Assembly: GCA_019750135.1 (NCBI GenBank) | Contig: JAIEOV010000017.1 | Coordinates: 1 to 64,000, forward strand | Direction: 5' to 3' | Origin: Reyranella sp. | GTDB taxonomy: Bacteria > Pseudomonadota > Alphaproteobacteria > Reyranellales > Reyranellaceae | DNA: 64,000 nucleotides | In this document: positions 1-64,000 of the stretch, in pieces | How the letters are laid out: each line of letters opens with the position of its first letter | How positions within the stretch are numbered: the stretch's first letter is position 1 | The notes under the pieces: generated by a model | What the model was told of the DNA's origin: nothing | Database searches by the model: none | The model's input: only the letters and a program-made list of their open reading frames with translations | Translations under genes and position numbers: made by a program

Positions 1-428
1 CCGCGCCGGAGGTGCGGCGCTATCGATTCGGTCGTCTGCGTCACGTACGTCAGATCTGGCTCGCGATGCCTGGTCAGCGGCGTCGGGACGCAAAGGATGA
101 TGGCGTCGACCTCGCCCAGGCGCGAAAAATCGCAGGTCGCCGCGAAGCGCCCGGTCTTGCGCATTTCGCCGATTTCATCGCTGCTGATATGGCCGATATA
201 GGAGGTGCCGGCGTTGATCTGATCGACCTTGCTGTCGTCGATGTCGAAGCCCAGCACAGAGAAGCCTTTTCTCGCGATGGTGCAGGCAAGCGGCAGGCCG
301 ACATAGCCGAGGCCCATGATGCCGATCGTTGCCCGATGGGCGCGGAAGCGGCTGACGATCGAAGCCACCGGCTCCGGCGCCGTCCCGTTGTGTTGGTCGC
401 GCGCGAGAAGCCTCACCTCGTCGTGCAT
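1..428 (-). CDS. Nucleotide-sugar 6-dehydrogenase (UDP-GlcNAc/ManNAc type), N-terminal part
   Basis: This partial gene runs off the left edge and is missing from the ORF track. Translating the minus strand from the ATG at 428 gives an N-terminal Rossmann domain with the motif GIMGLGYVGLPLA, followed by FDIDDSKVDQIN and CVPTPLTRHREPDL. These are typical of the UDP-glucose/GDP-mannose dehydrogenase superfamily, closest by eye to the WbpA/WbpO type that oxidises UDP-N-acetylhexosamines to uronic acids with NAD. About 142 residues are visible, so the catalytic Cys domain lies outside the window. A purine-rich site (AGGGGCAGGGA) sits just before the ATG. The product would supply a uronic-acid sugar nucleotide for the glycan made by this locus. 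The exact sugar cannot be read from the N-terminus. Confidence 0.85.
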   Translation of the reverse strand, partial: MHDEVRLLARDQHNGTAPEPVASIVSRFRAHRATIGIMGLGYVGLPLACTIARKGFSVLGFDIDDSKVDQINAGTSYIGHISSDEIGEMRKTGRFAATCDFSRLGEVDAIILCVPTPLTRHREPDLTYVTQTTESIAPHLRR

Positions 429-760
429 TCCCTGCCCCTTTTTTACCCGACACATACGGAAAGCCGGGCCCCTCCCGGCAAAGCCGCTTGTAGGGGCCTG
501 GAATTTGGGTGTCAAAGCGAATTGCTGTTACAGGTTGCGAGGACGTCGCCCGGCACAAAATCCACCGCTAAAGGCGATGGTGCTGACGTCTGGGGCGCGG
601 GCGGTGCGGAGCCTCCATGTCGCGCAGCGCCGTCCGCGCCCGCCGCCGTCAGGCGGCCCATCTGCGGCCAGCTTCTGACCAGGAACCTTTCTTCCGCTCT
701 CTGCCAAAGATCAAGGGCGGCCCTTTAGGGCCGCCCTTGTCAATCGATGAAAAAGAGTCG
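429..760. other. Intergenic region left of the OmpA gene
   Basis: About 330 bases without a convincing gene. The ORF-track entries here are shadows. It should hold the promoter of the leftward dehydrogenase gene, but no clear -35/-10 pair was recognised. A strong GC-rich hairpin near 713-738 is annotated separately. Confidence 0.5.
711..740 (-). terminator. GC-rich hairpin downstream of the OmpA gene
   Basis: The sequence contains AAGGGCGGCCC, a TTTA loop and GGGCCGCCCTT, an 11-bp perfect stem located 23 bases past the OmpA stop codon. On the minus strand the hairpin is followed by GATCTTT, only a weak U-tract, so it is an imperfect intrinsic terminator. It fits the end of the leftward OmpA transcription unit. 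Confidence 0.6.
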
Positions 761-1750
761 TTACTGGATGACGATCTCGACGCGGCGGTTCTGCGGCTCG
801 CGCACGCCGTCAGCGGTCTGGACCAGCAGGCCCGCTTCGCCACGGCCGATCACCGTGATCGCCTGGGCCGGCACGCCTTCACGCACCAGCGCGTCCTTCA
901 CGGCGTTCGCGCGACGCAGCGACAGCGCCATGTTGTAGGCTTCCGGGCCCGACGTGTCGGTGTGGCCGGTCGCCGTGATGCGGGCGTTGCCCTTGCTCTT
1001 GAACGCTGCAGCAGCCTGCTTGATCGTGTTCAGCGCCTGCTGGCTCAGGTTCGAGCGATCCCAGTCGAAGAACACCATGAACGACGGCGGCGCGACAGCC
1101 GGCGGCGGCGGCGGCGGCGGTGCCGCAGCAGCAGCAAACTTGATCAGCACGCCGGCACCGACGCCAATGTTCTGGTTCGGACCGGTCACATAACCGACGC
1201 CCGGTACGTTGACGCCGACCGACGTCGTACCGAGGTAGCGTCCCTCGACCTGGATGCGGAACATCTGGTTGACGTTGTAGCCAATGCCTACGGCGGCCGA
1301 ATAGGCAAAAACCGTGGCGCCGAGGCTGGTGTTGCTGTCAACGAAGCCCAGACCCGCACCGACGCCGGCATAGGGCGTCCACACGTTTTGGGGCATGAAG
1401 TCGTAGTAGATGGCCGCCAGCGTCGTGAGCTGGCCCACCTTGTTGTTGATCGCCGTGCCCGGGATGTTGAGGTTCACGGGAAGCCAGGAATATCCCACCT
1501 CGACCTGGGGGCGCCAACCGATGAAGTCGTAGCCGATCGCACCGCCGAGGGTGAAACCAGTCCCCGAGGTGACGCCGCCGCCGTTGCTGTTGAGGCCACC
1601 GAGGTTCCAGTTCGCGCCGGCGCCGAAGCCGAGATAGAACCCCTCCTGGGACCAGAAATTAGGCGCCCCGTCCGGGCTTTGCGCAACAGCCGCCCCCACG
1701 GGCAGTGCAAAGATCGCTGCAGCGGCCAGCAGATACTTAGCTTGCTTCAC
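761..1750 (-). CDS. OmpA-family outer-membrane protein with N-terminal beta-barrel
   Basis: The 329-residue product starts with a signal peptide (KQAKYLLAAAAIFALPVGAAVAQ). An outer-membrane barrel of about 190 residues follows, then a proline-rich linker (PPPPPPP) and a C-terminal OmpA peptidoglycan-binding domain with ATGHTDTSG and the terminal motif NRRVEIVIQ. The domain anchors the outer membrane to the cell wall. I placed the start at the GTG at 1750, not the upstream ORF-track start, because GGGGAGA lies 7 bases before it and the signal peptide begins there. The ATG inside the ribosome-binding region opens only a short frame. It is a single-gene unit with a hairpin after it, so it is probably a housekeeping porin beside the glycan locus. 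Confidence 0.9.
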   Translation of the reverse strand: MKQAKYLLAAAAIFALPVGAAVAQSPDGAPNFWSQEGFYLGFGAGANWNLGGLNSNGGGVTSGTGFTLGGAIGYDFIGWRPQVEVGYSWLPVNLNIPGTAINNKVGQLTTLAAIYYDFMPQNVWTPYAGVGAGLGFVDSNTSLGATVFAYSAAVGIGYNVNQMFRIQVEGRYLGTTSVGVNVPGVGYVTGPNQNIGVGAGVLIKFAAAAAPPPPPPPAVAPPSFMVFFDWDRSNLSQQALNTIKQAAAAFKSKGNARITATGHTDTSGPEAYNMALSLRRANAVKDALVREGVPAQAITVIGRGEAGLLVQTADGVREPQNRRVEIVIQ

Positions 1751-1892
1751 GGAGCATCTCCCCAAATTTCCCAAACAAATCAGCGGCCGAAGAATACACC
1801 GACAACAGTTTGTCGTCGGTGTCGTTCTTTCCCTTGCCTGCATTATCTGCAGCCGTGTTGCACGGACGCCACAACTTCGCCACGCTCAATTC

Positions 1893-3083
1893 CTAGTTGC
1901 CGCTGGGGAAATTGCCCCCGAGGGTACGTGGTATGGCTACGGTTGCCGTCGCCCCGGACAGGATCTGGAAGAACTTCGCGGCATCGGCCAACGGGGCCTG
2001 CGACACGAACAGGATATCCCCAGGCCGGACCGGAAAGGCGTTCATGGCGAAGAACGATTGCGGATCCCTGAGATTCAGCTGGTAGACGATCGGCACCGTT
2101 TCCCGGTCCTCCGCCAGGAGCTGGACGCCATAGCGGCGTGCCAGATCGACCGGTTCGCGGCGGAACAGGTAGACGCCCTTGGCGTCGGAACGCGAGGGAT
2201 CGAGCCCAACGCTCTGGCCCAGCGCATCGGTCAGGTTGAGCGGCAATTTGCGGAAAATCTGCTCCCCAGGCTGCAGCACAGCGCCGAGCGCGACGAACTT
2301 CTGCGGCTTGCGCGCCAGGAGCAATGCATCGCCTGCCGCAACCGGCACATTGAAGGTCTCGGGCCGATCGACCAGATCCTGCATCTGGATCGACATGGTC
2401 GACTGCCCGCGTGTCAGCCTCAGGGATGTTTCGTAAGGCGGATATTTCGTGCCGCCAGCCATGGCGATCATGTCGAGCACGCGCTGGTCGGTCCTTTCCA
2501 CCGGATAGGGTCCGGGCTTGTTGACCTCGCCTTGAACGGATGCGGCACTGCTGACGTTCTGGGCGACCATCACGGTCGCCTGAGGGTCGACCGCCTTGCC
2601 GGCAAGACGAGCGACGATCTCATTCTCGATGTCGGACAAGCTCCGGCCGCGGGCCATGAAACGTCCCGCGTAGGGCAAGGCGATCGTTCCGTCGACATCG
2701 ACACGGACGGTGACGTCCGATCCCTTTCGCTCCTTGCCAGCGAACAACCCTGTTTCGCTGGCTTCCCAGATCGTCACGCGCAAGACGTCGCCGACGCCGG
2801 CGCGACCGAAGGCGCCGGGCCGCTGAAAGGCGGCGGGAACGGTCGGCAGCACAGGCTGATAGTACTGTTCCGCGTCTCGGGCGATCCGCGAATCCACGGT
2901 CACGAGGGCAAACCGCATCACCGATGCGGGATCGCCCTTCCGATTCTCAGACGCATTAGCGAGCACGCTGTTGGCGTTCGGTCCATCGCTGGGCAAGAGG
3001 TCGCAGCTGGCGAGGCCAGCGCAAAGCGCTGCGGCGGCTATCCAGCGGCCCACGCTCCCGCCAAAGCGACCAGTTGCATTCAT
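1893..3083 (-). CDS. Wza-type polysaccharide export lipoprotein (first copy)
   Basis: The 396-residue product has a lipoprotein signal ending in LCAGLASC (lipidated Cys near residue 27). A polysaccharide-export domain (GVGDVLRVTIWEASETGLF) follows, then SLBB-like segments (VQGEVNKPGPYPV and VRPGDILFVSQAP). Family members form the outer-membrane channel through which capsule or exopolysaccharide leaves the cell. The true start is the ATG at 3083, preceded by GGGAGAG; the ORF-track version adds about 137 residues of upstream sequence. The gene stands alone, divergent from the PKS operon, so the two probably share the intergenic control region. A second, shorter Wza-type protein is encoded at 29303-29932, so this copy may belong to a different export route. 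Confidence 0.9.
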   Translation of the reverse strand: MNATGRFGGSVGRWIAAAALCAGLASCDLLPSDGPNANSVLANASENRKGDPASVMRFALVTVDSRIARDAEQYYQPVLPTVPAAFQRPGAFGRAGVGDVLRVTIWEASETGLFAGKERKGSDVTVRVDVDGTIALPYAGRFMARGRSLSDIENEIVARLAGKAVDPQATVMVAQNVSSAASVQGEVNKPGPYPVERTDQRVLDMIAMAGGTKYPPYETSLRLTRGQSTMSIQMQDLVDRPETFNVPVAAGDALLLARKPQKFVALGAVLQPGEQIFRKLPLNLTDALGQSVGLDPSRSDAKGVYLFRREPVDLARRYGVQLLAEDRETVPIVYQLNLRDPQSFFAMNAFPVRPGDILFVSQAPLADAAKFFQILSGATATVAIPRTLGGNFPSGN

Positions 3084-3468
3084 GACTGCTTGATCTCTCC
3101 CGCTGCCCCCCGGCTGGCGCGCGCCGACGATGTTCCCGATAGTAGGATCTACCTTAACAATACGGCATATCCCACTGATTTTCCAGTCAAGATCGTCTGC
3201 GCCAACTTTCATCTTTGCCCCACCGAACGCTCGCCCAAGCACAGGATTTCTGCAGTCCTTTTGAAATTTATTCTCGAAACTGCCGAAATGTCTTTGCACC
3301 TTAATACCACAACGCCATAAAGTCTGTGTGTAAGCACCCTGGCCAGGATGGGTTGTACAGCCGGTGGTGCAGAGCGCGTGAAGCGTCTTGGGGGACGCTT
3401 GTTCGCGAAGAGTTTCGGTGCGACCGGGAGATCGGCGCGTCGCCTGAGTTTGGGAAGAGACGCGGGGT
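3084..3468. other. Divergent control region between the Wza gene and the PKS operon
   Basis: About 385 bases separate the divergent starts of the export lipoprotein and the PKS. The middle part is richer in A and T than the neighbouring genes, as expected for promoters. I could not identify a convincing -35/-10 pair or operator. ORF-track entries here are extensions of neighbours or shadows. Confidence 0.5.
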
Positions 3469-6400
3469 ATGCAGGTAAAAAGCGAAATAGCCATTGTCGG
3501 CTATGCTTGTCGCGCGCCCGGAGCGCGCAACAGCGATGAGTTGTGGCAGGTTCTGCGCAACAACCATTGCGCTGTGTCGTGGATCAATCCCGAGCGGTTT
3601 CCCACGGCCCCCTTCTATCATCCCGCCGCCGACCAACCCGGCCGCAGCTACACTTTCGCAGCCGGCATAATCGACGACGTCTGGGGCTTCGATGCCGCCG
3701 CCTTCGGCATGAGTCCGCGCGAGGCCGAGCAGGTCGATCCCCAGCATCGCCATCTCCTCGAAGTCTCGCACGATGCGCTCGCCCACGCTGGCATCCGTCC
3801 ATCGAGCCTGGCGGGGGGCGAGACCGGCGTCTATGTCGGTGCATCGTCCGTCGACTACGCGGCGCGCTTCTTCGCCGATCCGTCGATGGCCGATGTGCAC
3901 ATGATGACGGGCAACTCGCTCAGCATCATGGCCAACCGCATCTCCTATGCCATGGACCTCCGCGGCCCCAGCATCGCCATCGACACGGCATGCTCGTCGT
4001 CGATGGTGGCGCTCCATCTCGCAGCGGAAGCGATCCGCCAGGGGACAATCGACACGGCGATCGTCGGCGGCGTCAATCTGCTGCTCTCTCCATTCTCCTA
4101 TGTCGGCTTCTCGCGCGCCACCATGCTGTCGCCGACCGGTCTGTGCCGGCCGTTCGATGCCGCGGCGGACGGCTACGTCCGCGCCGAGGGCACCATCGTG
4201 GTGGTGCTGCGCTCGATGGCGGCGGCGACCAAGGCGCGCAACCAAATCCATGGCGTGATCGTCGGATCGGGCATGAACCAGGACGGCCGAACCACCGGCC
4301 TGTCGCTGCCGTCCGCCGAATCGCAGCGCCGGCTGGTCGAGCGCGTCTACGACGATTTCGCCGTCGACCCGGCAGATCTGCTGTTCGTCGAGGCGCACGG
4401 CACGGGCACGCCCGTCGGCGACCCGATCGAGGCCGATGCCCTGGGCAAGGGGTTGGCGCAGCGCCGTGCCCAGCCCCTGCCGATCGGCTCGATCAAATCG
4501 AACATCGGCCATCTCGAGCCGGTGTCGGGCCTTGCCGGCCTCCTGAAATCCGTCATGGCGCTGAAGCACGGCATGGTGCCGGCGACGCTGCATCAGCAAT
4601 CGCCCAGCCCCAACATCCCGTTCGACGAGCTCAACCTCCGCGTCGTCGACCGGAACTGGCGGCCGGCGGAGCGGCGAGGCGCCGGGCTTGCCGGCATCAA
4701 CTCGTTCGGCTTCGGCGGCACCAACGCGCATGCCATCCTGCGCAGCAACGTCGCCACCGCCCACGTCGTCTATCTGCGCACCGACACGCTTGCCCCGCCC
4801 CTGCTGCTGACGGCGCACAGCCCCGAGGCGCTGCCGGCGCTGGCGAAGGCGTACGACCAGCACTGGCCCGATGCGCCACGGGCGGTGCCGGAGTTCATCG
4901 CAGCGTGTGCGCACCAGCGCGATCTCCTGTCCCACCGCGTGCTGATCCGCGGCGGAACGACCGACGAAATCCGCCTGCACACCCAGCGCTTCGCTGCCGG
5001 CGAAAAGGATGCCGCGGTGATGACCGGCCAGGCGCTCGGCAACGCCCTGCCGGTGGCGTTCCTATTCTCCGGCAACGGCGCGCAATGGGCCGGCATGGGC
5101 CGCGATGCGTGGAAGGGCAACGCGCACTTCCGTGAGGCCCTGCAGGAGATCGACAGCCAATTCGCCAAGGTGCAGGACTGGTCGATCGTCGACCTGCTGT
5201 TCGACGAAAGCCTGGCCGAGAAGCTCCGCCATGCGTCCTACTCCCAGCCCTTGCTGCTGGCCTTGCAGGTCGCGTCGGTTCGCGCCCTCGAGGAGGCCGG
5301 CGTCATGCCGACGGCGACACTGGGCCACAGCGTCGGCGAGATTTCCGCCGCCTGGGCAGCGGGCGCGCTCAGCCTGGAGCAGGCCATCGATATCGTCATC
5401 GCACGCAGCCGGCATCAGGAGACTACGCACGGTGCGGGCGGCATGGCGGCGCTGATGCTGAGCGAGCGCGAGGCGCGGCGTTTCCTGAAAGCCGTCAATG
5501 CATCGGGCGTCGACGTGGCCGCGATCAACAGCTGGCGCAGCGTCACGATCTCCGGCCCCGTGCAGGAAATCGAGCGCGTGCTGGCGGCAGCCGACCGCGT
5601 TCGCGTCAGCGCACGTCGACTCGACATTGACTATCCCTTCCACAGCACGCTCGTCGAACCAGTTCGCGCGCCGCTGCTTCGCGAACTCGGCGGCCTGAAG
5701 CCTCTGGCGCTTCGCCGCAAGATGATCTCATCGGTGACGGGCGAGGCCGCCACTGCCGAGATGCTGGGCGCCGAGCACTGGTGGCACAATGTCCGCGACC
5801 CGGTGCGGTTCGAGGCGGCGTTCTCGCGGCTGCTGGAAGACGGTTTCAAAATCTTCGTCGAGGTCGGGCCGAAGCCGATCCTCACGAGCTACGTCCGCGA
5901 CATCCAGCGCGAGGCCGGCGTCCGCGGTGCGATCATCGAGACGATGAACGAGACCGACGGCCAGGCGGCAGGCGATCCGATCGAACGCGCCGCCGCCAAG
6001 GTCTTGCTCGCCGGAGGCAATGTCGACCTGCAGCGCTTCTTCGGGCCGCCGCCGGCGTCCGCGGTGGTTCTGCCCCTCTATCCATGGCAGCACACGCCGT
6101 TCATCGCGCGGCCGACAATCGAGGCGACGACCGTCATGTCGCCTGCCGAGCATCCGTTGCTGGGACGCCGGTATCGCCTCGACTGCTTCGAATGGTTCTC
6201 GATCGTCGATCCGGTCCTGTTCACCTGGCTCCAGGATCACAAGGTCGCCGGCATGCCGGTATTTCCGGCAACCGCCTATGCCGAAGTCATGCTCGCGGCG
6301 GCGCGCGCCGTCCATCCCGACGCACCTCTGGAACTGCGCGACTTCGACATCGTCCGGCCGCTGGTGTTCGACGGTCGCGCCTCTTTCGAGACCCTGCTGC

Positions 6401-9400
6401 GACTCTCGCCCGAGACAGGTCTTGCGCAATTCCTGTCGCGCGCGCGCGGCGGCGTTCCCGACTGGACCCTCCATGCGCGCGGCGTGGTCGGCCGGTCTCC
6501 TATCGCCGGTAGGCCGATACCGGTCCCGCAGGCCGCTCCGGGCACCGTCTCCGTCGTCAAGCCCAAGGTCTACGAAAGCGCACGGGCTCTCGGCTTCGAC
6601 TATGGTCCGACCTTTCAGCGGGCGCGCCATGTCGCCTTCCCGCACCCCAAGCGTGCCATCGCCAGCCTCGACCCACCGGCAGCCGACACGATCGACACGT
6701 ACGTCATCGACCTGACGGCCTTCGACTCGGCGTTCCACGCCCTGTTCGCCTCGGAGGAGGCCGGGGTCGCCGACATGCCGATGAAGCCGTACCTGCCGAT
6801 CCGCTTCGGTTGCGTACGAGCCTTCTCTCCCGGCAAGGCAGCTGCTGTCGCCGTCGCGCGTACGCTTCGCCAGTCGCCGTCATCGCTGCTCATCGACATC
6901 GAGCTTTACGACGCCGACGGCCAGCTCATTCTCACCGTCGAGAACGCCCGGCTTGTCGATGCGCCGGCCGATACGGCGCCGAACGCCCAGTCGCTCACCT
7001 ATCACATGACGACCTGGCGCCTCGACCGAGCCGGTGAACGGGCAGCCGTCGACTGCATTTCGAGCACGGCCACGACGTCGAGCGACGAAAAGGGCGCATT
7101 CGGCGAAGCCCTGCTGCTGTTGGAGGCCGGCTGCCTCTGCGCGACATGGAAGGCCTTTGCGGCAAAGGGTACCGAACAGGCTGCCTCTCGACCGGCAAGC
7201 AACGGCGAACCGGCCCCTTCAGATTGGGCGACGTTCTTGCGCTCGGCGCTGCTCTGGCATCTCGAGTATCGGGGGCTCGCTGTCGATTCCGACGGCGAAA
7301 GAACCCTTGCCAGCAGTTGTGAGCTGCCGGACGTCGCCTCGATCGTGAGTTCGCTCGCCTTGCGTCATCCGACCATGGCGGCCGAGGCTGCCAGCCTGGC
7401 CCGTATCGAAGAGCTGCTCGAGCGCATCGTCGTCGGCGATCCGGAAGTGCCGGCCGATCTCAACACCGCGCATTGGCGCCAGCTTGCCACGAGCTCCAGC
7501 CAATCGGTCCTGTTGCGCGACGCCGTTCTCGTCGACGTCGAAAGCGCGGTGGCCCGTGGCGGCAGCGACCGGCTGGTGCGCCTGTTCATGATCGGCGCGC
7601 AGCACGTCGATGCCGCGATCGATCTCGTCGAGAAGTTCGCCAACCTCGAGATCACCGTGGCCGATCTGGACACGGACCGGCTGGAGCAGGCTCGCCTGCT
7701 GCTGGCCGACGACTATCCGCGCGTGCGCTGCGTTCCCTGGACCGATGTCGAGGCGATTGTCACGGGCAGCATGGACATTGCCTGCGCAATCGATGGCCCC
7801 AGCGAGATTGCGGCGATGACGGGCGGCCTTGTCCATGTCGCCCGCATCCTGCGGCCGGGTGCTGCCATCCTGGCTGCCGAGCCGGCGCCCAACGTCTTCT
7901 GGGACATCATCCGGGGCACCCGCTCCAAATGGTGGTCGAGATCGGCCAACGCCGAATTTCCGGTGGGCGCGCTGCTGACCAGCCAGGAGTGGATGGACGA
8001 ATTCCAGGTTGCCGGCTTCGAAGACATCTCCGCGACGCCGATCCTCGGCGACGCCCGGATCGGCGTGGTCGTCCGCGGTCTCGCCGTGCAGCACGCCCTT
8101 CCGGGCAGGCTGCCGGTGGACGAGGCAACGATCTTCTCCTGGGAAGGTGACGAGGCCAGGTCCCATACCATCTCGGGGCGCCTGCACGGCCACCTCGGCG
8201 AACGCAAGACAGCGACGAATGGCGATGGCAGCCCCGCGGCTGTGACGGACATCGTGTGGCTGATCGATGTGCCCTCATCCCCGTTCGAAGCATCCAATGC
8301 CCTGGCCGACCATCTCGCCCGGCTGGCCGAGCGCTGCCGCAGGCTTGCAGCGGACCCTGCCCGTCTCTGGGTCGTCATGGATTTCGGCGAGGACCAGCAC
8401 GACGTGTCGGCGCTCGACCTGCCGGTGTGGTGCGCGGTCACCGCGGCAGTCCGCGTGGCGCAGAACGAATACGCCGGGCTGCAGATCCGCTGCCTGGGGT
8501 TGGCGGGACCGCTGGTGGACGCTTCGGTCGAAAGCCTGGCGGAAGAGTTGCTGGCACCCGACGGCGAGCGCGAAATCTTCGTGGGCGACGGGCACCGCCA
8601 CGTCTTCCGAGTTCAGCGCGGCATCCACGATGGCGTCTCGGGCCATCCGGCAACGGCGGAGACGTCCATCGTCCTGGCAAGCCGCCAGGGCCACGCCCGC
8701 AACGGCCTGGGATGGGCGGCCGAGCCGCGCCGAGAGCCCGGGCCGGACGAGATCGAGATTGCCGTCCGGGCCACCGGCCTGAACTTCCGCGACGTCATGT
8801 GGAATCTCCGGCTGCTGCCCGAGGAGGCGCTGGAGGACGGCTATTCGGGACCCGGACTCGGCATGGAGTGCGCCGGAACCGTTGTCCGTTGCGGCGCGGA
8901 GGTCGACGCATTCCAGGTCGGCGACCGCGTAGTGGCCTTCGCGCCGCACGCCTTCGCGAGTCACGTCGTCGCCCCGGTATTTGCCGTCAGTCCGCTGCCA
9001 CCCGGCATGTCCTTCGAAGCGGCGTGCTCGATACCGGTGGCTTTCCTCACCGCCTACTATTCGCTCGTTCACTTGGCGCAGATCCGCGCCGGCGAAACGG
9101 TGCTGATCCACGGCGGCGCGGGCGCTGTCGGCCTCGCCGCTATCCAGATCGCCCGGCAGCGTGGCGCACGCATCATCGCCACCGCCGGCAGCGACGAGAA
9201 ACGCGCCTTCCTGCGCAATCTCGGCGTCGACTTCGTCTGCAATTCGCGCGGCCTGTCCTTCGCCGATGAGATCGCCGAGTACACCGGCGGCAAGGGCGTC
9301 GACATCGTGCTGAACTCGCTGGCCGGTCAGGCGATGGCACGGTCGATGGATTGCCTGCGCCCGTTCGGGCGCTTCATCGAGCTGGGCAAGCGCGACTTCT

Positions 9401-10920
9401 ACGCCAATACCCATCTCGGCCTCCGGCCGTTGCGGCGCAACCTTTCCTACTTCGGCGTCGACGTCGACCAGTTGATTGGCGAACACCGGGAGCTGGCGCG
9501 TCAGCTGTTCGGCGAAGTCATCCAGCTGTTTGCGGCGGGCGATCTCGCTCCCCTGCCGCACCGCGTGTTCGACCCCGGCCACATCGCCGACGCTTTCCGC
9601 CTCATGCAGCGCGCCGGCCACATCGGCAAGATCGTGGTGAAAGCGGCCGACCGCACCACCGCCCTGAGCACGGCCGGCGGCCAGTTCCCCGTTGCTGCCG
9701 ATGCCTTGCATGTCGTCATCGGCGGCACCAGCGGTTTCGGCCTGTCGACAGCGGCCTGGTTGGCCGAGCGGGGCGCCACGCGGCTGGTGCTGGCCAGCCG
9801 TGGTGCCCAGATATCGGAAGCCGATCTTCCCAAGGTCGAAGGACTGCGCCGCCGAGGCGTCGAGGTTTTGCTCGAGCGCGTCGATGTCGCCGACGGCCCG
9901 GCGCTGTCGCGCTTCCTGCAGCGCATGGCGGCGCACGGGCCGATCAAGGGCATCGTCCACGCCGCGATGGTGCTCGACGATCGCCTGATCGAAGGCATCG
10001 ATGCCGCGGCAATAGAGACGGTGATGCGGCCCAAGGTTCTTGGCGCGCTCAATCTCGAGCAGGCCGTTGCCGGCCTCGAACTCGACTACCTGCTGTTTTA
10101 CTCGTCCGCCACGACGCTGTTCGGCAATCCCGGCCAGTTCAACTACGTCGCCGCCAACGGCTTCGTCGAAGGCCTGGCGCGCCGGCTGCGCGCGCGCGGC
10201 ATGCCTGCGCTCGCGGTTGCCTGGGGCGGCATCGAGGATGCGGGCTACCTGTCGCGAAACATCGCCGCCGACGCCAATCTCAAGAAGCGGTTCTCGTCGA
10301 GCCTGATCTCGGCGCAGACCGCCCTCGACGGCCTCGACTGGATCCACGACGCCCTCGGCCGTCAGACGACAGCCGGCTGCGCCATCGCCCGCATCGACTG
10401 GGCAATGGCCAAGCGCGAGCTGGCGGCGGTGCGCACGCCGACCTTTGGCGCCATCGGAGCGTCCTCGGGAACGCGGCATGCCGTCGACGGCGCCGCCATC
10501 GTCGAGCGCCTGCGCGCCCTGCCCCCCGACGAGGCGATCGACGCCCTGGTCGACATCGTCGTCGAGGAGATCGCGCGCGTACTGCGCCTGCCGCCCAAGG
10601 AGATCGACCGCCACCGTCCGCTGGCCGAGATCGGCATGGATTCGCTGATGATGCTCGAACTGCGCAACACGGTCGAAGAATCGCTGGGGATCGACCTGCC
10701 GATGATGTCCATCTCGAGCGGCATCACGCCGATGGACGTCGCGCGTCGCGTCCTGCCGCTCATCACCGGCGAGAAGCAGGTGACGCCGCTGGCCGGCACC
10801 CTGATGGCGCTGACGGCCAGCCACGCGGCCGCCGAGGCCGAGGCCACGAATATCGACGAGCAGTACGCCGCGGTCGCCGCCGTGCTCGAGAAAGTCCGTG
10901 AACTGGAGGGCCCCCGATGA
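3469..10920 (+). CDS. Type I polyketide/fatty-acid synthase, KS-AT-DH-(MT-like)-ER-KR-ACP, RkpA-like
   Basis: A 2483-residue single-module synthase. The KS has the full triad (DTACSSS Cys175, His310 in EAHGTGTP, His348 in NIGHLEP). The AT has GHSVGE (Ser621) and YPFHS (His725). The DH has HKVAGMPVFP (His924) and a DSAFH acid near residue 1086. Residues about 1365-1535 look like a methyltransferase remnant without a glycine-rich SAM loop. The ER carries HGGAGAVG (about 1881), the KR GGTSGFG (about 2085) with Tyr2226 in NYVAANG, and the ACP GMDSLM (Ser2392). All reductive domains look intact, so a fully reduced acyl chain is expected. There is no thioesterase. The stop overlaps the next ATG (ATGA), a PLP oxoamine synthase likely to release the chain. 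Domain order and neighbours resemble rhizobial RkpA, a capsule gene. Chain length and AT substrate are unknown. Confidence 0.93.
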   Translation: MQVKSEIAIVGYACRAPGARNSDELWQVLRNNHCAVSWINPERFPTAPFYHPAADQPGRSYTFAAGIIDDVWGFDAAAFGMSPREAEQVDPQHRHLLEVSHDALAHAGIRPSSLAGGETGVYVGASSVDYAARFFADPSMADVHMMTGNSLSIMANRISYAMDLRGPSIAIDTACSSSMVALHLAAEAIRQGTIDTAIVGGVNLLLSPFSYVGFSRATMLSPTGLCRPFDAAADGYVRAEGTIVVVLRSMAAATKARNQIHGVIVGSGMNQDGRTTGLSLPSAESQRRLVERVYDDFAVDPADLLFVEAHGTGTPVGDPIEADALGKGLAQRRAQPLPIGSIKSNIGHLEPVSGLAGLLKSVMALKHGMVPATLHQQSPSPNIPFDELNLRVVDRNWRPAERRGAGLAGINSFGFGGTNAHAILRSNVATAHVVYLRTDTLAPPLLLTAHSPEALPALAKAYDQHWPDAPRAVPEFIAACAHQRDLLSHRVLIRGGTTDEIRLHTQRFAAGEKDAAVMTGQALGNALPVAFLFSGNGAQWAGMGRDAWKGNAHFREALQEIDSQFAKVQDWSIVDLLFDESLAEKLRHASYSQPLLLALQVASVRALEEAGVMPTATLGHSVGEISAAWAAGALSLEQAIDIVIARSRHQETTHGAGGMAALMLSEREARRFLKAVNASGVDVAAINSWRSVTISGPVQEIERVLAAADRVRVSARRLDIDYPFHSTLVEPVRAPLLRELGGLKPLALRRKMISSVTGEAATAEMLGAEHWWHNVRDPVRFEAAFSRLLEDGFKIFVEVGPKPILTSYVRDIQREAGVRGAIIETMNETDGQAAGDPIERAAAKVLLAGGNVDLQRFFGPPPASAVVLPLYPWQHTPFIARPTIEATTVMSPAEHPLLGRRYRLDCFEWFSIVDPVLFTWLQDHKVAGMPVFPATAYAEVMLAAARAVHPDAPLELRDFDIVRPLVFDGRASFETLLRLSPETGLAQFLSRARGGVPDWTLHARGVVGRSPIAGRPIPVPQAAPGTVSVVKPKVYESARALGFDYGPTFQRARHVAFPHPKRAIASLDPPAADTIDTYVIDLTAFDSAFHALFASEEAGVADMPMKPYLPIRFGCVRAFSPGKAAAVAVARTLRQSPSSLLIDIELYDADGQLILTVENARLVDAPADTAPNAQSLTYHMTTWRLDRAGERAAVDCISSTATTSSDEKGAFGEALLLLEAGCLCATWKAFAAKGTEQAASRPASNGEPAPSDWATFLRSALLWHLEYRGLAVDSDGERTLASSCELPDVASIVSSLALRHPTMAAEAASLARIEELLERIVVGDPEVPADLNTAHWRQLATSSSQSVLLRDAVLVDVESAVARGGSDRLVRLFMIGAQHVDAAIDLVEKFANLEITVADLDTDRLEQARLLLADDYPRVRCVPWTDVEAIVTGSMDIACAIDGPSEIAAMTGGLVHVARILRPGAAILAAEPAPNVFWDIIRGTRSKWWSRSANAEFPVGALLTSQEWMDEFQVAGFEDISATPILGDARIGVVVRGLAVQHALPGRLPVDEATIFSWEGDEARSHTISGRLHGHLGERKTATNGDGSPAAVTDIVWLIDVPSSPFEASNALADHLARLAERCRRLAADPARLWVVMDFGEDQHDVSALDLPVWCAVTAAVRVAQNEYAGLQIRCLGLAGPLVDASVESLAEELLAPDGEREIFVGDGHRHVFRVQRGIHDGVSGHPATAETSIVLASRQGHARNGLGWAAEPRREPGPDEIEIAVRATGLNFRDVMWNLRLLPEEALEDGYSGPGLGMECAGTVVRCGAEVDAFQVGDRVVAFAPHAFASHVVAPVFAVSPLPPGMSFEAACSIPVAFLTAYYSLVHLAQIRAGETVLIHGGAGAVGLAAIQIARQRGARIIATAGSDEKRAFLRNLGVDFVCNSRGLSFADEIAEYTGGKGVDIVLNSLAGQAMARSMDCLRPFGRFIELGKRDFYANTHLGLRPLRRNLSYFGVDVDQLIGEHRELARQLFGEVIQLFAAGDLAPLPHRVFDPGHIADAFRLMQRAGHIGKIVVKAADRTTALSTAGGQFPVAADALHVVIGGTSGFGLSTAAWLAERGATRLVLASRGAQISEADLPKVEGLRRRGVEVLLERVDVADGPALSRFLQRMAAHGPIKGIVHAAMVLDDRLIEGIDAAAIETVMRPKVLGALNLEQAVAGLELDYLLFYSSATTLFGNPGQFNYVAANGFVEGLARRLRARGMPALAVAWGGIEDAGYLSRNIAADANLKKRFSSSLISAQTALDGLDWIHDALGRQTTAGCAIARIDWAMAKRELAAVRTPTFGAIGASSGTRHAVDGAAIVERLRALPPDEAIDALVDIVVEEIARVLRLPPKEIDRHRPLAEIGMDSLMMLELRNTVEESLGIDLPMMSISSGITPMDVARRVLPLITGEKQVTPLAGTLMALTASHAAAEAEATNIDEQYAAVAAVLEKVRELEGPR

Positions 10921-12284
10921 GCGCCTACAATCGCACCGGCGCACAGGAGACGGTCGACAAGGTGCGCCATGTCCTGCGTAAGCCCCAGGATGTCGTGGCT
11001 CACCCGAGCCGCACGGGAGGTCAACCGTCCTTTCGCTCGCACAGCTCGGAAACGCGGTTCGACAGGCTGCCCGAGTACGAGATCCTGAAGATCAAGCGCG
11101 CCGTCGGCGACATCAGCGGCATCGCCAGCCCGTTTTACCGCCTGCACGATGGACGCGCCGGCGCTACGACCTCGATCGCCGGCCGCACGATCGTGAATTT
11201 CTCATCATACGACTATCTCGGCCTCAACGGCCACGACGGCGTCGCCGCCGCCGCCAAGACGGCAATCCAGTACTTCGGCACGTCGGTGTCGGGCAGCCGG
11301 TTGTCCGGCGGCGAGCGCCAGATCCATCGCGATCTCGATGCCGCGCTGGCACGACTGCACGGCACCGAGGACGCAGTGGCCTTCGTCAGCGGCCATGCCA
11401 CAAATGTCTCCGTCATCGGCGCGCTGCTCGGGGCGGAGGATCTGATCATCGGCGATGCCGTGGTGCACAACAGCATCATGGAAGGCGCCCGGCTCTCGGG
11501 TGCCAAGCGGATCCTTTGCCCGCACGGCGACTTGGAGGCACTGGAGCGAGCGCTCCGCCTCAACCGCGCCCGCCACCGGCGCGCGCTCGTGGTCGTCGAG
11601 GGGCTCTACGGCATGGACGGCGACATGCCCAACCTAGCCGCCCTGATCAAGCTCAAGCGGCGTTACGACGCGTGGCTGATGGTCGACGAGGCGCATTCGG
11701 TCGGCGTGCTCGGAGCGACCGGCCGCGGCATCGCCGAGGAGCAGGGCATCGATCCGGCCGATGTCGACATCTGGATGGGCACGCTCAGCAAGTCGCTTGC
11801 CGCCATGGGCGGCTACATTGCCGGCTGCCAGCCGCTGATCGACATACTGAGGGATACGACGCCCGGCTTCGTGTTCAGCGTCGGCCTGTCGCCGCCGGTG
11901 GCGGCGGCGGCACATGCCGCCATCGACGTCATGCAGCAGGAGACCTGGCGGCTCGCGAAGTTGCGCGAAAACGGCCGCACTTTCCTGCGCGGCGCGAAGG
12001 CCCGCGGCCTCGATACCGGCCTCAGCATCGGGGCGGCCGTGGTGCCGATCATGATCGGCAATTCTCCGCATGCCGTGATCCTGTCGGAGCGCCTGTTGGA
12101 ACGCGGCTTCAACATCGTGCCTGCCTTCTTCCCGGGGGTGGCCGAAAACCAGGCGCGGTTGCGCTTCTTCCTGACCAGCCAGCATACGTCCGAACAGATC
12201 GACAACGTGCTCGATGCCGTGGTCGAGGAGCTGTCCAAGGTCCGCAACGGCCCGCCCCTCGTCTCCCTGGTCACCAAGCGCTAA
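10917..12284 (+). CDS. PLP-dependent alpha-oxoamine synthase (AONS/SPT/KBL family), RkpG-like
   Basis: The 455-residue protein belongs to fold-type I PLP enzymes that condense an acyl thioester with an amino acid and lose CO2 (8-amino-7-oxononanoate synthase, serine palmitoyltransferase). Visible motifs are SGSRLSGGERQIHRDLD, VDEAHSVGVLGATGRG and GTLSKSLAAMGG, whose Lys292 should bind PLP. An N-terminal extension of about 60 residues precedes the usual fold. The ATG overlaps the PKS stop as ATGA, so the two are translationally coupled. Here it probably takes the acyl chain from the PKS ACP and releases an alpha-aminoketone; the amino acid used cannot be told from the sequence. Context (next to a PKS and an SDR, not to biotin genes) argues against BioF. 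The same order is known for rkpG in rhizobial capsule clusters. Confidence 0.88.
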   Translation: MSAYNRTGAQETVDKVRHVLRKPQDVVAHPSRTGGQPSFRSHSSETRFDRLPEYEILKIKRAVGDISGIASPFYRLHDGRAGATTSIAGRTIVNFSSYDYLGLNGHDGVAAAAKTAIQYFGTSVSGSRLSGGERQIHRDLDAALARLHGTEDAVAFVSGHATNVSVIGALLGAEDLIIGDAVVHNSIMEGARLSGAKRILCPHGDLEALERALRLNRARHRRALVVVEGLYGMDGDMPNLAALIKLKRRYDAWLMVDEAHSVGVLGATGRGIAEEQGIDPADVDIWMGTLSKSLAAMGGYIAGCQPLIDILRDTTPGFVFSVGLSPPVAAAAHAAIDVMQQETWRLAKLRENGRTFLRGAKARGLDTGLSIGAAVVPIMIGNSPHAVILSERLLERGFNIVPAFFPGVAENQARLRFFLTSQHTSEQIDNVLDAVVEELSKVRNGPPLVSLVTKR

Positions 12285-12309
12285 AGTGCGGGCCGGCACG
12301 CGGCTGGCA

Positions 12310-13119
12310 GTGACGGACCCGCACGTGGATTTCAAGGCTATCGTCATCACAGGTGCTTCCAGCGGCATCGGCGCGACGCTGGCGCGACGGCTGAGCGGGC
12401 CCGGCCGCGTGCTTGGCTTGATCGGCCGTAGTCAGCAGCGGCTCGAGGCGGTCGCGGCGGAGTGCACGGCGGCCGGTGCAAGCTGCCGCAGCGCCAGCAT
12501 CGACATCCGCGACACAGCCCGCTTGCGGGGCTTCCTCGACGATTTCGGCCGAGATCACCCCATCGACCTGCTCGTCGCCAATGCCGGCATCCTGGACGGC
12601 CGTCATGGCGATCAGGTCACGGAAACCGGCGAGACGGCGCGGCGCGTCCTGGAGATCAACCTGCTTGCCGCCGTGGATACGGTCCACGCAGTGCTCCCGG
12701 CCATGCGCCGACGCGGCAGCGGCGGCATCATCATCGTCTCATCGCTCGCAGCCTTCGTCCCGCTTGCCGATGCGCCGGCCTATTCGGCTTCCAAGGCCGC
12801 CCTGGTGTCCTACGCGGTGGCGCTTCGCGATGCTGTCGAAGGCGAAGGCGTAAAAGTCATGGCCGCCTGCCCCGGCTTCGTCGCCACGCCCATGGCCGAC
12901 ATCCATCTCGGTCCGCGGCCCGGCGAGATTTCTGCGGACGAGGCGGTAACCCACATCCTCGAGGGGTTTCGGCGCAACAAGGCGCTGGTCGGGTTTCCCT
13001 TGGTTCCCTTCTGGCTGTCGCGCCTCAGCCTTCTCGTTCCAGAGTTCGTCCGCCGACGAGGCGCGCGCGGCACCCGCTTTCACGTCGCCTCGCCGCCACC
13101 CGGCATGGCCCCCGAGTGA
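12310..13119 (+). CDS. Short-chain dehydrogenase/reductase, RkpH-like ketoreductase
   Basis: A classical SDR of about 269 residues with TGASSGIG for NAD(P)H binding, NAG (VANAGIL), and the catalytic Ser plus YSASK. The C-terminus has an arginine-rich tail (RRRGARGTRF). In this operon it most plausibly reduces the aminoketone made by the preceding enzyme to an amino alcohol, as 3-ketosphinganine reductase does; that is inference from context and from the rkpH parallel. No ATG lies at the expected start. In-frame GTG codons exist at 12286, 12310 and 12325; I chose 12310, but 12325 (after ACGGACCC) is equally possible. The gene follows 25 bases after the oxoamine synthase stop, and its own stop overlaps the next start (GTGA). 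Confidence 0.85.
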   Translation: MTDPHVDFKAIVITGASSGIGATLARRLSGPGRVLGLIGRSQQRLEAVAAECTAAGASCRSASIDIRDTARLRGFLDDFGRDHPIDLLVANAGILDGRHGDQVTETGETARRVLEINLLAAVDTVHAVLPAMRRRGSGGIIIVSSLAAFVPLADAPAYSASKAALVSYAVALRDAVEGEGVKVMAACPGFVATPMADIHLGPRPGEISADEAVTHILEGFRRNKALVGFPLVPFWLSRLSLLVPEFVRRRGARGTRFHVASPPPGMAPE

Positions 13120-13853
13120 GTCCGCAGGATCCTCCCGCGCCAGCCACACGCACCAACAGCGGCTGGCTGTCGGCCGCCGAGCAACGCGCCCTCGACTGGT
13201 TGGCGCCCCGCGTCCCGCGATGGTTCACGCCCGACGGCTTGACTGCCGTGGGCCTTGCCGCGGCCATCGTGGCAATGGCGGGCTATGCGCTGGCGCCGCG
13301 TTACCCCTTGGCCTTGTGGTTCGTGAATGTCGCCCTGGTCGTGAACTGGTTCGGCGACTCATTGGACGGAAAGGTGGCCCGGCTGAGGGGCATCGAGCGG
13401 CCGCGCTATGGGTTCTTTCTCGATCAGTCGATCGACATCCTGTCCCAGCTTCTGTTCGCCGTCGGTCTTGCCGCATCGGGTTACATCAGGCCTGAGATCG
13501 TCATGCTGGGACTGGCGACCTATCTGATGATGACCGCGCAGTCCCTCTTGCGGGTACAGGCAACCGGCGTCTTCCACCTGGCCACCGGCGGAATGGGCCT
13601 GACCGAGGTCCGCTGCCTGTTCCTGGTCGGCAACGCCCTCTTCTACTTCGTGCCGCCCTGGCCCTTTACGATCGGCACGACGACCCTGGCCTATCCCGAC
13701 ATCTTCGGCGTCGCCTGGATCGCGACCAATCTCGGCCTCTATGTATCGACGATGATCGCGGAGCTCAGGCGACTCGCTCGAGAGGAGCAACCTTCGCCTA
13801 GAGCCTCGCGCCCAACCGAAGCATCACCACGTTCTGATCGTAGTCGGCGTTGA
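13116..13853 (+). CDS. CDP-alcohol phosphatidyltransferase family protein
   Basis: About 245 residues with several membrane segments and the complete family signature D-x2-D-G-x2-A-R...G-x3-D-x3-D, seen as DSLDGKVARLRG followed by GFFLDQSID. These enzymes transfer a phospho-alcohol or phosphatidyl group from a CDP-linked donor. I start it at the GTG at 13116, which overlaps the SDR stop as GTGA; the ORF-track version begins far upstream in another gene's territory. Being the last coupled gene of the PKS operon, it may attach a phospho-headgroup to the amino alcohol or use that amino alcohol as acceptor. This gene is not part of the rkpAGH set that I know. The last 56 bases overlap the convergent barrel gene. 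Confidence 0.85.
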   Translation: MSPQDPPAPATRTNSGWLSAAEQRALDWLAPRVPRWFTPDGLTAVGLAAAIVAMAGYALAPRYPLALWFVNVALVVNWFGDSLDGKVARLRGIERPRYGFFLDQSIDILSQLLFAVGLAASGYIRPEIVMLGLATYLMMTAQSLLRVQATGVFHLATGGMGLTEVRCLFLVGNALFYFVPPWPFTIGTTTLAYPDIFGVAWIATNLGLYVSTMIAELRRLAREEQPSPRASRPTEASPRSDRSRR

Positions 13854-15126
13854 ACTGATTCGAGGTCCGGTGGATGAATTGATAGGTCGGACCGACGTAG
13901 AAATTCGACGTCGGCAGGTACATGAGGCCGGCGCGGAACGTCCAGTACTGATCGTACTGGTTGCTGGCGCCAGAGCTGAGCGCCGTATAGTCCGCGATCG
14001 CATAGTCGGCATGCCCGTCGAGACGCACGTTCGGGCGCAGATGATAGTTCACGTCGAGCCCAGCAGCGGTGTTGATGTAGGCTGCCGTTCCGGTAAGGGC
14101 GGAATCGTCAACCGTCCGGCGGACGAACGGCTTCACCCAGAGTTCGGGAAGCGGATTCCAATAGCCGATGAGGCCGAAGGTCGGCGTGCTGATGGTCGAG
14201 AACTGGCCGGCGACGTAAGTCTGCTGCATGTAGCCGGCGAAGATCTCGACCGCCGTGATCCCACCCAGGTCGACGATCAAGCCGCCGACGACGTCGAAGC
14301 CGTTGGACGACCGGTCGAGGCCGGATGAATCGAGCTGAAAATATCTGCGCTGATTGAGGCTGCCGCGCACCCAGGCCTCGAAGCCGGGCGAGAACTCGTA
14401 TCCGAAACGCAGCGCTTCGCGCAATTCGTTGCGGTTACGATCGCTGTTGGGAATGACGCCCTGCGCCGGGCCAAGACCATTGTTGAAGAACGCATAATTG
14501 TCGTAGCGGCCGTCGAGGCGAACGTTCAGCCGATTGAACGCCTGGAAGTAGCCGACGTTGGCCGACGTCTGATTGTACACCGTGATCGGCAGTCCTATGC
14601 CGGTGGGCGTGTTGGGCGTGCCGAATTCATCGTGACGCCGGTTCCAGGATGCCCCGCCATAGACGTTCCAGTTGCGCTGGATATCCAGGCGGCCGTCGGC
14701 GCCCACCGACACATCCTGAAAGTTGTTGAGCGGACCATTGTTGCTGTAGAAGCCAAAACCGCCCTTGGCGTAGGCGTTCAGCATGTGATTCGCCCAATCC
14801 GACTTCAGTTCGAGAGTCGGATTGACCAGCTGAATGAAGGAGGCCTGTTTGCCCGTCGCGTTCGACGTCGCGTAGATGTTGTCGTTGAAGACTTCGTCTG
14901 CCTCCAGGTTTGCGAACAGCTTGAACCCGCCGAGACGCACGCCTTTGGCATCATAGTTCTCCGACTCGCGCACCGCCGGGCTGCGTTCGTCCGGCCGCTC
15001 ATAACGCTGTTGAGGCTGGCCGACGGCTCCGGGAACAATCTGCGCCGTCGCTTCCGTGGCCGAAGCTCCGACTGCTATCGCCAAGGCGGCAACACGACAG
15101 ACGAGAGACAGGCGGCCGGTCTTCAT
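13798..15126 (-). CDS. Outer-membrane beta-barrel protein (BBP2/DUF2320-like), first copy
   Basis: A 442-residue protein with a signal peptide (LSLVCRVAALAIAVGASATEATAQ). A long stretch of alternating hydrophobic and polar residues, rich in aromatics, follows, as in large beta-barrels (VFNDNIYATSNATG, GYMQQTYVAGQF, YVGPTYQFIHRT). The pattern matches barrels often encoded in alphaproteobacterial exopolysaccharide clusters, where a role in export or surface attachment is assumed. I use the ATG at 15126 because GGGGAT lies just before it; the ORF-track start is six codons earlier. A paralogue with the same layout (GGFGFY, YELDV-like strands, RLDIR) is encoded at 29943-31298. The C-terminal residue is Leu, not the common Phe. 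It overlaps the preceding convergent gene by 56 bases. Confidence 0.85.
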   Translation of the reverse strand: MKTGRLSLVCRVAALAIAVGASATEATAQIVPGAVGQPQQRYERPDERSPAVRESENYDAKGVRLGGFKLFANLEADEVFNDNIYATSNATGKQASFIQLVNPTLELKSDWANHMLNAYAKGGFGFYSNNGPLNNFQDVSVGADGRLDIQRNWNVYGGASWNRRHDEFGTPNTPTGIGLPITVYNQTSANVGYFQAFNRLNVRLDGRYDNYAFFNNGLGPAQGVIPNSDRNRNELREALRFGYEFSPGFEAWVRGSLNQRRYFQLDSSGLDRSSNGFDVVGGLIVDLGGITAVEIFAGYMQQTYVAGQFSTISTPTFGLIGYWNPLPELWVKPFVRRTVDDSALTGTAAYINTAAGLDVNYHLRPNVRLDGHADYAIADYTALSSGASNQYDQYWTFRAGLMYLPTSNFYVGPTYQFIHRTSNQFNADYDQNVVMLRLGARL

Positions 15127-15295
15127 CAGGATCCCCGAGTTCATTCAAGGCACTGACATAGTAGACGCGAGCAACCACCGTCACTACGGATATGCAGCGT
15201 GTCACCGGATGGCCCCAGGGGTGGGCCATTTCGAAACGCAGGCGCCGCGCGGATTTCCGATTGCTTCGTACGAAATCAGACAGACGCCCCGCCCT

Positions 15296-15925
15296 TCACA
15301 TTGGCGGCGTCAAACCATCCTTGCCCACCAGCAGCCGCGGCGCAGTAAGGCTGCCATCGGCGCCCTTGGTGGCACCGAGGAACACCTTGGCGCCGACCTT
15401 GGCATCGGCGCGATCACCCGGCGCGAACGTGACGATGGGCGTGCCGGGCTTCACCTTGATGGTCTGCGTGCCGTCCTTGTACTTCAGCGTCAAGGTCTGA
15501 CCATCGGGTGCAGCGGCGACCGTCGCCACCGTGGCGTTTGTCATCATGCTCTCAGGCTGCAGGTCCCAGGGATAATGGCCTTCGCCGGAGCCGCGCGCGG
15601 CCTCCGGGAAGATCAACACCTCGAGCGCATTCAAAGATCCGTCCGGCCCCTTCATCGAAGCAATGCCGACGAAGCTGTTCTCCTTGATGTCGGCCAAGGT
15701 CATCGGGCTCACCAGCATCACCGCCCAGTTGTCCGCAAGCTTCACCGGCACTGACGTGCCCTCGCGCGTAGCGATGGTCGCGGTCTTGCCGTCGATTGAC
15801 GCGATCGATCCGCGCAGCCGCGTTGGCGGGCTTGCGGGCGGCGTCTGAGCCAGCGCATCGGCGAGGAATCCCAAGGACGCAACCAGCGCGACCACGCTCG
15901 CCAGCATCGAACGAATGGTTGTCAT
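15296..15925 (-). CDS. Conserved periplasmic protein of unknown function (DUF5666-like)
   Basis: The 209-residue product has a signal peptide (TTIRSMLASVVALVASLGFLADALAQ). Two small repeated domains of the type RGSIASIDGKTATIATREG and DGQTLTLKYKDGTQTIKV follow, suggesting OB-like beta structure. The motif GEGHYPWDLQPESMMTNATV and the C-terminal VGKDGLTPPM are features I recall from a conserved alphaproteobacterial family of unknown function. The start at 15925 is supported by AGGGAG seven bases upstream; the ORF-track version adds about 30 residues before the signal peptide. Nothing ties it directly to the glycan locus, and it may be a bystander. Confidence 0.75.
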   Translation of the reverse strand: MTTIRSMLASVVALVASLGFLADALAQTPPASPPTRLRGSIASIDGKTATIATREGTSVPVKLADNWAVMLVSPMTLADIKENSFVGIASMKGPDGSLNALEVLIFPEAARGSGEGHYPWDLQPESMMTNATVATVAAAPDGQTLTLKYKDGTQTIKVKPGTPIVTFAPGDRADAKVGAKVFLGATKGADGSLTAPRLLVGKDGLTPPM

Positions 15926-16113
15926 CGGACGCTCCCTTCTGTTGTCCGTGGTGCGGGAGCCTGCCACGGTCGCGCCTGCATGACCGGTTACATTTGCGTG
16001 AGCCGGTGCCCGATCCACGTCGTGGCCTGGGCCCTTCAGGCGGCATTAGTCGAGCATGAGATCCATCGACCGAATATCCTCGCCATGGTCCATGCCCGAG
16101 CACCAGGAAGGCC

Positions 16114-16785
16114 CTAGGGCCGCACGGCCTCCACGTATAGCGATTCGCATGCGCGAAATTTATCGTCCACCAGGAGGCGTGGATCTTCGCCCAGCCTGAA
16201 CGCTCGCTTTGTCGGCGACTTGAACCCTGCGCCACCAAGGACCTCCGCCAGCGTCCGAAAGTCATAGTGGAAGCGATGGCCTGACCCGTAGAACAGATCG
16301 TTGATCATCGCCACAGGCCGGTTGACGCCGGTGCGATTGCCGAACTGCTGGTTCGGCATTTCAATTGACTGGCCTTCGAGGTCAGCAATGTAGGCCCGCG
16401 CGTACATCTCGAGGTCGGGAACGACCATCCTTATATAAGCGCCTGGTCGCATGACCCTGTGGCAGTCGGCGAGGAAAGCTTTTGCATCCGCGAGCGCAAG
16501 ATGCTCCAGACAGTGCTCACTGTAGACGCCGCCGACAATCGCGTCGGGCAGGGGCAGACCACGGCGAATGTCGCAGCACATGTCCAAACCTGGCCGCCAC
16601 GAGTAGTCAATGTTCACGAAGTTCGGCTCGATGTTGGGACCGCAACCGACGTTGAGGTAAGAGCCTGCCACTACCCTCGGATAAAACATCTCCTTGCCCC
16701 GCACAATTTGCCCGATGAGCCACTGCACCTTCGAGTAGTCAGTGGGCTTGCGGCTAAGGCTGATGCGGGTTTTGGAGAAGTCCAC
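16114..16785 (-). CDS. SAM-dependent methyltransferase (class I)
   Basis: A 223-residue protein with a Rossmann methyltransferase core: LNVGCGPNIEPNFVNID for SAM binding, SEHCLEHLALADAKAFL and the RPGAYIRMVVPDLE strand after it. Such enzymes often methylate sugars or lipid-linked glycans in surface polysaccharide loci. I place the start at the GTG at 16785, preceded by AGAAGG; the ORF-track start lies inside a decayed upstream gene. Its ribosome-binding region therefore lies in the 3' end of the Ppx/GppA remnant. The substrate is unknown. Confidence 0.8.
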   Translation of the reverse strand: MDFSKTRISLSRKPTDYSKVQWLIGQIVRGKEMFYPRVVAGSYLNVGCGPNIEPNFVNIDYSWRPGLDMCCDIRRGLPLPDAIVGGVYSEHCLEHLALADAKAFLADCHRVMRPGAYIRMVVPDLEMYARAYIADLEGQSIEMPNQQFGNRTGVNRPVAMINDLFYGSGHRFHYDFRTLAEVLGGAGFKSPTKRAFRLGEDPRLLVDDKFRACESLYVEAVRP

Positions 16786-16829
16786 CGGTGAACGCCTTCT
16801 GAAGTTTCTCGTGGTCAAGCGGCGCGGCA

Positions 16830-17273
16830 GGTCGCTTGGTTGCGTGCGTTGCGATGGAGCCCGTGCCCGCGAGGCGATCGGCTCGGCCGAAAGGGATCTC
16901 GGGATCGAGCAGCTTCTCGCAGCTCGCCAGAGCGCGAAAGTCCTCGCCGTTGCACGCGGCGGCAGGCCTCGGTGGCGATGTGGCGGGCGCGGCTGACGCG
17001 ATGGCGCTCGATCTTGGACGCGCAGACGCCCAGCGCATGCAAGGTGCGCTCGATCGCTTCGCCGCACAGCGACCCGTTCAGCGCCACTCCCTCACCCAGC
17101 CGGACCGGCCGGGAGTAGGCGTCGATGACTTCGTAGCCGTCGACCGACGCCCGGGCCACCAGGAGCCGGCACTTGTTGGTGCCGAGATCGATGGCGGCGA
17201 AAGTGTGCGCAAAACGACCGCTGTGCCAGCCCCCTCCGTTCCCCCCTGCGTGGGGAGTGGTTTCCCCGGCCAT
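16830..17273 (-). pseudogene. Ppx/GppA phosphatase remnant, frameshifted and truncated
   Basis: The minus strand encodes an N-terminal segment typical of Ppx/GppA exopolyphosphatases: FAAIDLGTNKCRLLVAR, VRLGEGVALNG and ARHIATEACRR. After this the homology jumps to another frame (AACNGEDFRALASCEKLL), consistent with a 1-base deletion near 16985, and then decays. Only about 140 of the usual 350 or more residues remain. An ATG at 17273 is preceded by AAGGAAAGAG, so the 5' end looks like a real old gene start. In alphaproteobacteria an intact Ppx/GppA gene often precedes rlmE. Here the neighbour is an unrelated methyltransferase, so this looks like a scar of insertion or rearrangement at the edge of a transferred block. 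Confidence 0.8.
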
Positions 17274-17372
17274 CTGGAACTCTTTCCTTGGGCCGATGGT
17301 AACCCAGAGGGAAGGCACGGGCCAGCCCTCGCACGGCCGCTCCTGGCGCTACCGCCGTGACCGTCCATCGCG

Positions 17373-17774
17373 CTATGGCAATGTTCGTTTCTCGAAGCCG
17401 AACGTCCAGAACGAGTTAGCGAGGAACTGGAATGCGAATACGGCGCCCATCGAGATGATCTTCGCCAGCCGTGGATCCAGGCCTGAAAGGACGAGGAGCA
17501 TGATGAAAAAGCTGGAGAGGCCCATCCCCGTCCCCGCGACTATCACGAACCTCGTCGCGCGAACCGCCACCGCGTCTGTCTTGCGGAAGTTGTATTTCCG
17601 GTTGAGGGTGAAAGAGACAATGATCCCTGCAGCGATTCCCGCGATATTGGCGACATAGAGGTTCGTTTGCCGATCCAACAGCACGAGGAACAGCGAGTAG
17701 TCCGCTGCGAAGGCGCATGCGCCCACGATACAGTAGACCGCGAACCGCCGCATATGTATTCGCAGCTGCAGCAT
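17373..17774 (-). CDS. GtrA-family membrane protein (polyprenyl-phosphate-sugar flippase)
   Basis: A 133-residue protein with four predicted membrane helices and the GtrA pattern (AVYCIVGACAFAADYSLF, GIIVSFTLNRKYNFR near the middle, FLANSFWTFGFEKR at the C-terminus). GtrA proteins are thought to flip polyprenyl-phosphate-linked monosaccharides across the inner membrane. It lies directly after a DPM1-like GT2 and a GT-C gene, making a three-component Gtr-type glycan-decoration module. The start may be the ATG at 17774 or the one seven codons later. A second GtrA protein sits next to DprE1 at 24661-25062. Confidence 0.85.
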   Translation of the reverse strand: MLQLRIHMRRFAVYCIVGACAFAADYSLFLVLLDRQTNLYVANIAGIAAGIIVSFTLNRKYNFRKTDAVAVRATRFVIVAGTGMGLSSFFIMLLVLSGLDPRLAKIISMGAVFAFQFLANSFWTFGFEKRTLP

Positions 17775-17783
17775 GTTGTGCCG

Positions 17784-18506
17784 TCAGCGATCGTTCCGTC
17801 CGACGACGCTCAGTTCTCGGCGAAGCACACGGAGCCCGGCCAAGTGCTCCGCCGCTATGCGCGGGATTTTGGTGAGACGATAGACCTGTGTCGTGCCGCT
17901 GGCACGGACGCGGTGGTGTACCGGCAGTTCCTTTATTTCGAATCCAAGCGCCGTTGCCCGGGCGACGAACTCCCACCAAAAGCCCTGCTTCAGGATGCCG
18001 ACATTGCCCGAAAGTATGGCATTCAGGCCCACGCGATTGATTAGAATGTAGGGACAGGATGGGTCGCGTAGGCGGACGCTGAACATGAGGCGGTAAACAA
18101 AGCCGAATGCGCCCGACATCAGCTTGCGCATCGCGGTGTCCTTGCGCGGATTGCGGTATCCCATCACTAGATCATGGCCGGGACGAGCAGCGGCAAGCTG
18201 CACGAAGTCCGCTGGGTCGCATTGGCCGTCGGAATCGATGCAAACCACCCAATCGGACTCCGTGGCGCGCAGGCCGTCGATCACGGCGCGCGAGTAGCCC
18301 TTCCTCACCGGATCGGAGATCAACTTGATCGGGAGTTCCTGCGCGAGCTTCTGCAGGACGGGCACGGTGTCGTCGCTCGATCCATCCTCACAGATGACGA
18401 AGCGGATAGGAATCCCGGCTTCCACGGCAACTTTCTGATGGAATTCCCGTAGCGTTGCGCCAATGGAGGCGCCTTCGTTGTGCACTGGCAACACGACATC
18501 GATCAT
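17784..18506 (-). CDS. GT2 glycosyltransferase, dolichol/polyprenyl-phosphate sugar synthase-like
   Basis: A 240-residue GT-A transferase with VVLPVHNEGASIG at the N-terminus, CEDGSSDDT, and the metal-binding DSDGQ (CIDSDGQCDP). No C-terminal membrane helices are apparent. The sequence order matches polyprenyl-phosphate mannose/glucose synthases (GtrB, DPM1), which charge a polyprenyl phosphate with a hexose from a nucleotide sugar in the cytoplasm. The start ATG at 18506 overlaps the stop of the upstream GT-C gene (ATGA) and has GGGAAGAG before it. With the GtrA and GT-C genes it would form a donor-flip-transfer module. Confidence 0.85.
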   Translation of the reverse strand: MIDVVLPVHNEGASIGATLREFHQKVAVEAGIPIRFVICEDGSSDDTVPVLQKLAQELPIKLISDPVRKGYSRAVIDGLRATESDWVVCIDSDGQCDPADFVQLAAARPGHDLVMGYRNPRKDTAMRKLMSGAFGFVYRLMFSVRLRDPSCPYILINRVGLNAILSGNVGILKQGFWWEFVARATALGFEIKELPVHHRVRASGTTQVYRLTKIPRIAAEHLAGLRVLRRELSVVGRNDR

Positions 18507-20074
18507 TTGACACTCTTCCCGGCAGCGAAGGTGAATCCCCACCACCCGTCCTGAAAATAGTGGATGGTGATGCTATCAGGTGGCGCATCCTGCAGGCCGA
18601 GGGCGGCAAGCAAAGCCGTCCGCATTCCCGGAATACTGTCGTGATAGATGCCGTGCGCACTCCATCCGACGATGGGACAACCCTTGCCTGCCAGACGCGC
18701 CCGCATCTCATCGGCCAGGCCCGGATCGATGCGGCGCGCTTCTATGTCCTCGAGGTAGACGATTTTCGTCGTGGCATAGCCCTGCAGATATCGTCCGTAG
18801 ATGGCCGAAAACAGCCTTTGGTCGTAGTCGTTGCGATACCAGCCCTTGCGATCGAGGTCGATCACCGGGATGACGGCTCCGCGACAGGCAGGGACATTCC
18901 GGATCCATTCGGCCGACTGCCGAAACGGTTCGCTCCAAAGCAACGGCGACTCCTTTGGCGAGACACGCAGCGTCACGATGGTTGCCATCCAGAAGACGAC
19001 AAGCGCGAGCGCCAACGCGAGACAGGCGCGTGCCACAGGGCCGATGGATTGCTGGGCCCAGTCGTAAAGCCGCGCCCAGATCGCCCAAAGGAAAGGAGAG
19101 CAGATCAGGAGATTCCTGTCCGTGAAGTTCGGGGAGAACAATGTGCTGCTCACGATCCCGCCCACCAGAACGAGAACGGGAACGCCGACGATCAATGTGT
19201 CCGTGCCGTCGAGTTCAAGAGCCGGACGTCGCTTCGCCGAGAGATGGCCGATGATGATCGCTGCAAGGCAAAGGGCAATGGCGAGCGCCCCCTTGCGGCC
19301 GAGCGAATAATGGAAGGCGCTGCGAATGCCCGCCACGTACCAGTGGAACGTATTGGGAATGTAGAAATTGTTCGGATCGACCTGCACGTGCGGCGTGACG
19401 ACGAAGTGCAGGTAGAGCAGGGTCGCTGCCACGAGCACCGCGCCTATCAGGCAAAGTGCCAACCGCTCACGCCGTCGATGCAGGAAGAGCACCATCAGCA
19501 CGGCGAGACCTTCGATCGTGAAGTAGTAGTGCACGAAGACGCCAAGCAGCAGGACAATGCCGAGTGCCGCATATATGGATCTTTGGAACGACTGCGGCGG
19601 GCTGCGAAGGATCTGCAGGGCAAGGATCAGGACAACGGCGCTCAGCGCGAGGCAAACCGTATAGAATCGAGCGTTCTGCGACTGGAAGAACCAGAACATG
19701 GAGCCCGTCGCCATGGCAGCCGCAAACAGACGAGCCGACAGGCTGAAGCAACGACGCGTGCCGACGACGAACAGGGCGATCGAAGCACAGGCAAAAAAGG
19801 CGCTGAAAGCGCGCAACGCCGCGTCGCCCGTCCCGAAGGCTTTCGCGAAGTAGAAGAGCGCGACGTAGTACAGAGGTGGTGTTGTATCGGCCGCGATCCG
19901 AGCCATGGTCGCCCGCAAATCCGTGGCGTCGCCGATGGCCGCCGCACCGGAGAGTTCGTCGAACCAGAAGCTGTGATAGGTGAGGCCGATCCACGCACCG
20001 GCCAGGCCGATTCCGCAAGCAACGCCGAATGCGAGCTGGGGGAGTCTCGTCGGCAGCGCAGAAGGAGTTGTCAC
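18503..20074 (-). CDS. Polytopic GT-C glycosyltransferase (PMT/ArnT-like)
   Basis: A 523-residue inner-membrane protein with roughly ten hydrophobic segments. An acidic first-loop motif, SFWFDELSGAAAIG, is typical of GT-C enzymes that use polyprenyl-phosphate sugars, and TPPLYYVALFYFAK follows. A soluble region of about 130 residues lies at the C-terminus. It probably transfers a sugar to a glycan or lipid acceptor in the periplasm. The start is the GTG at 20074, overlapping the upstream stop as GTGA; the ORF-track start at 20509 runs into the neighbouring gene. It could use the hexose donor from the adjoining GT2 or the arabinofuranose donor from the genes at 22.6-26 kb; the sequence does not decide. 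Confidence 0.8.
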   Translation of the reverse strand: MTTPSALPTRLPQLAFGVACGIGLAGAWIGLTYHSFWFDELSGAAAIGDATDLRATMARIAADTTPPLYYVALFYFAKAFGTGDAALRAFSAFFACASIALFVVGTRRCFSLSARLFAAAMATGSMFWFFQSQNARFYTVCLALSAVVLILALQILRSPPQSFQRSIYAALGIVLLLGVFVHYYFTIEGLAVLMVLFLHRRRERLALCLIGAVLVAATLLYLHFVVTPHVQVDPNNFYIPNTFHWYVAGIRSAFHYSLGRKGALAIALCLAAIIIGHLSAKRRPALELDGTDTLIVGVPVLVLVGGIVSSTLFSPNFTDRNLLICSPFLWAIWARLYDWAQQSIGPVARACLALALALVVFWMATIVTLRVSPKESPLLWSEPFRQSAEWIRNVPACRGAVIPVIDLDRKGWYRNDYDQRLFSAIYGRYLQGYATTKIVYLEDIEARRIDPGLADEMRARLAGKGCPIVGWSAHGIYHDSIPGMRTALLAALGLQDAPPDSITIHYFQDGWWGFTFAAGKSVK

Positions 20075-21129
20075 CGCGAGGATCGATTGAAGACGAAATC
20101 GAACTTCTTGCCGATGTAGCTTCGCTGGAAGGGCTCCCGCATGCGCCACAAGCCGGCATCGATGACAAAATGCGACATGACGACCCCGAGCACGGCGCCG
20201 GCGAACAGGTGCTCGTACCACTCGGTTGCGTTGGGCAGGGCAAGGCCGCCGAGCAGAAGGTAGTAACCGACTCCTGAGATGACAGCGAACGCCCCCAGGG
20301 AGGCCAACGGGGCCTTCGTCCGCCCGCTCACGACGGTCATGAACACGAGATATTGCAGCCCGTGCGCCAGCGCGAAACCCGTGATCGCCGATGGCGCGTC
20401 CGGAAACAGGTAGGTGGGCAGGAAGAAGAGCGAGCCGTAGACAAAGAAAGCCAAGCGCAATGGGTTCCGGCGCAAGCTGTCGTTGCACCAGAGCGCGATC
20501 GCGAAGCACAGCAAGACTGGGGCATAGGCAAAGACGCCGAAGTGATACATCTGCGCGAACTCGCCGGCGCGATCGGGAAGATTAATGTCGAAGAAGTGCA
20601 GGAAGCCCAGGGCTCCTGGCAGGAATGCTGCCGCCAATGTTCGGCGTTCCCACTTCGACAACGGGGCGCCATCCGTACCGGCACAAACGAAGCTAAGCAC
20701 GCCAAAGTTTTGCTTCTGATAGTGCCAGAGCTGCCACATCAAATAGGCGCCTAGAAGGTACGACCGCGTCGCGGCGTTCGCCGCGGCGAATACGACCGCA
20801 GTGCCGACGATGATGGCAATCGGAGCCAAGACGTATCGACCCCTGTTGTGCCAGAAGTACGTGCGTACCGTGGGATCGGTGTAAAACCAGCCGGTCGCTG
20901 CCACGTGAAGCTGGGCACCCAGAATATTGAACAAGGCCACGGCATAGATTGCCGCTTGCACATTTGGGAACAGATGCCGCTGTGCCGGAATAAAAAGGAT
21001 CGGCAGCAAGCTCGCGGCCGTCATAGCCAAAAGAAAGAGTGTCCAACGCGCGTTTCTGCCGACGGGGCGACTTCTCAACTCCAACGACGATTGCGTGTTG
21101 ACCATTTCCCGCTTTATCAACCGAAACAT
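20071..21129 (-). CDS. Polytopic membrane protein of unknown function with conserved-looking histidines
   Basis: About 352 residues, mostly eight to nine hydrophobic helices. I do not recognise the family. Histidines sit in or next to helices in motifs such as QLHVAATGWF, LWHYQKQNFG, MYHFGVFAY, LAHGLQYLVF and SHFVIDAGLWRMRE. This layout recalls membrane-bound oxygenases or desaturase-like enzymes, but no known His-box pattern is matched. It is the first gene of the leftward unit that includes the GT-C, GT2 and GtrA genes (GTGA overlap with the next), so it may act on the same lipid-linked sugar or acceptor. The start is uncertain: ATG at 21129 or 21105. Confidence 0.6.
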   Translation of the reverse strand: MFRLIKREMVNTQSSLELRSRPVGRNARWTLFLLAMTAASLLPILFIPAQRHLFPNVQAAIYAVALFNILGAQLHVAATGWFYTDPTVRTYFWHNRGRYVLAPIAIIVGTAVVFAAANAATRSYLLGAYLMWQLWHYQKQNFGVLSFVCAGTDGAPLSKWERRTLAAAFLPGALGFLHFFDINLPDRAGEFAQMYHFGVFAYAPVLLCFAIALWCNDSLRRNPLRLAFFVYGSLFFLPTYLFPDAPSAITGFALAHGLQYLVFMTVVSGRTKAPLASLGAFAVISGVGYYLLLGGLALPNATEWYEHLFAGAVLGVVMSHFVIDAGLWRMREPFQRSYIGKKFDFVFNRSSR

Positions 21130-21286
21130 CGCCAATTGCAAACAATTTTCGGTTGGAATGCGGCTACAATCAGTGGTTGAGTCGTTTCTGGAGTGCGCAA
21201 TGTGCAGAGGTCTCGTCCCTAGCCGATACACGTGCCACTTGGCACCGCTGCCGCAACTGGGCTAAGCACCCGGCAGGAGGTGCTAG

Positions 21287-22561
21287 ATGGAGAAGGATGC
21301 CGGCAAGACCGGCGCAGCGATGCTGCTCGTCGTTGCAAGCCCATTCATTCTGTTCCTGTATCCAACGATTCTGGTGCTCGGCGAACCTTCCCAAGTCCCC
21401 GTCATCGCCCACCGATACTCCTACGGCGCGGCAGCCTTCCTGCTCTTGGCCGCCCTCCTCTACGCCATTTTCGCTCTCGCGCTGCTACGGCGCAGCGGCA
21501 CGCTCCTCGTCATTTGCCTGATTGCACTGGCCGTTCTCACCTTTCCGCTGCCCGCGAGCAACGTGATCTCCGCAGGGGCGGCGATCCCCCTCTTGCTCGC
21601 CGCGACGCGGCTACTCACCGCGATCGTTTTGGCGGTCGCCGCCGGGATCTGTGTGCGCGGCAGGCAGCCCGGAGGAGCGCTCGCCGCCGTCGCCGGCGCC
21701 GCGTTGCTCTTCGTGCCGTCGGCAATCGACACCGGCTACCTGCTCTGGCAGGCGAAAGGCGGACCGGCGGGCACCATCAGCGTCACCGTGGGCTATCGCG
21801 TGCCCTACGACCTCGGCAAACTCAACGGCCACGACATCGTGCTGGTCGGAGATTCCTTCGTCTGGGGCCAGGGAGTCGACATCCGCGAGCGTGTCGGTGA
21901 TGTCCTGCAGGCCGACTTGCAGCGGCGCGACCCGGCGGCCAGAGTCTACAGCCTCGGCATGATAGGTGCCGGCCTCAACGATTACGTGAAGGCGCTGAGC
22001 GAGGTCCCACCGGCGCCGAAGATCCGGCGGGTGATCGTGTCCTTCTATCAGAACGACATGCCGCCCCGCGATACGCTTGGCGGCTGGATGGAGCGGCTTT
22101 CTTTGGCGCTGGGCCGATCGTCGGTCAGCGCCCGGATGGTGCTCGACATCGCCAGACTGTCGCTCGCGCCGACGGTCGACGGCTACATCGACCTGGTTCT
22201 CGGCGACTTCGACCAGCAGGGAGCGGCCTTCCCGGCACGCTGGCGACTCCTGGTCGAGTCCTTCGACACGCTGTACCGGCTGGCAGCGGAACGATCCCTG
22301 GAACAGCCGATCCTGGCGATCGTTCCGATGCTCACGGCTGCCGAGGGCGAGAGGTGGCGTGACGCGCATCGGCGCGTTGCCGCAGTTGCGGCGGCAGCGG
22401 GCTTCGCGGTCGTCGACCTCTATGAGGACTACGGGACGGGAACGGCCGCGGCGCTGCGCTATCGGGTGGCCGCCAACGATCCGCATTTCGACGTCGCGGG
22501 CAATCAGTTGTTTGCACAAAAGCTTGCAGCAGCCATGATCGGCCGGACGCGCGAACCGTAG
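21287..22561 (+). CDS. SGNH-type hydrolase with N-terminal membrane domain
   Basis: The 424-residue protein has about five N-terminal hydrophobic helices (to about residue 160). A periplasmic SGNH/GDSL domain follows, with HDIVLVGDSFVWGQG (nucleophile Ser), SFYQND and the C-terminal NDPHFDVAGNQ carrying the Asp-x-His pair. Such proteins add or remove acyl groups on glycans, or act as esterases. An excellent ribosome-binding site (AGGAGGTGCTAG) fixes the ATG at 21287. The gene is alone on the plus strand, divergent from the GT-C unit and convergent with dprE2. A role in O-acylating the locus glycan is likely but unproven. Confidence 0.8.
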   Translation: MEKDAGKTGAAMLLVVASPFILFLYPTILVLGEPSQVPVIAHRYSYGAAAFLLLAALLYAIFALALLRRSGTLLVICLIALAVLTFPLPASNVISAGAAIPLLLAATRLLTAIVLAVAAGICVRGRQPGGALAAVAGAALLFVPSAIDTGYLLWQAKGGPAGTISVTVGYRVPYDLGKLNGHDIVLVGDSFVWGQGVDIRERVGDVLQADLQRRDPAARVYSLGMIGAGLNDYVKALSEVPPAPKIRRVIVSFYQNDMPPRDTLGGWMERLSLALGRSSVSARMVLDIARLSLAPTVDGYIDLVLGDFDQQGAAFPARWRLLVESFDTLYRLAAERSLEQPILAIVPMLTAAEGERWRDAHRRVAAVAAAAGFAVVDLYEDYGTGTAAALRYRVAANDPHFDVAGNQLFAQKLAAAMIGRTREP

Positions 22562-22611
22562 CGTAGGGTGGCTCGGCAAAGCTGACGCACGCGACACGTC
22601 GAGGCTGCCCG

Positions 22612-23352
22612 CTAAATATTGAGCCGGTTGAACACGACCCGCGGCAGATTGCGCACGACGAACATGATCAGCCCCCAGCGCGCCGGAACGTAGAACACCG
22701 GCCGCTTGGCATCGATTCCGCGCACCATGGCCTGCGCCACTTCCTCGACCGAGGCCGGCCGGCCGCCGCGCGCCTTGAGGGGCGCGGCCATCGGCGTGTC
22801 GGTTGGCCCGGGCTTGATCAGCACGACGGCGACCGGGCTGCCGGCGAAGCGATGCTGCAGGCCCTCGGCGTAACACTCGATGAAGCTCTTCGCCGCCCCA
22901 TAGACGTAGTTGGTCTTGCGGCCGCGATCGCCAGCGACCGAACCGATGATCGCCAGCGTGCCGCGCCCTGCCCTTGCCAATTGCGCGGCGAAAGCCTCGG
23001 CGAACAGGGCCGGCGATACTGCGTTCACCTCCACGGTGCTGCGGCAGAGAGCGAGGTCGGCTTCGGCCAACCGCTGCTCGGGAAGGCTGCCATGGGCGAT
23101 CAGCACGATGTCGATCGGCGCGTCGGCTGCAGCCCGTTCGGCCAGCCGGCCGATCGCCGTCGCATCGAGGAAGTCCAAACTCGCCACCTGGACCGTCGAC
23201 GTCGGGCTGCGCACCTTGAGGTCTTGCGCCACACGTTCGGCCTTGGCCGTATCGCGCGCCACCAGCAGCAGATCACAGGCCGTGCGCTGTACCCAGATCC
23301 GACAGCAATGCTCGGCAATCGCCGACGTTGCTCCGATCACGACTATCCTCAC
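22612..23352 (-). CDS. dprE2: DprE2-like SDR, polyprenylphosphoryl-2-keto-ribose reductase
   Basis: The 246-residue SDR has VVIGATSAIAEHCCR at the NADH site, IIGSVAGDRGRK, and the catalytic YGAAK. The C-terminal VFYVPARWGLIMFVVRNLPR is a feature of DprE2 and related membrane-associated SDRs. DprE2 reduces the keto intermediate formed by DprE1 to polyprenylphosphoryl-D-arabinofuranose. It follows the DprE1 gene by 19 bases, which supports the assignment. The start is a GTG at 23352 with AAGGAGG upstream. It could in principle be another SDR, but the pairing with DprE1, GtrA and UbiA-type neighbours makes that unlikely. Confidence 0.87.
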   Translation of the reverse strand: MRIVVIGATSAIAEHCCRIWVQRTACDLLLVARDTAKAERVAQDLKVRSPTSTVQVASLDFLDATAIGRLAERAAADAPIDIVLIAHGSLPEQRLAEADLALCRSTVEVNAVSPALFAEAFAAQLARAGRGTLAIIGSVAGDRGRKTNYVYGAAKSFIECYAEGLQHRFAGSPVAVVLIKPGPTDTPMAAPLKARGGRPASVEEVAQAMVRGIDAKRPVFYVPARWGLIMFVVRNLPRVVFNRLNI

Positions 23353-23371
23353 TCCAGCCCTCCTTCGGCCT

Positions 23372-24664
23372 TCAGCTTCCCATCAACCGCCGCGACATCG
23401 CCGAGCTGATGCCGGGATCGCGATAGCGCACGAATTCACCGAGGCGCGGATACCCGGCCTCGAACATCGCCCGCGGCATGCGTGCATCCTTTGCGGGATA
23501 GAGCCGGCCGCCCGCCGCAACGACCAAGGCGTCGAGGCGCTCGAACAAGGCCTCGATGCCCGCATGATTGTGGAAATCGAGCGCCAGTGTCGCGCCCGGC
23601 CGGGGAAAGCTCAGCAGGCCCGGCGGCCAACGCTCCCCGAACGTCTTCAGCACTGCCAGGACCGATCCGGCGCCGGATCGGCCGATCGCCTCCAGCAGGC
23701 TTGCAATCGCCGCCAGCGCGTTCTCGTGCGGCACGACACACTGATACTGGTAGAAGCCGGCCGGTCCATAGGCACGGTTCCAGCCGGCGATGGCGTCGAG
23801 CGGAAACAGAAACGGCTGGTAGTGGACGATGCGCGGCCCAAGATGCCGTTGGTTGGACCACCAGTAGAGCTGGTTGATCGGCTTCAGTGTCAGGCGATTT
23901 ATTAAGGAGATCGGGGGCGACACCGGCATGGCGAGCGATCGGGCGCGCCAAGCGCCCTGCTGAACGGCGGCAGGGCGGGCGCGCAGAAAGAGGCCGCGGC
24001 CAGCGTCGCCTGACGTGCAGTCGATCCAGGAAACCGTGTGTTCCCAGGCAGGATGTGATTCGTCGGACAGCCGGAAAAAGGCGTCGAGCCCCATGTAGGC
24101 GATGGTCTCGGCTTCGAGCCAAGGTCCCGGGACGCGCCGCAGCTGCAGCTCGGCCTCGACGATGAGCCCGGTCAGGCCAAGGCCCCCGACGGTCGCCGCG
24201 AACCAGTCGGGCCGTTCGGCCGGGCCGCAGACGATCTCCTCGCCATCGCAGCGCTGCAGGCGGATCGACATGACGTGGTCTCCGAAGGTCCCACTGCCAT
24301 GATGATTCTTGCCGTGGACGTCGTTGGCGATGGCGCCGCCCACCGTGACCTGCCGAGTGCCCGGCAGTACCGGCAGGCCCCAGCCGCGCGGCAGAAACAG
24401 GTCCTGGATATCGCGCAGCACCACGCCTGCCTCGCAGACCAGGCGGCCCGTCGCTTCATCGAAGTCGATGAAACGATCGAGGCCGGCCGTCCGCCACAGG
24501 GTGCCGCCGGGATTGAGGCAGACGTCACCGTAGCTGCGACCGAGCCCATAGGCGATGCCAGGCCGGCTGCGAACCAGCGCGGCTGTGACGGCAGTCCGAT
24601 CCGAGAGCTCCACAACGTCGTGCGGCAGCGCCGACAACCGCCCCCAGGACGACACCGGCCTCAT
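23372..24664 (-). CDS. dprE1: DprE1-like FAD-dependent oxidase of the arabinofuranose-donor pathway
   Basis: A 430-residue FAD-linked oxidase of the vanillyl-alcohol-oxidase fold. It shows GLGRSYGDVCLNPGG, VHGKNHHGSGTFG for FAD binding, FYQYQCVVP in the substrate domain, and GGRLYPAKDAR, whose Lys matches the mycobacterial active-site Lys418. DprE1 oxidises the 2-hydroxyl of polyprenylphosphoryl ribose. The start ATG at 24664 overlaps the GtrA stop (ATGA); the long ORF-track version is an artefact of the open upstream frame. The residue aligned with mycobacterial Cys387, the benzothiazinone target, is Ala here (LALDF versus CVDF). The gene order GtrA-DprE1-DprE2 equals Rv3789-Rv3790-Rv3791. 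Confidence 0.9.
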   Translation of the reverse strand: MRPVSSWGRLSALPHDVVELSDRTAVTAALVRSRPGIAYGLGRSYGDVCLNPGGTLWRTAGLDRFIDFDEATGRLVCEAGVVLRDIQDLFLPRGWGLPVLPGTRQVTVGGAIANDVHGKNHHGSGTFGDHVMSIRLQRCDGEEIVCGPAERPDWFAATVGGLGLTGLIVEAELQLRRVPGPWLEAETIAYMGLDAFFRLSDESHPAWEHTVSWIDCTSGDAGRGLFLRARPAAVQQGAWRARSLAMPVSPPISLINRLTLKPINQLYWWSNQRHLGPRIVHYQPFLFPLDAIAGWNRAYGPAGFYQYQCVVPHENALAAIASLLEAIGRSGAGSVLAVLKTFGERWPPGLLSFPRPGATLALDFHNHAGIEALFERLDALVVAAGGRLYPAKDARMPRAMFEAGYPRLGEFVRYRDPGISSAMSRRLMGS

Positions 24665-25062
24665 GGGGTGGCAGCGCGGAACACGAAGCGCTTGTCGAGG
24701 TGATACTTTGCCCAATAGCCGATGACGAGGCCGATCAGCCCGCCGAGGTAGCGCAGCCTCTTGTCCTGGAAGGCGCTGTAGAAGGCGAATTCGAAACCCC
24801 AGAAGACCAGGGTGGTGACGACACCCATGCCGGAGTAGAGGATGAAGGTCTGCAAGTCGTGCGCCGCACTCTCGGCCTTGAAGCTGAAGATGAAGATCTT
24901 GTCGAGCACGTACTTGAGAGCCAAGCCGACCGCGGTGCCGACCAGCACCGAGAGCTCGATCTGCCACGGACCAGTCCACAGATAGACGGCGAGCGCCTGC
25001 GCCGCGAGGTTCGCGGCCATCGCGATCAGGGCAATGATCGCGTAGACGATCGCAAGCCGCAT
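24661..25062 (-). CDS. GtrA-family membrane protein linked to the arabinofuranose donor (Rv3789-like)
   Basis: A 133-residue four-helix protein of the GtrA family (LKYVLDKIFIFSFK, GLIGLVIGYWAKYHLDKRFVFR). In mycobacteria the equivalent protein Rv3789 is encoded beside DprE1 and has been proposed to flip or organise the arabinose donor. The same neighbourhood here argues for a role with polyprenylphosphoryl arabinofuranose. The ATG at 25062 is preceded by AAAGG and leaves 67 bases to the divergent UbiA gene. The ORF-track start at 25248 would overlap that gene and is rejected. Confidence 0.83.
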   Translation of the reverse strand: MRLAIVYAIIALIAMAANLAAQALAVYLWTGPWQIELSVLVGTAVGLALKYVLDKIFIFSFKAESAAHDLQTFILYSGMGVVTTLVFWGFEFAFYSAFQDKRLRYLGGLIGLVIGYWAKYHLDKRFVFRAATP

Positions 25063-25129
25063 CGATTGACCTTTTCCATGCTCCCGGTCCCCAGTATAAG
25101 CATGTTGGGGGTATGGTCTCGTTATCAAT

Positions 25130-25978
25130 ATGTCGCCGCTGATCGGCCTGCTCCGCCTTGCGCGTCCGAAGCAGTGGATAAAGAACACCTTCGTGCTGGC
25201 GCCGCTGGTGTTTGCCCGGGAGTTCGCGCATCCCGACTCCATCATCAATGCGCTGATTGCGTTCGGGCTGTTCTGCGTGGCCTCGTCCGCGACCTACATC
25301 CTGAACGACCTCCGCGACATCGACCGCGACCGCAGCCATCCGACCAAGCGCTACTCCCGACCGCTAGCGGCCGGCACCGTCTCGCCACGCGCGGCGATCG
25401 GTCTGCTGATCGCCTGCTATTGCGTGCTTGTCGCCGGATGGCTCTGGTCGGTGGATACCATGCTGGCGATCTTCGCCTACCTGGCGTTGAACGTGGCCTA
25501 TACCTACTGGCTGAAGCACCAGCCGGTGCTCGACCTCTTCTCGATCGCCACCGGCTTCGTGCTGCGCACCTATGCCGGCGCGCTTGCGCTGGCCGTGCCG
25601 CTGTCGAGCTGGATGGCGATCACCACGCTCTGCCTGGCGCTCTATCTGGCGGCCATCAAACGGCGGCAGGAACTGGCGAGCAACGGCGCCGAAAGCCGCG
25701 AGGTGCTACGCACCTACTCCGCGGCGCTGATCGACCGCTATGCCGAGATGTCGGCAACCGGCGCCCTGATCTTCTACAGCCTGTTCGTGATGTCGGCCAA
25801 CGCCAGGCTTGCCGCCACGATCCCCTTGGTCATCTTCGGCCTCTACCGCTACTGGTATGTCGTCGAGCGTCTGGGCGGCGGCGAATCGCCGACCGATGCG
25901 GTGCTGTCGGACTGGCCGCTCGCCCTCGCCATCGTCATCTGGATCGGCGTCTGCGTGGCGGTCCTGCTGCCCGGCTAG
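25130..25978 (+). CDS. UbiA-type polyprenyl-phosphate phosphoribosyltransferase (DPPR synthase-like)
   Basis: A 282-residue protein with about nine membrane helices and the UbiA prenyltransferase signature (RPKQWIKNTFVLAPLVF, then NDLRDIDRDRSHPTKRYSRP, whose Asp residues bind Mg). The RPKQWIKN start and YSRPLAAG are the pattern seen in decaprenyl-phosphate phosphoribosyltransferase. That enzyme joins PRPP to the polyprenyl phosphate as the first step of arabinofuranose-donor synthesis. Neighbouring DprE1 and DprE2 homologues strongly support this over quinone biosynthesis. The gene is divergent from GtrA-dprE1-dprE2, and its stop overlaps the stop of the convergent phosphatase gene. No obvious ribosome-binding site precedes the ATG. 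Confidence 0.85.
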   Translation: MSPLIGLLRLARPKQWIKNTFVLAPLVFAREFAHPDSIINALIAFGLFCVASSATYILNDLRDIDRDRSHPTKRYSRPLAAGTVSPRAAIGLLIACYCVLVAGWLWSVDTMLAIFAYLALNVAYTYWLKHQPVLDLFSIATGFVLRTYAGALALAVPLSSWMAITTLCLALYLAAIKRRQELASNGAESREVLRTYSAALIDRYAEMSATGALIFYSLFVMSANARLAATIPLVIFGLYRYWYVVERLGGGESPTDAVLSDWPLALAIVIWIGVCVAVLLPG

Positions 25979-26748
25979 ACGTCCAAGGTCGACATGAACT
26001 GACGCTGCGTCCCGCGCAGCACCAGGCATGTCAGCCTGCCGCTCACGAACGCGCCGGTATCGACGTTGATGCGATGGCCGAGGTCCTGCGGCAGGTCGCA
26101 GATCGTATGGCCATGCACCACCACCTTGCCCGGCAGGGCCGCCCGAGCGCGCAGGAATTCGTCACGGATCCAGAGCAAGTCCGCCGGGTGCTGCTTCTCT
26201 AGGCTGACGCCCGGCCGCACGCCGGCATGGACGAAGACATAGTCGCCCACGGTGCAGTGCAAGGTGCAGTCACGGTAGAAAGCGAGATGCGCCTGTGGCA
26301 CCGCAGCCGCCAGCGCGCTGCGCAACTCAGCGGCACGCTGCGGCGTATCCGGATAGCGCTTGAGCGGCACGCCATAGGACAACAGCGTCTCCAGGCCGCC
26401 ATAGGAGAGCCAATCCAGGCCGTCGCTGCGCCCGTCCACGAAGTCGAGCAGCGCCTCCTCGTGATTGCCCAGCAGGCGCGTTGTCGTGAAACCCGACAGC
26501 GGGTCGCGGAGCAGCCGCTCGACCACGCCACGGCTGCAAGGGCCTCGATCGATGTAGTCGCCCAGGAAGATCAGGCTGCGTTGGGTGTCCTCGCCATGCC
26601 GCGTCGCCTCCTCGGCGATGCGGGCCAGCAGCACCTCGAGCAGGTCGGCCCGACCGTGAATATCGCCGACAACGTAAACGGCGTTGCCAGCAGGAACAGA
26701 CGGCGGCTCAGCCGGCGGAGGCGCTCGTCCGAACCACCGTGACCAGAT
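25975..26748 (-). CDS. PPP-family metallophosphatase without a standard start codon
   Basis: The protein has every PPP metal motif: VVGDIHGRAD, FLGDYIDRGP, LLGNHEE, FVHAG and VHGHT. Bacterial relatives are serine/threonine or tyrosine phosphatases or diadenosine-tetraphosphate hydrolases. The ORF track begins at the GTG at 26634, but that start would remove the first metal motif, GDIHG. Reading upstream in frame, the sequence IWSRWFGRAPPPAEPPS looks like a genuine N-terminus, yet no ATG, GTG or TTG occurs before the in-frame Wzc stop (TAG, 26769-26767). I mark the ATC at 26748 as the likely position of a non-standard or mutated start. The context suggests it acts on Wzc or other phosphorylated export proteins. 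Confidence 0.75.
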   Translation of the reverse strand: MWSRWFGRAPPPAEPPSVPAGNAVYVVGDIHGRADLLEVLLARIAEEATRHGEDTQRSLIFLGDYIDRGPCSRGVVERLLRDPLSGFTTTRLLGNHEEALLDFVDGRSDGLDWLSYGGLETLLSYGVPLKRYPDTPQRAAELRSALAAAVPQAHLAFYRDCTLHCTVGDYVFVHAGVRPGVSLEKQHPADLLWIRDEFLRARAALPGKVVVHGHTICDLPQDLGHRINVDTGAFVSGRLTCLVLRGTQRQFMSTLDV

Positions 26749-26766
26749 CCGAGGCGTGGGCCGCCC

Positions 26767-29148
26767 CTACCGCTTAGCCAGCGTCAGTGGCGGACGCCCG
26801 GCGGGAGCCGGCGGCTCGGCGACCGAACCATAGTAGCCGCGGTAGCGCGAGTAGTAGTCGCCGTGGTCGCCGTAGCCGTAGCGGGCGTGCTTGGCGAGGT
26901 TGACTCGGTTGATGACGATGCCGACGTGACTGCTGACGCCCAGCAAGGCGGCGATCGCCGTCTTGACCACCTCGCGAGGCGTCTTGGCCCACTGCACGAT
27001 GAACACCGTGTAGTCGGCAAGACGGGCGATAATGCGGGCGTCGGACACCGCCATGACCGGCGGGCCGTCGAGGATCACGAGGTCGTAGCGTTCCGAGAAG
27101 GTCGCAAGCGCGGCCTTCATGGCGTGCGATTCGAGGATTTCCGGTGCGTTCGGTGTGTTCGGCCGGGCCAGGATGTAGTCGACGCCCGAATTGTCGTGCC
27201 GCTTGGTGCACTCCTCCAGGGTCTTCAGGCCCATCAAATAGTCGTCGATGGTGCCGCCACGGTCCTTCAGGCCGAGCGCGGCCGACATCCTGGCCTGGCG
27301 CAGGTCGAGATCGACGATCAGGACGCGCCGCGAAGCGTTCATCTTGGTGAGCAGGCCGCCCAAGGCGGCGACGAAAGTGGTCTTGCCTTCGCTCGGCGTC
27401 GAGGAGGTGACGGCGATGACGCGCGGCGGCCGATCGAGGCTGCCCAGGCTGATGGCGGTGAACACCGCCCGGATGGCTTCGCCCGCCGGCGACGTGTTGT
27501 TCTCCAGCACATGGGTGACCACGTTGGAGCGTTGCGCGGCCGCACCCTTTACCTCGGGCACCATGCCCAGCACGCCGACACCGGTCGCGTCCTCGACCTG
27601 GGCGGCCGAGCGGAACACGCGGTCGAGCTTCTCGGCGGCGACGGCGCCCGCCATGCCGAGCAGGCAGCCGATCACGAAGGCCGCCATCAGACCCGTCTTG
27701 TAGTTGGGCGAGGAAGGCGCGCCCGACGGCTGGGCATAGGCCAGGATGCGCGCGTCGGCGCGCTGGATGTCCTGCTGCTCACGCAGTTCCTTGAAGCGCG
27801 TCAGGAAGCTCTCGTAGAGGGTGCGGTTCGACTGGGCCTCGCGCTCGAGCTGCTTCTGCTCGGCTTCGTACTGGCTCGCCGTGCCGGAGACGACGGCCGC
27901 CTTGTCGACCAGCTCCTTGAGCTCGTCCTCCTCGGCCTTGGCCGCATCGAGCTCGGCGCGCACCGCGAGGGTGATGCGCTGGGTCTCGCTCAGGAAGCGG
28001 GCGCGGACCGAGGCGAGCTCGTTGCGGGCCTGCATGATCTTGGGATGGTTGTCGCCCAGCGTCGCCGACAGCTCGGCCATCTTGCGGTTGAGCTCGACGT
28101 CCTGGATGCGGAGCGCCGCCAAGGTGGTGTTGCCCGACACTTCGGCGATGTTGGCGATCTCGCCGGGATTGAGGCTTGCCTTGCTGAGCGCCACCAGGCG
28201 CGCCTCGCGCTCGATGCGCTTGGTGCGGGCGGCGACGTACTTGCCGTTGAGTTCCGACAGCGTCTGGGTCGAGACGGTGCCCTCTGGGCTCCCGGCGAGG
28301 CCCTTGTCCCGGCGATAGGAGGCGACCGCCTCTTCGGCGACCTGCAGGTTGCGGCGCAGCTCGGCCAGGCGCTGCTCCAGCCACTCGGTGGCGCGCCGGT
28401 TGGCCTCGTTCTTGGTGTCGATCTGGTCGGCGAGATAAGCCTCGGCCAGAGCGTTGGCGATGCGCGCCGACATCGCGCCGTCGGGGCTCTCGACGGTGAT
28501 CAGGATCACGTAGGTACGTCCCAGCAACGAGACGTTGAGGCCGCCGGCAACGGCACCGATCGCCGCACGACGGCGCGGATCGCTCTCCTCGGCGGCGCGG
28601 CTGGAGCGTGCCGGCTGCCCCTGTTGCGCCTGCTGCGGCTTGGGCGCAGGCGCCAGCAGGGTCGAGATGCCGGTGGCCCACAGCTCGCGCAGCGGCGCGA
28701 AGGCCGAGTCGATGAAGCCCGGCGGCTTGGAACCATTGAAATCCGGATTGTTCGCCAATCCCAACTTGTCGACGACGCGGCCGATCAGGAACTCCGACTG
28801 GATGACCTCGAGCTCGCTCTGGATGGCGCCGAGGTTCATGGTGTCGACGCCCGACAGCGCCGCTTCGGTGCTGACAACCTTGAAGGTACGCGTGTCGAGC
28901 AGCAGCCGCGCCGAGGCTTTGTACATCGGCGTAGCCTGAGCGATGATCAGGGCCATCAACGCAACAGCGACGAGGCCGCAGCCGACGATCAACGCCTTGC
29001 GGCGGTTGAGCAGGCGCAACCACTCCCACAGCTGGTCCGGGGCTTCGCTCGGGCGAACGGGCGCCAGCACGCCAGGCTCGGAAGCCGGGACGATCCGGTT
29101 TATGGCCGCATCATCAGCGATCTGGTCGCTCCTAGGAAACGATCCCAT
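26767..29148 (-). CDS. Wzc-type chain-length regulator and BY-kinase
   Basis: A 793-residue protein. It has an N-terminal Wzz domain with a membrane helix near residue 65, a long coiled-coil periplasmic region, a second helix near residue 510, and a cytoplasmic tyrosine kinase. The kinase has Walker A SSTPSEGKTTF, Walker A' VLIVDLDLRQ and Walker B DLVILDGPPV. The C-terminus has a tyrosine cluster (GYGDHGDYYSRYRGYYGS, seven Tyr counting the one just before it) for autophosphorylation. It controls polymer length and export together with Wza and Wzy. The start ATG at 29148 has GGAG upstream. It is followed by the phosphatase gene in the same reading frame, separated by a TAG. Confidence 0.92.
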   Translation of the reverse strand: MGSFPRSDQIADDAAINRIVPASEPGVLAPVRPSEAPDQLWEWLRLLNRRKALIVGCGLVAVALMALIIAQATPMYKASARLLLDTRTFKVVSTEAALSGVDTMNLGAIQSELEVIQSEFLIGRVVDKLGLANNPDFNGSKPPGFIDSAFAPLRELWATGISTLLAPAPKPQQAQQGQPARSSRAAEESDPRRRAAIGAVAGGLNVSLLGRTYVILITVESPDGAMSARIANALAEAYLADQIDTKNEANRRATEWLEQRLAELRRNLQVAEEAVASYRRDKGLAGSPEGTVSTQTLSELNGKYVAARTKRIEREARLVALSKASLNPGEIANIAEVSGNTTLAALRIQDVELNRKMAELSATLGDNHPKIMQARNELASVRARFLSETQRITLAVRAELDAAKAEEDELKELVDKAAVVSGTASQYEAEQKQLEREAQSNRTLYESFLTRFKELREQQDIQRADARILAYAQPSGAPSSPNYKTGLMAAFVIGCLLGMAGAVAAEKLDRVFRSAAQVEDATGVGVLGMVPEVKGAAAQRSNVVTHVLENNTSPAGEAIRAVFTAISLGSLDRPPRVIAVTSSTPSEGKTTFVAALGGLLTKMNASRRVLIVDLDLRQARMSAALGLKDRGGTIDDYLMGLKTLEECTKRHDNSGVDYILARPNTPNAPEILESHAMKAALATFSERYDLVILDGPPVMAVSDARIIARLADYTVFIVQWAKTPREVVKTAIAALLGVSSHVGIVINRVNLAKHARYGYGDHGDYYSRYRGYYGSVAEPPAPAGRPPLTLAKR

Positions 29149-29302
29149 CCCAATTTACTCCGCGACAAAGTATACGCGCGACGACACCCGCACACGACAT
29201 TCCGTGGCGCCTTTTCGGGCACCACGGTTTACCTTCCCAACAACCCAGGCGATCCCACACCGCCTGCCCCAAATACGCCTACTCCACTACGCTAAGTCCG
29301 GA

Positions 29303-29932
29303 TCAGAACCACCGCTCCGGGACCCGAAGGATGTCGCCCGGCCCCACCGGGCTATCCTCGGTCACGGTTTCTTCCATGCCGATGGTCTGATTGAACCGCT
29401 GAATCGTCATACGCGTCTTGGACGCCCGACGCGTAAACCCTCCTGCGATGGCCACGGCCTGGGCCACATTTATCCCCGAAACGAAGGGAAATGAGCCGGG
29501 CCGACCTACCTCACCGAGAACGTAAAACGGCCGGCGCGCGACCAAGTCAACACTCAATCTCGCCACCCTCAGGAGCCCGTCGGCCCGATACCGCGTGCGC
29601 AGCAACTCCTCGATCTCGGCCGTGGTCATGCCGACAACCGAAACCCGGCCCGCCATGCGCGGCGAGATCACGCCCGCCGAATCGACCTCGTATTCGCCGG
29701 AGAGCTCGGGATCGGAGAGCACGACGACCCGGAGACGGTCTCCTGGCGCAACTCGGTATTCCGCCATCCGGATGGTCTGGGTGACCTGCGACGGCTGCTG
29801 CAGGGTGTTGACCGTCATCGGCGGCTGCGGATCGCAGGCAACGACACTCAACGACAACACGACGCCGAGCGCCGGCATCAGCAGCCGGCGATACAGCGCG
29901 ACCAAGAGATGGGACAGGGCTGAAATTCGCAT
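29303..29932 (-). CDS. Short Wza-type polysaccharide export lipoprotein (second copy)
   Basis: The 209-residue product has a lipoprotein signal (VVLSLSVVAC, Cys33). A polysaccharide-export domain (YRVAPGDRLRVVVLSDPELSG) and one SLBB-like segment (VLGEVGRPGSFPF) follow. It is much shorter than the copy at 1893-3083 and lacks the extra domains of classical Wza. It lies between the barrel gene and the BY-kinase gene, so it probably forms the outer-membrane export complex with the barrel at 29943-31298. The start ATG at 29932 lies 10 bases after the barrel stop. Confidence 0.88.
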   Translation of the reverse strand: MRISALSHLLVALYRRLLMPALGVVLSLSVVACDPQPPMTVNTLQQPSQVTQTIRMAEYRVAPGDRLRVVVLSDPELSGEYEVDSAGVISPRMAGRVSVVGMTTAEIEELLRTRYRADGLLRVARLSVDLVARRPFYVLGEVGRPGSFPFVSGINVAQAVAIAGGFTRRASKTRMTIQRFNQTIGMEETVTEDSPVGPGDILRVPERWF

Positions 29933-29942
29933 ACTCACGACA

Positions 29943-31298
29943 TCACCGCTTGGCGACCAGCCGAATGGAGAACAAGTTGCGGGTGAATTGCGGCCCGCCG
30001 CCCGCCACGTCGGTGGACGTGCCCTGGCTGTACTCGTAGACCGGCCCAATCGAATACTGCGGCCGCACCTCGTAAAGCAGGCCGATCGACGCCTTGATGA
30101 AGGTGTCGGTGCGCGGACTGACGCCGGCAACGCCCGGGGCCGGCGTATAGGCCGCCTGATTGTAGGACAGGCCGCCAACGGCCTTCCATGGATAGTGGAT
30201 GTCGTAAATGAAGTCGACGCCGACCACCGTGGAGACGTAGTTCTGGTAGTTGCTCAAAGCCGATTCGTTGATCGTCCGGTTTATCGCCGGACGCAGCGTC
30301 AGCGGCTCGTAGCCGTTCCAACTGCCGACAAGGCTGAAGATGAACGCCGAGGTCGTTGTTCCCGCCGTGGTGTAGTTTTGACTGGTTGTGCCTATTGCAC
30401 CCTCGAGCTTGCTCTTGGGTCCGGGGGTCCACGTTGCACCTGCATTGACGGTCCAGCCTTGCGAATCGCGCTGTTGGCCTGCAATGTTGATCGTCTCGAC
30501 GTAGACGCGTTGGTTCATAGAAGGTGCGATGAAGAACGACAGGTTGTCGGACACTTCGTAGCCGACGCGGAACCTCTCCTCGTACTCGGTGAGGTTGCGG
30601 CTGGCGGCCGGCAAGCCCAGGGAAGTGATGGTGCTGTAATCGTAGTACCAATACTTCGTGGCCGAGGCCGCCAACTCGTAGAATAGCCGACTGAAACGAT
30701 GATTGAATCCCAATTCAACTGGCATGGAATCGGCGACGGTCGGTGCCTGGGCAAACGACACGTTCGGCGTGCCAAGGGCCTCAGTACTGCGCCGAAAGGC
30801 AACTAGACCAGTCGCATACATGTCGTAGCGGATGTCCAGCCTGCCATCGACCTGCAACAGATAGTTCTGATAGTTCTGAGTTGACGCGGCAGGGTAGAAA
30901 CCGAAACCGCCAGACGCCAGCAGGCGCACCTGATGGCGAATCCATTCCGAACGCAGCTCGAGCTGCGGCCTCACCACCACGAACGATGAGCCGACGGTCG
31001 GCGCCGGCGTCGCAAATACGTTGTCGTCGTAGCCGGTGAGCAACGTGAGCTCCGGATAGAGCGTGAAGGCGCCGACGCTGATACCGAGCTCGTTGGCGCC
31101 GTCGTTTCTCGAGCCAGCCGCCGGCACAGATGTCGACGCGTCAGGCAAGTCGAGTTGCGGCGTCTGCTGATCGAGCGTCTGCCTCGCCGGCGACGGCGTG
31201 TCGACCTGAGCGTGCGCCACCGAGGCGGCACAGGACATCAGCACCCAGCCCACGACGGGAGACCAGATCAGTTGTACGCGGGACGCACGAATCGTCAT
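29943..31298 (-). CDS. Outer-membrane beta-barrel protein (BBP2/DUF2320-like), second copy
   Basis: A 451-residue protein with a signal peptide ending SCAASVAHAQ. A barrel region rich in alternating Tyr/Phe/Trp strands follows (LTLLTGYDDNVFATP, GGFGFYPAAS, YSIGPVYEYSQG). It resembles the barrel at 13798-15126 in order and motifs (DDNVFAT versus NDNIYAT, GGFGFY in both, DGRLDI in both), so they look like diverged paralogues. The start ATG at 31298 is chosen because the signal peptide begins there; the ORF-track start is 53 codons upstream. It sits in the unit with the repeat protein, Wza2 and Wzc. Confidence 0.85.
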   Translation of the reverse strand: MTIRASRVQLIWSPVVGWVLMSCAASVAHAQVDTPSPARQTLDQQTPQLDLPDASTSVPAAGSRNDGANELGISVGAFTLYPELTLLTGYDDNVFATPAPTVGSSFVVVRPQLELRSEWIRHQVRLLASGGFGFYPAASTQNYQNYLLQVDGRLDIRYDMYATGLVAFRRSTEALGTPNVSFAQAPTVADSMPVELGFNHRFSRLFYELAASATKYWYYDYSTITSLGLPAASRNLTEYEERFRVGYEVSDNLSFFIAPSMNQRVYVETINIAGQQRDSQGWTVNAGATWTPGPKSKLEGAIGTTSQNYTTAGTTTSAFIFSLVGSWNGYEPLTLRPAINRTINESALSNYQNYVSTVVGVDFIYDIHYPWKAVGGLSYNQAAYTPAPGVAGVSPRTDTFIKASIGLLYEVRPQYSIGPVYEYSQGTSTDVAGGGPQFTRNLFSIRLVAKR

Positions 31299-31368
31299 GG
31301 AACTGGCAGACCATCCCGGCAACGGACCAAGCGTCGGCTGGAAGAAGCTGTATCCCAATCCGTGAACG

Positions 31369-32142
31369 TTACGACCGGCTGACATAGTTGATCGGATTTG
31401 TCGGGACCGGAGCCGAATTGGGGGACGGTCCACCACCACCGCCGCTGCCACCACCACCGCCCGTCGGTGTGCTTGTTGTTGTCGTCGTTGTCGGGCTCGA
31501 GCCCGACGGCGTCTGAGCCTGCGGACCCGTCAGCGTATCGACCAGGGTCGAGAGCGCACTGGGGCTCAGATTGCCGCCGCCTACCAGCTGGGACAGGAGC
31601 TGATTCACCGTTGCCGCATCGCCGCTCGTCAGCGTGGCGACCTGCCCCGGCGTCAGCACCAGGCCGGGTGGCCCTACGGGCGCTGCCCCCGTTGGAGCCA
31701 ACATGTTCGGCACCGACAGCGCGGTCGGCATGATCGCGACCAGCGGCGCGGCGTTCTGCAACGGCCCAGCGTTCTGCAGCGGCCCGGCACTCTGCAGCGG
31801 CCCCGCGCTCTGCAACGGACCGGCGCTCTGCAACGGACCGGCACTCTGCAAAGGACCGGCCCCTTGCAGCGGGCCGGCACCCTGCAATGGGCCGGAGCCT
31901 TGGAGCGGGCCGGCGCCCTGCAGCGGATTGCCATCCTGCTGCTGATCGCTGCCCGGACCTGACGACGCGCTGGGGCCAACACCTTGCAGCGGTCCGGCAC
32001 CTTGCAATGGTCCCGATCCCTGGAGCGGACCAAGCTGCCGCTGCTGGTTCCCCTGGTCCGCAGGCCCTTGCGCGTGCACCTGCGCTGCCCACAGCAGCGA
32101 TGCCAGAGCAATACACTGCGCCTGGAATGCAATTTTAGTCAT
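31369..32142 (-). CDS. Secreted low-complexity protein with hexapeptide A-G-P-L-Q-x repeats
   Basis: The 257-residue product has a signal peptide (KIAFQAQCIALASLLWAAQVHAQ). Twelve GPLQ repeats follow (units such as AGPLQG, AGPLQS, AGPLQN), broken by a SDQQQD segment. A short globular-looking part (PGLVLTPGQVATLTSGDAA) and a Thr/Gly/Ser-rich tail with polyglycine come after. I know no family for it. It is the first gene of the barrel-Wza2-Wzc unit, so it may be a secreted or surface accessory of polysaccharide export. The start ATG at 32142 (GGGGT upstream) is chosen because the signal peptide begins there; an ATG at 32325 with GAGG is possible but would bury the signal peptide. Confidence 0.7.
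   Translation of the reverse strand: MTKIAFQAQCIALASLLWAAQVHAQGPADQGNQQRQLGPLQGSGPLQGAGPLQGVGPSASSGPGSDQQQDGNPLQGAGPLQGSGPLQGAGPLQGAGPLQSAGPLQSAGPLQSAGPLQSAGPLQNAGPLQNAAPLVAIMPTALSVPNMLAPTGAAPVGPPGLVLTPGQVATLTSGDAATVNQLLSQLVGGGNLSPSALSTLVDTLTGPQAQTPSGSSPTTTTTTSTPTGGGGGSGGGGGPSPNSAPVPTNPINYVSRS
31753..32034 (-). repeat. Tandem 18-bp repeats coding for the GPLQ hexapeptides
   Basis: Inside the repeat protein an 18-base unit (plus strand like CTCTGCAACGGACCGGCG) recurs about twelve times, interrupted once. Copies differ mainly at the last position of the hexapeptide (G, S or N). Such arrays change length by slippage or recombination, so copy number may differ between strains. Confidence 0.85.
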
Positions 32143-32538
32143 GTACCCCAGCCCCACCGCTCGGCCCCCAAGCTGCAGCTCTGAATTGATCGCTGACACC
32201 GCTTGGCCCGTTCGATCATCTCGCGAAACGGCCCCGCCAAGCTGGCGCGCAAAATACCGAAATGCACGCCGTACGCCAAGACCTGGGTGATTCGGGACTT
32301 CGAGAGGGCTTTTGCTGATTTTCATTGTGGAGCCTCAAAGGGCCAAGCTGAACGCAGGCGTATTATACGCTGCTTTTGGGCCAAAAGCCGCCCGCGAGCG
32401 CCGGCTGTAGTGATATCAAAATTAACTGCAGCGTCAACGCAGTAAATAAAAGAATTGTATCTGACAACAAAATATCACTATTTCAATGTCTTACCAAATA
32501 AATCGAAAGCTATTTCGTAGCTAAATCGTCGTATGCCC
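32143..32538. other. AT-rich control region upstream of the export unit
   Basis: About 396 bases without a convincing gene. The part from about 32300 to 32538 is strikingly AT-rich compared with the rest of the window, with runs such as TAAATAAAAGAATTG. It holds two perfect palindromes (32358-32388). It is also where the convergent-facing GT4 gene (32539) ends. It probably contains the promoter of the repeat protein-barrel-Wza2-Wzc unit and may be silenced or activated by a nucleoid or EPS regulator. Confidence 0.6.
32358..32388. promoter_or_regulatory. Two adjacent perfect palindromes, candidate operator
   Basis: GCGTAT-T-ATACGC (32358-32370) is followed after one base by GCTTTTGG-G-CCAAAAGC (32372-32388). 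Both are perfect inverted repeats with a one-base centre, so they suit binding of dimeric regulators better than RNA hairpins. The first contains TATAAT on the minus strand, a perfect -10 hexamer for the leftward export unit, but no good -35 is seen 16-18 bases upstream. They lie 216-246 bases before the repeat-protein start. Confidence 0.5.
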
Positions 32539-33681
32539 TTACCGAGCGACATTTGTTCGGTCGGCAAGGATTTCGAGACTATTTGCGAAGCCCGCGACAT
32601 CTCCGCACGCCACGCGCCAATAGCCGGCTTTGGCCGGTCGCGCGAGCAGGTCGACGTCGGAGTCTGCACTGCCAACGAACAAAATGGGCCGGCCGCTGTC
32701 CACACAGGCATAGATCTTCGACGGCAGGACAAAGCCCACGAAGGCATCCTTCAGGGTCACGAGATGGGCGTGAGGCGCGCGCAGCAGACCAGCAAGCCGC
32801 TCGAGCGGAACCGGCGCAGAGCGATGGAACGGCACGCCCTGGACCGACAGGCGCTTGGCAAGTTCTTCCGCGCCCGTGCCGGTCGCGCTCAACCACAGGC
32901 GGACACGCCCGCTGCCGTCGCGATGATGCCGCACATAGCCCTCGGCCACGGTGTCGAGCTCGTGCGCCACGCCGTAGTTGCCGGCGTACAGGAGCACGCA
33001 GGCGCCCGCCAACGCCGCCGGCAACGGCTCGATCGCATGGTGGACCGAGAAATCGACCGGCGAGCCGTCGCGGACCAGGGCGATGCGCTGGCCGGCAACG
33101 CCGGTCGTGGCGAGACGTCTCTTCTGGTCGAGGCCCAGTACCTCGAAGCCGTCGATGCGGCGACGCCAGAAGTTGGTGAGGCCGAGCAAGAGGGAGAGGG
33201 CAAGCGACGGGCGCGCCTGCGCCGCGATCAGGCATTCCGGATGGAAATCGGTGATGCGATAGACGAGACGGCCCCGCCACAGGAAGCGCAGCGGCGCCAG
33301 CAGATGGATCATGAAGGGCGGCGAGCCGGTGAACAGGATGCCGTCCGCCGCGCGCAGGTAGCGGAAGCCTGCCGCGACCAACCGCAAATCGGTCCACACC
33401 GTCCACGCGAGGCGGCCGAGCAACGAGCCGCGCGGCACAGGCCTGGCGTGCAGCTTGAGTTCGGTCAGCGTGCCCTCGCCCCTCGTCTCGCGGCGCTCCG
33501 AGGATGCGGCTGAGGTCAACCCGATCAGCGTCACGTCATGACCGCGCTCGGCCAGCGCCTGTGCACGCAACTGCATGTACTGGCCGACCGCACCGAAATC
33601 GGGCGGAAGCCAGTCGGCGAGGATGACGACGCGGCGCTCCCGCGACACGTCGAACGGGCTGTGGGCCAGCAGATCCATCAT
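32539..33681 (-). CDS. GT4 family glycosyltransferase
   Basis: A 380-residue GT-B transferase with an N-terminal acceptor domain (VVILADWLPPDFGAVGQYMQLRAQAL) and a nucleotide-sugar domain with ACVLLYAGNYG. The catalytic C-terminal region LVTLKDAFVGFVLPSKIYACVDSGRPIL is less canonical than the EX7E motif. It resembles WbuB/WcaI-type colanic or O-antigen transferases. Its ATG overlaps the stop of the upstream GT4 gene, so the two are coupled. Donor and acceptor cannot be assigned. Confidence 0.82.
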   Translation of the reverse strand: MMDLLAHSPFDVSRERRVVILADWLPPDFGAVGQYMQLRAQALAERGHDVTLIGLTSAASSERRETRGEGTLTELKLHARPVPRGSLLGRLAWTVWTDLRLVAAGFRYLRAADGILFTGSPPFMIHLLAPLRFLWRGRLVYRITDFHPECLIAAQARPSLALSLLLGLTNFWRRRIDGFEVLGLDQKRRLATTGVAGQRIALVRDGSPVDFSVHHAIEPLPAALAGACVLLYAGNYGVAHELDTVAEGYVRHHRDGSGRVRLWLSATGTGAEELAKRLSVQGVPFHRSAPVPLERLAGLLRAPHAHLVTLKDAFVGFVLPSKIYACVDSGRPILFVGSADSDVDLLARPAKAGYWRVACGDVAGFANSLEILADRTNVAR

Positions 33682-34859
33682 CTGCAGCCGACGCCTTTCC
33701 CGTCCAGCACCGACGCGTAGAGCCCGGCCATGCGGCGGGCGACGCTTGGCCAGCCATAGTGTGCCGAGACGTGGGCGCGGCCAGCCTCGCCCATGGCACG
33801 GCTGCCGGCGGCATCGGACAGCATGGCGGTGAGCGCGGCCGCTATGGAGGCCGGCGCCGGATCGATCACGCGGCCCGCGCCGATCTCACGCACGATTTCC
33901 GACATGCCGACATCGGGCGTCGCCAGCACCGGCAGGCCGCGGCGCATCGCCTCGAACGCCGCGAGACCGAAATTCTCCGACAGGGACGTCATGGCGAACA
34001 CGCTGGCCGCCGCGAACAAGGCTTCCTTGTCGACGCCTTCGACATGACGCGGCACGATCATCACGCGGTCGGCAACACCCAAAGTGCGGGCCTGACCAGC
34101 CAGTGCGGCGGCTTGACCATCGGCGTCATCGCCGGCGATCACGAGCCGCGCGGCCGGCGCCAGCGGCAGGGCAGCAATCAGGCGATCGAGGCCCTTCTCC
34201 CAGCTGATCCGCCCGAAGGCGAGCACCAGTGGCCGGTTCGCGATCGCCGCTGCGATGTCGGCCGACGGCGCCGCCGCCGTGGGTGGAGGCGGATCGTCGA
34301 CGCCATGGGGGATCGTGACGACCGGCGGCAGCCGCCAGCCGAAGCTCGCGAGGCGGGTCGCCTCGACCGACGAGGTCGTGTGGATTGCCGCCGCGCCCTC
34401 GAGATTGCTGCGCTCGACGAGCGCGATCCAGGCGGACTTGATCCAGCGGTTCTTGCGGCGGATCAGCTCGGGCACGAGCATGCCGCGCGGCGAGATCACA
34501 TAGGGCACGCCACGTGCGCGCGCCGCGCGCGCGGCGGCCAGGATCGGCCAGAGATAGACGGCGTGCAGATGCACGAGATCGAAGCTGCCCACGTCGGCGG
34601 CCAGGGCGCGGCGCATCGGCGGCGACCAGTAGAGGCGCCGCAACCGCTCACTTGGAAAGTACGTGACCTTGACGCCGTCGAGGTCGACCGGCCGCTGCAG
34701 CGGCACATCGCTGTCGCCCGGGCCGTCGACGCTGGTCGTGAAGACGTGAGTATCGTGGCCGTCGGCAGCCAGGGAGCGGCACAACGCGTGAACAGAACGA
34801 ATTGGGCCGCCGTATCGGACTGCGGGAAGGTAGGTCGGAACGACGTGAAGGAAGCGCAA
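33678..34859 (-). CDS. GT4 family glycosyltransferase
   Basis: About 393 residues with FLHVVPTYLPAVRYGGPIRSV at the N-terminus, LVLAFGRISWEKGLDRLI, and the EX7E-like SLSENFGLAAFEAMRRGLPVL. These are hallmarks of retaining GT4 enzymes using nucleotide sugars. I place the start at the TTG at 34859 (AGGCGAG upstream); the ATG at 34952 would overlap the preceding polymerase gene by 53 bases. The gene is coupled to the next GT4 (ATGATG overlap). The sugar transferred is unknown. Confidence 0.82.
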   Translation of the reverse strand: MRFLHVVPTYLPAVRYGGPIRSVHALCRSLAADGHDTHVFTTSVDGPGDSDVPLQRPVDLDGVKVTYFPSERLRRLYWSPPMRRALAADVGSFDLVHLHAVYLWPILAAARAARARGVPYVISPRGMLVPELIRRKNRWIKSAWIALVERSNLEGAAAIHTTSSVEATRLASFGWRLPPVVTIPHGVDDPPPPTAAAPSADIAAAIANRPLVLAFGRISWEKGLDRLIAALPLAPAARLVIAGDDADGQAAALAGQARTLGVADRVMIVPRHVEGVDKEALFAAASVFAMTSLSENFGLAAFEAMRRGLPVLATPDVGMSEIVREIGAGRVIDPAPASIAAALTAMLSDAAGSRAMGEAGRAHVSAHYGWPSVARRMAGLYASVLDGKGVGCR

Positions 34860-34899
34860 GGCTCGCCTGCCGCGACTCGATGCTTTGGCCGCAGCGATT

Positions 34900-36357
34900 C
34901 TAGGACCGGGCGGCGCGCTGGTCGAGCCAACGCATGGCGACCGGCAATGCAAATTTGGCCATCAGCGACCAGACCAAGAAAAACATCACCGTCGCGCCCA
35001 AGATCTTCGGCAGCGAAATTTCCATCCCCGTGCCGGCGGTATTGAAAACAAGCCCCATAGCGATGGCCTCCCTGAGCATCCAAGGAAGCGGCCTCGACAT
35101 GAAGTACCGGACGACCAGCGCGAACAGCAGACCGAACCCGAAAACGCCCCCCAGCATGCCGGGAAAGCCAAGGTCGACGTAATTCTCTGCCATGTACCCG
35201 ACGCTGATCGACGTGCCGGCGCGGACCTGCTCCATCGGATCGGAGCGCGCAAGCCTCAGGAACACATCGCTATCGGAGAGCCAAGGCTTATCGGGGAAGA
35301 GAAATCGTGGCTGGAAAACATGTGCCAAAGCATCCTTCCACTGCCTCACCGCGATCGGCTCGTACGTACCTCTGTCGACGCCGATAACCTGACCGAATAT
35401 GTCGATGTAGCCAAAGCGAATCAGAAGCACATAGGCGGTCTCGCCCCAACGCGTGTCGCCAATATTCAGCACTCTCTCGCCGAGATAGGCCATTCGCTGA
35501 TCGAGTGGCACCCTGATCTGCTGAGAGTCTTCTCCAGCGGTCACATACTCGCGGTAGTCGAACTTAACGGAGGTCCAGAACAGCGCGAGAAACAGCAAGG
35601 CCACCAGCCAAGTGAGTGCCGCTGCCGTCGTCGCACCCGTCCACTTGATACGCGCCGCGAGGGCGGCGACGGCGACGTAGACGAACACCGCGCGAAAATC
35701 CGAAAGAAAGCCCGTAAAGCCGACCAGAATCTCGACTGCAATGACGGCGACCAGGACCCCCCGCCCCCGTCCGGTCGTAAAGACGTAAGTGCACAGCAGG
35801 AATAGCGCAACGACCTTTACTTGCGCGGCAGCCTGGAAGGGCTGGTCCAACCCTCCGACCGAGCGGCCCAGGTAGGTGAACACCAGCGACGCCGCGATCG
35901 CAGCGAAGTACATGGTCACCAAGTCCGGCGATCGCCACCGCTCGTGGGCGTGATAGTCGGAGGCTGTCGGCGGCCGCATGTTCCCGAGCACAAGCCGGCA
36001 GGCAAGCGCCAGCGTGATCAGCGACGCAAGCGCATACCAATAGGCATACAGCAGATCGGCACCATCGATGGTCGCGCCCATCGATTCGCCGTCCAACACA
36101 GATTGGAGCACGCGCGCAAAGACCTGGGCCCACTGCCAAAGCAGGAAGTAAACGATTGCCTTGGGCATGGCCGGTCGACCGATGATCGACGTCAGGACGA
36201 ACGGGCAGAACGCCCCTGCGCTGTAGGCCAAAGGATCCGGAGCGAAAGGCGCGACCATGACATTGCCGATCGCAAAATACAGGAGGCCCCGACGGATCAG
36301 ATCAAAGTCGAGCCTTGCCGGCGCACGGCCGGTTCTCATCGCAACCGCGGTTGTCAT
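34900..36357 (-). CDS. Wzy-like polysaccharide repeat-unit polymerase
   Basis: A 485-residue polytopic protein with about 11-12 hydrophobic helices and a long periplasmic loop (FDYREYVTAGEDSQQIRVP to the next helices). The motif FPDKPWLSDSDVFLRLA and the late SVGYMAENYVDLGFPGMLGG segment resemble oligosaccharide-repeat-unit polymerases. It would join lipid-linked repeats at the periplasmic face. Sequence conservation in this class is low, so the assignment rests on topology and context (between GT4 genes and upstream of export genes). Confidence 0.7.
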   Translation of the reverse strand: MTTAVAMRTGRAPARLDFDLIRRGLLYFAIGNVMVAPFAPDPLAYSAGAFCPFVLTSIIGRPAMPKAIVYFLLWQWAQVFARVLQSVLDGESMGATIDGADLLYAYWYALASLITLALACRLVLGNMRPPTASDYHAHERWRSPDLVTMYFAAIAASLVFTYLGRSVGGLDQPFQAAAQVKVVALFLLCTYVFTTGRGRGVLVAVIAVEILVGFTGFLSDFRAVFVYVAVAALAARIKWTGATTAAALTWLVALLFLALFWTSVKFDYREYVTAGEDSQQIRVPLDQRMAYLGERVLNIGDTRWGETAYVLLIRFGYIDIFGQVIGVDRGTYEPIAVRQWKDALAHVFQPRFLFPDKPWLSDSDVFLRLARSDPMEQVRAGTSISVGYMAENYVDLGFPGMLGGVFGFGLLFALVVRYFMSRPLPWMLREAIAMGLVFNTAGTGMEISLPKILGATVMFFLVWSLMAKFALPVAMRWLDQRAARS

Positions 36358-36729
36358 GGGCTGGTCGCGCGAAACGTCATTCGTCCAGGCGCTCCTTCAG
36401 CAGGCGCCGGACTGGGTCGACTTCCGCCGCGCAGGTGCCGCGACAGGCGCGGCTCGTGGTGCTTATGGATTCCCCGCATCGCTGGACGGTTGCGACTAAA
36501 AGCGCAACGGCGAGACAGGATGCTCAGCATCGTGGCCGCCGTACGCTTGGGGGGAAACTGTCATCGACTGCTCCTCTGTGGCCGAATTCTGCCTCCCTCG
36601 AAGCGGAATGCCCAGACAACGCGGCGCTGCCTGTACTCGACTTTGTGTCAGATGACAATTTTCTTGTCAGGCTATTGTCGCCGGTCCGGCGCCTTGCGGC
36701 CCCTCGACATCCTACCGCTACCAATGGCC
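36358..36729. other. Intergenic region between polymerase and GT-C genes
   Basis: About 372 bases without a convincing gene. The segment near 36646-36657 reads TGTCA-GA-TGACA, a perfect 5-bp inverted repeat, with another TTGTCA ten bases on. It may carry the promoter of the leftward polymerase-GT4 unit, but no clear hexamers were found. Confidence 0.45.
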
Positions 36730-38124
36730 TTACCTGCTGATGCGATAAGAGTCGTGCAATTTTGCAGCGCTTTCTGCACAGGTCTGGCCGCCATAAGCCA
36801 TCAGGAAGTAGTGAAGGCCGCTCGGCAGGTAGGAATGGTTTTCGGCCAGGAACCTTTCCCACTGGCCAGCCGGGAGATTGGCCTTGGCGCTCTCGGTGAC
36901 CGCGTTATCGAACCAGCTCGGGTCGATGTGCGGATACTTCGCAAAATACGCCCAAAGAAAGTAGCCAGAAAAAGCGACTGCCACGGTCAGGATGGCCGGC
37001 ATGGCCAGCCTGAAACGGTCGATTGCTTCACGTAGTACAGTTCCAGTGAAAAGCGCCAGGAATGGTGCCCCGCCGAACGACCGCAGCGCCTGGGGAATCC
37101 AATCCCAGGTAAACGAAGCCGCGACGACAGCGGAAAGGTACCCTGCGGCGCAAAGCAAGAAAAAGCCGAGGAACTTACTGTTCACTCGAACCGCACCGGC
37201 AAACAGCGCCAGCAGCGCCAATATGTCGATGCCGCTCAATAGCCCAACGTACTTGGTCGAGCTGCGGGCGCCGAAATCACCACGATAGAAGAGGAAGTCG
37301 GGAGAGAAATGCTTCACGACGTTCTTGGCAAAAGTCAGCCAGCCGTAGAATGCGCTGGTGGAGCCATAGCGTCCCTGCAGATGATCGTGCGAGAAGACAC
37401 TCAGGAGCCGCCAGCGACCCTGGATTTCTCCCGTCAAGGTCGCATGGACCAGCGGCACGCTGACCAGCGAGATCGTTACAACGAAGGCCAGGGCAAACGG
37501 CTTATCGAAGCCGAATTGGCGGTATCGGAACCACGCCAGGACAGGCAGAAAGAACACAAGCTGGGCGCGGGCGGGCGGATACGCATAGGCGGCCGCCGCG
37601 AACAGCAAACCGGCGATCGCGCCGTCCCACCATCGACGGGACCGTAGTGTGAAATAGAGGCCCCAGACAATGAGACAGGGCAAGATCGCCGGATCCCAGG
37701 CGATACGGGAGAATTGAAAGATCCACGGCGAGACGGCACCGGCGAGAAGACAGAGCCAGCCTGTTTTGCGGTCGCCGACCACTGAGCCGACGAAGAAGAT
37801 GCCGATCAGCGAGAGCGACGACAAGAAAGCAGAGAAAAGTCGGAAGCTGCCAATCGATTCGCCGAACAGAGTGGTCCAGGCAGCCAGCGGATAGATGTAC
37901 GGCGCTGTAAAGAACGCGCCCATGTATCGATCGTAGGCGGGAAAGAAGATCGGCCACGGATCGCCCAACTCACCCATGCCCGTCTGCTTGAGGCAGAGAA
38001 CGTTGGCGGCGGCCGCAGCCTCGTCGACATAGAAGCCAGGCGGCGAAAACTCGACGCCGACGAAACGCACGGCGCCCATGATGATCACAATCGTGATCAG
38101 TATCGCCAGCTGCGTTCGATTCAT
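36730..38124 (-). CDS. Polytopic GT-C glycosyltransferase (PMT/ArnT-like)
   Basis: A 464-residue membrane protein with about ten helices. The first-loop acidic motif PPGFYVDEAAAAANVLCL is typical of GT-C enzymes that take sugars from polyprenyl phosphate. SRIAWDPAILPCLIVWGLYF follows. The C-terminal periplasmic part is short. It probably decorates the glycan in the periplasm, and is one of several GT-C-like proteins here that could use the D-arabinofuranose donor. Confidence 0.75.
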   Translation of the reverse strand: MNRTQLAILITIVIIMGAVRFVGVEFSPPGFYVDEAAAAANVLCLKQTGMGELGDPWPIFFPAYDRYMGAFFTAPYIYPLAAWTTLFGESIGSFRLFSAFLSSLSLIGIFFVGSVVGDRKTGWLCLLAGAVSPWIFQFSRIAWDPAILPCLIVWGLYFTLRSRRWWDGAIAGLLFAAAAYAYPPARAQLVFFLPVLAWFRYRQFGFDKPFALAFVVTISLVSVPLVHATLTGEIQGRWRLLSVFSHDHLQGRYGSTSAFYGWLTFAKNVVKHFSPDFLFYRGDFGARSSTKYVGLLSGIDILALLALFAGAVRVNSKFLGFFLLCAAGYLSAVVAASFTWDWIPQALRSFGGAPFLALFTGTVLREAIDRFRLAMPAILTVAVAFSGYFLWAYFAKYPHIDPSWFDNAVTESAKANLPAGQWERFLAENHSYLPSGLHYFLMAYGGQTCAESAAKLHDSYRISR

Positions 38125-38153
38125 TGGTCAGACATCTGGTCGATCACCGCTCT

Positions 38154-39092
38154 TCAAGTCCTTGTTGGCGCCAGCCGACCCCGTATGTCATGGGCCAACG
38201 CCTGCAGGTGCAGGCCGTATCTTCGTCCTCCCCATCGGACAAACCAGGCCGGCGAGAAGCGCGAATACCAAGGGTAGCGACCGAGCCGATCGACATCGAT
38301 ATCGGCCAATATCTCCCTGGCCTCGCGATGCCGGCCGACGTGATACGCCGAGAAAGCGAAGCGGAAAAGTTGGCGATCGAAGGCAGACCGGCGTTCGTCG
38401 TCGAGCGGGACGGACCGTTTCATCGTCCGCCAGAACAGGCCGGCCTTTTGCGGGTCGAAGTGATCGTGAAGGTTGGTCAAGCGATCGGGCGTATCCTGCC
38501 GCATACGTATGACGAGGCGATCGACGTGGGCGACGGTTGCCGTCGGCGCCTGGACCGCCTTCTGATAGAACTCGGCGACTTCCCAGGGCACCCAGAGGGG
38601 AGACATTTCCACATTGAGACCTCGTCGCAGGAGCGCACTTCCGGTCGCCCATTCCCCTTCGACCGCATTGGCCAGCGCGTCACGATACGGCATGGACGGC
38701 CGGACAGGAGGCGTTTCCGTTCCCGCTGCAAAGTTTGTCCAGTTGCCGACGATGGCGTCGACCTCGCCACCGCGTGAGCCGCCCCACAACACCTCGAGCG
38801 CCTCGGGCGTCAGGAGATCGTCCGAGTCGAGGAACAGGATATAGTCGCCAGATGCCAGGTTCAGCGCACGGTTGCGCGCGGCACTGGAGCCCGCGTTGTC
38901 TTGTCGGACGATCCGGATCCGCGTATCGCCAGCGGCCGTGCCGAGGTCTTGCATCCTCAGCGCCGGGACGGACCCGTCATCCACGATGATGAGCTCGAAA
39001 TGCGGGTAGGTCTGCGCCAGCACGGATGCCACGGTTTCCCGGACGAGCACGTGGCGATTGAAGAAGGGCAGCAGGATCGAGATTTTGATCAA
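38154..39092 (-). CDS. GT2 family glycosyltransferase
   Basis: A 312-residue GT-A enzyme with ISILLPFFNRHVLVRETVAS, VDDGSVPAL and the metal-binding FLDSDDLLTP. A C-terminal extension of about 80 residues follows the catalytic core. The start appears to be a TTG at 39092, since no ATG precedes the conserved N-terminus. It is likely a cytoplasmic transferase extending the lipid-linked repeat; donor unknown. Confidence 0.8.
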   Translation of the reverse strand: MIKISILLPFFNRHVLVRETVASVLAQTYPHFELIIVDDGSVPALRMQDLGTAAGDTRIRIVRQDNAGSSAARNRALNLASGDYILFLDSDDLLTPEALEVLWGGSRGGEVDAIVGNWTNFAAGTETPPVRPSMPYRDALANAVEGEWATGSALLRRGLNVEMSPLWVPWEVAEFYQKAVQAPTATVAHVDRLVIRMRQDTPDRLTNLHDHFDPQKAGLFWRTMKRSVPLDDERRSAFDRQLFRFAFSAYHVGRHREAREILADIDVDRLGRYPWYSRFSPAWFVRWGGRRYGLHLQALAHDIRGRLAPTRT

Positions 39093-39132
39093 TTCAGCAG
39101 CGTCCAGTTTCTAGAGAAAGCCCGACCCTCGA

Positions 39133-40728
39133 TCAGGAATCCACTTGATAGAAGCAAACGAAGTCACCCAGCGGTACCTGCGCCCAACCGTCGATCGGGT
39201 AGTCGACGAATGACCGCAGAATGACGTCGGCCTTGCCGTTCTCGACGAGCCTCCGCTGGACGATGACGTATAGACGATCGACCCGACCGCGCCGGACCTG
39301 CTTGCGCAGATCCGCGATCGATTCGAAATCCGCATGATTCGACCAGCTGCGTGCATTCTTCACTTCGAGGACCAGCTCGGGCGAGGGCATGAAGATCAAG
39401 GTTCGCCGCGCATCGGGACCACCAACATCGAGCTTGCGGATGAAATCAAGCAACTGCTGCGTGGCATTGTCCACCCTGACGCCTCTGATCCCGAGCGGCT
39501 CGTGAAGGTTGTGATGCATGCGTTTCACGAACGACGATAGACCATAGACCATGCTGATGGCGGCAATGGCGGCAAACACGCCCTGAAGAATCCTCGATCG
39601 GCTTTCGAGGACGGCGTGCACACCTCCTACAAGCAGGAGCAAGGACACGACTCTCAGGTGACGCTCGTCGAAGGTTATCGACATGCCAGCCAACAAATTG
39701 AGCGTCAGGAACACCACCATCGCGGCCGCGAACAGAAACGCGAAGCGGAGATATTCGCCGTGATCCTTGCGCAAGGCGAGATAGACGAAGACGAAGGCCG
39801 CCACCGAGAAGGGCAAGAATATGTAGAAGATGGACTCGACGGATCGGAGGATTGGTCGGCCGGGATTGAGAAAGATGTAGCTTGCGAGATCGCCCAGGGA
39901 GAGCGCGGCGCTCCACGTCGAACTGATGGTCAGCGCCACGTAGAAGAACAATCCATGAGGATGCGGGACGCCCACGAGAGTGGCTGCGGTCGCGCCGCGG
40001 CCGTACCATGCAATGTAGAAGATCGCGCCCATCAGGCCGATGGTCACGCCGCCAACGACCAGTTTCCGTACGGTGTCTCTCCAGCGGCTCAATGCTTGGT
40101 CATGGCTAACCATTGCGGCGCCGACCGCAGCGCCGGCTACGACGATCCCTGTCAGCTTCATGAAGACCAGAATTGCCGCCCCGGCGATTAGCGGTGGCAC
40201 CGCGAACCAGCGCAGATCCCGTAAAGTCCATATGAGGAGGAGAAACCAGGGCGCGACGCCGAATTGCAGGACTTCACCGCCATTGTAGGTCGAGAACGGC
40301 AGGTTGAAGAAGCGGCTGCAGGCAATGAGCGCGAGTGCAACGGTGGCCGTGCGCAGCGGGAAGCCCAACGATCGGTAGAGAGCGCACCAGCCTGCAAGGC
40401 CCAAAACGGAGAAGACCGCAGAAACAGCGACGATGCCAGCGCCCAAGGTGACACCGAGTTCCTCGACGAGTCCGGGCAGGACGTGCTGGCCCGGGCTCCA
40501 CATCGTCTGGAAGCCCTCCGCTTCCCGCGCAATATTTGACGAATCCAGCCCGGACGCATGATTGAATGCCGTCGTCCGGCTTCGGGTATCCCAGCCGGCG
40601 AAGCCCCATGCACTGTCGGAGTACATGGCCGGCCGGATGACCGCGCTCGCAATGACATACGCCGACGTGACGATCGCGACGGCCACTATCAGGAGTGTTG
40701 GCCGGAGCAGGAAGGCGGTAGGTCTCAA
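39133..40728 (-). CDS. Polytopic membrane protein, GT-C-like, function unknown
   Basis: 531 residues with about eleven hydrophobic helices, then a soluble C-terminal domain of about 130 residues (FIRKLDVGGPDARRTLIFMPSPE onward). The first loop (PAMYSDSAWGFAGWDTRSR) contains acidic residues where GT-C enzymes have their catalytic Asp, but the match is weak. Its TTG start overlaps the stop of the adjoining GT4 gene (TTGA), so it belongs to the same leftward unit. It may be a GT-C transferase or a lipid-linked intermediate handler. Confidence 0.55.
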   Translation of the reverse strand: MRPTAFLLRPTLLIVAVAIVTSAYVIASAVIRPAMYSDSAWGFAGWDTRSRTTAFNHASGLDSSNIAREAEGFQTMWSPGQHVLPGLVEELGVTLGAGIVAVSAVFSVLGLAGWCALYRSLGFPLRTATVALALIACSRFFNLPFSTYNGGEVLQFGVAPWFLLLIWTLRDLRWFAVPPLIAGAAILVFMKLTGIVVAGAAVGAAMVSHDQALSRWRDTVRKLVVGGVTIGLMGAIFYIAWYGRGATAATLVGVPHPHGLFFYVALTISSTWSAALSLGDLASYIFLNPGRPILRSVESIFYIFLPFSVAAFVFVYLALRKDHGEYLRFAFLFAAAMVVFLTLNLLAGMSITFDERHLRVVSLLLLVGGVHAVLESRSRILQGVFAAIAAISMVYGLSSFVKRMHHNLHEPLGIRGVRVDNATQQLLDFIRKLDVGGPDARRTLIFMPSPELVLEVKNARSWSNHADFESIADLRKQVRRGRVDRLYVIVQRRLVENGKADVILRSFVDYPIDGWAQVPLGDFVCFYQVDS

Positions 40729-42122
40729 GCGGACGGACGCTCCCCTCCTGATACCGCGCTCTCGGCCAGGACGTTGCGGTATAGCGAAGCCATTTCAGAA
40801 GCGACGTCGTCGACCGTGCGGTTTCGGTGCATGTTCTGCGACAGCCTGGCGAGCTTGTCGCGGTCGTTGACCGCCTCCTCGATGGCTTCCGCCCAGGCGC
40901 GCGCGTCGTCGAGCGGCAGCAACCAACCGTCGACACCGTCGCGAACGCGCTCGGCGATACCGCCGAGATTTGCTCCCATCACAGGAATCCCGAGCGCTTG
41001 GGCCTCTTGGACCACGAGTGGCCCCGTCTCCATGTAGCGTGACGGCACGGCGAGAACATCTATCGACTCGAGGAAGCGCGAGACCTGCTCGTGTTCGACG
41101 AGCCCGACCAGCTCGATGCGGGGGTCCCGCGCGGCCAGTCGTCGGATCCGCCGCTCATAGGTCGGCTCCCCTCCAGCACCCGCCAGACGCAGGCGCACGG
41201 GAAGGTTCTTGCTGACATGCGCCATTGCCCGGATGATCAGGTCGGGCCCCTTTTCGACGACGAGGCGACCGAGGAAGCCAATGACAACCTCGCGACCGTC
41301 GTCGCGCTTTTGCCGACTTGCCGCGCGCCACGAGAAAGTCTCGCTGGCCGCTTGAGCTGACACGACGATCTTGTGCAAAGGGATGGCGTTGGCCGCCAGC
41401 GCCGCGCGCACCCACTGGCTCGGTGCGACGATGCGCTTCGAAAGGGCGGCCATGGCATGCAGTTTGCGGGCCTTGTGCCCGGCGCTGGCCCTGATCGAAA
41501 GAAGGGCGCTGGCTCGGGGCAGGATTCGCGATATTTCGCCGCCGTGCAGATCCCACTTCGGAAATCGCGAGACCAGCCAAGCGGCCGGCCTCGGCAGCCC
41601 CCTATGCAATGCGAAGCACCGAGCGCACCGCTTGTCGTCGATACGACCATCGCAGGGCCACGTTCCGTCCAACAGCATCGTGCCCCGCATGCACAACGCC
41701 GCCGGCACATGCACGGTGACAACGGACGGAATCCCCAGCTCTGTCGCTTGCCGCAGATGATCAAGCCCCGCCCCCGTCGTCCACGAATGCAGGTGGAAGA
41801 GGTCCGGCTTTGTCTCGCTGAGGATCTCCTGGAACGCCGTTATCCCCGGATGGCGACCGCCGGCAGAGTCGGCAAGTGCGTTGATGGCATCGGGCCTGTA
41901 GCGAATGACATCGAAGCCCTGCCACTGGTAGCGATCGGCGGCGCCATTGGTTGCTGCAATGATGGCCCCGTCGACCGCATGGGACAACAATGCCTTCGTC
42001 AGATCGCGGACATAGACTTCGGTGCCACCTGTCGACTCGGGAAAATAGAAGCCGACGCAATGAACCACGCGCATCCGTCGTCTTTGTACGGAAGGGCCGT
42101 TATCGGCAACGACGGCCATCAT
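40725..42122 (-). CDS. GT4 family glycosyltransferase
   Basis: A 465-residue GT-B enzyme: HCVGFYFPESTGGTEVYVRDL at the N-terminus, VVIGFLGRLVVEKGPDLIIRA, and ETGPLVVQEAQALGIPVMGANLG with the EX7E residues. A Cys-rich insert (CDGRIDDKRCARCFALH) in the first domain could bind a metal; this resembles inserts in some GT4 enzymes. The ATG at 42122 overlaps the upstream GT2 stop (ATGA); the ORF-track start adds unrelated residues. Confidence 0.83.
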   Translation of the reverse strand: MMAVVADNGPSVQRRRMRVVHCVGFYFPESTGGTEVYVRDLTKALLSHAVDGAIIAATNGAADRYQWQGFDVIRYRPDAINALADSAGGRHPGITAFQEILSETKPDLFHLHSWTTGAGLDHLRQATELGIPSVVTVHVPAALCMRGTMLLDGTWPCDGRIDDKRCARCFALHRGLPRPAAWLVSRFPKWDLHGGEISRILPRASALLSIRASAGHKARKLHAMAALSKRIVAPSQWVRAALAANAIPLHKIVVSAQAASETFSWRAASRQKRDDGREVVIGFLGRLVVEKGPDLIIRAMAHVSKNLPVRLRLAGAGGEPTYERRIRRLAARDPRIELVGLVEHEQVSRFLESIDVLAVPSRYMETGPLVVQEAQALGIPVMGANLGGIAERVRDGVDGWLLPLDDARAWAEAIEEAVNDRDKLARLSQNMHRNRTVDDVASEMASLYRNVLAESAVSGGERPSA

Positions 42123-43042
42123 AGGAGGGCAGCTCTCAAGCGAAGCAAGCGCTCGGTCCTCGCAAATCCCAAAAGCTTGTAGGCAAGAGACACGGAGGGT
42201 CGGACGGGGGGCCGGAATTCTGGATCCAGCCGATAGAACCAGTCGACGACCTCGGCCGCCTCTTCCGGATATGCTTTCGCGAAGCTGCGCACGACCGCCC
42301 ACATCGTATTGATGGCGGCCCGCTTGCGCCGCAGCGTAAGCTCGCCGCGCGCATCAAGCATGTCCAGGACCTTGCGAAAGATGGCGATAAAGGTCCAGTT
42401 CGCCAGATCTCGTTTGAAGCCGGTGGTGCGCTGCAGCCGTATGCCCTCGTGCCGCCGGTGTACGAAGCTCGGCTTTCTGTAGACGGCGAGCCGGGGATGG
42501 CGCAGGGCGGCCTCGAGAATGAACAGCCGGTCGTCGCGCAACGCGAAGTCCTGCCGATGCGGAATGTCCTGTATCAGGCCGCGCCGGAAGAGGAACGCCG
42601 AATAATGCGATGACCACACCTCGCCGAGTTGCTGAGCGATGAAGTCGTCACAGTCGACCCATTCGTAGACGTGCCGGTCCTCGGTCGTCTCATCGTAATC
42701 CTCGTACCCGGCCAGAACGATGTCCGCTCCTGCTTCTCTTGCGAGCACGAGTTGCTCGCGGTTGGCGTCCGGCGTCAGCCAGTCATCGGAGTCGAGGAAG
42801 CGCACATAGTCGCCCCGCGCAACCGCCATGGCTGTTTGCACGGCCCAATCCTTGCCCCAGTTCTCGGTGCGGATCGCCACGATGCCGCTCTGTTGCTCCA
42901 ACCAGTTCCACGTGCCGTCCGTGCTGCCGTCGTCGACCACGATGATCTCGACAGTGCAGCCGGCCGTGCGACAGGACGCAATGGCTTGCGGCAGCGACCA
43001 AAGCCGATTGTAGGTTGGAACTATGATCGACACGTCGATCAT
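42119..43042 (-). CDS. GT2 family glycosyltransferase
   Basis: 307 residues with VSIIVPTYNRLWSLPQAIAS, VDDGSTDGTWNWLEQ and FLDSDDWLTPDANREQL, the GT-A donor and metal motifs. Downstream regions (HRRHEGIRLQRTTGFKRD) are as in EPS transferases. The start ATG at 43042 is chosen because the conserved fold begins there; the ORF-track version adds 16 residues. It is coupled to the next GT4 (ATGA) and lies just after the Wzt gene. Confidence 0.82.
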   Translation of the reverse strand: MIDVSIIVPTYNRLWSLPQAIASCRTAGCTVEIIVVDDGSTDGTWNWLEQQSGIVAIRTENWGKDWAVQTAMAVARGDYVRFLDSDDWLTPDANREQLVLAREAGADIVLAGYEDYDETTEDRHVYEWVDCDDFIAQQLGEVWSSHYSAFLFRRGLIQDIPHRQDFALRDDRLFILEAALRHPRLAVYRKPSFVHRRHEGIRLQRTTGFKRDLANWTFIAIFRKVLDMLDARGELTLRRKRAAINTMWAVVRSFAKAYPEEAAEVVDWFYRLDPEFRPPVRPSVSLAYKLLGFARTERLLRLRAALL

Positions 43043-43106
43043 GACAGCGCGTGAGCAACCGCTGGAATCGGGGATGATGCGGACCGGCAAACGAAGGCCG
43101 GCCTGC

Positions 43107-44399
43107 TCACGCGCCCTCCCCTTGCCGACTCGGCTCTATGACCAGGGGGGCGGCAAGCTGAAATGCAATGACGCCGTTACCGAGGCTCTGTTTGAAATCG
43201 TAGGCGATCGTACTTGGATTGGACGCGGCCACGTGGAAGGAGATCGCATTGGCCACTTTGTGGTCGACGACGATCGTCATGGAATTCGTCGTCAAGTCGA
43301 AGCTGTAGTCGCCAGACGCCAGAAAAAGAGGCTGGAAAGCGAGCGTGCATGAATATCGCCCCGGCGTCGTCGGCAACGCTACCTCGGAAAAGGTGTTCGA
43401 CGAGTAGAAGCCCACAGGCAGGCTATTGGCGTCGCGGAGCAGGAATTCCAGAGACAGGCCAGGCAGCGTCGATGTTTCGACCTCGACCCGTAGGTTGAAG
43501 GGAGTGCCCGGCTCGTAGGTGCTCGTGGGCAGTCCGTTGGCATCCAGCAAATCTGCGGAAACGATGGCCGAATGTTGGCCGCGTCCCCAGGTACGATTGA
43601 TCTTTCCCTTCTCGAGCGACGCGGTGTACTGGGCCAGCGCTTCATCGATCGGGCCGTCGAAGATGAGCCGTCCGCCTTTCAATACCATGCCGCGACGCGT
43701 CAGCGCCGCGGCCGCGGCGAGATTGTGACTGACGAACAAGACAGATCGGCCAGCGTTGGCGACCTCCGACATGCGATCGAGGCATCGCTTCTGAAATTCC
43801 GAATCACCAACGGCCAGGACCTCGTCGACGAACAGGATCTCGGTCTCCAGATGAGCGGCGACCGAGAATGCCAAGCGCGCGAACATGCCGACGGAATAGC
43901 GCTTGAGCGGCGTGTCGAGGAACTTCTCGACCCCCGAGAAATCGACGATCCGATTGAACTTCGCCAGCACTTCGTGGCGCCGCATGCCGAGAATGGCGCC
44001 GTTCAGGAAGATGTTTTCCCGGCCCGTCAGTTCCGGGTGGAAACCCGTTCCGATCTCCAGCAGGCTTGCCACGCGACCGTTGAGTTCCACCCGCCCGGTG
44101 GTGGGTTCGAGGATGCGCGACAGGATCTTCAGCAGCGTGGTCTTGCCGGCGCCGTTGTGCCCGATGATGCTGACGACCTCACCGCGCTGAACCTCGAAAT
44201 CGACATCGCGCAACGCCCAAAATTCCTCGATCTCGTCTGCCTCCACCAACGGCCGGCCGCGCAGCATGTCAGCCGCGCGGCGCACCATGTTTCGCGCTCG
44301 CCGCGTGGCAGCCTCGCCCAGCATTGCGCTGAGTTCGACGTTGTGGCCGATGAGGAACTTCTTGCCGAGCCCCGTGGCACGGATGACGGTGTCGGACAT
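43107..44399 (-). CDS. wzt: ABC-transporter ATPase with C-terminal glycan-binding domain (Wzt-like)
   Basis: A 430-residue ATPase. Walker A GHNGAGKTTLL, a YSVGM signature (typical of polysaccharide ABC proteins), Walker B ILFVDEVLAVGD and the switch His in VSHN are all present. About 170 extra C-terminal residues (HSAIVSADLLDANGLPTSTYEPG onward) match the Wzt_C beta-sandwich that recognises the end of the exported polymer. It pairs with the Wzm permease encoded two bases upstream. The start ATG at 44399 is chosen because it gives that spacing; the ORF-track version overlaps Wzm. Confidence 0.9.
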   Translation of the reverse strand: MSDTVIRATGLGKKFLIGHNVELSAMLGEAATRRARNMVRRAADMLRGRPLVEADEIEEFWALRDVDFEVQRGEVVSIIGHNGAGKTTLLKILSRILEPTTGRVELNGRVASLLEIGTGFHPELTGRENIFLNGAILGMRRHEVLAKFNRIVDFSGVEKFLDTPLKRYSVGMFARLAFSVAAHLETEILFVDEVLAVGDSEFQKRCLDRMSEVANAGRSVLFVSHNLAAAAALTRRGMVLKGGRLIFDGPIDEALAQYTASLEKGKINRTWGRGQHSAIVSADLLDANGLPTSTYEPGTPFNLRVEVETSTLPGLSLEFLLRDANSLPVGFYSSNTFSEVALPTTPGRYSCTLAFQPLFLASGDYSFDLTTNSMTIVVDHKVANAISFHVAASNPSTIAYDFKQSLGNGVIAFQLAAPLVIEPSRQGEGA

Positions 44400-44401
44400 G
44401 C

Positions 44402-45238
44402 CTAAATCACGTCGGCGAAGCCGCGTTCGGTGTTGCGAAAGGTGCGGATGCCCAGCCACAACATGCCGGCCGTTATCAGCAGGCTGAGCGCGAAACCCGG
44501 CAGGTAGAGCGGGCTTTCGCCGCCGAGAATCGCCCACCGGAAGCCGTCGATCACCCCGACCATGGGATTTAGGCTGTAAAGCAGTTTCCAGTCCGCCGGC
44601 ACGATCTTGGCGGAGAATCCGACCGGGGAGACGTAGAGGCCAATCTGGATGACGAAAGGAATGACGAAGCGGAAGTCACGATACTTCACGACCGTCGCAG
44701 CCGCCCACATCGCAGGTCCAATCGCAACCAACACCGCAAGAACGGTGAACACGGGCAGAAGAAGGATATGCCAGTCTGGCGCCACGCCATACCAGGCCAT
44801 GACGCAGAAAAGGATGACGAGGCTTACGACGAAATCGATCAGTCCCACGACGACCGGCGCCAGCGGGATGATGAGGCGTGGGAAATACACTTTGCTGACC
44901 AGATGGGAATTGCCGAGAACGTTGTTCGCACCATCGCTGAAGATCGAAGAAACGAGGGTCCACGGCAGAAGGCCGGCAAGGACCAGCACGGCGTAAGGCG
45001 CCGTCCCTTCCGTTGGCAGCTTGGCGATATGTCCGAAGATGACAGTGAAGACGACCATGGTCATGAAGGGACGGACGAACGCCCATGCAAGGCCGATTAC
45101 CGTCTGCTTGTAGCGCAGAGCGACGTCACGCCAGGCCAGGATGAAAAAAAGCTCGCGATAGCGCCACAGATCGCCCCAATAGCGACGATCGGCGCGCCCG
45201 GCCTCGAGGACGAGGCGCTCGCCCCGATTGTCATTCAT
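44402..45238 (-). CDS. wzm: ABC-transporter permease for polysaccharide export (Wzm-like)
   Basis: 278 residues with six predicted helices and the ABC2-membrane pattern (LAWRDVALRYKQTVIGLAWA, VYFPRLIIPLAPVVVG, IVKYRDFRFV-like loop, LNPMVGVIDGFRWAILGG). Together with Wzt it would export a completed polysaccharide on a lipid carrier, the route used for ABC-dependent O-antigens and capsules. The start ATG at 45238 is supported by the N-terminus NDNRGERLVLEAG; the ORF-track start is 17 codons earlier. Confidence 0.9.
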   Translation of the reverse strand: MNDNRGERLVLEAGRADRRYWGDLWRYRELFFILAWRDVALRYKQTVIGLAWAFVRPFMTMVVFTVIFGHIAKLPTEGTAPYAVLVLAGLLPWTLVSSIFSDGANNVLGNSHLVSKVYFPRLIIPLAPVVVGLIDFVVSLVILFCVMAWYGVAPDWHILLLPVFTVLAVLVAIGPAMWAAATVVKYRDFRFVIPFVIQIGLYVSPVGFSAKIVPADWKLLYSLNPMVGVIDGFRWAILGGESPLYLPGFALSLLITAGMLWLGIRTFRNTERGFADVI

Positions 45239-45626
45239 CGCACGCCCGCAATGCAAAAACCCACCCGCTACGGCCGCCGTGCCCTTCAACCAATTGAGCC
45301 AACGATGCTGACGTCATACCAGCCGACCTTCCTGAGCGCAGGGTATCGTTCCACAGGATTGGCCGTCATCATATCCCATTGGCTAGTTGCATCCCCAATG
45401 ATATATCAGGCCCAGTGGGCTGGCGTAAAGCGTTCAGGCTCGGGGACGGAAAGGCATCGACCTGATCAGACAATGCGCACAGTGGTTTCACTCTGCTCTT
45501 GCGCGCGGCCCCAGACGACTCGCATACGCCTACCTATGTCTGCTCTCGGCCATTAGCCGTAACCTGCTTCCGTTCCCGCTCGCGCAACGCGCCTATAATT
45601 CCGTTTGCCGGACGGTTTGGCCCGAA
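45239..45626. other. Divergent region between Wzm and FkbM genes
   Basis: About 388 bases. The part 45429-45626 is an open frame continuing upstream from the FkbM gene and looks protein-like (for example LAYAYLCLLSAISRNLLPFP), but it lacks ATG or GTG. A CTG at 45462 is preceded by GGAAAGG. The rest probably holds the divergent promoters, none of which I could recognise. Confidence 0.45.
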
Positions 45627-46385
45627 ATGCGCTTTGCTCCTCGAAGCGTGCGCCCCGCCGCAAGTGTCGAGATCATGCTCACCCCCCATCTCGAGGAGTT
45701 CGACGCCGAAGCCCTGTTTCGTCGAGACCTCACCTATGAAAAGCCGGTGTTCGCATGGTTGGCCGACAATGTGCCGGCGGCCTACGATCTCGTGATCGAG
45801 ATCGGTGCCAATGTCGGAGTTTTTACAATCTTTCTCGATGCTCTCTACCGCGACACGAAGGAGGCGCCGCGCATCGTGGCCTTCGAACCTTCGCGAAGGG
45901 CGTTTGCGCGATTGCTCGAGAATCTGGCGGCGAACGACACGCGCTTCACGTCCGTCTTTCAAGCCGCGATTGGTCCGACATCAGGGCTACAAACCTTCTT
46001 CGAACCCGTGGGGCACCTGACCAATGGATCATTCCTGCGGGAATTCTCAGAGATCTTTTCCGATCGGATCGAGGAAAGCGTTGCAGTCACAGTGGCGGCG
46101 TCCGAGCTCGAAAGATGGCTGGCGCCGGCCCGTCGCGCCTTGATCAAGATCGACGTAGAAGGCTTCGAGCCTCGGCTCGTAATGGCGCTCAAGCCCCTGC
46201 TTGAGCGCTACAAGCCGGATCTGTTGATCGAAGTCGTCCCCTTTACCGTCGAGGAGTTGGAACAAAGTCCAGCCCTTGCGGGCTACGGTCGCTATCTCAT
46301 CGGCGACTCAAGACTCGAACACGCGCCGGCCCTCTTCGCTTCGCACACCCATCGGGACTGGCTGCTGCGTTGGCCGGCGGCCTGA
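45627..46385 (+). CDS. FkbM-family methyltransferase
   Basis: 252 residues with DLVIEIGANVGVFTIFLDAL (SAM-binding), IVAFEPSRRAFARLLENL and LIKIDVEGFEPRLVMALKPL, the signature of FkbM enzymes. These O-methylate sugars or other hydroxyl groups. It is the first gene of a short plus-strand unit with the MBL-fold, GT-C-like and GT25-like genes. I keep the ATG at 45627, though the frame stays open for 66 codons upstream and the true start may be a CTG at 45462. Confidence 0.85.
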   Translation: MRFAPRSVRPAASVEIMLTPHLEEFDAEALFRRDLTYEKPVFAWLADNVPAAYDLVIEIGANVGVFTIFLDALYRDTKEAPRIVAFEPSRRAFARLLENLAANDTRFTSVFQAAIGPTSGLQTFFEPVGHLTNGSFLREFSEIFSDRIEESVAVTVAASELERWLAPARRALIKIDVEGFEPRLVMALKPLLERYKPDLLIEVVPFTVEELEQSPALAGYGRYLIGDSRLEHAPALFASHTHRDWLLRWPAA

Positions 46386-46485
46386 ACACGGCCCCGGTCT
46401 CGGTGACGCGCTTGCGATTTTGACCGGCGGCGGAGAAAAGAGGAAGACATCTGTCCGCATCGCCAGCGGCTTGGGGAGATCAGGA

Positions 46486-47841
46486 GTGCAAAAAGTAGCC
46501 ACGACTGGCAACGCCACGCTCATTGCCTATGACGGCAACCCGCTGCTGACAACGGATCCGTGGTTTGGCGACGAAGAGCCGGCCTATTTTGGTAGCTGGG
46601 TGCTGTCACACCGCATTCCGCGCCAGCTCAAGGATGACATTCTCGCCTGCGATTATGTGTGGTTCTCGCACGGCCATCCCGACCACCTCAATCCCACCAG
46701 TATCGAGCGCTTCAAAGGCAAGAAGATCTTGCTGGCTGATCACGTCGGCAGCCGAATATACAAAGATCTGACACCCGGTGGTTTCAACGTCACCATTCTG
46801 CCCGACCGGCAGTGGGTGACGCTGTCGGACAACGTGAAAATCCACTGCATCACGACGCGTATTCAGGACTCGATCCTTCTTGTCGATGTCGGCGGCCGCC
46901 TGTTCATCAATCTGAACGACGCAGGAACGCGCGACTGCTCCCGTTACATCCGCAGCATAGCCCGCCACTACAAACACGCCTACGTACTGGCGCTGTCGGG
47001 GTACGGCGACGCCGACATGATCAACATCTTCAAGGAAGATGGCACGTTCGTCGTTCCTCGCGCAGCCAAGCGGCCGTCGGTCGATGCCCAGCTCCGCAAC
47101 CTTTGCAAGGCCACCGGCGCCCGGTCGGTCATTCCGTTCTCGTCCTTCCATCAATACCAGCGGGAGGATTCACTTTGGGCTCAAGCCTACACAACCCCAA
47201 TCGATGTGTTTCGTTCGGGCCTGTCGGGCGGCATGGAATGCCTGCCCCCCTTTTCCACGGTAGACTGCATCACCGGCAACATCGAAACGCCACATCATGA
47301 CACGGTGACCGTGACGCCGCGACCGGCGGCGGACTTTGGCGACAATTGGTCGGACCAGCTCGAGCCGGCCGACATTGCGGCGATCGAGAGCTACTTTGCG
47401 CGCAAGGAGCGGATACGAAAGCATTTCGGCTTCGTCACCTTCAAGGTGGGCGGCAAGGAGCACAGCCTCCGGATGGACGGGCGGCCCAATCGCGGCGTCA
47501 CCTTCGAGGTACCCCGCACCAGCCTGATGAGCGCCGTCGACTACCGCATTTTCGACGATCTGCTGATCGGCAATTTCATGAAGACGACACTGCACGGGCT
47601 CGAGTCCCTCAACGAGCCGCCGGGCGAGTTCAACTACAATGTCGCGAAGTATGGCGACAATGGCCTGGCCGAAACCGACTCGGAAATCGCAAAATACCTG
47701 GCCGAGTATCGTCGGCGCGCCGGCATAGACCATTTGATAAGCGCGCTCGAGGACCAGTCTCGCAATTTCATCACCCGCTTCGCCAAGCAGGACACGCCGC
47801 TCTATCGAATGATGAAGCAACTCTACATGTCGATGCGATAG
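46486..47841 (+). CDS. MBL-fold metal-dependent hydrolase
   Basis: 451 residues. The N-terminal part carries the metallo-beta-lactamase signature WFSHGHPDHLNP, plus ADHVGSRIY and INLNDAGTRDC further on, giving most of the usual metal ligands. The C-terminal half (RKHFGFVTFKVGGKEHSL, FMKTTLHGLESLNEPPGEFNY) resembles proteins annotated as MBL-fold hydrolases or CMP-sialic-acid hydroxylase-like proteins in polysaccharide loci. I place the start at the GTG at 46486 (GGGGAGATCAGGA before it), since the fold begins immediately after. Its substrate is unknown; a sugar-modifying role is suggested only by context. Confidence 0.75.
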   Translation: MQKVATTGNATLIAYDGNPLLTTDPWFGDEEPAYFGSWVLSHRIPRQLKDDILACDYVWFSHGHPDHLNPTSIERFKGKKILLADHVGSRIYKDLTPGGFNVTILPDRQWVTLSDNVKIHCITTRIQDSILLVDVGGRLFINLNDAGTRDCSRYIRSIARHYKHAYVLALSGYGDADMINIFKEDGTFVVPRAAKRPSVDAQLRNLCKATGARSVIPFSSFHQYQREDSLWAQAYTTPIDVFRSGLSGGMECLPPFSTVDCITGNIETPHHDTVTVTPRPAADFGDNWSDQLEPADIAAIESYFARKERIRKHFGFVTFKVGGKEHSLRMDGRPNRGVTFEVPRTSLMSAVDYRIFDDLLIGNFMKTTLHGLESLNEPPGEFNYNVAKYGDNGLAETDSEIAKYLAEYRRRAGIDHLISALEDQSRNFITRFAKQDTPLYRMMKQLYMSMR

Positions 47842-47876
47842 CGGCGGCAAACGAGAGAATTTGACCCCGCACCATC

Positions 47877-49361
47877 ATGCTCAGGACGAAGCTCGACCTT
47901 TTCAGCGAAGGGAAGACAGTTCGCTTCGTGCTGCTCGCCATGTTCGTGGCAGCCGCTGCGTCGATCCTTCTCACCAAGCAGACCGGCGTCGACTATCTCT
48001 ACTACTACCTCCCGGTTTCGGACTACCTGTTCAGCCGGGGCATGCCCACGACGGTCAGCCCTTCCGTCATCGACGCCCCGTTCGGCTATCCGCGGGCCGA
48101 GTATCTTCTGCTCGGGGCAACCGCGATTCTCGGCGACTACAGGATCTACGCCATCAAGTTGATCCAATGCCTGAAGGTCGCCGCGGTATTCTGGCTGAGC
48201 TTTCGGCTTGCCGTCGCGCGGTCGGATGGCAACGGCTTCCTGCTGCCGGCGGCGTTGATCGCACCATCAGCGACCGCCTTCTTCAGCGTTTACAGCACCG
48301 ACATCAATTCGATCATCGGCTTGCTCGCCATAATCCTGATCCTCACGGGGAGAGAGAGGAGCGTGTTCCTGTGGTCGCTGGTGTCGTACGCAGCACTCAG
48401 CAAGTACACCTTCTGGCTGTTCCTCCCGCCGCTGTACCTGTTGCTCTGGCGCGCGCGAACGTTGCGCTGGATCTCGCTGCTGCCGCTGGTGCTGGTTCTC
48501 TGGCACCTCGCCTCGAATTTCCATTTCTTCGGCAATCCGGTGTTTCCGGTAGGCGCACGACCGAACCCGGCGCTGCCCGACGATCTGGCACGTCACTTGA
48601 TGGCCTGGTCGAAGCCGAATTCGGAGTGGCTCTTGTACATCGCCGGCGGGTTCCTGGCCGGTGGCGGGCTGCTGGCCGTCCTGCCCGGGTTGCCGAGGTT
48701 CTGGTACGCCGTTTCCGGCTTGTATATCGCAGGATGGGCGCTCGCCATGCAGGCCGATTCGGCGAGCGATACGGGTCGCTTCCTTCTGCCGGTATCGATC
48801 GGTGCGGCGTGCTTGGCCTTGCCGCCACGCGTGCTCCCGCTGCGCCTCGTGTTGCTCTACGCGCCCTTGCTCGCGCTTTGCCTGATCGCCTTCGTCGACG
48901 TGCGACGCGACACGCCAGTGTACTATATCCTGCTGGCAGCCTTTGCCGTGGCGGCCATACTTGCGAGGGCGCCACAGCCTTGGCGCTTTGCCTCCTACGC
49001 CATCGTCCTCACGACCTTCCTGGTCTATTCGGCGGCACGCATCTATCTGAAGTTCGATGTCAGCGGAGACCTCGGCTACTCCGAATACCGATACCAGATC
49101 GAGCAGGTGGACTCGGCGGCGCACGACGGGCTCGTGATCACCGATTTCCCCCGCCTGCCGCACGCTCAAAGACTCAATCCGAACGTCATCCTGTGGGGAT
49201 CCGATGTCTACGGGCCCAAGTGGAGCCGGGTGGCAGTCTCCGGGACTTTCGACTGCCGCGGGGACGCGGTGGCGCTGATCGGCAGCCCACGATTCCTGCG
49301 CAGCGCGCAACGGTTGAGATTCGAGAATTGCCGGTCGATTCGCACGATCCTGTTCCCATAG
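47877..49361 (+). CDS. Polytopic membrane protein, GT-C-like glycosyltransferase candidate
   Basis: 494 residues with about ten hydrophobic helices. The first periplasmic loop (TGVDYLYYYLPVSDYLFSRG) contains Asp residues as in GT-C enzymes, and SKYTFWLFLPPLYLLLW follows. The C-terminal 80 residues are soluble (ITDFPRLPHAQRLNPNVILWG). It has no strongly diagnostic motif. Its place between a glycan-modifying hydrolase and a GT25-like gene suggests a membrane glycosyltransferase. Confidence 0.55.
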   Translation: MLRTKLDLFSEGKTVRFVLLAMFVAAAASILLTKQTGVDYLYYYLPVSDYLFSRGMPTTVSPSVIDAPFGYPRAEYLLLGATAILGDYRIYAIKLIQCLKVAAVFWLSFRLAVARSDGNGFLLPAALIAPSATAFFSVYSTDINSIIGLLAIILILTGRERSVFLWSLVSYAALSKYTFWLFLPPLYLLLWRARTLRWISLLPLVLVLWHLASNFHFFGNPVFPVGARPNPALPDDLARHLMAWSKPNSEWLLYIAGGFLAGGGLLAVLPGLPRFWYAVSGLYIAGWALAMQADSASDTGRFLLPVSIGAACLALPPRVLPLRLVLLYAPLLALCLIAFVDVRRDTPVYYILLAAFAVAAILARAPQPWRFASYAIVLTTFLVYSAARIYLKFDVSGDLGYSEYRYQIEQVDSAAHDGLVITDFPRLPHAQRLNPNVILWGSDVYGPKWSRVAVSGTFDCRGDAVALIGSPRFLRSAQRLRFENCRSIRTILFP

Positions 49362-49428
49362 TCTCCAGTCGGTTTTGATGAGAACCTGGGCATGGAGATG
49401 CGAGCATCATTCACCGAGAGCTCTTTAG

Positions 49429-50319
49429 ATGTCGAAATTTCCAGAAGAACGAGACAAGCCCAACCGGCCGCTCAACGAACTGGTCCGGCGCTCGTACATC
49501 TTGGCCTATACCGAAGACGTCGGGCCCCTGTTCGGCGCCCTTGCCGCGGAGCAGTTGAATCCCGAGATCCTGCGAGCCTCTTATTCGGAAGCGGAACTGA
49601 CCCTTCCTCGGGCAATCAGGACTTTCCTGAATCATCGCGCCGCCTGGCAGCGCGCGAGTGAGCAGGAAGGCTACACGCTGATCTGCGAGTCCGACTATGT
49701 GCCTTGTCGTGGCGTTGGGTCGCTCCCAAGTTTCTGGCCGCTGTCCGATCCTATGGGTTGGGGCTATCTCTATGCTGGCAGCCCGCGTCTCCTCGCGCTG
49801 ATCGGCGAAAGAAGGTACTTGCGCGCGCACTGTTCCCCGTTGGTTGGCTACGTGGTCAACGCCGCTATCGCTCGCATCCTATGCGACTTCTTCCAGAGCG
49901 AGATCGATCGCCACGGTACCAGCGTGTATTTCCCCTTCGACGCCCATCTGCAGTGGTTTGTCATGGGCGGTGGCGGCAATGCATTCATCCCCATGAAGAA
50001 CTATGGCGAGCACGGGGGATTTCCCAATCCCGAGCATGCCGTCTTCGGCCTGCCGCGCGCCGGACAGCACAGGGCCGACAATCTCGCTACTCGCTTACAT
50101 TTCTTGCCGCAGTACAGCCGTGGAAGCATCTTCCGCTATTTGCGCGTGCGGGCATACGCGCGGTTGCTCGGCGTCGGCCGCTTGTTGGCAAACAAATGGG
50201 TGTTGAACACCAATGCCTATCACCACGGCCTGCTCGACAAGGTAGAAATGTATACCGTCGGCGTGAAAAGGCTGTTGCCTTCAACGCGCCGGGATGTGGC
50301 AACGGGCCAGGTGATCTGA
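49429..50319 (+). CDS. Possible GT25-type glycosyltransferase
   Basis: 296 residues. LNHRAAWQRASEQEGYTLICESDYVPC is reminiscent of GT25 LPS transferases, where an acidic motif (LEDD) follows an acceptor-helix region; here it reads CESD. GNAFIPMKNYGEHGGFPNPEHA and NKWVLNTNAYHHGLLDK follow. The match is partial, so the assignment is tentative. The start at 49429 has GAGAG upstream. It is convergent with the second FkbM gene, 7 bases apart. Confidence 0.5.
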   Translation: MSKFPEERDKPNRPLNELVRRSYILAYTEDVGPLFGALAAEQLNPEILRASYSEAELTLPRAIRTFLNHRAAWQRASEQEGYTLICESDYVPCRGVGSLPSFWPLSDPMGWGYLYAGSPRLLALIGERRYLRAHCSPLVGYVVNAAIARILCDFFQSEIDRHGTSVYFPFDAHLQWFVMGGGGNAFIPMKNYGEHGGFPNPEHAVFGLPRAGQHRADNLATRLHFLPQYSRGSIFRYLRVRAYARLLGVGRLLANKWVLNTNAYHHGLLDKVEMYTVGVKRLLPSTRRDVATGQVI

Positions 50320-50326
50320 GGCGCCG

Positions 50327-51067
50327 TTACTCCCACCCATTTCTGTTGTGCAGGGGCGTCCCTCTCCGAACATACACGAAGTCGGCCTGCCGGAGTCGCC
50401 CATCACTCCCGCGCCCGCTCAGTGACGCGACGTCGAACAGGTCGAAGCCGCGCACATCGAGAAATCGCTCTAGATCAGCACGCGTCGGGAGACCTTCCCA
50501 GCGGAGAAACGTCACCTCGGTGACGATCATTTCGACGCGAGGCAACAGGTCCAAGGCTCCTTCGAGTGCCGGCAGTTCGTGACCCTGCAAGTCGAGCTTG
50601 ACCAAAGTCCGGTCATCCTCCCGGCAATTTGACCGGAAAAGCTCGTCGAGCGTCGTTGCCTTGACCTGCACGGTCGCGTCTGCGAGTCGGTCGGCGGCCG
50701 GTATGTGCGCCCCAGTGTCCGGCGTCTGCCCGCAGATCATCGGCAGCACGCCCGGTCGATTGCTCAGAGCATACGGGTGCATCACGAAGTGACGATTCGA
50801 ACACAGCTCTCTCAGCGGCTCATGGCACGACGGCTGGGGCTCGACCATGTGAATGACCGCGGACGGGAAGACTTTGTGTGCGGTTTGCGCGAACCATCCC
50901 GTGTGCGCGCCGCCGTCCACGATCACCCTGGGCTCAAATCCCAGTTGTTTCAGATGATGAAGGCAGTGTTCCATCGCGTCGAACCGGTTTTGTGCGGTTC
51001 GCGAGAGACGCAGCCCCATGACCGCAAGGAGCCTCTTTGCTCCGCGTTTGGCAAGGTTCACCAGCAT
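50327..51067 (-). CDS. FkbM-family methyltransferase (second copy)
   Basis: 246 residues with VIVDGGAHTGWFAQTAHKVF, HMVEPQPSCHEPLRELC and VKLDLQGHELPALEGALDLL, the FkbM core. It would O-methylate a sugar or lipid hydroxyl. Two FkbM genes in one locus suggest two methylated positions. The start ATG at 51067 is a choice; 51088 is possible. It is the leftmost gene of the minus-strand GT4 block that follows. Confidence 0.82.
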   Translation of the reverse strand: MLVNLAKRGAKRLLAVMGLRLSRTAQNRFDAMEHCLHHLKQLGFEPRVIVDGGAHTGWFAQTAHKVFPSAVIHMVEPQPSCHEPLRELCSNRHFVMHPYALSNRPGVLPMICGQTPDTGAHIPAADRLADATVQVKATTLDELFRSNCREDDRTLVKLDLQGHELPALEGALDLLPRVEMIVTEVTFLRWEGLPTRADLERFLDVRGFDLFDVASLSGRGSDGRLRQADFVYVRRGTPLHNRNGWE

Positions 51068-51205
51068 GGGATCGCGATGCCCTCGCATTCAATGTCGTTC
51101 TGCTCGTCGTCCGCCCGAGCGGTCACTGTCGCCACGGTAATACCCAGCCCTTTCAAGAAAGACCGTCCATTATGAACTGCGACTGCCAGCGGCGCAGCAT
51201 TGGAG

Positions 51206-52360
51206 CTAAGAAGCCCCACTTCGCCTGCTGAGACCGAGTGTCGTCGCCGCTTCGATGATCGCTTCCGCGGCACGCTGCGGTGAATAAACTTCGATCTTGT
51301 CTGCGAGCCGGCGCCGAACATGGGCCCGATCCAGCGACAGCACGTCTTTCATGGCAACCGCCAGGGCAGCGACGTCGCCGAACGGGAAGATTGCTCCTGT
51401 TGCGCCTGCATCGATGAGGTCAGGCCCGCAGCCGACTGCGTCCGACACGACAGCGGGAACGCCGCATGCCATGGCCTCGTTGACCACCAGTCCCCACGTC
51501 TCCTGGGCATTGGAAGGCAGCACCAGCAAGTCGGCTGCGGCATACACTGCCGGCAGTTCACTCTGGTTCACGAAGCCCATGAACTCGACACGAACGGACG
51601 CATTTGCCGCAATCTGCCGGAGTTCAGCCTCGAGCTCGCCGGAGCCCGCGAAAGCGACTTCAATCGGTTGTCCGGAGAGTTGTGACACGGCATGCAGCAG
51701 ATCGGCAGGACGCTTGCGTGGGATCAGCTTGCCGACGAACAGGATGCGCCGGCGGCTGGGATCGCGCGATACGGCAGCGGCGGCGCTGGCGGCGGCGAAG
51801 GCCTCGTTGTCGATGCAGTGCGGCGAGAAGAACAAGCGGTCTGTCGGGGCGCCGTAATGCAGGAGATAGTCGCGATTCCTTTGGCCGACATAGAGGAACC
51901 CGTCGAAGCGACGCAACAGATGCGAGAACGCCAGCCATTTGGCCACTTGGATGAAGGTGTTGCGCTGGGTGCGGAGTTGCGAATCGCCACGGACCAGCAC
52001 CGGCACGCCGTGCCGGCGGCAGGCGCGGACGGCCTGCCAGTAGCAGCGCAACGCCCAGCCCGGCACGACGAAGGCGTCGAACCTACCGCGAGCGATCTCC
52101 TCGGCGATGCCCGGCGTGTCGCAGCCGGAGAAGCGATCGGTCGACGGCTCGCGGGCGACATTGACGAGGAAGCGGCTGTCATAACCCGACAGCAGGTCGA
52201 CGTCCCAATCGAAGGCCACGCCGAAACCAGCGCGCGCCTGCTGCTCGGCCGTCTGCCGATGGGCGAAGAACACGGTGAGATCGCATTGTTTCGCCAAGGC
52301 ACGGAAGATCGGCGTGTAGTACTGGATCGGATGGCTGACCAGGAAGCCGATGCGCGCCAT
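51206..52360 (-). CDS. GT4 family glycosyltransferase
   Basis: 384 residues with GFLVSHPIQYYTPIFRALA, RRRILFVGKLIPRKRPADLLH and SNAQETWGLVVNEAMACGVPAVVSD, the EX7E region of retaining GT4 enzymes. It lies two bases after the next gene of the block. The N-terminal SHPIQYYTP motif is common in transferases of exopolysaccharide loci. Donor unknown. Confidence 0.85.
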   Translation of the reverse strand: MARIGFLVSHPIQYYTPIFRALAKQCDLTVFFAHRQTAEQQARAGFGVAFDWDVDLLSGYDSRFLVNVAREPSTDRFSGCDTPGIAEEIARGRFDAFVVPGWALRCYWQAVRACRRHGVPVLVRGDSQLRTQRNTFIQVAKWLAFSHLLRRFDGFLYVGQRNRDYLLHYGAPTDRLFFSPHCIDNEAFAAASAAAAVSRDPSRRRILFVGKLIPRKRPADLLHAVSQLSGQPIEVAFAGSGELEAELRQIAANASVRVEFMGFVNQSELPAVYAAADLLVLPSNAQETWGLVVNEAMACGVPAVVSDAVGCGPDLIDAGATGAIFPFGDVAALAVAMKDVLSLDRAHVRRRLADKIEVYSPQRAAEAIIEAATTLGLSRRSGAS

Positions 52361-52362
52361 CG

Positions 52363-53658
52363 CTAGCCCCGCCCTGCCGCAGCGCGCTCGCAGGCGAGGT
52401 CGAGCGCCGTTGCCAGCGCCTGCGTCGACGCACGGGCCGAAAAGGCGTCGAAGGCTACTCGATCCACGGCATCGGCGTCATAGGTCTTGTCGTCGATGAA
52501 CGACCGCAGGCCATCGGCCACCTCGCCCGCCGCCGGCAGCGCCCCTTCGGTGAGCGTCAGCACCCTGCCGGCATGCATCGAACGCACCATGTCCACCGCC
52601 GTGCTGTCCCGGTGCAGCATGGCGAAGACTGGACGGCGCGACAGCATGGCCTGGAACACCTTGGACGGCGTGTAGTGAGTCTCGGTCGAGCCCAGCACCA
52701 GCACTGCATCGCTCCGACTCAGGTGATTGAGGGCGTCGACATAACCAATACGCTGCGGGTGCTCGTCGACGATGTCGGCGACCCCCGCCCGTTCGGCGCG
52801 CGACTGCACCTGGTGCCCGGCCGGATCGTCGGGCGAACTGCCCGTTCCGACGAAGTGCACCTTGAGGCGAGCGGCGATGTCGGGCGCTCGTGCCTTGAGG
52901 GCGCCCAGTCCGGCCAGGAAGGCGTCGAGCACGACGATTCCCGCCGGCAGCAGGGCGCCGGCGTAGATCATGTGGAAACGGCCGTCGCCCGGCTGGAACA
53001 GGAAAGGCGGCCGGTCGAGATTCCGCACCAGGCCGTAGTCCTCCGGCGCGATGCCCATCGGCATGCAGGCGACGACGGCGTTCTTGGCGACCTCGGGATT
53101 GCGCTCGAGCATGCCCGCGACATACCCCGGCGCCATGCCGGTGATCAGGCTCGCCCCCTGCACCGCCCATGGCTCGAGGATCGATGCCAACCGATACGAG
53201 CCCCAGGCTCGACTGAACGGCACGTCGATGCCGGGCCAGCGGTTGATCCACGGGTCCTGGTAGTCGATGCCGAACGGCAGCCCGTAGCGGCGATGGATCA
53301 GCCGCCCGACGGGCGCCAGGAAGTTCGACGGGATGGTGATCAGGACGAAGTCGATCTCGCGCCGCGCCGCCAGTTCCGCCAGCACGCGGTAGCACCCCCG
53401 GAAGGCGCGCACGCCGATGTCGCCGACCAACCTGACGGGCCGCGTCGACATCGTCGGCGCATGGATGACCCTGAGCCCGGGCGCTACCAGGCGCTCGAGA
53501 TCGGCATCCGGCCGCTCTTCGTAGAGCGCCGGGTCTCCCGTGACGACGATGGGCTCCCAGCCGAATTCCGGCAGATGGCGCGACCACAACCGCGCCCGCT
53601 GCGCGCCGACCAGGTTGCTGGGCGCGAAGTGACCGCTCACCAGGGCGAGCCGCTTCAT
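52363..53658 (-). CDS. GT4-like glycosyltransferase
   Basis: 431 residues: SGHFAPSNLVGAQRARLWSRHL at the N-terminus, FHMIYAGALLPAGIVVLDAF in the second domain and THYTPSKVFQAMLSRRPVFAML near the C-terminus. The EX7E motif is weak, as in some WcaI-like transferases. Its ATG overlaps the stop of the upstream gene (ATGA), so the GT4 block is translated as a coupled unit. Confidence 0.78.
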   Translation of the reverse strand: MKRLALVSGHFAPSNLVGAQRARLWSRHLPEFGWEPIVVTGDPALYEERPDADLERLVAPGLRVIHAPTMSTRPVRLVGDIGVRAFRGCYRVLAELAARREIDFVLITIPSNFLAPVGRLIHRRYGLPFGIDYQDPWINRWPGIDVPFSRAWGSYRLASILEPWAVQGASLITGMAPGYVAGMLERNPEVAKNAVVACMPMGIAPEDYGLVRNLDRPPFLFQPGDGRFHMIYAGALLPAGIVVLDAFLAGLGALKARAPDIAARLKVHFVGTGSSPDDPAGHQVQSRAERAGVADIVDEHPQRIGYVDALNHLSRSDAVLVLGSTETHYTPSKVFQAMLSRRPVFAMLHRDSTAVDMVRSMHAGRVLTLTEGALPAAGEVADGLRSFIDDKTYDADAVDRVAFDAFSARASTQALATALDLACERAAAGRG

Positions 53659-54713
53659 CGTCGCGACTTCAACGCCGAACGCGCACTCTCATAAAGCTCG
53701 ACGTAGTGCGCGACCACGACGTCGGGCGCATACTCCTGCTCGGCGCGGCGCCGGCAACCGGCACGATCGATGGTGTCGAGCTTGGCCACCGCCTCGCAGC
53801 CCTCCTCGATCGACTTGATGAGGAACCCGTCGACACCCTGGCGCACGATCTCGGGCAGCGAGCCGCGTGGACAGGAGATGACCGGCGTGCCGCAGCCCAG
53901 CGCCTCGGCGAACACGATGCCGAACGGCTCGTTCCACTGGATGGGGACGACCATGGCGCGCGCCTCGCCCAGCACCTTGTTCTTCTGCACGTCGTCGACC
54001 GGCCCGACATACTCGATGCCGTCGCGGCCGATCCACGGCTCGATCTCGGTCCGCCAGTACTCGCCCTCGGGGCCCGTGTCGGAGTGATTGCCGGCGATCA
54101 CCAGCCGGTGGCCAGTACGGCGTGCGATCTCGATCGCCCAGTGGGCGCCCTTGATACTCTCGACTCGACTCAGGAAACAGAGCGGCGCGTCTGCCGCGAC
54201 CGTCGGCCTGAAGGTGAGCGAATCGATCTCGAAGAAGTTGGGGATGCCGCGCCAGTCCCCACCGAAGCGCCGCCCGCAGGCGGCGATATAGTCGCTGCAC
54301 CCCGTGAAGCGCAGCACCTCGGGCGCCGCGAGCTTCACCGCCATGTCGATCGTGCGCCTGGTCGGATCGCGCTGGAACGACATGACGATCGGGATCGCAC
54401 CGCGCAGCAGCGGGGTCAGGTAGGCAATCCGCGAAAAGCTGTGAATGACGTCGGGCTTGAAGGCGCGCACGGCCCGCCACAGGGCGACGCCATTGCGCAG
54501 TGTGTCGGTGCGCGACAGCGAACTCTCGCCCGGCCAGGCATGGAAGGCATCAGCCGGACATTGCGAGCCGGGCTTGGCGACCAGGCAGACCTTGTGCCCG
54601 CCCGCGCGCAGGCGGCGCACCAGGCCGTCGACGATGCGCTCGATACCGCCATAGAGACGAGGCGGCACTTCGATCTCCGGATCGGCGGTGATCAGGATGC
54701 GCATCAGCGGCAT
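53655..54713 (-). CDS. GT4 family glycosyltransferase
   Basis: 352 residues with PPRLYGGIERIVDGLVRRLRAGGH, LCFLSRVESIKGAHWAIEIARRTG and NEPFGIVFAEALGCGTPVISCPRGS, a clear EX7E motif. The start ATG at 54713 has GGAG before it; the ATG three codons on is possible. It is coupled to the downstream gene by an ATGA overlap. Confidence 0.86.
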   Translation of the reverse strand: MPLMRILITADPEIEVPPRLYGGIERIVDGLVRRLRAGGHKVCLVAKPGSQCPADAFHAWPGESSLSRTDTLRNGVALWRAVRAFKPDVIHSFSRIAYLTPLLRGAIPIVMSFQRDPTRRTIDMAVKLAAPEVLRFTGCSDYIAACGRRFGGDWRGIPNFFEIDSLTFRPTVAADAPLCFLSRVESIKGAHWAIEIARRTGHRLVIAGNHSDTGPEGEYWRTEIEPWIGRDGIEYVGPVDDVQKNKVLGEARAMVVPIQWNEPFGIVFAEALGCGTPVISCPRGSLPEIVRQGVDGFLIKSIEEGCEAVAKLDTIDRAGCRRRAEQEYAPDVVVAHYVELYESARSALKSRR

Positions 54714-54768
54714 ATGCTCCGGTGCAAGTGTGGACTAGGCCAGCCGCCGGTCCCCTGTTTCAGGGTCG

Positions 54769-55998
54769 TCATGCTGCTACCCTCCTGTTCGCAAAGGCCC
54801 GCTCGACGGAGCTCAGCAAAACCTTCTTCTCGACGTCCCAGTTGTAGCGCTCGCGTCCCAATCGCCACGCCATCTCTCGTGCTGCCGACCGTTCGTCGGG
54901 CGCCGCGAGCCGATCAAGCACCGCCGCGATGCCGGCAGGATCTGCCAAGGAGACAACGCGCGCTGCCGCCCCCAGTTCAGGGGCCAGGGCATCTTGCGCC
55001 GGCGTGTTGCTCAACAACACCGGCACGCCGGCCAACAGGTAGGTGAAGATCTTGTTGGTAAGGCAGACCCGGCGATTCTCGCTGACGTCGGTTTCCAACG
55101 ACAGGCCGACATCGTAGTCCGCCGCCAGCCGTACCATCTCCTGCGGCGCTGCCATCGGCAATAGGCGGACGCTGTCCGCGACGCCGAGCTCGCGCGCCAG
55201 CTCCATCAGGCTGTCGCCATGCCCCCACCGATTGCTGCCGCGGATGTCGAGGGTGACGCGCATCGTCGTCCGTGCCATTGCCCGGATGAAGGCCTGCAGG
55301 CCGCGATCCAGGCCGACCGTCTGCGAAAACCAGTAGGCCCTGAACACGCCCTGCCCTGTGCATACCGGCTCTGCCGGCGCCATCGCGAGAGGAAAGACGT
55401 TGAGCACTGCGGTCGGCTCGACCCCGTAGCGGGCGCGATACGCCTTGCCGATCAGCGGCGCCGCTGCCGTCACATGGCGGCAGCCCGGCAGCAGGACGCG
55501 TTCGATGGTCTGCACCAGACCTATCTGAAGCGCCGTGCCCTCGCCCGTGTGCAGATCCTCCGCATCGAAGCCCAGCATCGCACCGCGACGCCGGGCAGCC
55601 TGACCCGCGGCAGCCAGGCCAGCGACGTAGTGCCCGACATAGAGGTCGGCCGGCACGCCTCTCGCTGCCCGCGCCAACGCGGCGACCGGGCCGCCGTAGG
55701 CCCGGGCGGCCAATGCCACGGGGATGTGCGTTCCGGCCAGCTTCGCGACGGCGCCCGCCAACAGACCGATCGGTCGCTCGCTGGCCGACCGCGGCACACG
55801 CACGACTTTCCATCCCACTGAAGCGGCGATCTCGTCGTCGAAGCCGCGTAGCGCTTCCGTATAGTCACAGGCGATGGCGGTGACGGCGTAACCCGCCTCG
55901 TGCAGAGCGTCGGCTTCCTTCAGCACGCGTGGATTGGACGCGAGGTTGCCCGGGCTCACGATGCAGATGGCGCCGCGCGCGGGACTGCGCGTCGTCAT
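54769..55998 (-). CDS. GT4-like glycosyltransferase
   Basis: 409 residues with ICIVSPGNLASNPRVLKEADALHEAG, FRAYWFSQTVGLDRGLQAFIRAM and NRRVCLTNKIFTYLLAGVPVLLS. This C-terminal pattern is that of GT4-like transferases in cell-envelope loci. The start overlaps the stop of the upstream GT4 (ATGA). Donor unknown. Confidence 0.78.
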   Translation of the reverse strand: MTTRSPARGAICIVSPGNLASNPRVLKEADALHEAGYAVTAIACDYTEALRGFDDEIAASVGWKVVRVPRSASERPIGLLAGAVAKLAGTHIPVALAARAYGGPVAALARAARGVPADLYVGHYVAGLAAAGQAARRRGAMLGFDAEDLHTGEGTALQIGLVQTIERVLLPGCRHVTAAAPLIGKAYRARYGVEPTAVLNVFPLAMAPAEPVCTGQGVFRAYWFSQTVGLDRGLQAFIRAMARTTMRVTLDIRGSNRWGHGDSLMELARELGVADSVRLLPMAAPQEMVRLAADYDVGLSLETDVSENRRVCLTNKIFTYLLAGVPVLLSNTPAQDALAPELGAAARVVSLADPAGIAAVLDRLAAPDERSAAREMAWRLGRERYNWDVEKKVLLSSVERAFANRRVAA

Positions 55999-57101
55999 GC
56001 CCTTTCCCTCATACGAGGCGGCCGGCCCAGAAGACGAGCGAGGAGCAACCGGACGGTCTCGGCAAAGTGCGGTCGCCGATAGGGCTCGATCGCCGACGGG
56101 TCGGCCCGTCCCTGCCCAAGCATGCGGGCGACAGCCTCGGTCAGGCCAGCCTGGTCGGTGGGATCGACGATCGTGCCCACGCTACCGATGGGAATGGCGT
56201 CCGCGCTGCCGCCCCCTGCGCCGCCGATCACACGCAGGCCGCAGGCCGCGGCTTCGAGATAGACGATGCCGAAGCCTTCCTCTGAGCTCGGCATCACGAA
56301 CAGATCGGCCAGGCGATAGAGATCGGGCAGGTCCTCATCGGGTACGTAGCCCAGGAAACGCACAGCCGACGCATCGCCCGTCTGCTCACGGGCGCGCGCC
56401 TCCAGCCGGGCGCGATCGTCGCCCTCGCCGGCGATGGCGTAGACCAGGCCGGGCAAACGTGCGCGCAGCCCCGGCAAGGCCGCGAAGACGAGCTCGTGGC
56501 CCTTGTAGCGCTCGCCGGCCGACAGGCGGCCGACGGCAAGCAGGATCGGGCCGGGTCCGAGCTTCAGGCGCTCACGCAGCACGGGCGAGGCCGGGCCGGG
56601 CACAAAACGCTCGTCGACGGTGTTGGGCAGCACCCGCACCCGTTCAGGCGCGAGATCGACCCAGTCCAGCAGATGTTTGCGGGTGCCACGGCTGACCGCG
56701 GTCACCTGGTCTGCTGCCTCGATGGCCCGGCGCACGACGGTCCGGCGGTCACGCCAGACTTCGGTGCCGTGCGTCTGCAGCCAGTAGTGGGCACCAAGCA
56801 GGCGCGCCAGCAAGGCCGCCAACGGCCCCATGTAAACATGCCCGCAGAAGACGACGTCCACGGGCCGAAAGCGCCAGGCGGCCCACAGCGCCGCGAGCGA
56901 AAATGCGAGCCGCCCGAACCTGGCGGGCTGTTGGCGCACGCCGGCGGGAAGCACCTCGCCGCTCGCCGCACCGAGACGCGGCAGCACGAGGATTTCCGCG
57001 CCCGTCGCGGCCAATGCGGCGAAGAGGTCGCGGTTGTAGCAGGCGATACCGCCGCGCCCGCCGTAGGCATCGCCGACCAAAGCCAGAATCCGGACCATCA
57101 T
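55995..57101 (-). CDS. GT4 family glycosyltransferase
   Basis: 368 residues: ILALVGDAYGGRGGIACYNRDLF at the N-terminus, ILLAVGRLSAGERYKGHELVFAAL and SSEEGFGIVYLEAAACGLRVIGGAGG with a full EX7E. The start is the first ATG of an ATGATG pair at 57101; the ORF-track version overlaps the AsnB gene. It follows the amidotransferase gene by 7 bases. Confidence 0.87.
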   Translation of the reverse strand: MMVRILALVGDAYGGRGGIACYNRDLFAALAATGAEILVLPRLGAASGEVLPAGVRQQPARFGRLAFSLAALWAAWRFRPVDVVFCGHVYMGPLAALLARLLGAHYWLQTHGTEVWRDRRTVVRRAIEAADQVTAVSRGTRKHLLDWVDLAPERVRVLPNTVDERFVPGPASPVLRERLKLGPGPILLAVGRLSAGERYKGHELVFAALPGLRARLPGLVYAIAGEGDDRARLEARAREQTGDASAVRFLGYVPDEDLPDLYRLADLFVMPSSEEGFGIVYLEAAACGLRVIGGAGGGSADAIPIGSVGTIVDPTDQAGLTEAVARMLGQGRADPSAIEPYRRPHFAETVRLLLARLLGRPPRMRERA

Positions 57102-57108
57102 CGTCGCG

Positions 57109-58947
57109 TCACGCCACCTCGGGACTCGTCCAGCCGCTGTGCCAGACGCGCCGTACCCATCCGCGCGAGGCGGCGGAGAAATCGACCGTCGCGCGAGCCG
57201 GCTCGCCGGCCGCATCGCGCAGCCATCGGCCGATCGGCATCACGAAGCCTGTCTTGCGCCTGTTGCGGACGGCGTCCGGCAATGGCGGCTGCGGCACCTC
57301 GGCCACGGCGTCCTTGGCGTTGAGGCGAGCCAGCACCTCGCCCGGCGGCAGGGCGGCGAGGAAGAAAGGATCGACGTACGGCACGCGGATCTCGACGCCG
57401 TGGGACATGCCTGCCCAGTCGGCGTCGCGCAGCAGTTGGGTGCGCATGTAGAGGGCGGTCTCCATGGCGGCGACCCGGTCGAAATCGCCGAGCCCTCGCC
57501 CCGCCTGCAATGACGACGCGATGTAGCTGAGCGGCGCCAGGCGGCGCAGGCCATCCGCCACCAGCGCGGGGTCGAGCAGCTCGTCGAGCTCCCATGGCAT
57601 GTAGACGCTGCGGCGCAGCAGATAGGCGCCGGCCCAGTTCCCGCCGTATTGCAGCAGTCCGGCCGCCTTGGGACTTAGGCCTAATCCCGCACCGATCGCC
57701 GCCGACAAACCCCGCCTGGCGAGCGCACCGACGCCGGGCAACCATGACAGTGGCCCGAGCCAGCGCACGCTTCGCGGCACGTCGGCAAACGACGGATAGC
57801 CGCCGAAGCATTCATCGGCACCGAGGCCGCTCAGCGCGACCTTGATGCCCGCCTCGCGGGCAGCCTTGGAGACGAACCACGTGTTGAAGCCATCGATGGT
57901 CGGCAGGTCCATGGCATCGAGGAGCGCCGGCAGATCCGCCTCGAACTCGGCGCGATCGACGGTACGAACGATGTGGTGGGCGCCATAGCGGCTGGCGACC
58001 TCGGCCGCGAGCGGCGCTTCATCGACAGGCAGGCCCTTGAACTCGGCGAAGGCAAGAGTGACCGCCGAGACCGAGCGCGCCCCCAATCCCGCCATGGCGC
58101 CGAGCAGCGCGCCCGAATCGAGGCCGGCCGACAGGAACACGGCAACCGGCACGTCGGCCACCAGATGGTGGCGCACTGAATCGCGCACCGCATCGACGAG
58201 GCGACGTCGCGCATCGGCCGCGTCCGTGCTCGGCTTCAGCGCGCGTTCAGCCAGAGCGCCGGCGACGTCGTAGTAGCGTCGCGGCGCACCTGGGCCGGTC
58301 GCGTCGACGGTCAGGGTCGTGCCGGCCGGCAGGCAATGGACGTCGCGCCACACCGTGAACGGCTCGGGCACGCTGCCGAAGAGATGGAAACCCACGATGC
58401 CCGCCGAATCGGGATCGCGGGCAACGGCGCCACCGGCCAGCAGGGCCTTGGCCTGGGAAGCGAACCGTACGGTCCAGCCGTCGTCGCTCCAATAAAGCGG
58501 CTTGATGCCCAGAGGATCGCGCGCCAGCAGCAGCGTGCGCTTCCTTTCATCCCACAGGCCGAAGGCAAACATGCCGCGCAGCTTGCGCACCATGTCGGCG
58601 CCGCAATCGATATAGAGCTGCAGCAACACCTCGGTGTCCGAGTCGCTGCGGAAGGTATGACCACGCGCCACCAGCTCTTCGCGCAGTTCGCGGTAGTTGT
58701 AGATCTCGCCGTTGAACGTGATGGTGTACTGACCGCACGCGCTGTGCATGGGCTGCGCGCCGGCCGCGCTGAGGTCGATGATGGCCAGCCGCTGATGGCC
58801 AAAACCGGTCCGGCCGTCGGCGGCGAGCCAGAGCCCTCGGCCGTCGGGACCGCGCGCCAACATGCGGTCGTTGATGCGTGCCAGCTCAGCGCGATCGATC
58901 GAGGGCGCGACGGCAAGGTAGGCATGGATGCCGGCTATTCCACACAT
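57109..58947 (-). CDS. AsnB-type amidotransferase (asparagine-synthetase-like)
   Basis: 612 residues. The class II glutaminase starts MCGIAGIHA, so Cys2 is the nucleophile, which fixes the start at 58947 rather than the ORF-track start. The C-terminal synthetase domain shows the ATP motif VFLSAGLDSGALLGAM and SGLGADECFGGYPSF. In surface-polysaccharide loci such enzymes amidate uronic acids, or make asparagine-like groups, using glutamine and ATP. The nucleotide-sugar dehydrogenase at the left edge could supply such a uronic acid. Amidation of the glycan is inference; ordinary asparagine synthesis cannot be ruled out. Confidence 0.87.
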   Translation of the reverse strand: MCGIAGIHAYLAVAPSIDRAELARINDRMLARGPDGRGLWLAADGRTGFGHQRLAIIDLSAAGAQPMHSACGQYTITFNGEIYNYRELREELVARGHTFRSDSDTEVLLQLYIDCGADMVRKLRGMFAFGLWDERKRTLLLARDPLGIKPLYWSDDGWTVRFASQAKALLAGGAVARDPDSAGIVGFHLFGSVPEPFTVWRDVHCLPAGTTLTVDATGPGAPRRYYDVAGALAERALKPSTDAADARRRLVDAVRDSVRHHLVADVPVAVFLSAGLDSGALLGAMAGLGARSVSAVTLAFAEFKGLPVDEAPLAAEVASRYGAHHIVRTVDRAEFEADLPALLDAMDLPTIDGFNTWFVSKAAREAGIKVALSGLGADECFGGYPSFADVPRSVRWLGPLSWLPGVGALARRGLSAAIGAGLGLSPKAAGLLQYGGNWAGAYLLRRSVYMPWELDELLDPALVADGLRRLAPLSYIASSLQAGRGLGDFDRVAAMETALYMRTQLLRDADWAGMSHGVEIRVPYVDPFFLAALPPGEVLARLNAKDAVAEVPQPPLPDAVRNRRKTGFVMPIGRWLRDAAGEPARATVDFSAASRGWVRRVWHSGWTSPEVA

Positions 58948-58975
58948 GGCTCGGATCGCAAGAAGGCGGCGACGG

Positions 58976-60274
58976 TCAGCGTGCACCGGTGCCGCGGAAC
59001 ACCACGGCAAAGGTACGCAGCACGATCACAAGATCAAGCCACAGTGAGCAGTGCTTCAGGTAGTACAGGTCGTACTCGAGCTTGGATCGCATCTCGTCGG
59101 ACTCATGGGCATAGCCCTGGTTGATCTGCGCCCAGCCGGTGACGCCCGGCCGCACGATGCCGCGCAGCGCGAAGTGCTCGATGTCGCGCACATAGCTCTT
59201 CTCGAGCGATTCCGCCTCCGGCCGTGGTCCGACCCAGCTCATGTCGCCATGCAGGACGTTGAAGAGCTGCGGCAGCTCGTCGAGCCGGCACTTGCGCAGG
59301 AAGGCGCCGATGCGCGTGATGCGCGGATCGGCGGCGGCGGTGAAGCTCGGGCCACCGGCACCGTGGAACATGGTGCGGAACTTGACCATGCGGAACGCCT
59401 GTCCGCGCCGGCCGATGCGCGTCTGCATGAAAAAGACCGGACCGGGGCTGTCTAAGCGGACGATCAGCGCCACGCCGACCAGCACCGGCAGGAGGATCGG
59501 CAACATGAGCACGGTGAGGCCAAGCTCGACGGCGCGGCGCACGACGAGATACTGACGAGACGGCAGCAGGGCGCCGAACTCGTTGGGCGTGAGCCCGCCG
59601 AGAGGCGTACGGCCAGTCATGGTCTCGACGATGTAGCGCCGGTCCAGCACCGGCACGCCGGCGATCGCAGCATCGGCCAAAGCGGCGAGCCGGCCCTCGC
59701 CCAGGTCTGCGCCGAGATCGGCGACGATGGCATCCACCCTGATGTCCTGCCGTTGCACGTCGTCGAAGTCGAGCCATCGGCACGTCGAGAGCATAGGCAT
59801 GTCGGCAATGGACGAATGGGGGATCACGGCGTAGTTGCGGACCAGGTAGCGCGACCGCAGCTGCGCCACACTCGCCATCCAGATGACCGTCAAAAGGCCC
59901 GAGCCGAAGAACTGCACGCGTGAATAGTCGATGCGCAGCAACAGCAGAATAGCGGCGATCAAGGCGTAGGTCAGGATGGCGACTGGCGCGACATAGCCGA
60001 GGTTGCCCTGGAGGATAGCGCGCGGAAAGGCGTCGATTCTTCGACCACAATACCACACCACCGAATAGCCGACAGCGGTGGCGATGATGGTGAACTCAGC
60101 GCCGCCCCACGCACCGATGAACGGCTCACCCGTAGCGTAGATTGGAATCGGCAGCACCACGCAGAACAGGAAGCCGACAGCCGCATCGATCCACGTCTCG
60201 ATGAAGCGCTGCGGTGCCGACCGCATCGTCCGCGAGCCATTTCCCCGATGCCCCGTCAAGGCATTTGGCTCCAT
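58976..60274 (-). CDS. Polyprenyl-phosphate glycosyl-1-phosphate transferase (initiating enzyme, WcaJ/PssA type)
   Basis: 432 residues with about five membrane helices in the N-terminal half and the C-terminal catalytic domain: IGRRGQAFRMVKFRTMF, DELPQLFNVLHGDMSWVGPRPE and VRPGVTGWAQINQGYAHE. It transfers a sugar-1-phosphate from UDP-sugar to polyprenyl phosphate, the first committed step of repeat-unit synthesis. I use the ATG at 60274; the one at 60310 is possible. It is the only initiating transferase recognised in the window. Confidence 0.92.
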   Translation of the reverse strand: MEPNALTGHRGNGSRTMRSAPQRFIETWIDAAVGFLFCVVLPIPIYATGEPFIGAWGGAEFTIIATAVGYSVVWYCGRRIDAFPRAILQGNLGYVAPVAILTYALIAAILLLLRIDYSRVQFFGSGLLTVIWMASVAQLRSRYLVRNYAVIPHSSIADMPMLSTCRWLDFDDVQRQDIRVDAIVADLGADLGEGRLAALADAAIAGVPVLDRRYIVETMTGRTPLGGLTPNEFGALLPSRQYLVVRRAVELGLTVLMLPILLPVLVGVALIVRLDSPGPVFFMQTRIGRRGQAFRMVKFRTMFHGAGGPSFTAAADPRITRIGAFLRKCRLDELPQLFNVLHGDMSWVGPRPEAESLEKSYVRDIEHFALRGIVRPGVTGWAQINQGYAHESDEMRSKLEYDLYYLKHCSLWLDLVIVLRTFAVVFRGTGAR

Positions 60275-60407
60275 CGGAATCGCTCTGCGCAAGCCTACGC
60301 CCTCCCCCATTCCCTAAGGCGGCGAGCCGGATTGGCCACTCGCGGCACACCATACAACCAGCGGCCCCCACTGCACACTGTTTGCATCTTGGATGAGTAT
60401 AGTTGAA

Positions 60408-61913
60408 CTACTCCCAAGGCGTAAAGCCGTGAGACCTGCGTTCCCTGCGACCGAACGCCTGAGTCCAGCCCATGCCGAGGACGGCGCTGACGATGAAGCC
60501 GATTGCCGGCATTTGCAGACTGAAATCGACCATGGAATGCAGGATCGGAACCAGCGCAACGGCGAAGGCGGCGCCGGGCAGGTAGCGGTGCGCTCGTCGC
60601 CGCGTCAGGGCGCCAAAGAGAGCTACGCCGCACGGGATCAGGACGATGGCATAGCCGAACAGGGCCATCGGCAGCCCTACCTCGACCATCGTCTCCAGCG
60701 GCGTGGAGTGAGCGAGATTGTTTGCCTGCGGCAGGCTCGCGGGCTGCAAGACAGCATAAATGTCGGCGAAACTGCCGAGGCCCCATCCCAACCAGGGCGA
60801 CATTTCGATCGCTTGGACGGCGGCCAGCCAGATGCGGACGCGGTCCCAATCATCGGACGCGCGGGCCATCTTGCCGACGATGGTGTTGCCCGCGATCACA
60901 AGGACGAGCAGGCCAACGACAATGGCACCCCCGACGAACAGGCGCGCCAAGCCCGGCCGCGAATGCCAGCGGCCGCGCAGCATCAGCAGCGACAGCACGC
61001 CGGCGCTTGCCAGGGTCGCGGCAAGGCTCGCGCGCGAGGCGGAGAACAGGAGCCCCCCCAGCAACAGCAGACATACCGCCAGCATCGTCACCCGAAATCC
61101 GGTGAAGGAGGCGACGAAGCTTTCTTCGTCATCCTCATCATAACCATAGGGCACGTCTCCATGGCGTCGGCGACTGGCGAAGACCAGCGCCATCGCAGCC
61201 ATCAAGGCCATGCCGCAATAGCAACCAAAAGAATTGCTGCTGACGAACGTTCCCGACATTACGCAGCGGTCGGTCGATGCATAGGCGCTGACCTTCTTCA
61301 GATAGCTGCCGACGTAGCAGGAATGCGTCTGGAGCTGCATGAGAAAGCCGTAGACGACCACCAGCACGGCGCCGGCGACGAACATCAGCAGCAACAGCCG
61401 CGCGCGCCGACGATCACGGCAAAGAGCGCGCGCCATCAGGAAAATGGCGCCGCAGGTCAGGCATTTCAGCAGCGTGTCCCGCGAAGCGTCGATCGCCAGA
61501 TCCGGTACCGGCGCATGCGCGCCGCCAAGCAGGCGCGCCGCCGTTTCGTAGAACCAGGCGCTGCCCGACAAGGGCGCCCAAACCGCCATCTGGAACAGGC
61601 CGAACAGGACGAACAGCAGAAAGCAGACGGTTAGAGCAATCAACGGTAGGCGTTCGCGCTCCACCACCTCGAAGCCGCTGCGTGATCCAAGGCCAGCCGC
61701 GGCGGCCACCGAGAACAGACCGATGATCACGGCGATCGGGGCCCAGGCCCAGTCGCGATTAGCGCCCATCGGCACCGCGGCCAGCACCACGACAGCAAAA
61801 AAAGCGACGGTCAACAACCCGCTGGCCGAGTTCCGGGCCATTGCAAGCAAACGGACCGCGGGCGAGGCAGCGGCGCTGCCGAAGACTACCTCTTCTTCAG
61901 GAGCGCGAGCCAT
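60408..61913 (-). CDS. O-antigen ligase/polymerase family protein (Wzy_C domain)
   Basis: 501 residues with about twelve hydrophobic helices and the Wzy_C region around LLFSASRASLAATLASAGVLSL and PWLGWGLGSFADIYAVLQP, including the catalytic-type His in ANNLAHSTPLETMVE. Such proteins polymerise glycans or ligate them to lipid or other acceptors at the periplasmic face. A different Wzy-like protein is encoded at 34900-36357, so ligation is a possible role here. The start overlaps the preceding gene by 28 bases. Confidence 0.83.
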   Translation of the reverse strand: MARAPEEEVVFGSAAASPAVRLLAMARNSASGLLTVAFFAVVVLAAVPMGANRDWAWAPIAVIIGLFSVAAAAGLGSRSGFEVVERERLPLIALTVCFLLFVLFGLFQMAVWAPLSGSAWFYETAARLLGGAHAPVPDLAIDASRDTLLKCLTCGAIFLMARALCRDRRRARLLLLMFVAGAVLVVVYGFLMQLQTHSCYVGSYLKKVSAYASTDRCVMSGTFVSSNSFGCYCGMALMAAMALVFASRRRHGDVPYGYDEDDEESFVASFTGFRVTMLAVCLLLLGGLLFSASRASLAATLASAGVLSLLMLRGRWHSRPGLARLFVGGAIVVGLLVLVIAGNTIVGKMARASDDWDRVRIWLAAVQAIEMSPWLGWGLGSFADIYAVLQPASLPQANNLAHSTPLETMVEVGLPMALFGYAIVLIPCGVALFGALTRRRAHRYLPGAAFAVALVPILHSMVDFSLQMPAIGFIVSAVLGMGWTQAFGRRERRSHGFTPWE

Positions 61914-62638
61914 CGCGTCAGTTCCTCTTGGGCCCCAGGCTCGTCACGCAGGAAGTAGCGCACAAAAAGCTCGTCGAGCGGCGAGTTGATGACGTCGGCA
62001 ACCCAGCGCCGGTCGCTGCTGGCACGCCAAGTCGTTGAGACATAGGCGCCGATTCGATCACGCTCCTGAGGCGTGAAGAACTGCTGGTTGTCGAGGATGA
62101 GCCGCAGGCGGCTCGGCCAAAGATCCTCCAACATCGGCGCCGTGTCGATCGACATCATCAGCGCCGCGACCACCTTGGCCGATGGTCCGTTGATTGCCTG
62201 CCGGACTGCAGCGAGTTGTGCCCATGCGACACCCCGAGCCGGCGCGTTGGCCAGCCCGAATTCGAGATCGGCCTCGGCCTGCTTCAGCCATGTCATGCGT
62301 TGCTGCTCGCTCGTCCCGAGGTTTGGGCTCAGCGCTGCCACCAGGAGCATCTCGGCGCGCCCCAGCCGGCGGCCGGCCACCGGATCGGCAGCAACCGCCA
62401 GGTCCAATGCCGCCACAGCAGCCACTGCCGTGCCGAGAGGCACCTTTCCGCCGGTACGAAACTCGAAAAGCGCCGCGTCCGCCTTCTGGCCCAGCAAGGC
62501 GCCGTTGGCGACCGGCCAAGCGATGACGGCGAGAACCGCCCCGCCAACGCCGAGAAGCCCGCGCAGCATCCAGGTCGTTACATTCGAAGCGATCGTTCTA
62601 TTCCCCTGAAGAACATTTGTTGGGCGTTCCGAATACAC
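61886..62638 (-). CDS. Small membrane-anchored protein of unknown function, O-antigen-ligase-linked
   Basis: 250 residues with one hydrophobic N-terminal segment (MLRGLLGVGGAVLAVIAWPVANGALL) and an alpha-helical, alanine-rich rest (helical repeats such as LVAALSPNLGTSEQQRMTWL) suggesting TPR-like folding. No known family was recognised. The overlap with the O-antigen-ligase gene implies a joint role in glycan assembly. The start is a GTG at 62638; an internal ATG at the hydrophobic segment is possible. Confidence 0.55.
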   Translation of the reverse strand: MYSERPTNVLQGNRTIASNVTTWMLRGLLGVGGAVLAVIAWPVANGALLGQKADAALFEFRTGGKVPLGTAVAAVAALDLAVAADPVAGRRLGRAEMLLVAALSPNLGTSEQQRMTWLKQAEADLEFGLANAPARGVAWAQLAAVRQAINGPSAKVVAALMMSIDTAPMLEDLWPSRLRLILDNQQFFTPQERDRIGAYVSTTWRASSDRRWVADVINSPLDELFVRYFLRDEPGAQEELTRWLALLKKR

Positions 62639-62698
62639 CCAAATTTATCGCATCTTACATGTAATTATCGAAGAATGCTCGCCAAGCTTGGCACGTAG

Positions 62699-63649
62699 TC
62701 AGGTGCCTTTGGGCGCCGCAGCAGTAGCTGGCTGAGGCTGAGGCTCAGCTGTTGCGACTGCCGCTGAATGAGCACCGTCAGGTGCGTGCACCTTGACCTC
62801 GACCATCGCCTTCACGGCAACGTCGGGCGGACCGGCGAACGTGCCCTTGATGGGCATGGCTTGGTCGGGGTCTCGACCGACAGCCACTCGGATCAGCCGC
62901 TCAGTGCCGATGATGCCGTTGGTCGGGTCGAATTCCACCCACCCGGCGCCGGGCAGGTAGACCTCCATCCATGCGTGCGGATACGCCGAACTAGCGCTGC
63001 CGTCTGCGGCATCGAGCGCGGGATCGTACAGATAGCCGGTGACGAACCGCGCGGCGAGGCCGAGAGCGCGCGCGCCCTCCATCATCAGCAGCGCGTAGTC
63101 GCGGCACGTCCCGCCTCCGGTCTCCAGGGTGACAGCGGGCGGTTGCGTGCCGGGCTCGAAGCGCATGGCATAGGTCAAGCCGTCTTGGATGCCCTTGCAC
63201 ATGCGCGTCAGCGTGGCGAACGTCTCGGCCCCACCCTCGCCCTCGAGGAATTGCCGGGTCCAGGTGCTGACCATGGCATCAGGATCGGGGTAATGCCGCT
63301 CGACGTAACGCGCCAGGTCAGGCGCCTCCTCGGCGAGATAGCTGAACGGCAGCGTGCGCGCATACCCCTCGATCGGCGGCAATTCGAGCGGCAGTGCGAA
63401 ATGTTCCAGCCGGATCGTGCTGGTCAGCTCCAGCAATTCTGTCGTTCCCTCGAAGGAGGCGATGGCGATCGAATTGCCAAACGGGTCGTGGATCCAACGC
63501 ACAGCCGCCGGCGGCTCGATTGCCAATCCGGTATGCAGCAGGCGAAGGTCGTGACTGTCGCGTGGACGAAACATCAGGCGATGGTCGCCCAGTGTCACCG
63601 GCGCCGAATACTCATACCGCGTATGATGAACGATCTCGAGCGTTCGCAT
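62699..63649 (-). CDS. Transglutaminase-like cysteine protease
   Basis: 316 residues. The N-terminal part matches the bacterial transglutaminase-like N domain (HHTRYEYSAPVTLGDHRLMFRPR). The catalytic core has GGGTCRDYALLMM (Cys), YPHAWMEVYLPG (His) and WVEFDPTNG (Asp). The C-terminus is low-complexity Ala/Pro-rich. It has no obvious link to the glycan genes and probably marks the locus edge. Confidence 0.85.
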   Translation of the reverse strand: MRTLEIVHHTRYEYSAPVTLGDHRLMFRPRDSHDLRLLHTGLAIEPPAAVRWIHDPFGNSIAIASFEGTTELLELTSTIRLEHFALPLELPPIEGYARTLPFSYLAEEAPDLARYVERHYPDPDAMVSTWTRQFLEGEGGAETFATLTRMCKGIQDGLTYAMRFEPGTQPPAVTLETGGGTCRDYALLMMEGARALGLAARFVTGYLYDPALDAADGSASSAYPHAWMEVYLPGAGWVEFDPTNGIIGTERLIRVAVGRDPDQAMPIKGTFAGPPDVAVKAMVEVKVHAPDGAHSAAVATAEPQPQPATAAAPKGT

Positions 63650-63710
63650 GGGTCTTCATAATGCCCCACGCTCCTTGGCGTTGCACGAGGCCGCTTCATG
63701 CGGCGAACGC

Positions 63711-64000
63711 TCACGTCGTTGGCGTCCTGACCGCAAACTCCTCAAGCCCGCTGCGACCCCGCGGCGTCAGGGTGTAGACGCCGCGCTCGACGCGCTCGAA
63801 CCAGCCGTAGTGGTCATGCTGCAGGATCTTGGCAACGTTGGGCACGTCGGCCGCCAACCGCATGGCCTTGGGCGCCATCGGTCCATTGCTGGCGAGCAGG
63901 GCCGCGCAGCGCAGCGCCTCCTGGCGATAGGCCGTCATCAACGGTGCTCGCATGGCGCTGCCGCCGAGATTGGGGTCGCCGACGCGGCGGCGATGCTCGC
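63711..64000 (-). CDS. DUF2161-type protein, C-terminal part
   Basis: The gene runs off the right edge. In frame the visible part reads VGDPNLGGSAMRAPLMTAYRQ, then HDHYGWFERVERGVYTLTPRGR. These are the C-terminal features of DUF2161 proteins (PDDEXK-like, function unproven). The ORF-track entry starting at 63953 is an internal Met, not the true start. It is outside the glycan locus. Confidence 0.8.
   Translation of the reverse strand, partial: EHRRRVGDPNLGGSAMRAPLMTAYRQEALRCAALLASNGPMAPKAMRLAADVPNVAKILQHDHYGWFERVERGVYTLTPRGRSGLEEFAVRTPTT

Follow-up and report, generated by a model that had tools for sequence, protein, structure and literature searches.

Why should an operon that encodes a polyketide synthase (PKS), an alpha-oxoamine synthase (AOS) and an SDR end in a gene for a CDP-alcohol phosphatidyltransferase (CDP-AP), and what would such an enzyme do there? 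The question is raised by a locus in a window of 64,000 nucleotides (the whole stretch of DNA analysed here) from a Reyranella-like genome of 8.46 Mb in 160 contigs.

The operon runs on the plus strand in the order PKS-AOS-SDR-CDP-AP, with CDP-AP as the fourth and last gene. Its first gene (3469-10920) encodes a mono-modular type I PKS with the Pfam domains KS-AT-DH-ER-KR-ACP, a putative maker of an acyl chain, and PKSs of 62-92% identity occupy the same place in other Reyranella genomes. The AOS (10917-12284, +), an SgaB/RkpG-like protein with an Aminotran_1_2 domain, shows 49% identity to its counterpart in a Pseudomonas cluster and 51% to the AOS at the rkpG position of S. meliloti; the SDR (12310-13119, +; start GTG 12310 or 12325; adh_short), a putative keto-sphinganine reductase, shares 39% identity with the SDR of the Pseudomonas cluster and 30% with that at the rkpH position. 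PKS and AOS overlap by 4 bp (ATGA, 10917-10920). So do SDR and CDP-AP, where the GTG start of the latter (13116-13118) interlocks with the TGA stop of the former (13117-13119), and this junction reads GTGATG in the two nearest relatives. The GTGA overlap that the initial annotation had pointed out is therefore real, at 13116-13119; its word “fused” was wrong, and a gene fusion is rejected, as these are coupled, separate frames overlapping by 4 bp. Two neighbours provide context only: a polysaccharide export protein gene (Poly_export and SLBB by Pfam; 1893-3494, -), divergent and upstream of the operon, and a gene for a putative beta-barrel porin 2 (PF10082, 277 bits; 13798-15144, -), which is convergent to CDP-AP, overlaps its last 56 bp, within the unconserved tail, and also adjoins the operon at loci L021 and L022.

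The CDP-AP gene (13116-13853, +) is a frame of 245 codons with a GTG start, encoding a predicted membrane protein that matches the superfamily profile PF01066 at 30.2 bits against a cut-off of 22. The family motif, earlier described as intact, is indeed complete (D81-x2-D84-G85-x2-A88-R89-x9-G99-x3-D103-x3-D107), with all four catalytic Asp residues present and D81, D84, D103 and D107 invariant across 13 aligned CDP-AP sequences; the last 20 or so residues of the protein are unconserved. In our alignments the nine-residue spacer within the motif is one residue longer than in CEPT1 and PIP synthase (PIPS), and it is common to the relatives inspected.

What kind of CDP-AP is this? When a 13-sequence profile was compared with the PDB, the top two matches were human CEPT1 (E 2.7e-9) and CHPT1 of Xenopus (E 3.0e-9), and PIPS came only at E 0.014. 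The AlphaFold model (pLDDT 82, pTM 0.74) has the six-helix membrane fold when set beside CEPT1, archaeal DIPPS and PgsA1, and of these CEPT1 is the best match (E 5.7e-4, TM 0.66), followed by DIPPS and PgsA1. CEPT1 and CHPT1 transfer a phospho-alcohol from a CDP-alcohol to a lipid hydroxyl, the chemistry that a phospho-sphingoid requires. As judged by profile and predicted fold, the window CDP-AP is nearest to these enzymes, with which it has in common the metal/CDP motif and a T-E pair in the fifth helix, yet it falls outside their group, because their Glu/His pair is replaced by Phe and Gln and their choline box is unconserved; it is also about half their size and differs in its nine-residue motif spacer. 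The catalytic Glu/His dyad of CHPT1 lies in a G-E-x-x-D-H stretch (PMC10182977), where the window protein aligns with G99-F100 and D103-Q104 and so lacks the dyad. Of the residues forming the choline box of xlCHPT1 (Glu43, Trp50 and Phe186), the first two align with Ser19 and Leu26 and Phe186 could not be placed; with the box absent, specificity for CDP-choline is unsupported.

The donor might instead be CDP-diacylglycerol, with a sphingoid base or a polyol phosphate as acceptor in the manner of PIPS/AIPS-type enzymes, giving a phosphatidyl-sphingoid or phosphatidyl-polyol phosphate. All bacteria have CDP-diacylglycerol, whereas neither the operon nor the PF01467 proteins of the window genome offer an obvious dedicated synthase for a CDP-alcohol; the fold matches that follow CEPT1 are to DIPPS and PgsA1, and the highest NCBIfam score is to archaetidylinositol phosphate synthase. 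We nevertheless consider this alternative unlikely: the profile finds CEPT1/CHPT1 at E 3e-9 and PIPS, far behind, at E 0.014, and no invariant Arg was found in the last helix of CDP-AP across the 13-sequence alignment, where we take the position equivalent to Arg195 of PIPS to lie. In PIPS this Arg is one of two that serve the acceptor phosphate (PMC4634129). The equivalog models for archaetidylinositol phosphate synthase and PIP synthase, moreover, reach 51 and 30 bits against cut-offs of 180 and 170, and on these scores and the missing last-helix Arg an identity with either enzyme is rejected.

Members of PF01066 commonly make phosphatidylglycerol phosphate or phosphatidylserine, so the gene could also be an ordinary extra phospholipid enzyme of the PgsA/PssA type that hitch-hikes in the operon. 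The window genome, however, encodes both PgsA (162 bits against a cut-off of 109) and PssA (110 bits against 107) elsewhere, which makes a housekeeping duty unlikely for the window CDP-AP; at E 0.001 this protein gives no match to the pgsA and pssA equivalog models, and the gene is patchy, being present in 15 of 75 Reyranellaceae genomes, three of these as remnants. A housekeeping role is therefore rejected, and the hitch-hiking enzyme is very improbable. A third CDP-AP of the window genome, with no role assigned, adjoins PssA.

Eleven further Reyranella genomes (12 with the window) have homologues of 59-81% identity next to the same set of genes. This recurrence, together with purifying selection (dN/dS 0.26-0.28 against two relatives), argues that the frame is more than a product of chance, though dN/dS is lower in the neighbouring AOS (0.09-0.13) and SDR (0.13). 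Wherever the Reyranella contig is long enough, the four genes follow one another on one strand, so that the possibility raised earlier, that the arrangement might be absent elsewhere and the proposal thereby fall, does not apply; the exceptions are three genomes (L029-L031) in which an antisense gene, a methyltransferase by inspection, stands between SDR and CDP-AP. In five further genomes (L032, L033, L034, L173 and L184) the AOS has been kept and both SDR and CDP-AP have been lost or broken; four of these contigs have a full-length PKS match, and the fifth, L032, is short and includes just part of the AOS. The remaining AOS-bearing Reyranella contigs that were read have PKS-AOS and no CDP-AP match. 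Since about half of the PKS-AOS-bearing Reyranella genomes do without it, CDP-AP is not essential to the PKS-AOS core. In Reyranella with PKS-AOS and no CDP-AP, a gene for a right-handed beta-helix protein with DUF4114 was seen convergent to AOS (L174:10859-13414).

Beyond Reyranella, species genomes were scanned with a CDP-AP profile and the best 80 of at least 590 relatives were considered, a pattern-based survey in which associations are counts and not rates. Among these 80, PKS or PKS-AOS was found beside CDP-AP in two Bradyrhizobium-group MAGs, on the opposite strand and with AOS and SDR seen in one of them, and in Falsiroseomonas stagni, where some 50 bp separate the AOS match from that of CDP-AP. 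L128, a contig assigned to an Opitutaceae MAG, carries a PKS-AOS-CDP-AP set nearly identical to that of F. stagni (L107); it is probably mis-binned and was counted with Falsiroseomonas. In our trees a single clade unites all PKS/AOS-linked CDP-APs, whether from Reyranella, Bradyrhizobium or Falsiroseomonas (SH-aLRT 98 with 95 rows; 100/98 with 66 rows, and in all 200 bootstrap trees), and within it the Falsiroseomonas row is a long branch of unsure exact position. The residue after the third motif Asp is Gln or Asn in every member of this clade and in three near relatives; His stands there in 76 of 100 aligned relatives and never in the PKS-linked clade.

More distant homologues are found in other company. 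Some lie near SPT-like and GNAT-like genes, the latter candidate N-acyltransferases, in Actinobacteria, a Deltaproteobacterium and a Neomarinimicrobiota MAG. In Chloroflexota, Actinobacteria and further groups a gene of the lipid A acyltransferase family (PF03279) stands immediately before such a distant CDP-AP homologue, at L127:8972-9907 and at 32 more loci. The relatives carried by sphingomonad plasmids have no PKS/AOS context, and family membership alone therefore does not imply a sphingoid role. The PKS-linked clade appears to be dedicated to sphingoids; the family as a whole is not, because many homologues adjoin the PF03279 acyltransferase and some sit in unrelated places.

Much of the window is a polysaccharide island, with an export protein, a Wzz/tyrosine-kinase-like protein, glycosyltransferases, a Wzt-type ABC ATPase with a C-terminal domain, an FkbM methyltransferase, an asparagine synthase and an initiating sugar transferase. 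At 22612-26634 the island also includes genes for a DprE2-like SDR, for an oxidase resembling DprE1 (347 bits against a cut-off of 500) and for a decaprenyl-phosphate phosphoribosyltransferase of the UbiA family that scores at its cut-off; together they are likely to form a polyprenyl-phosphate-arabinose pathway, here within the polysaccharide locus of an alphaproteobacterium. Such surroundings would suit a CDP-AP that decorates a polysaccharide or polyprenyl carrier with a phospho-alcohol, independently of the PKS lipid and placed here by the polysaccharide locus; a diverged paralogue in genome G057 (L035) is likewise surrounded by polysaccharide genes, neither PKS nor AOS being matched there, and sister CDP-APs (L117 and L188) are found in polysaccharide regions. 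Several observations make this role distinctly unlikely, however: CDP-AP overlaps SDR and decays jointly with it, a single CDP-AP clade is tied to PKS/AOS in three families, the sister loci still pair CDP-AP with an rkpH-like SDR, and the CEPT1-like class of the enzyme suggests a lipid acceptor.

The lipid that such an enzyme would modify is suggested by comparison with a known pathway. The main text of a 2025 report on P. fluorescens MYb115 describes a PKS (SgaA), an AOS with serine palmitoyltransferase activity (SgaB) and a putative keto-sphinganine reductase (SgaC), and as products C24-C28 sphinganines together with compounds 154 Da heavier that were assigned as phosphoglycerol sphinganines; it names no head-group enzyme for them (PMC12134224). 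Like that system, the window operon has a mono-modular, reducing and presumably iterative PKS, an AOS and a KDSR-like SDR in one cluster; it differs in carrying a CDP-AP, which the main text does not mention for MYb115 (PMC12134224). The AOS substrate would be serine and its products 3-keto-sphinganines, given the 49% identity to the AOS of the Pseudomonas cluster and the analogy with PfSgaB. In that Pseudomonas cluster, which lies on a plasmid, the order is PKS, AOS, four genes and SDR, with a gene of the LTA-synthase family adjoining SDR. This order fits the spacing of the MYb115 locus tags, and we infer by analogy that MYb115 may have the same LTA-synthase-family gene.

LTA synthases transfer phosphoglycerol from phosphatidylglycerol. 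Genes of this likeness accompany PKS-AOS in Pseudomonas, Caballeronia, Paraburkholderia, Shinella, Methylobacterium and two alphaproteobacterial genomes of the class survey, the other alphaproteobacterial clusters of that survey showing neither this gene nor a CDP-AP within the stretch read. In S. meliloti an LTA-synthase/sulfatase-family gene directly follows the rkpH-type SDR and is itself followed by a KpsS-like gene; by gene order we read the two as rkpI and rkpJ, and the first (L044:14254-15782) is a candidate phosphoglycerol transferase. Its match is split over two frames in the record of that strain. The rkpA-G-H-I-J cluster of Sinorhizobium and the wcb-type capsule clusters of Burkholderiaceae resemble the window in placing PKS, AOS and SDR in polysaccharide loci, but carry LTA-synthase-like and KpsS-like genes, whereas the window genome has CDP-AP and lacks both: no KpsC/KpsS-type gene, none with PF05159 (KpsS-like) and no homologue of the cluster-type LTA-synthase-like protein at E 1e-30 was found in it. 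Within Reyranellaceae CDP-AP and the LTA-synthase-like gene are mutually exclusive. A sister genus has the LTA-synthase-like gene in 4/4 genomes, near PKS-AOS in all three loci read, and CDP-AP in 0/4; the cluster-type LTA-synthase-like gene was found in no Reyranella genome. The simplest reading of this exclusivity is that both enzymes equip one kind of lipid with a phosphate-linked head group, CDP-AP by a different route. The remark in the initial annotation that CDP-AP is an extra gene, foreign to the rkpAGH set, agrees with its absence from the rkp-, wcb- and sga-type clusters read, several of which have the LTA-synthase-like gene.

The donor is the weakest point of the argument. No CDP-alcohol synthase is encoded in the operon, and among the PF01467 proteins of the window genome (two CoaD-like, one NadD-like, one HldE-like fusion and one partial match) there is no clear TagD-like maker of CDP-glycerol. 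A cytidylyltransferase-PfkB kinase fusion lies at L136:1420-2943 of the same genome, its domain order the reverse of that in HldE. For the head-group alcohol, a glycerol-like polyol is our leading guess. In Caulobacter, CpgA (CC_1159), described with a domain acting on CDP-alcohols, is required for ceramide diphosphoglycerate, and CpgD makes CDP-glycerate (PMC11324152, PMC12275187). Likened by description only, the CpgA-D pathway offers a precedent for an alphaproteobacterial phospho-sphingolipid route, but it differs in its classic SPT/ceramide backbone, its ceramide kinase and the lack of a PKS (PMC12275187, PMC11324152). A literature search for a CDP-AP with PKS and sphingolipid found nothing, and the sponge swf cluster, with its reductase/sulphotransferase, is unrelated.

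We propose that the four-gene operon probably builds a sphingolipid-like lipid by polyketide synthesis and then attaches a phosphate-linked head group. The iterative PKS would build a reduced acyl chain for the AOS to condense with an amino acid, presumably serine as in the case of PfSgaB; the SDR would reduce the ketone to a sphinganine-like amino alcohol, and CDP-AP, in the membrane, would convert CDP-X and lipid-OH to lipid-O-phospho-X and CMP, with a sphinganine as the presumed acceptor, thereby doing the job probably done by an LTA-synthase-like phosphoglycerol transferase in the rkp/wcb/sga clusters. That CDP-AP serves PKS-made sphingoid lipids as an alternative transferase of the head group has, in our estimate, a probability of about 0.6. 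All of this chemistry we infer from gene content and order, the clade, the exclusivity with the LTA-synthase-like gene, the metal/CDP motif and the fold class.

In favour of the head-group transferase are the overlapping operon order and its conservation in Reyranella, the PKS/AOS-linked clade (100/98), the joint decay of SDR and CDP-AP, the CEPT1/CHPT1-like profile and fold, the presence of PgsA and PssA elsewhere, the SPT-like genes near distant homologues, the LTA-synthase-like gene that comparable clusters carry and that excludes CDP-AP in Reyranellaceae, and the sphinganines and probable phosphoglycerol sphinganines described for SgaA/SgaB-type PKS and AOS in the main text of the MYb115 report (PMC12134224). 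Against it stand the want of a CDP-alcohol synthase in the operon or any obvious one among the PF01467 proteins, the absence of the CHPT1 dyad and choline box, the PKS-AOS-bearing Reyranella genomes without CDP-AP, and a dN/dS higher than that of the neighbouring genes. We regard as evenly balanced the wider proposition that a dedicated CDP-alcohol phosphotransferase clade, with Gln or Asn in place of His after the third motif Asp, adds a phospho-alcohol to polyketide-made sphingoids, takes the place that the LTA-synthase-like enzyme has in rkp/wcb/sga clusters and gives rise to a new alphaproteobacterial class of phospho-sphingolipids. The idea of a phospho-sphingoid product, put forward at the outset as novel, fits the likeness to CDP-APs with lipid acceptors; its novelty is diminished, because PKS-derived sphingolipids with a probable phosphoglycerol head group are already described in the main text of the 2025 report (PMC12134224).

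For those PKS-made sphingolipids, whose head-group enzyme the main text leaves unnamed (PMC12134224), the window operon supplies a candidate, and the comparison yields a second in the LTA-synthase-family protein at the rkpI position. The same comparison suggests that rkp, wcb and sga clusters make phospho-sphingolipids, which may bear on how the capsules of rhizobia and Burkholderia are anchored.
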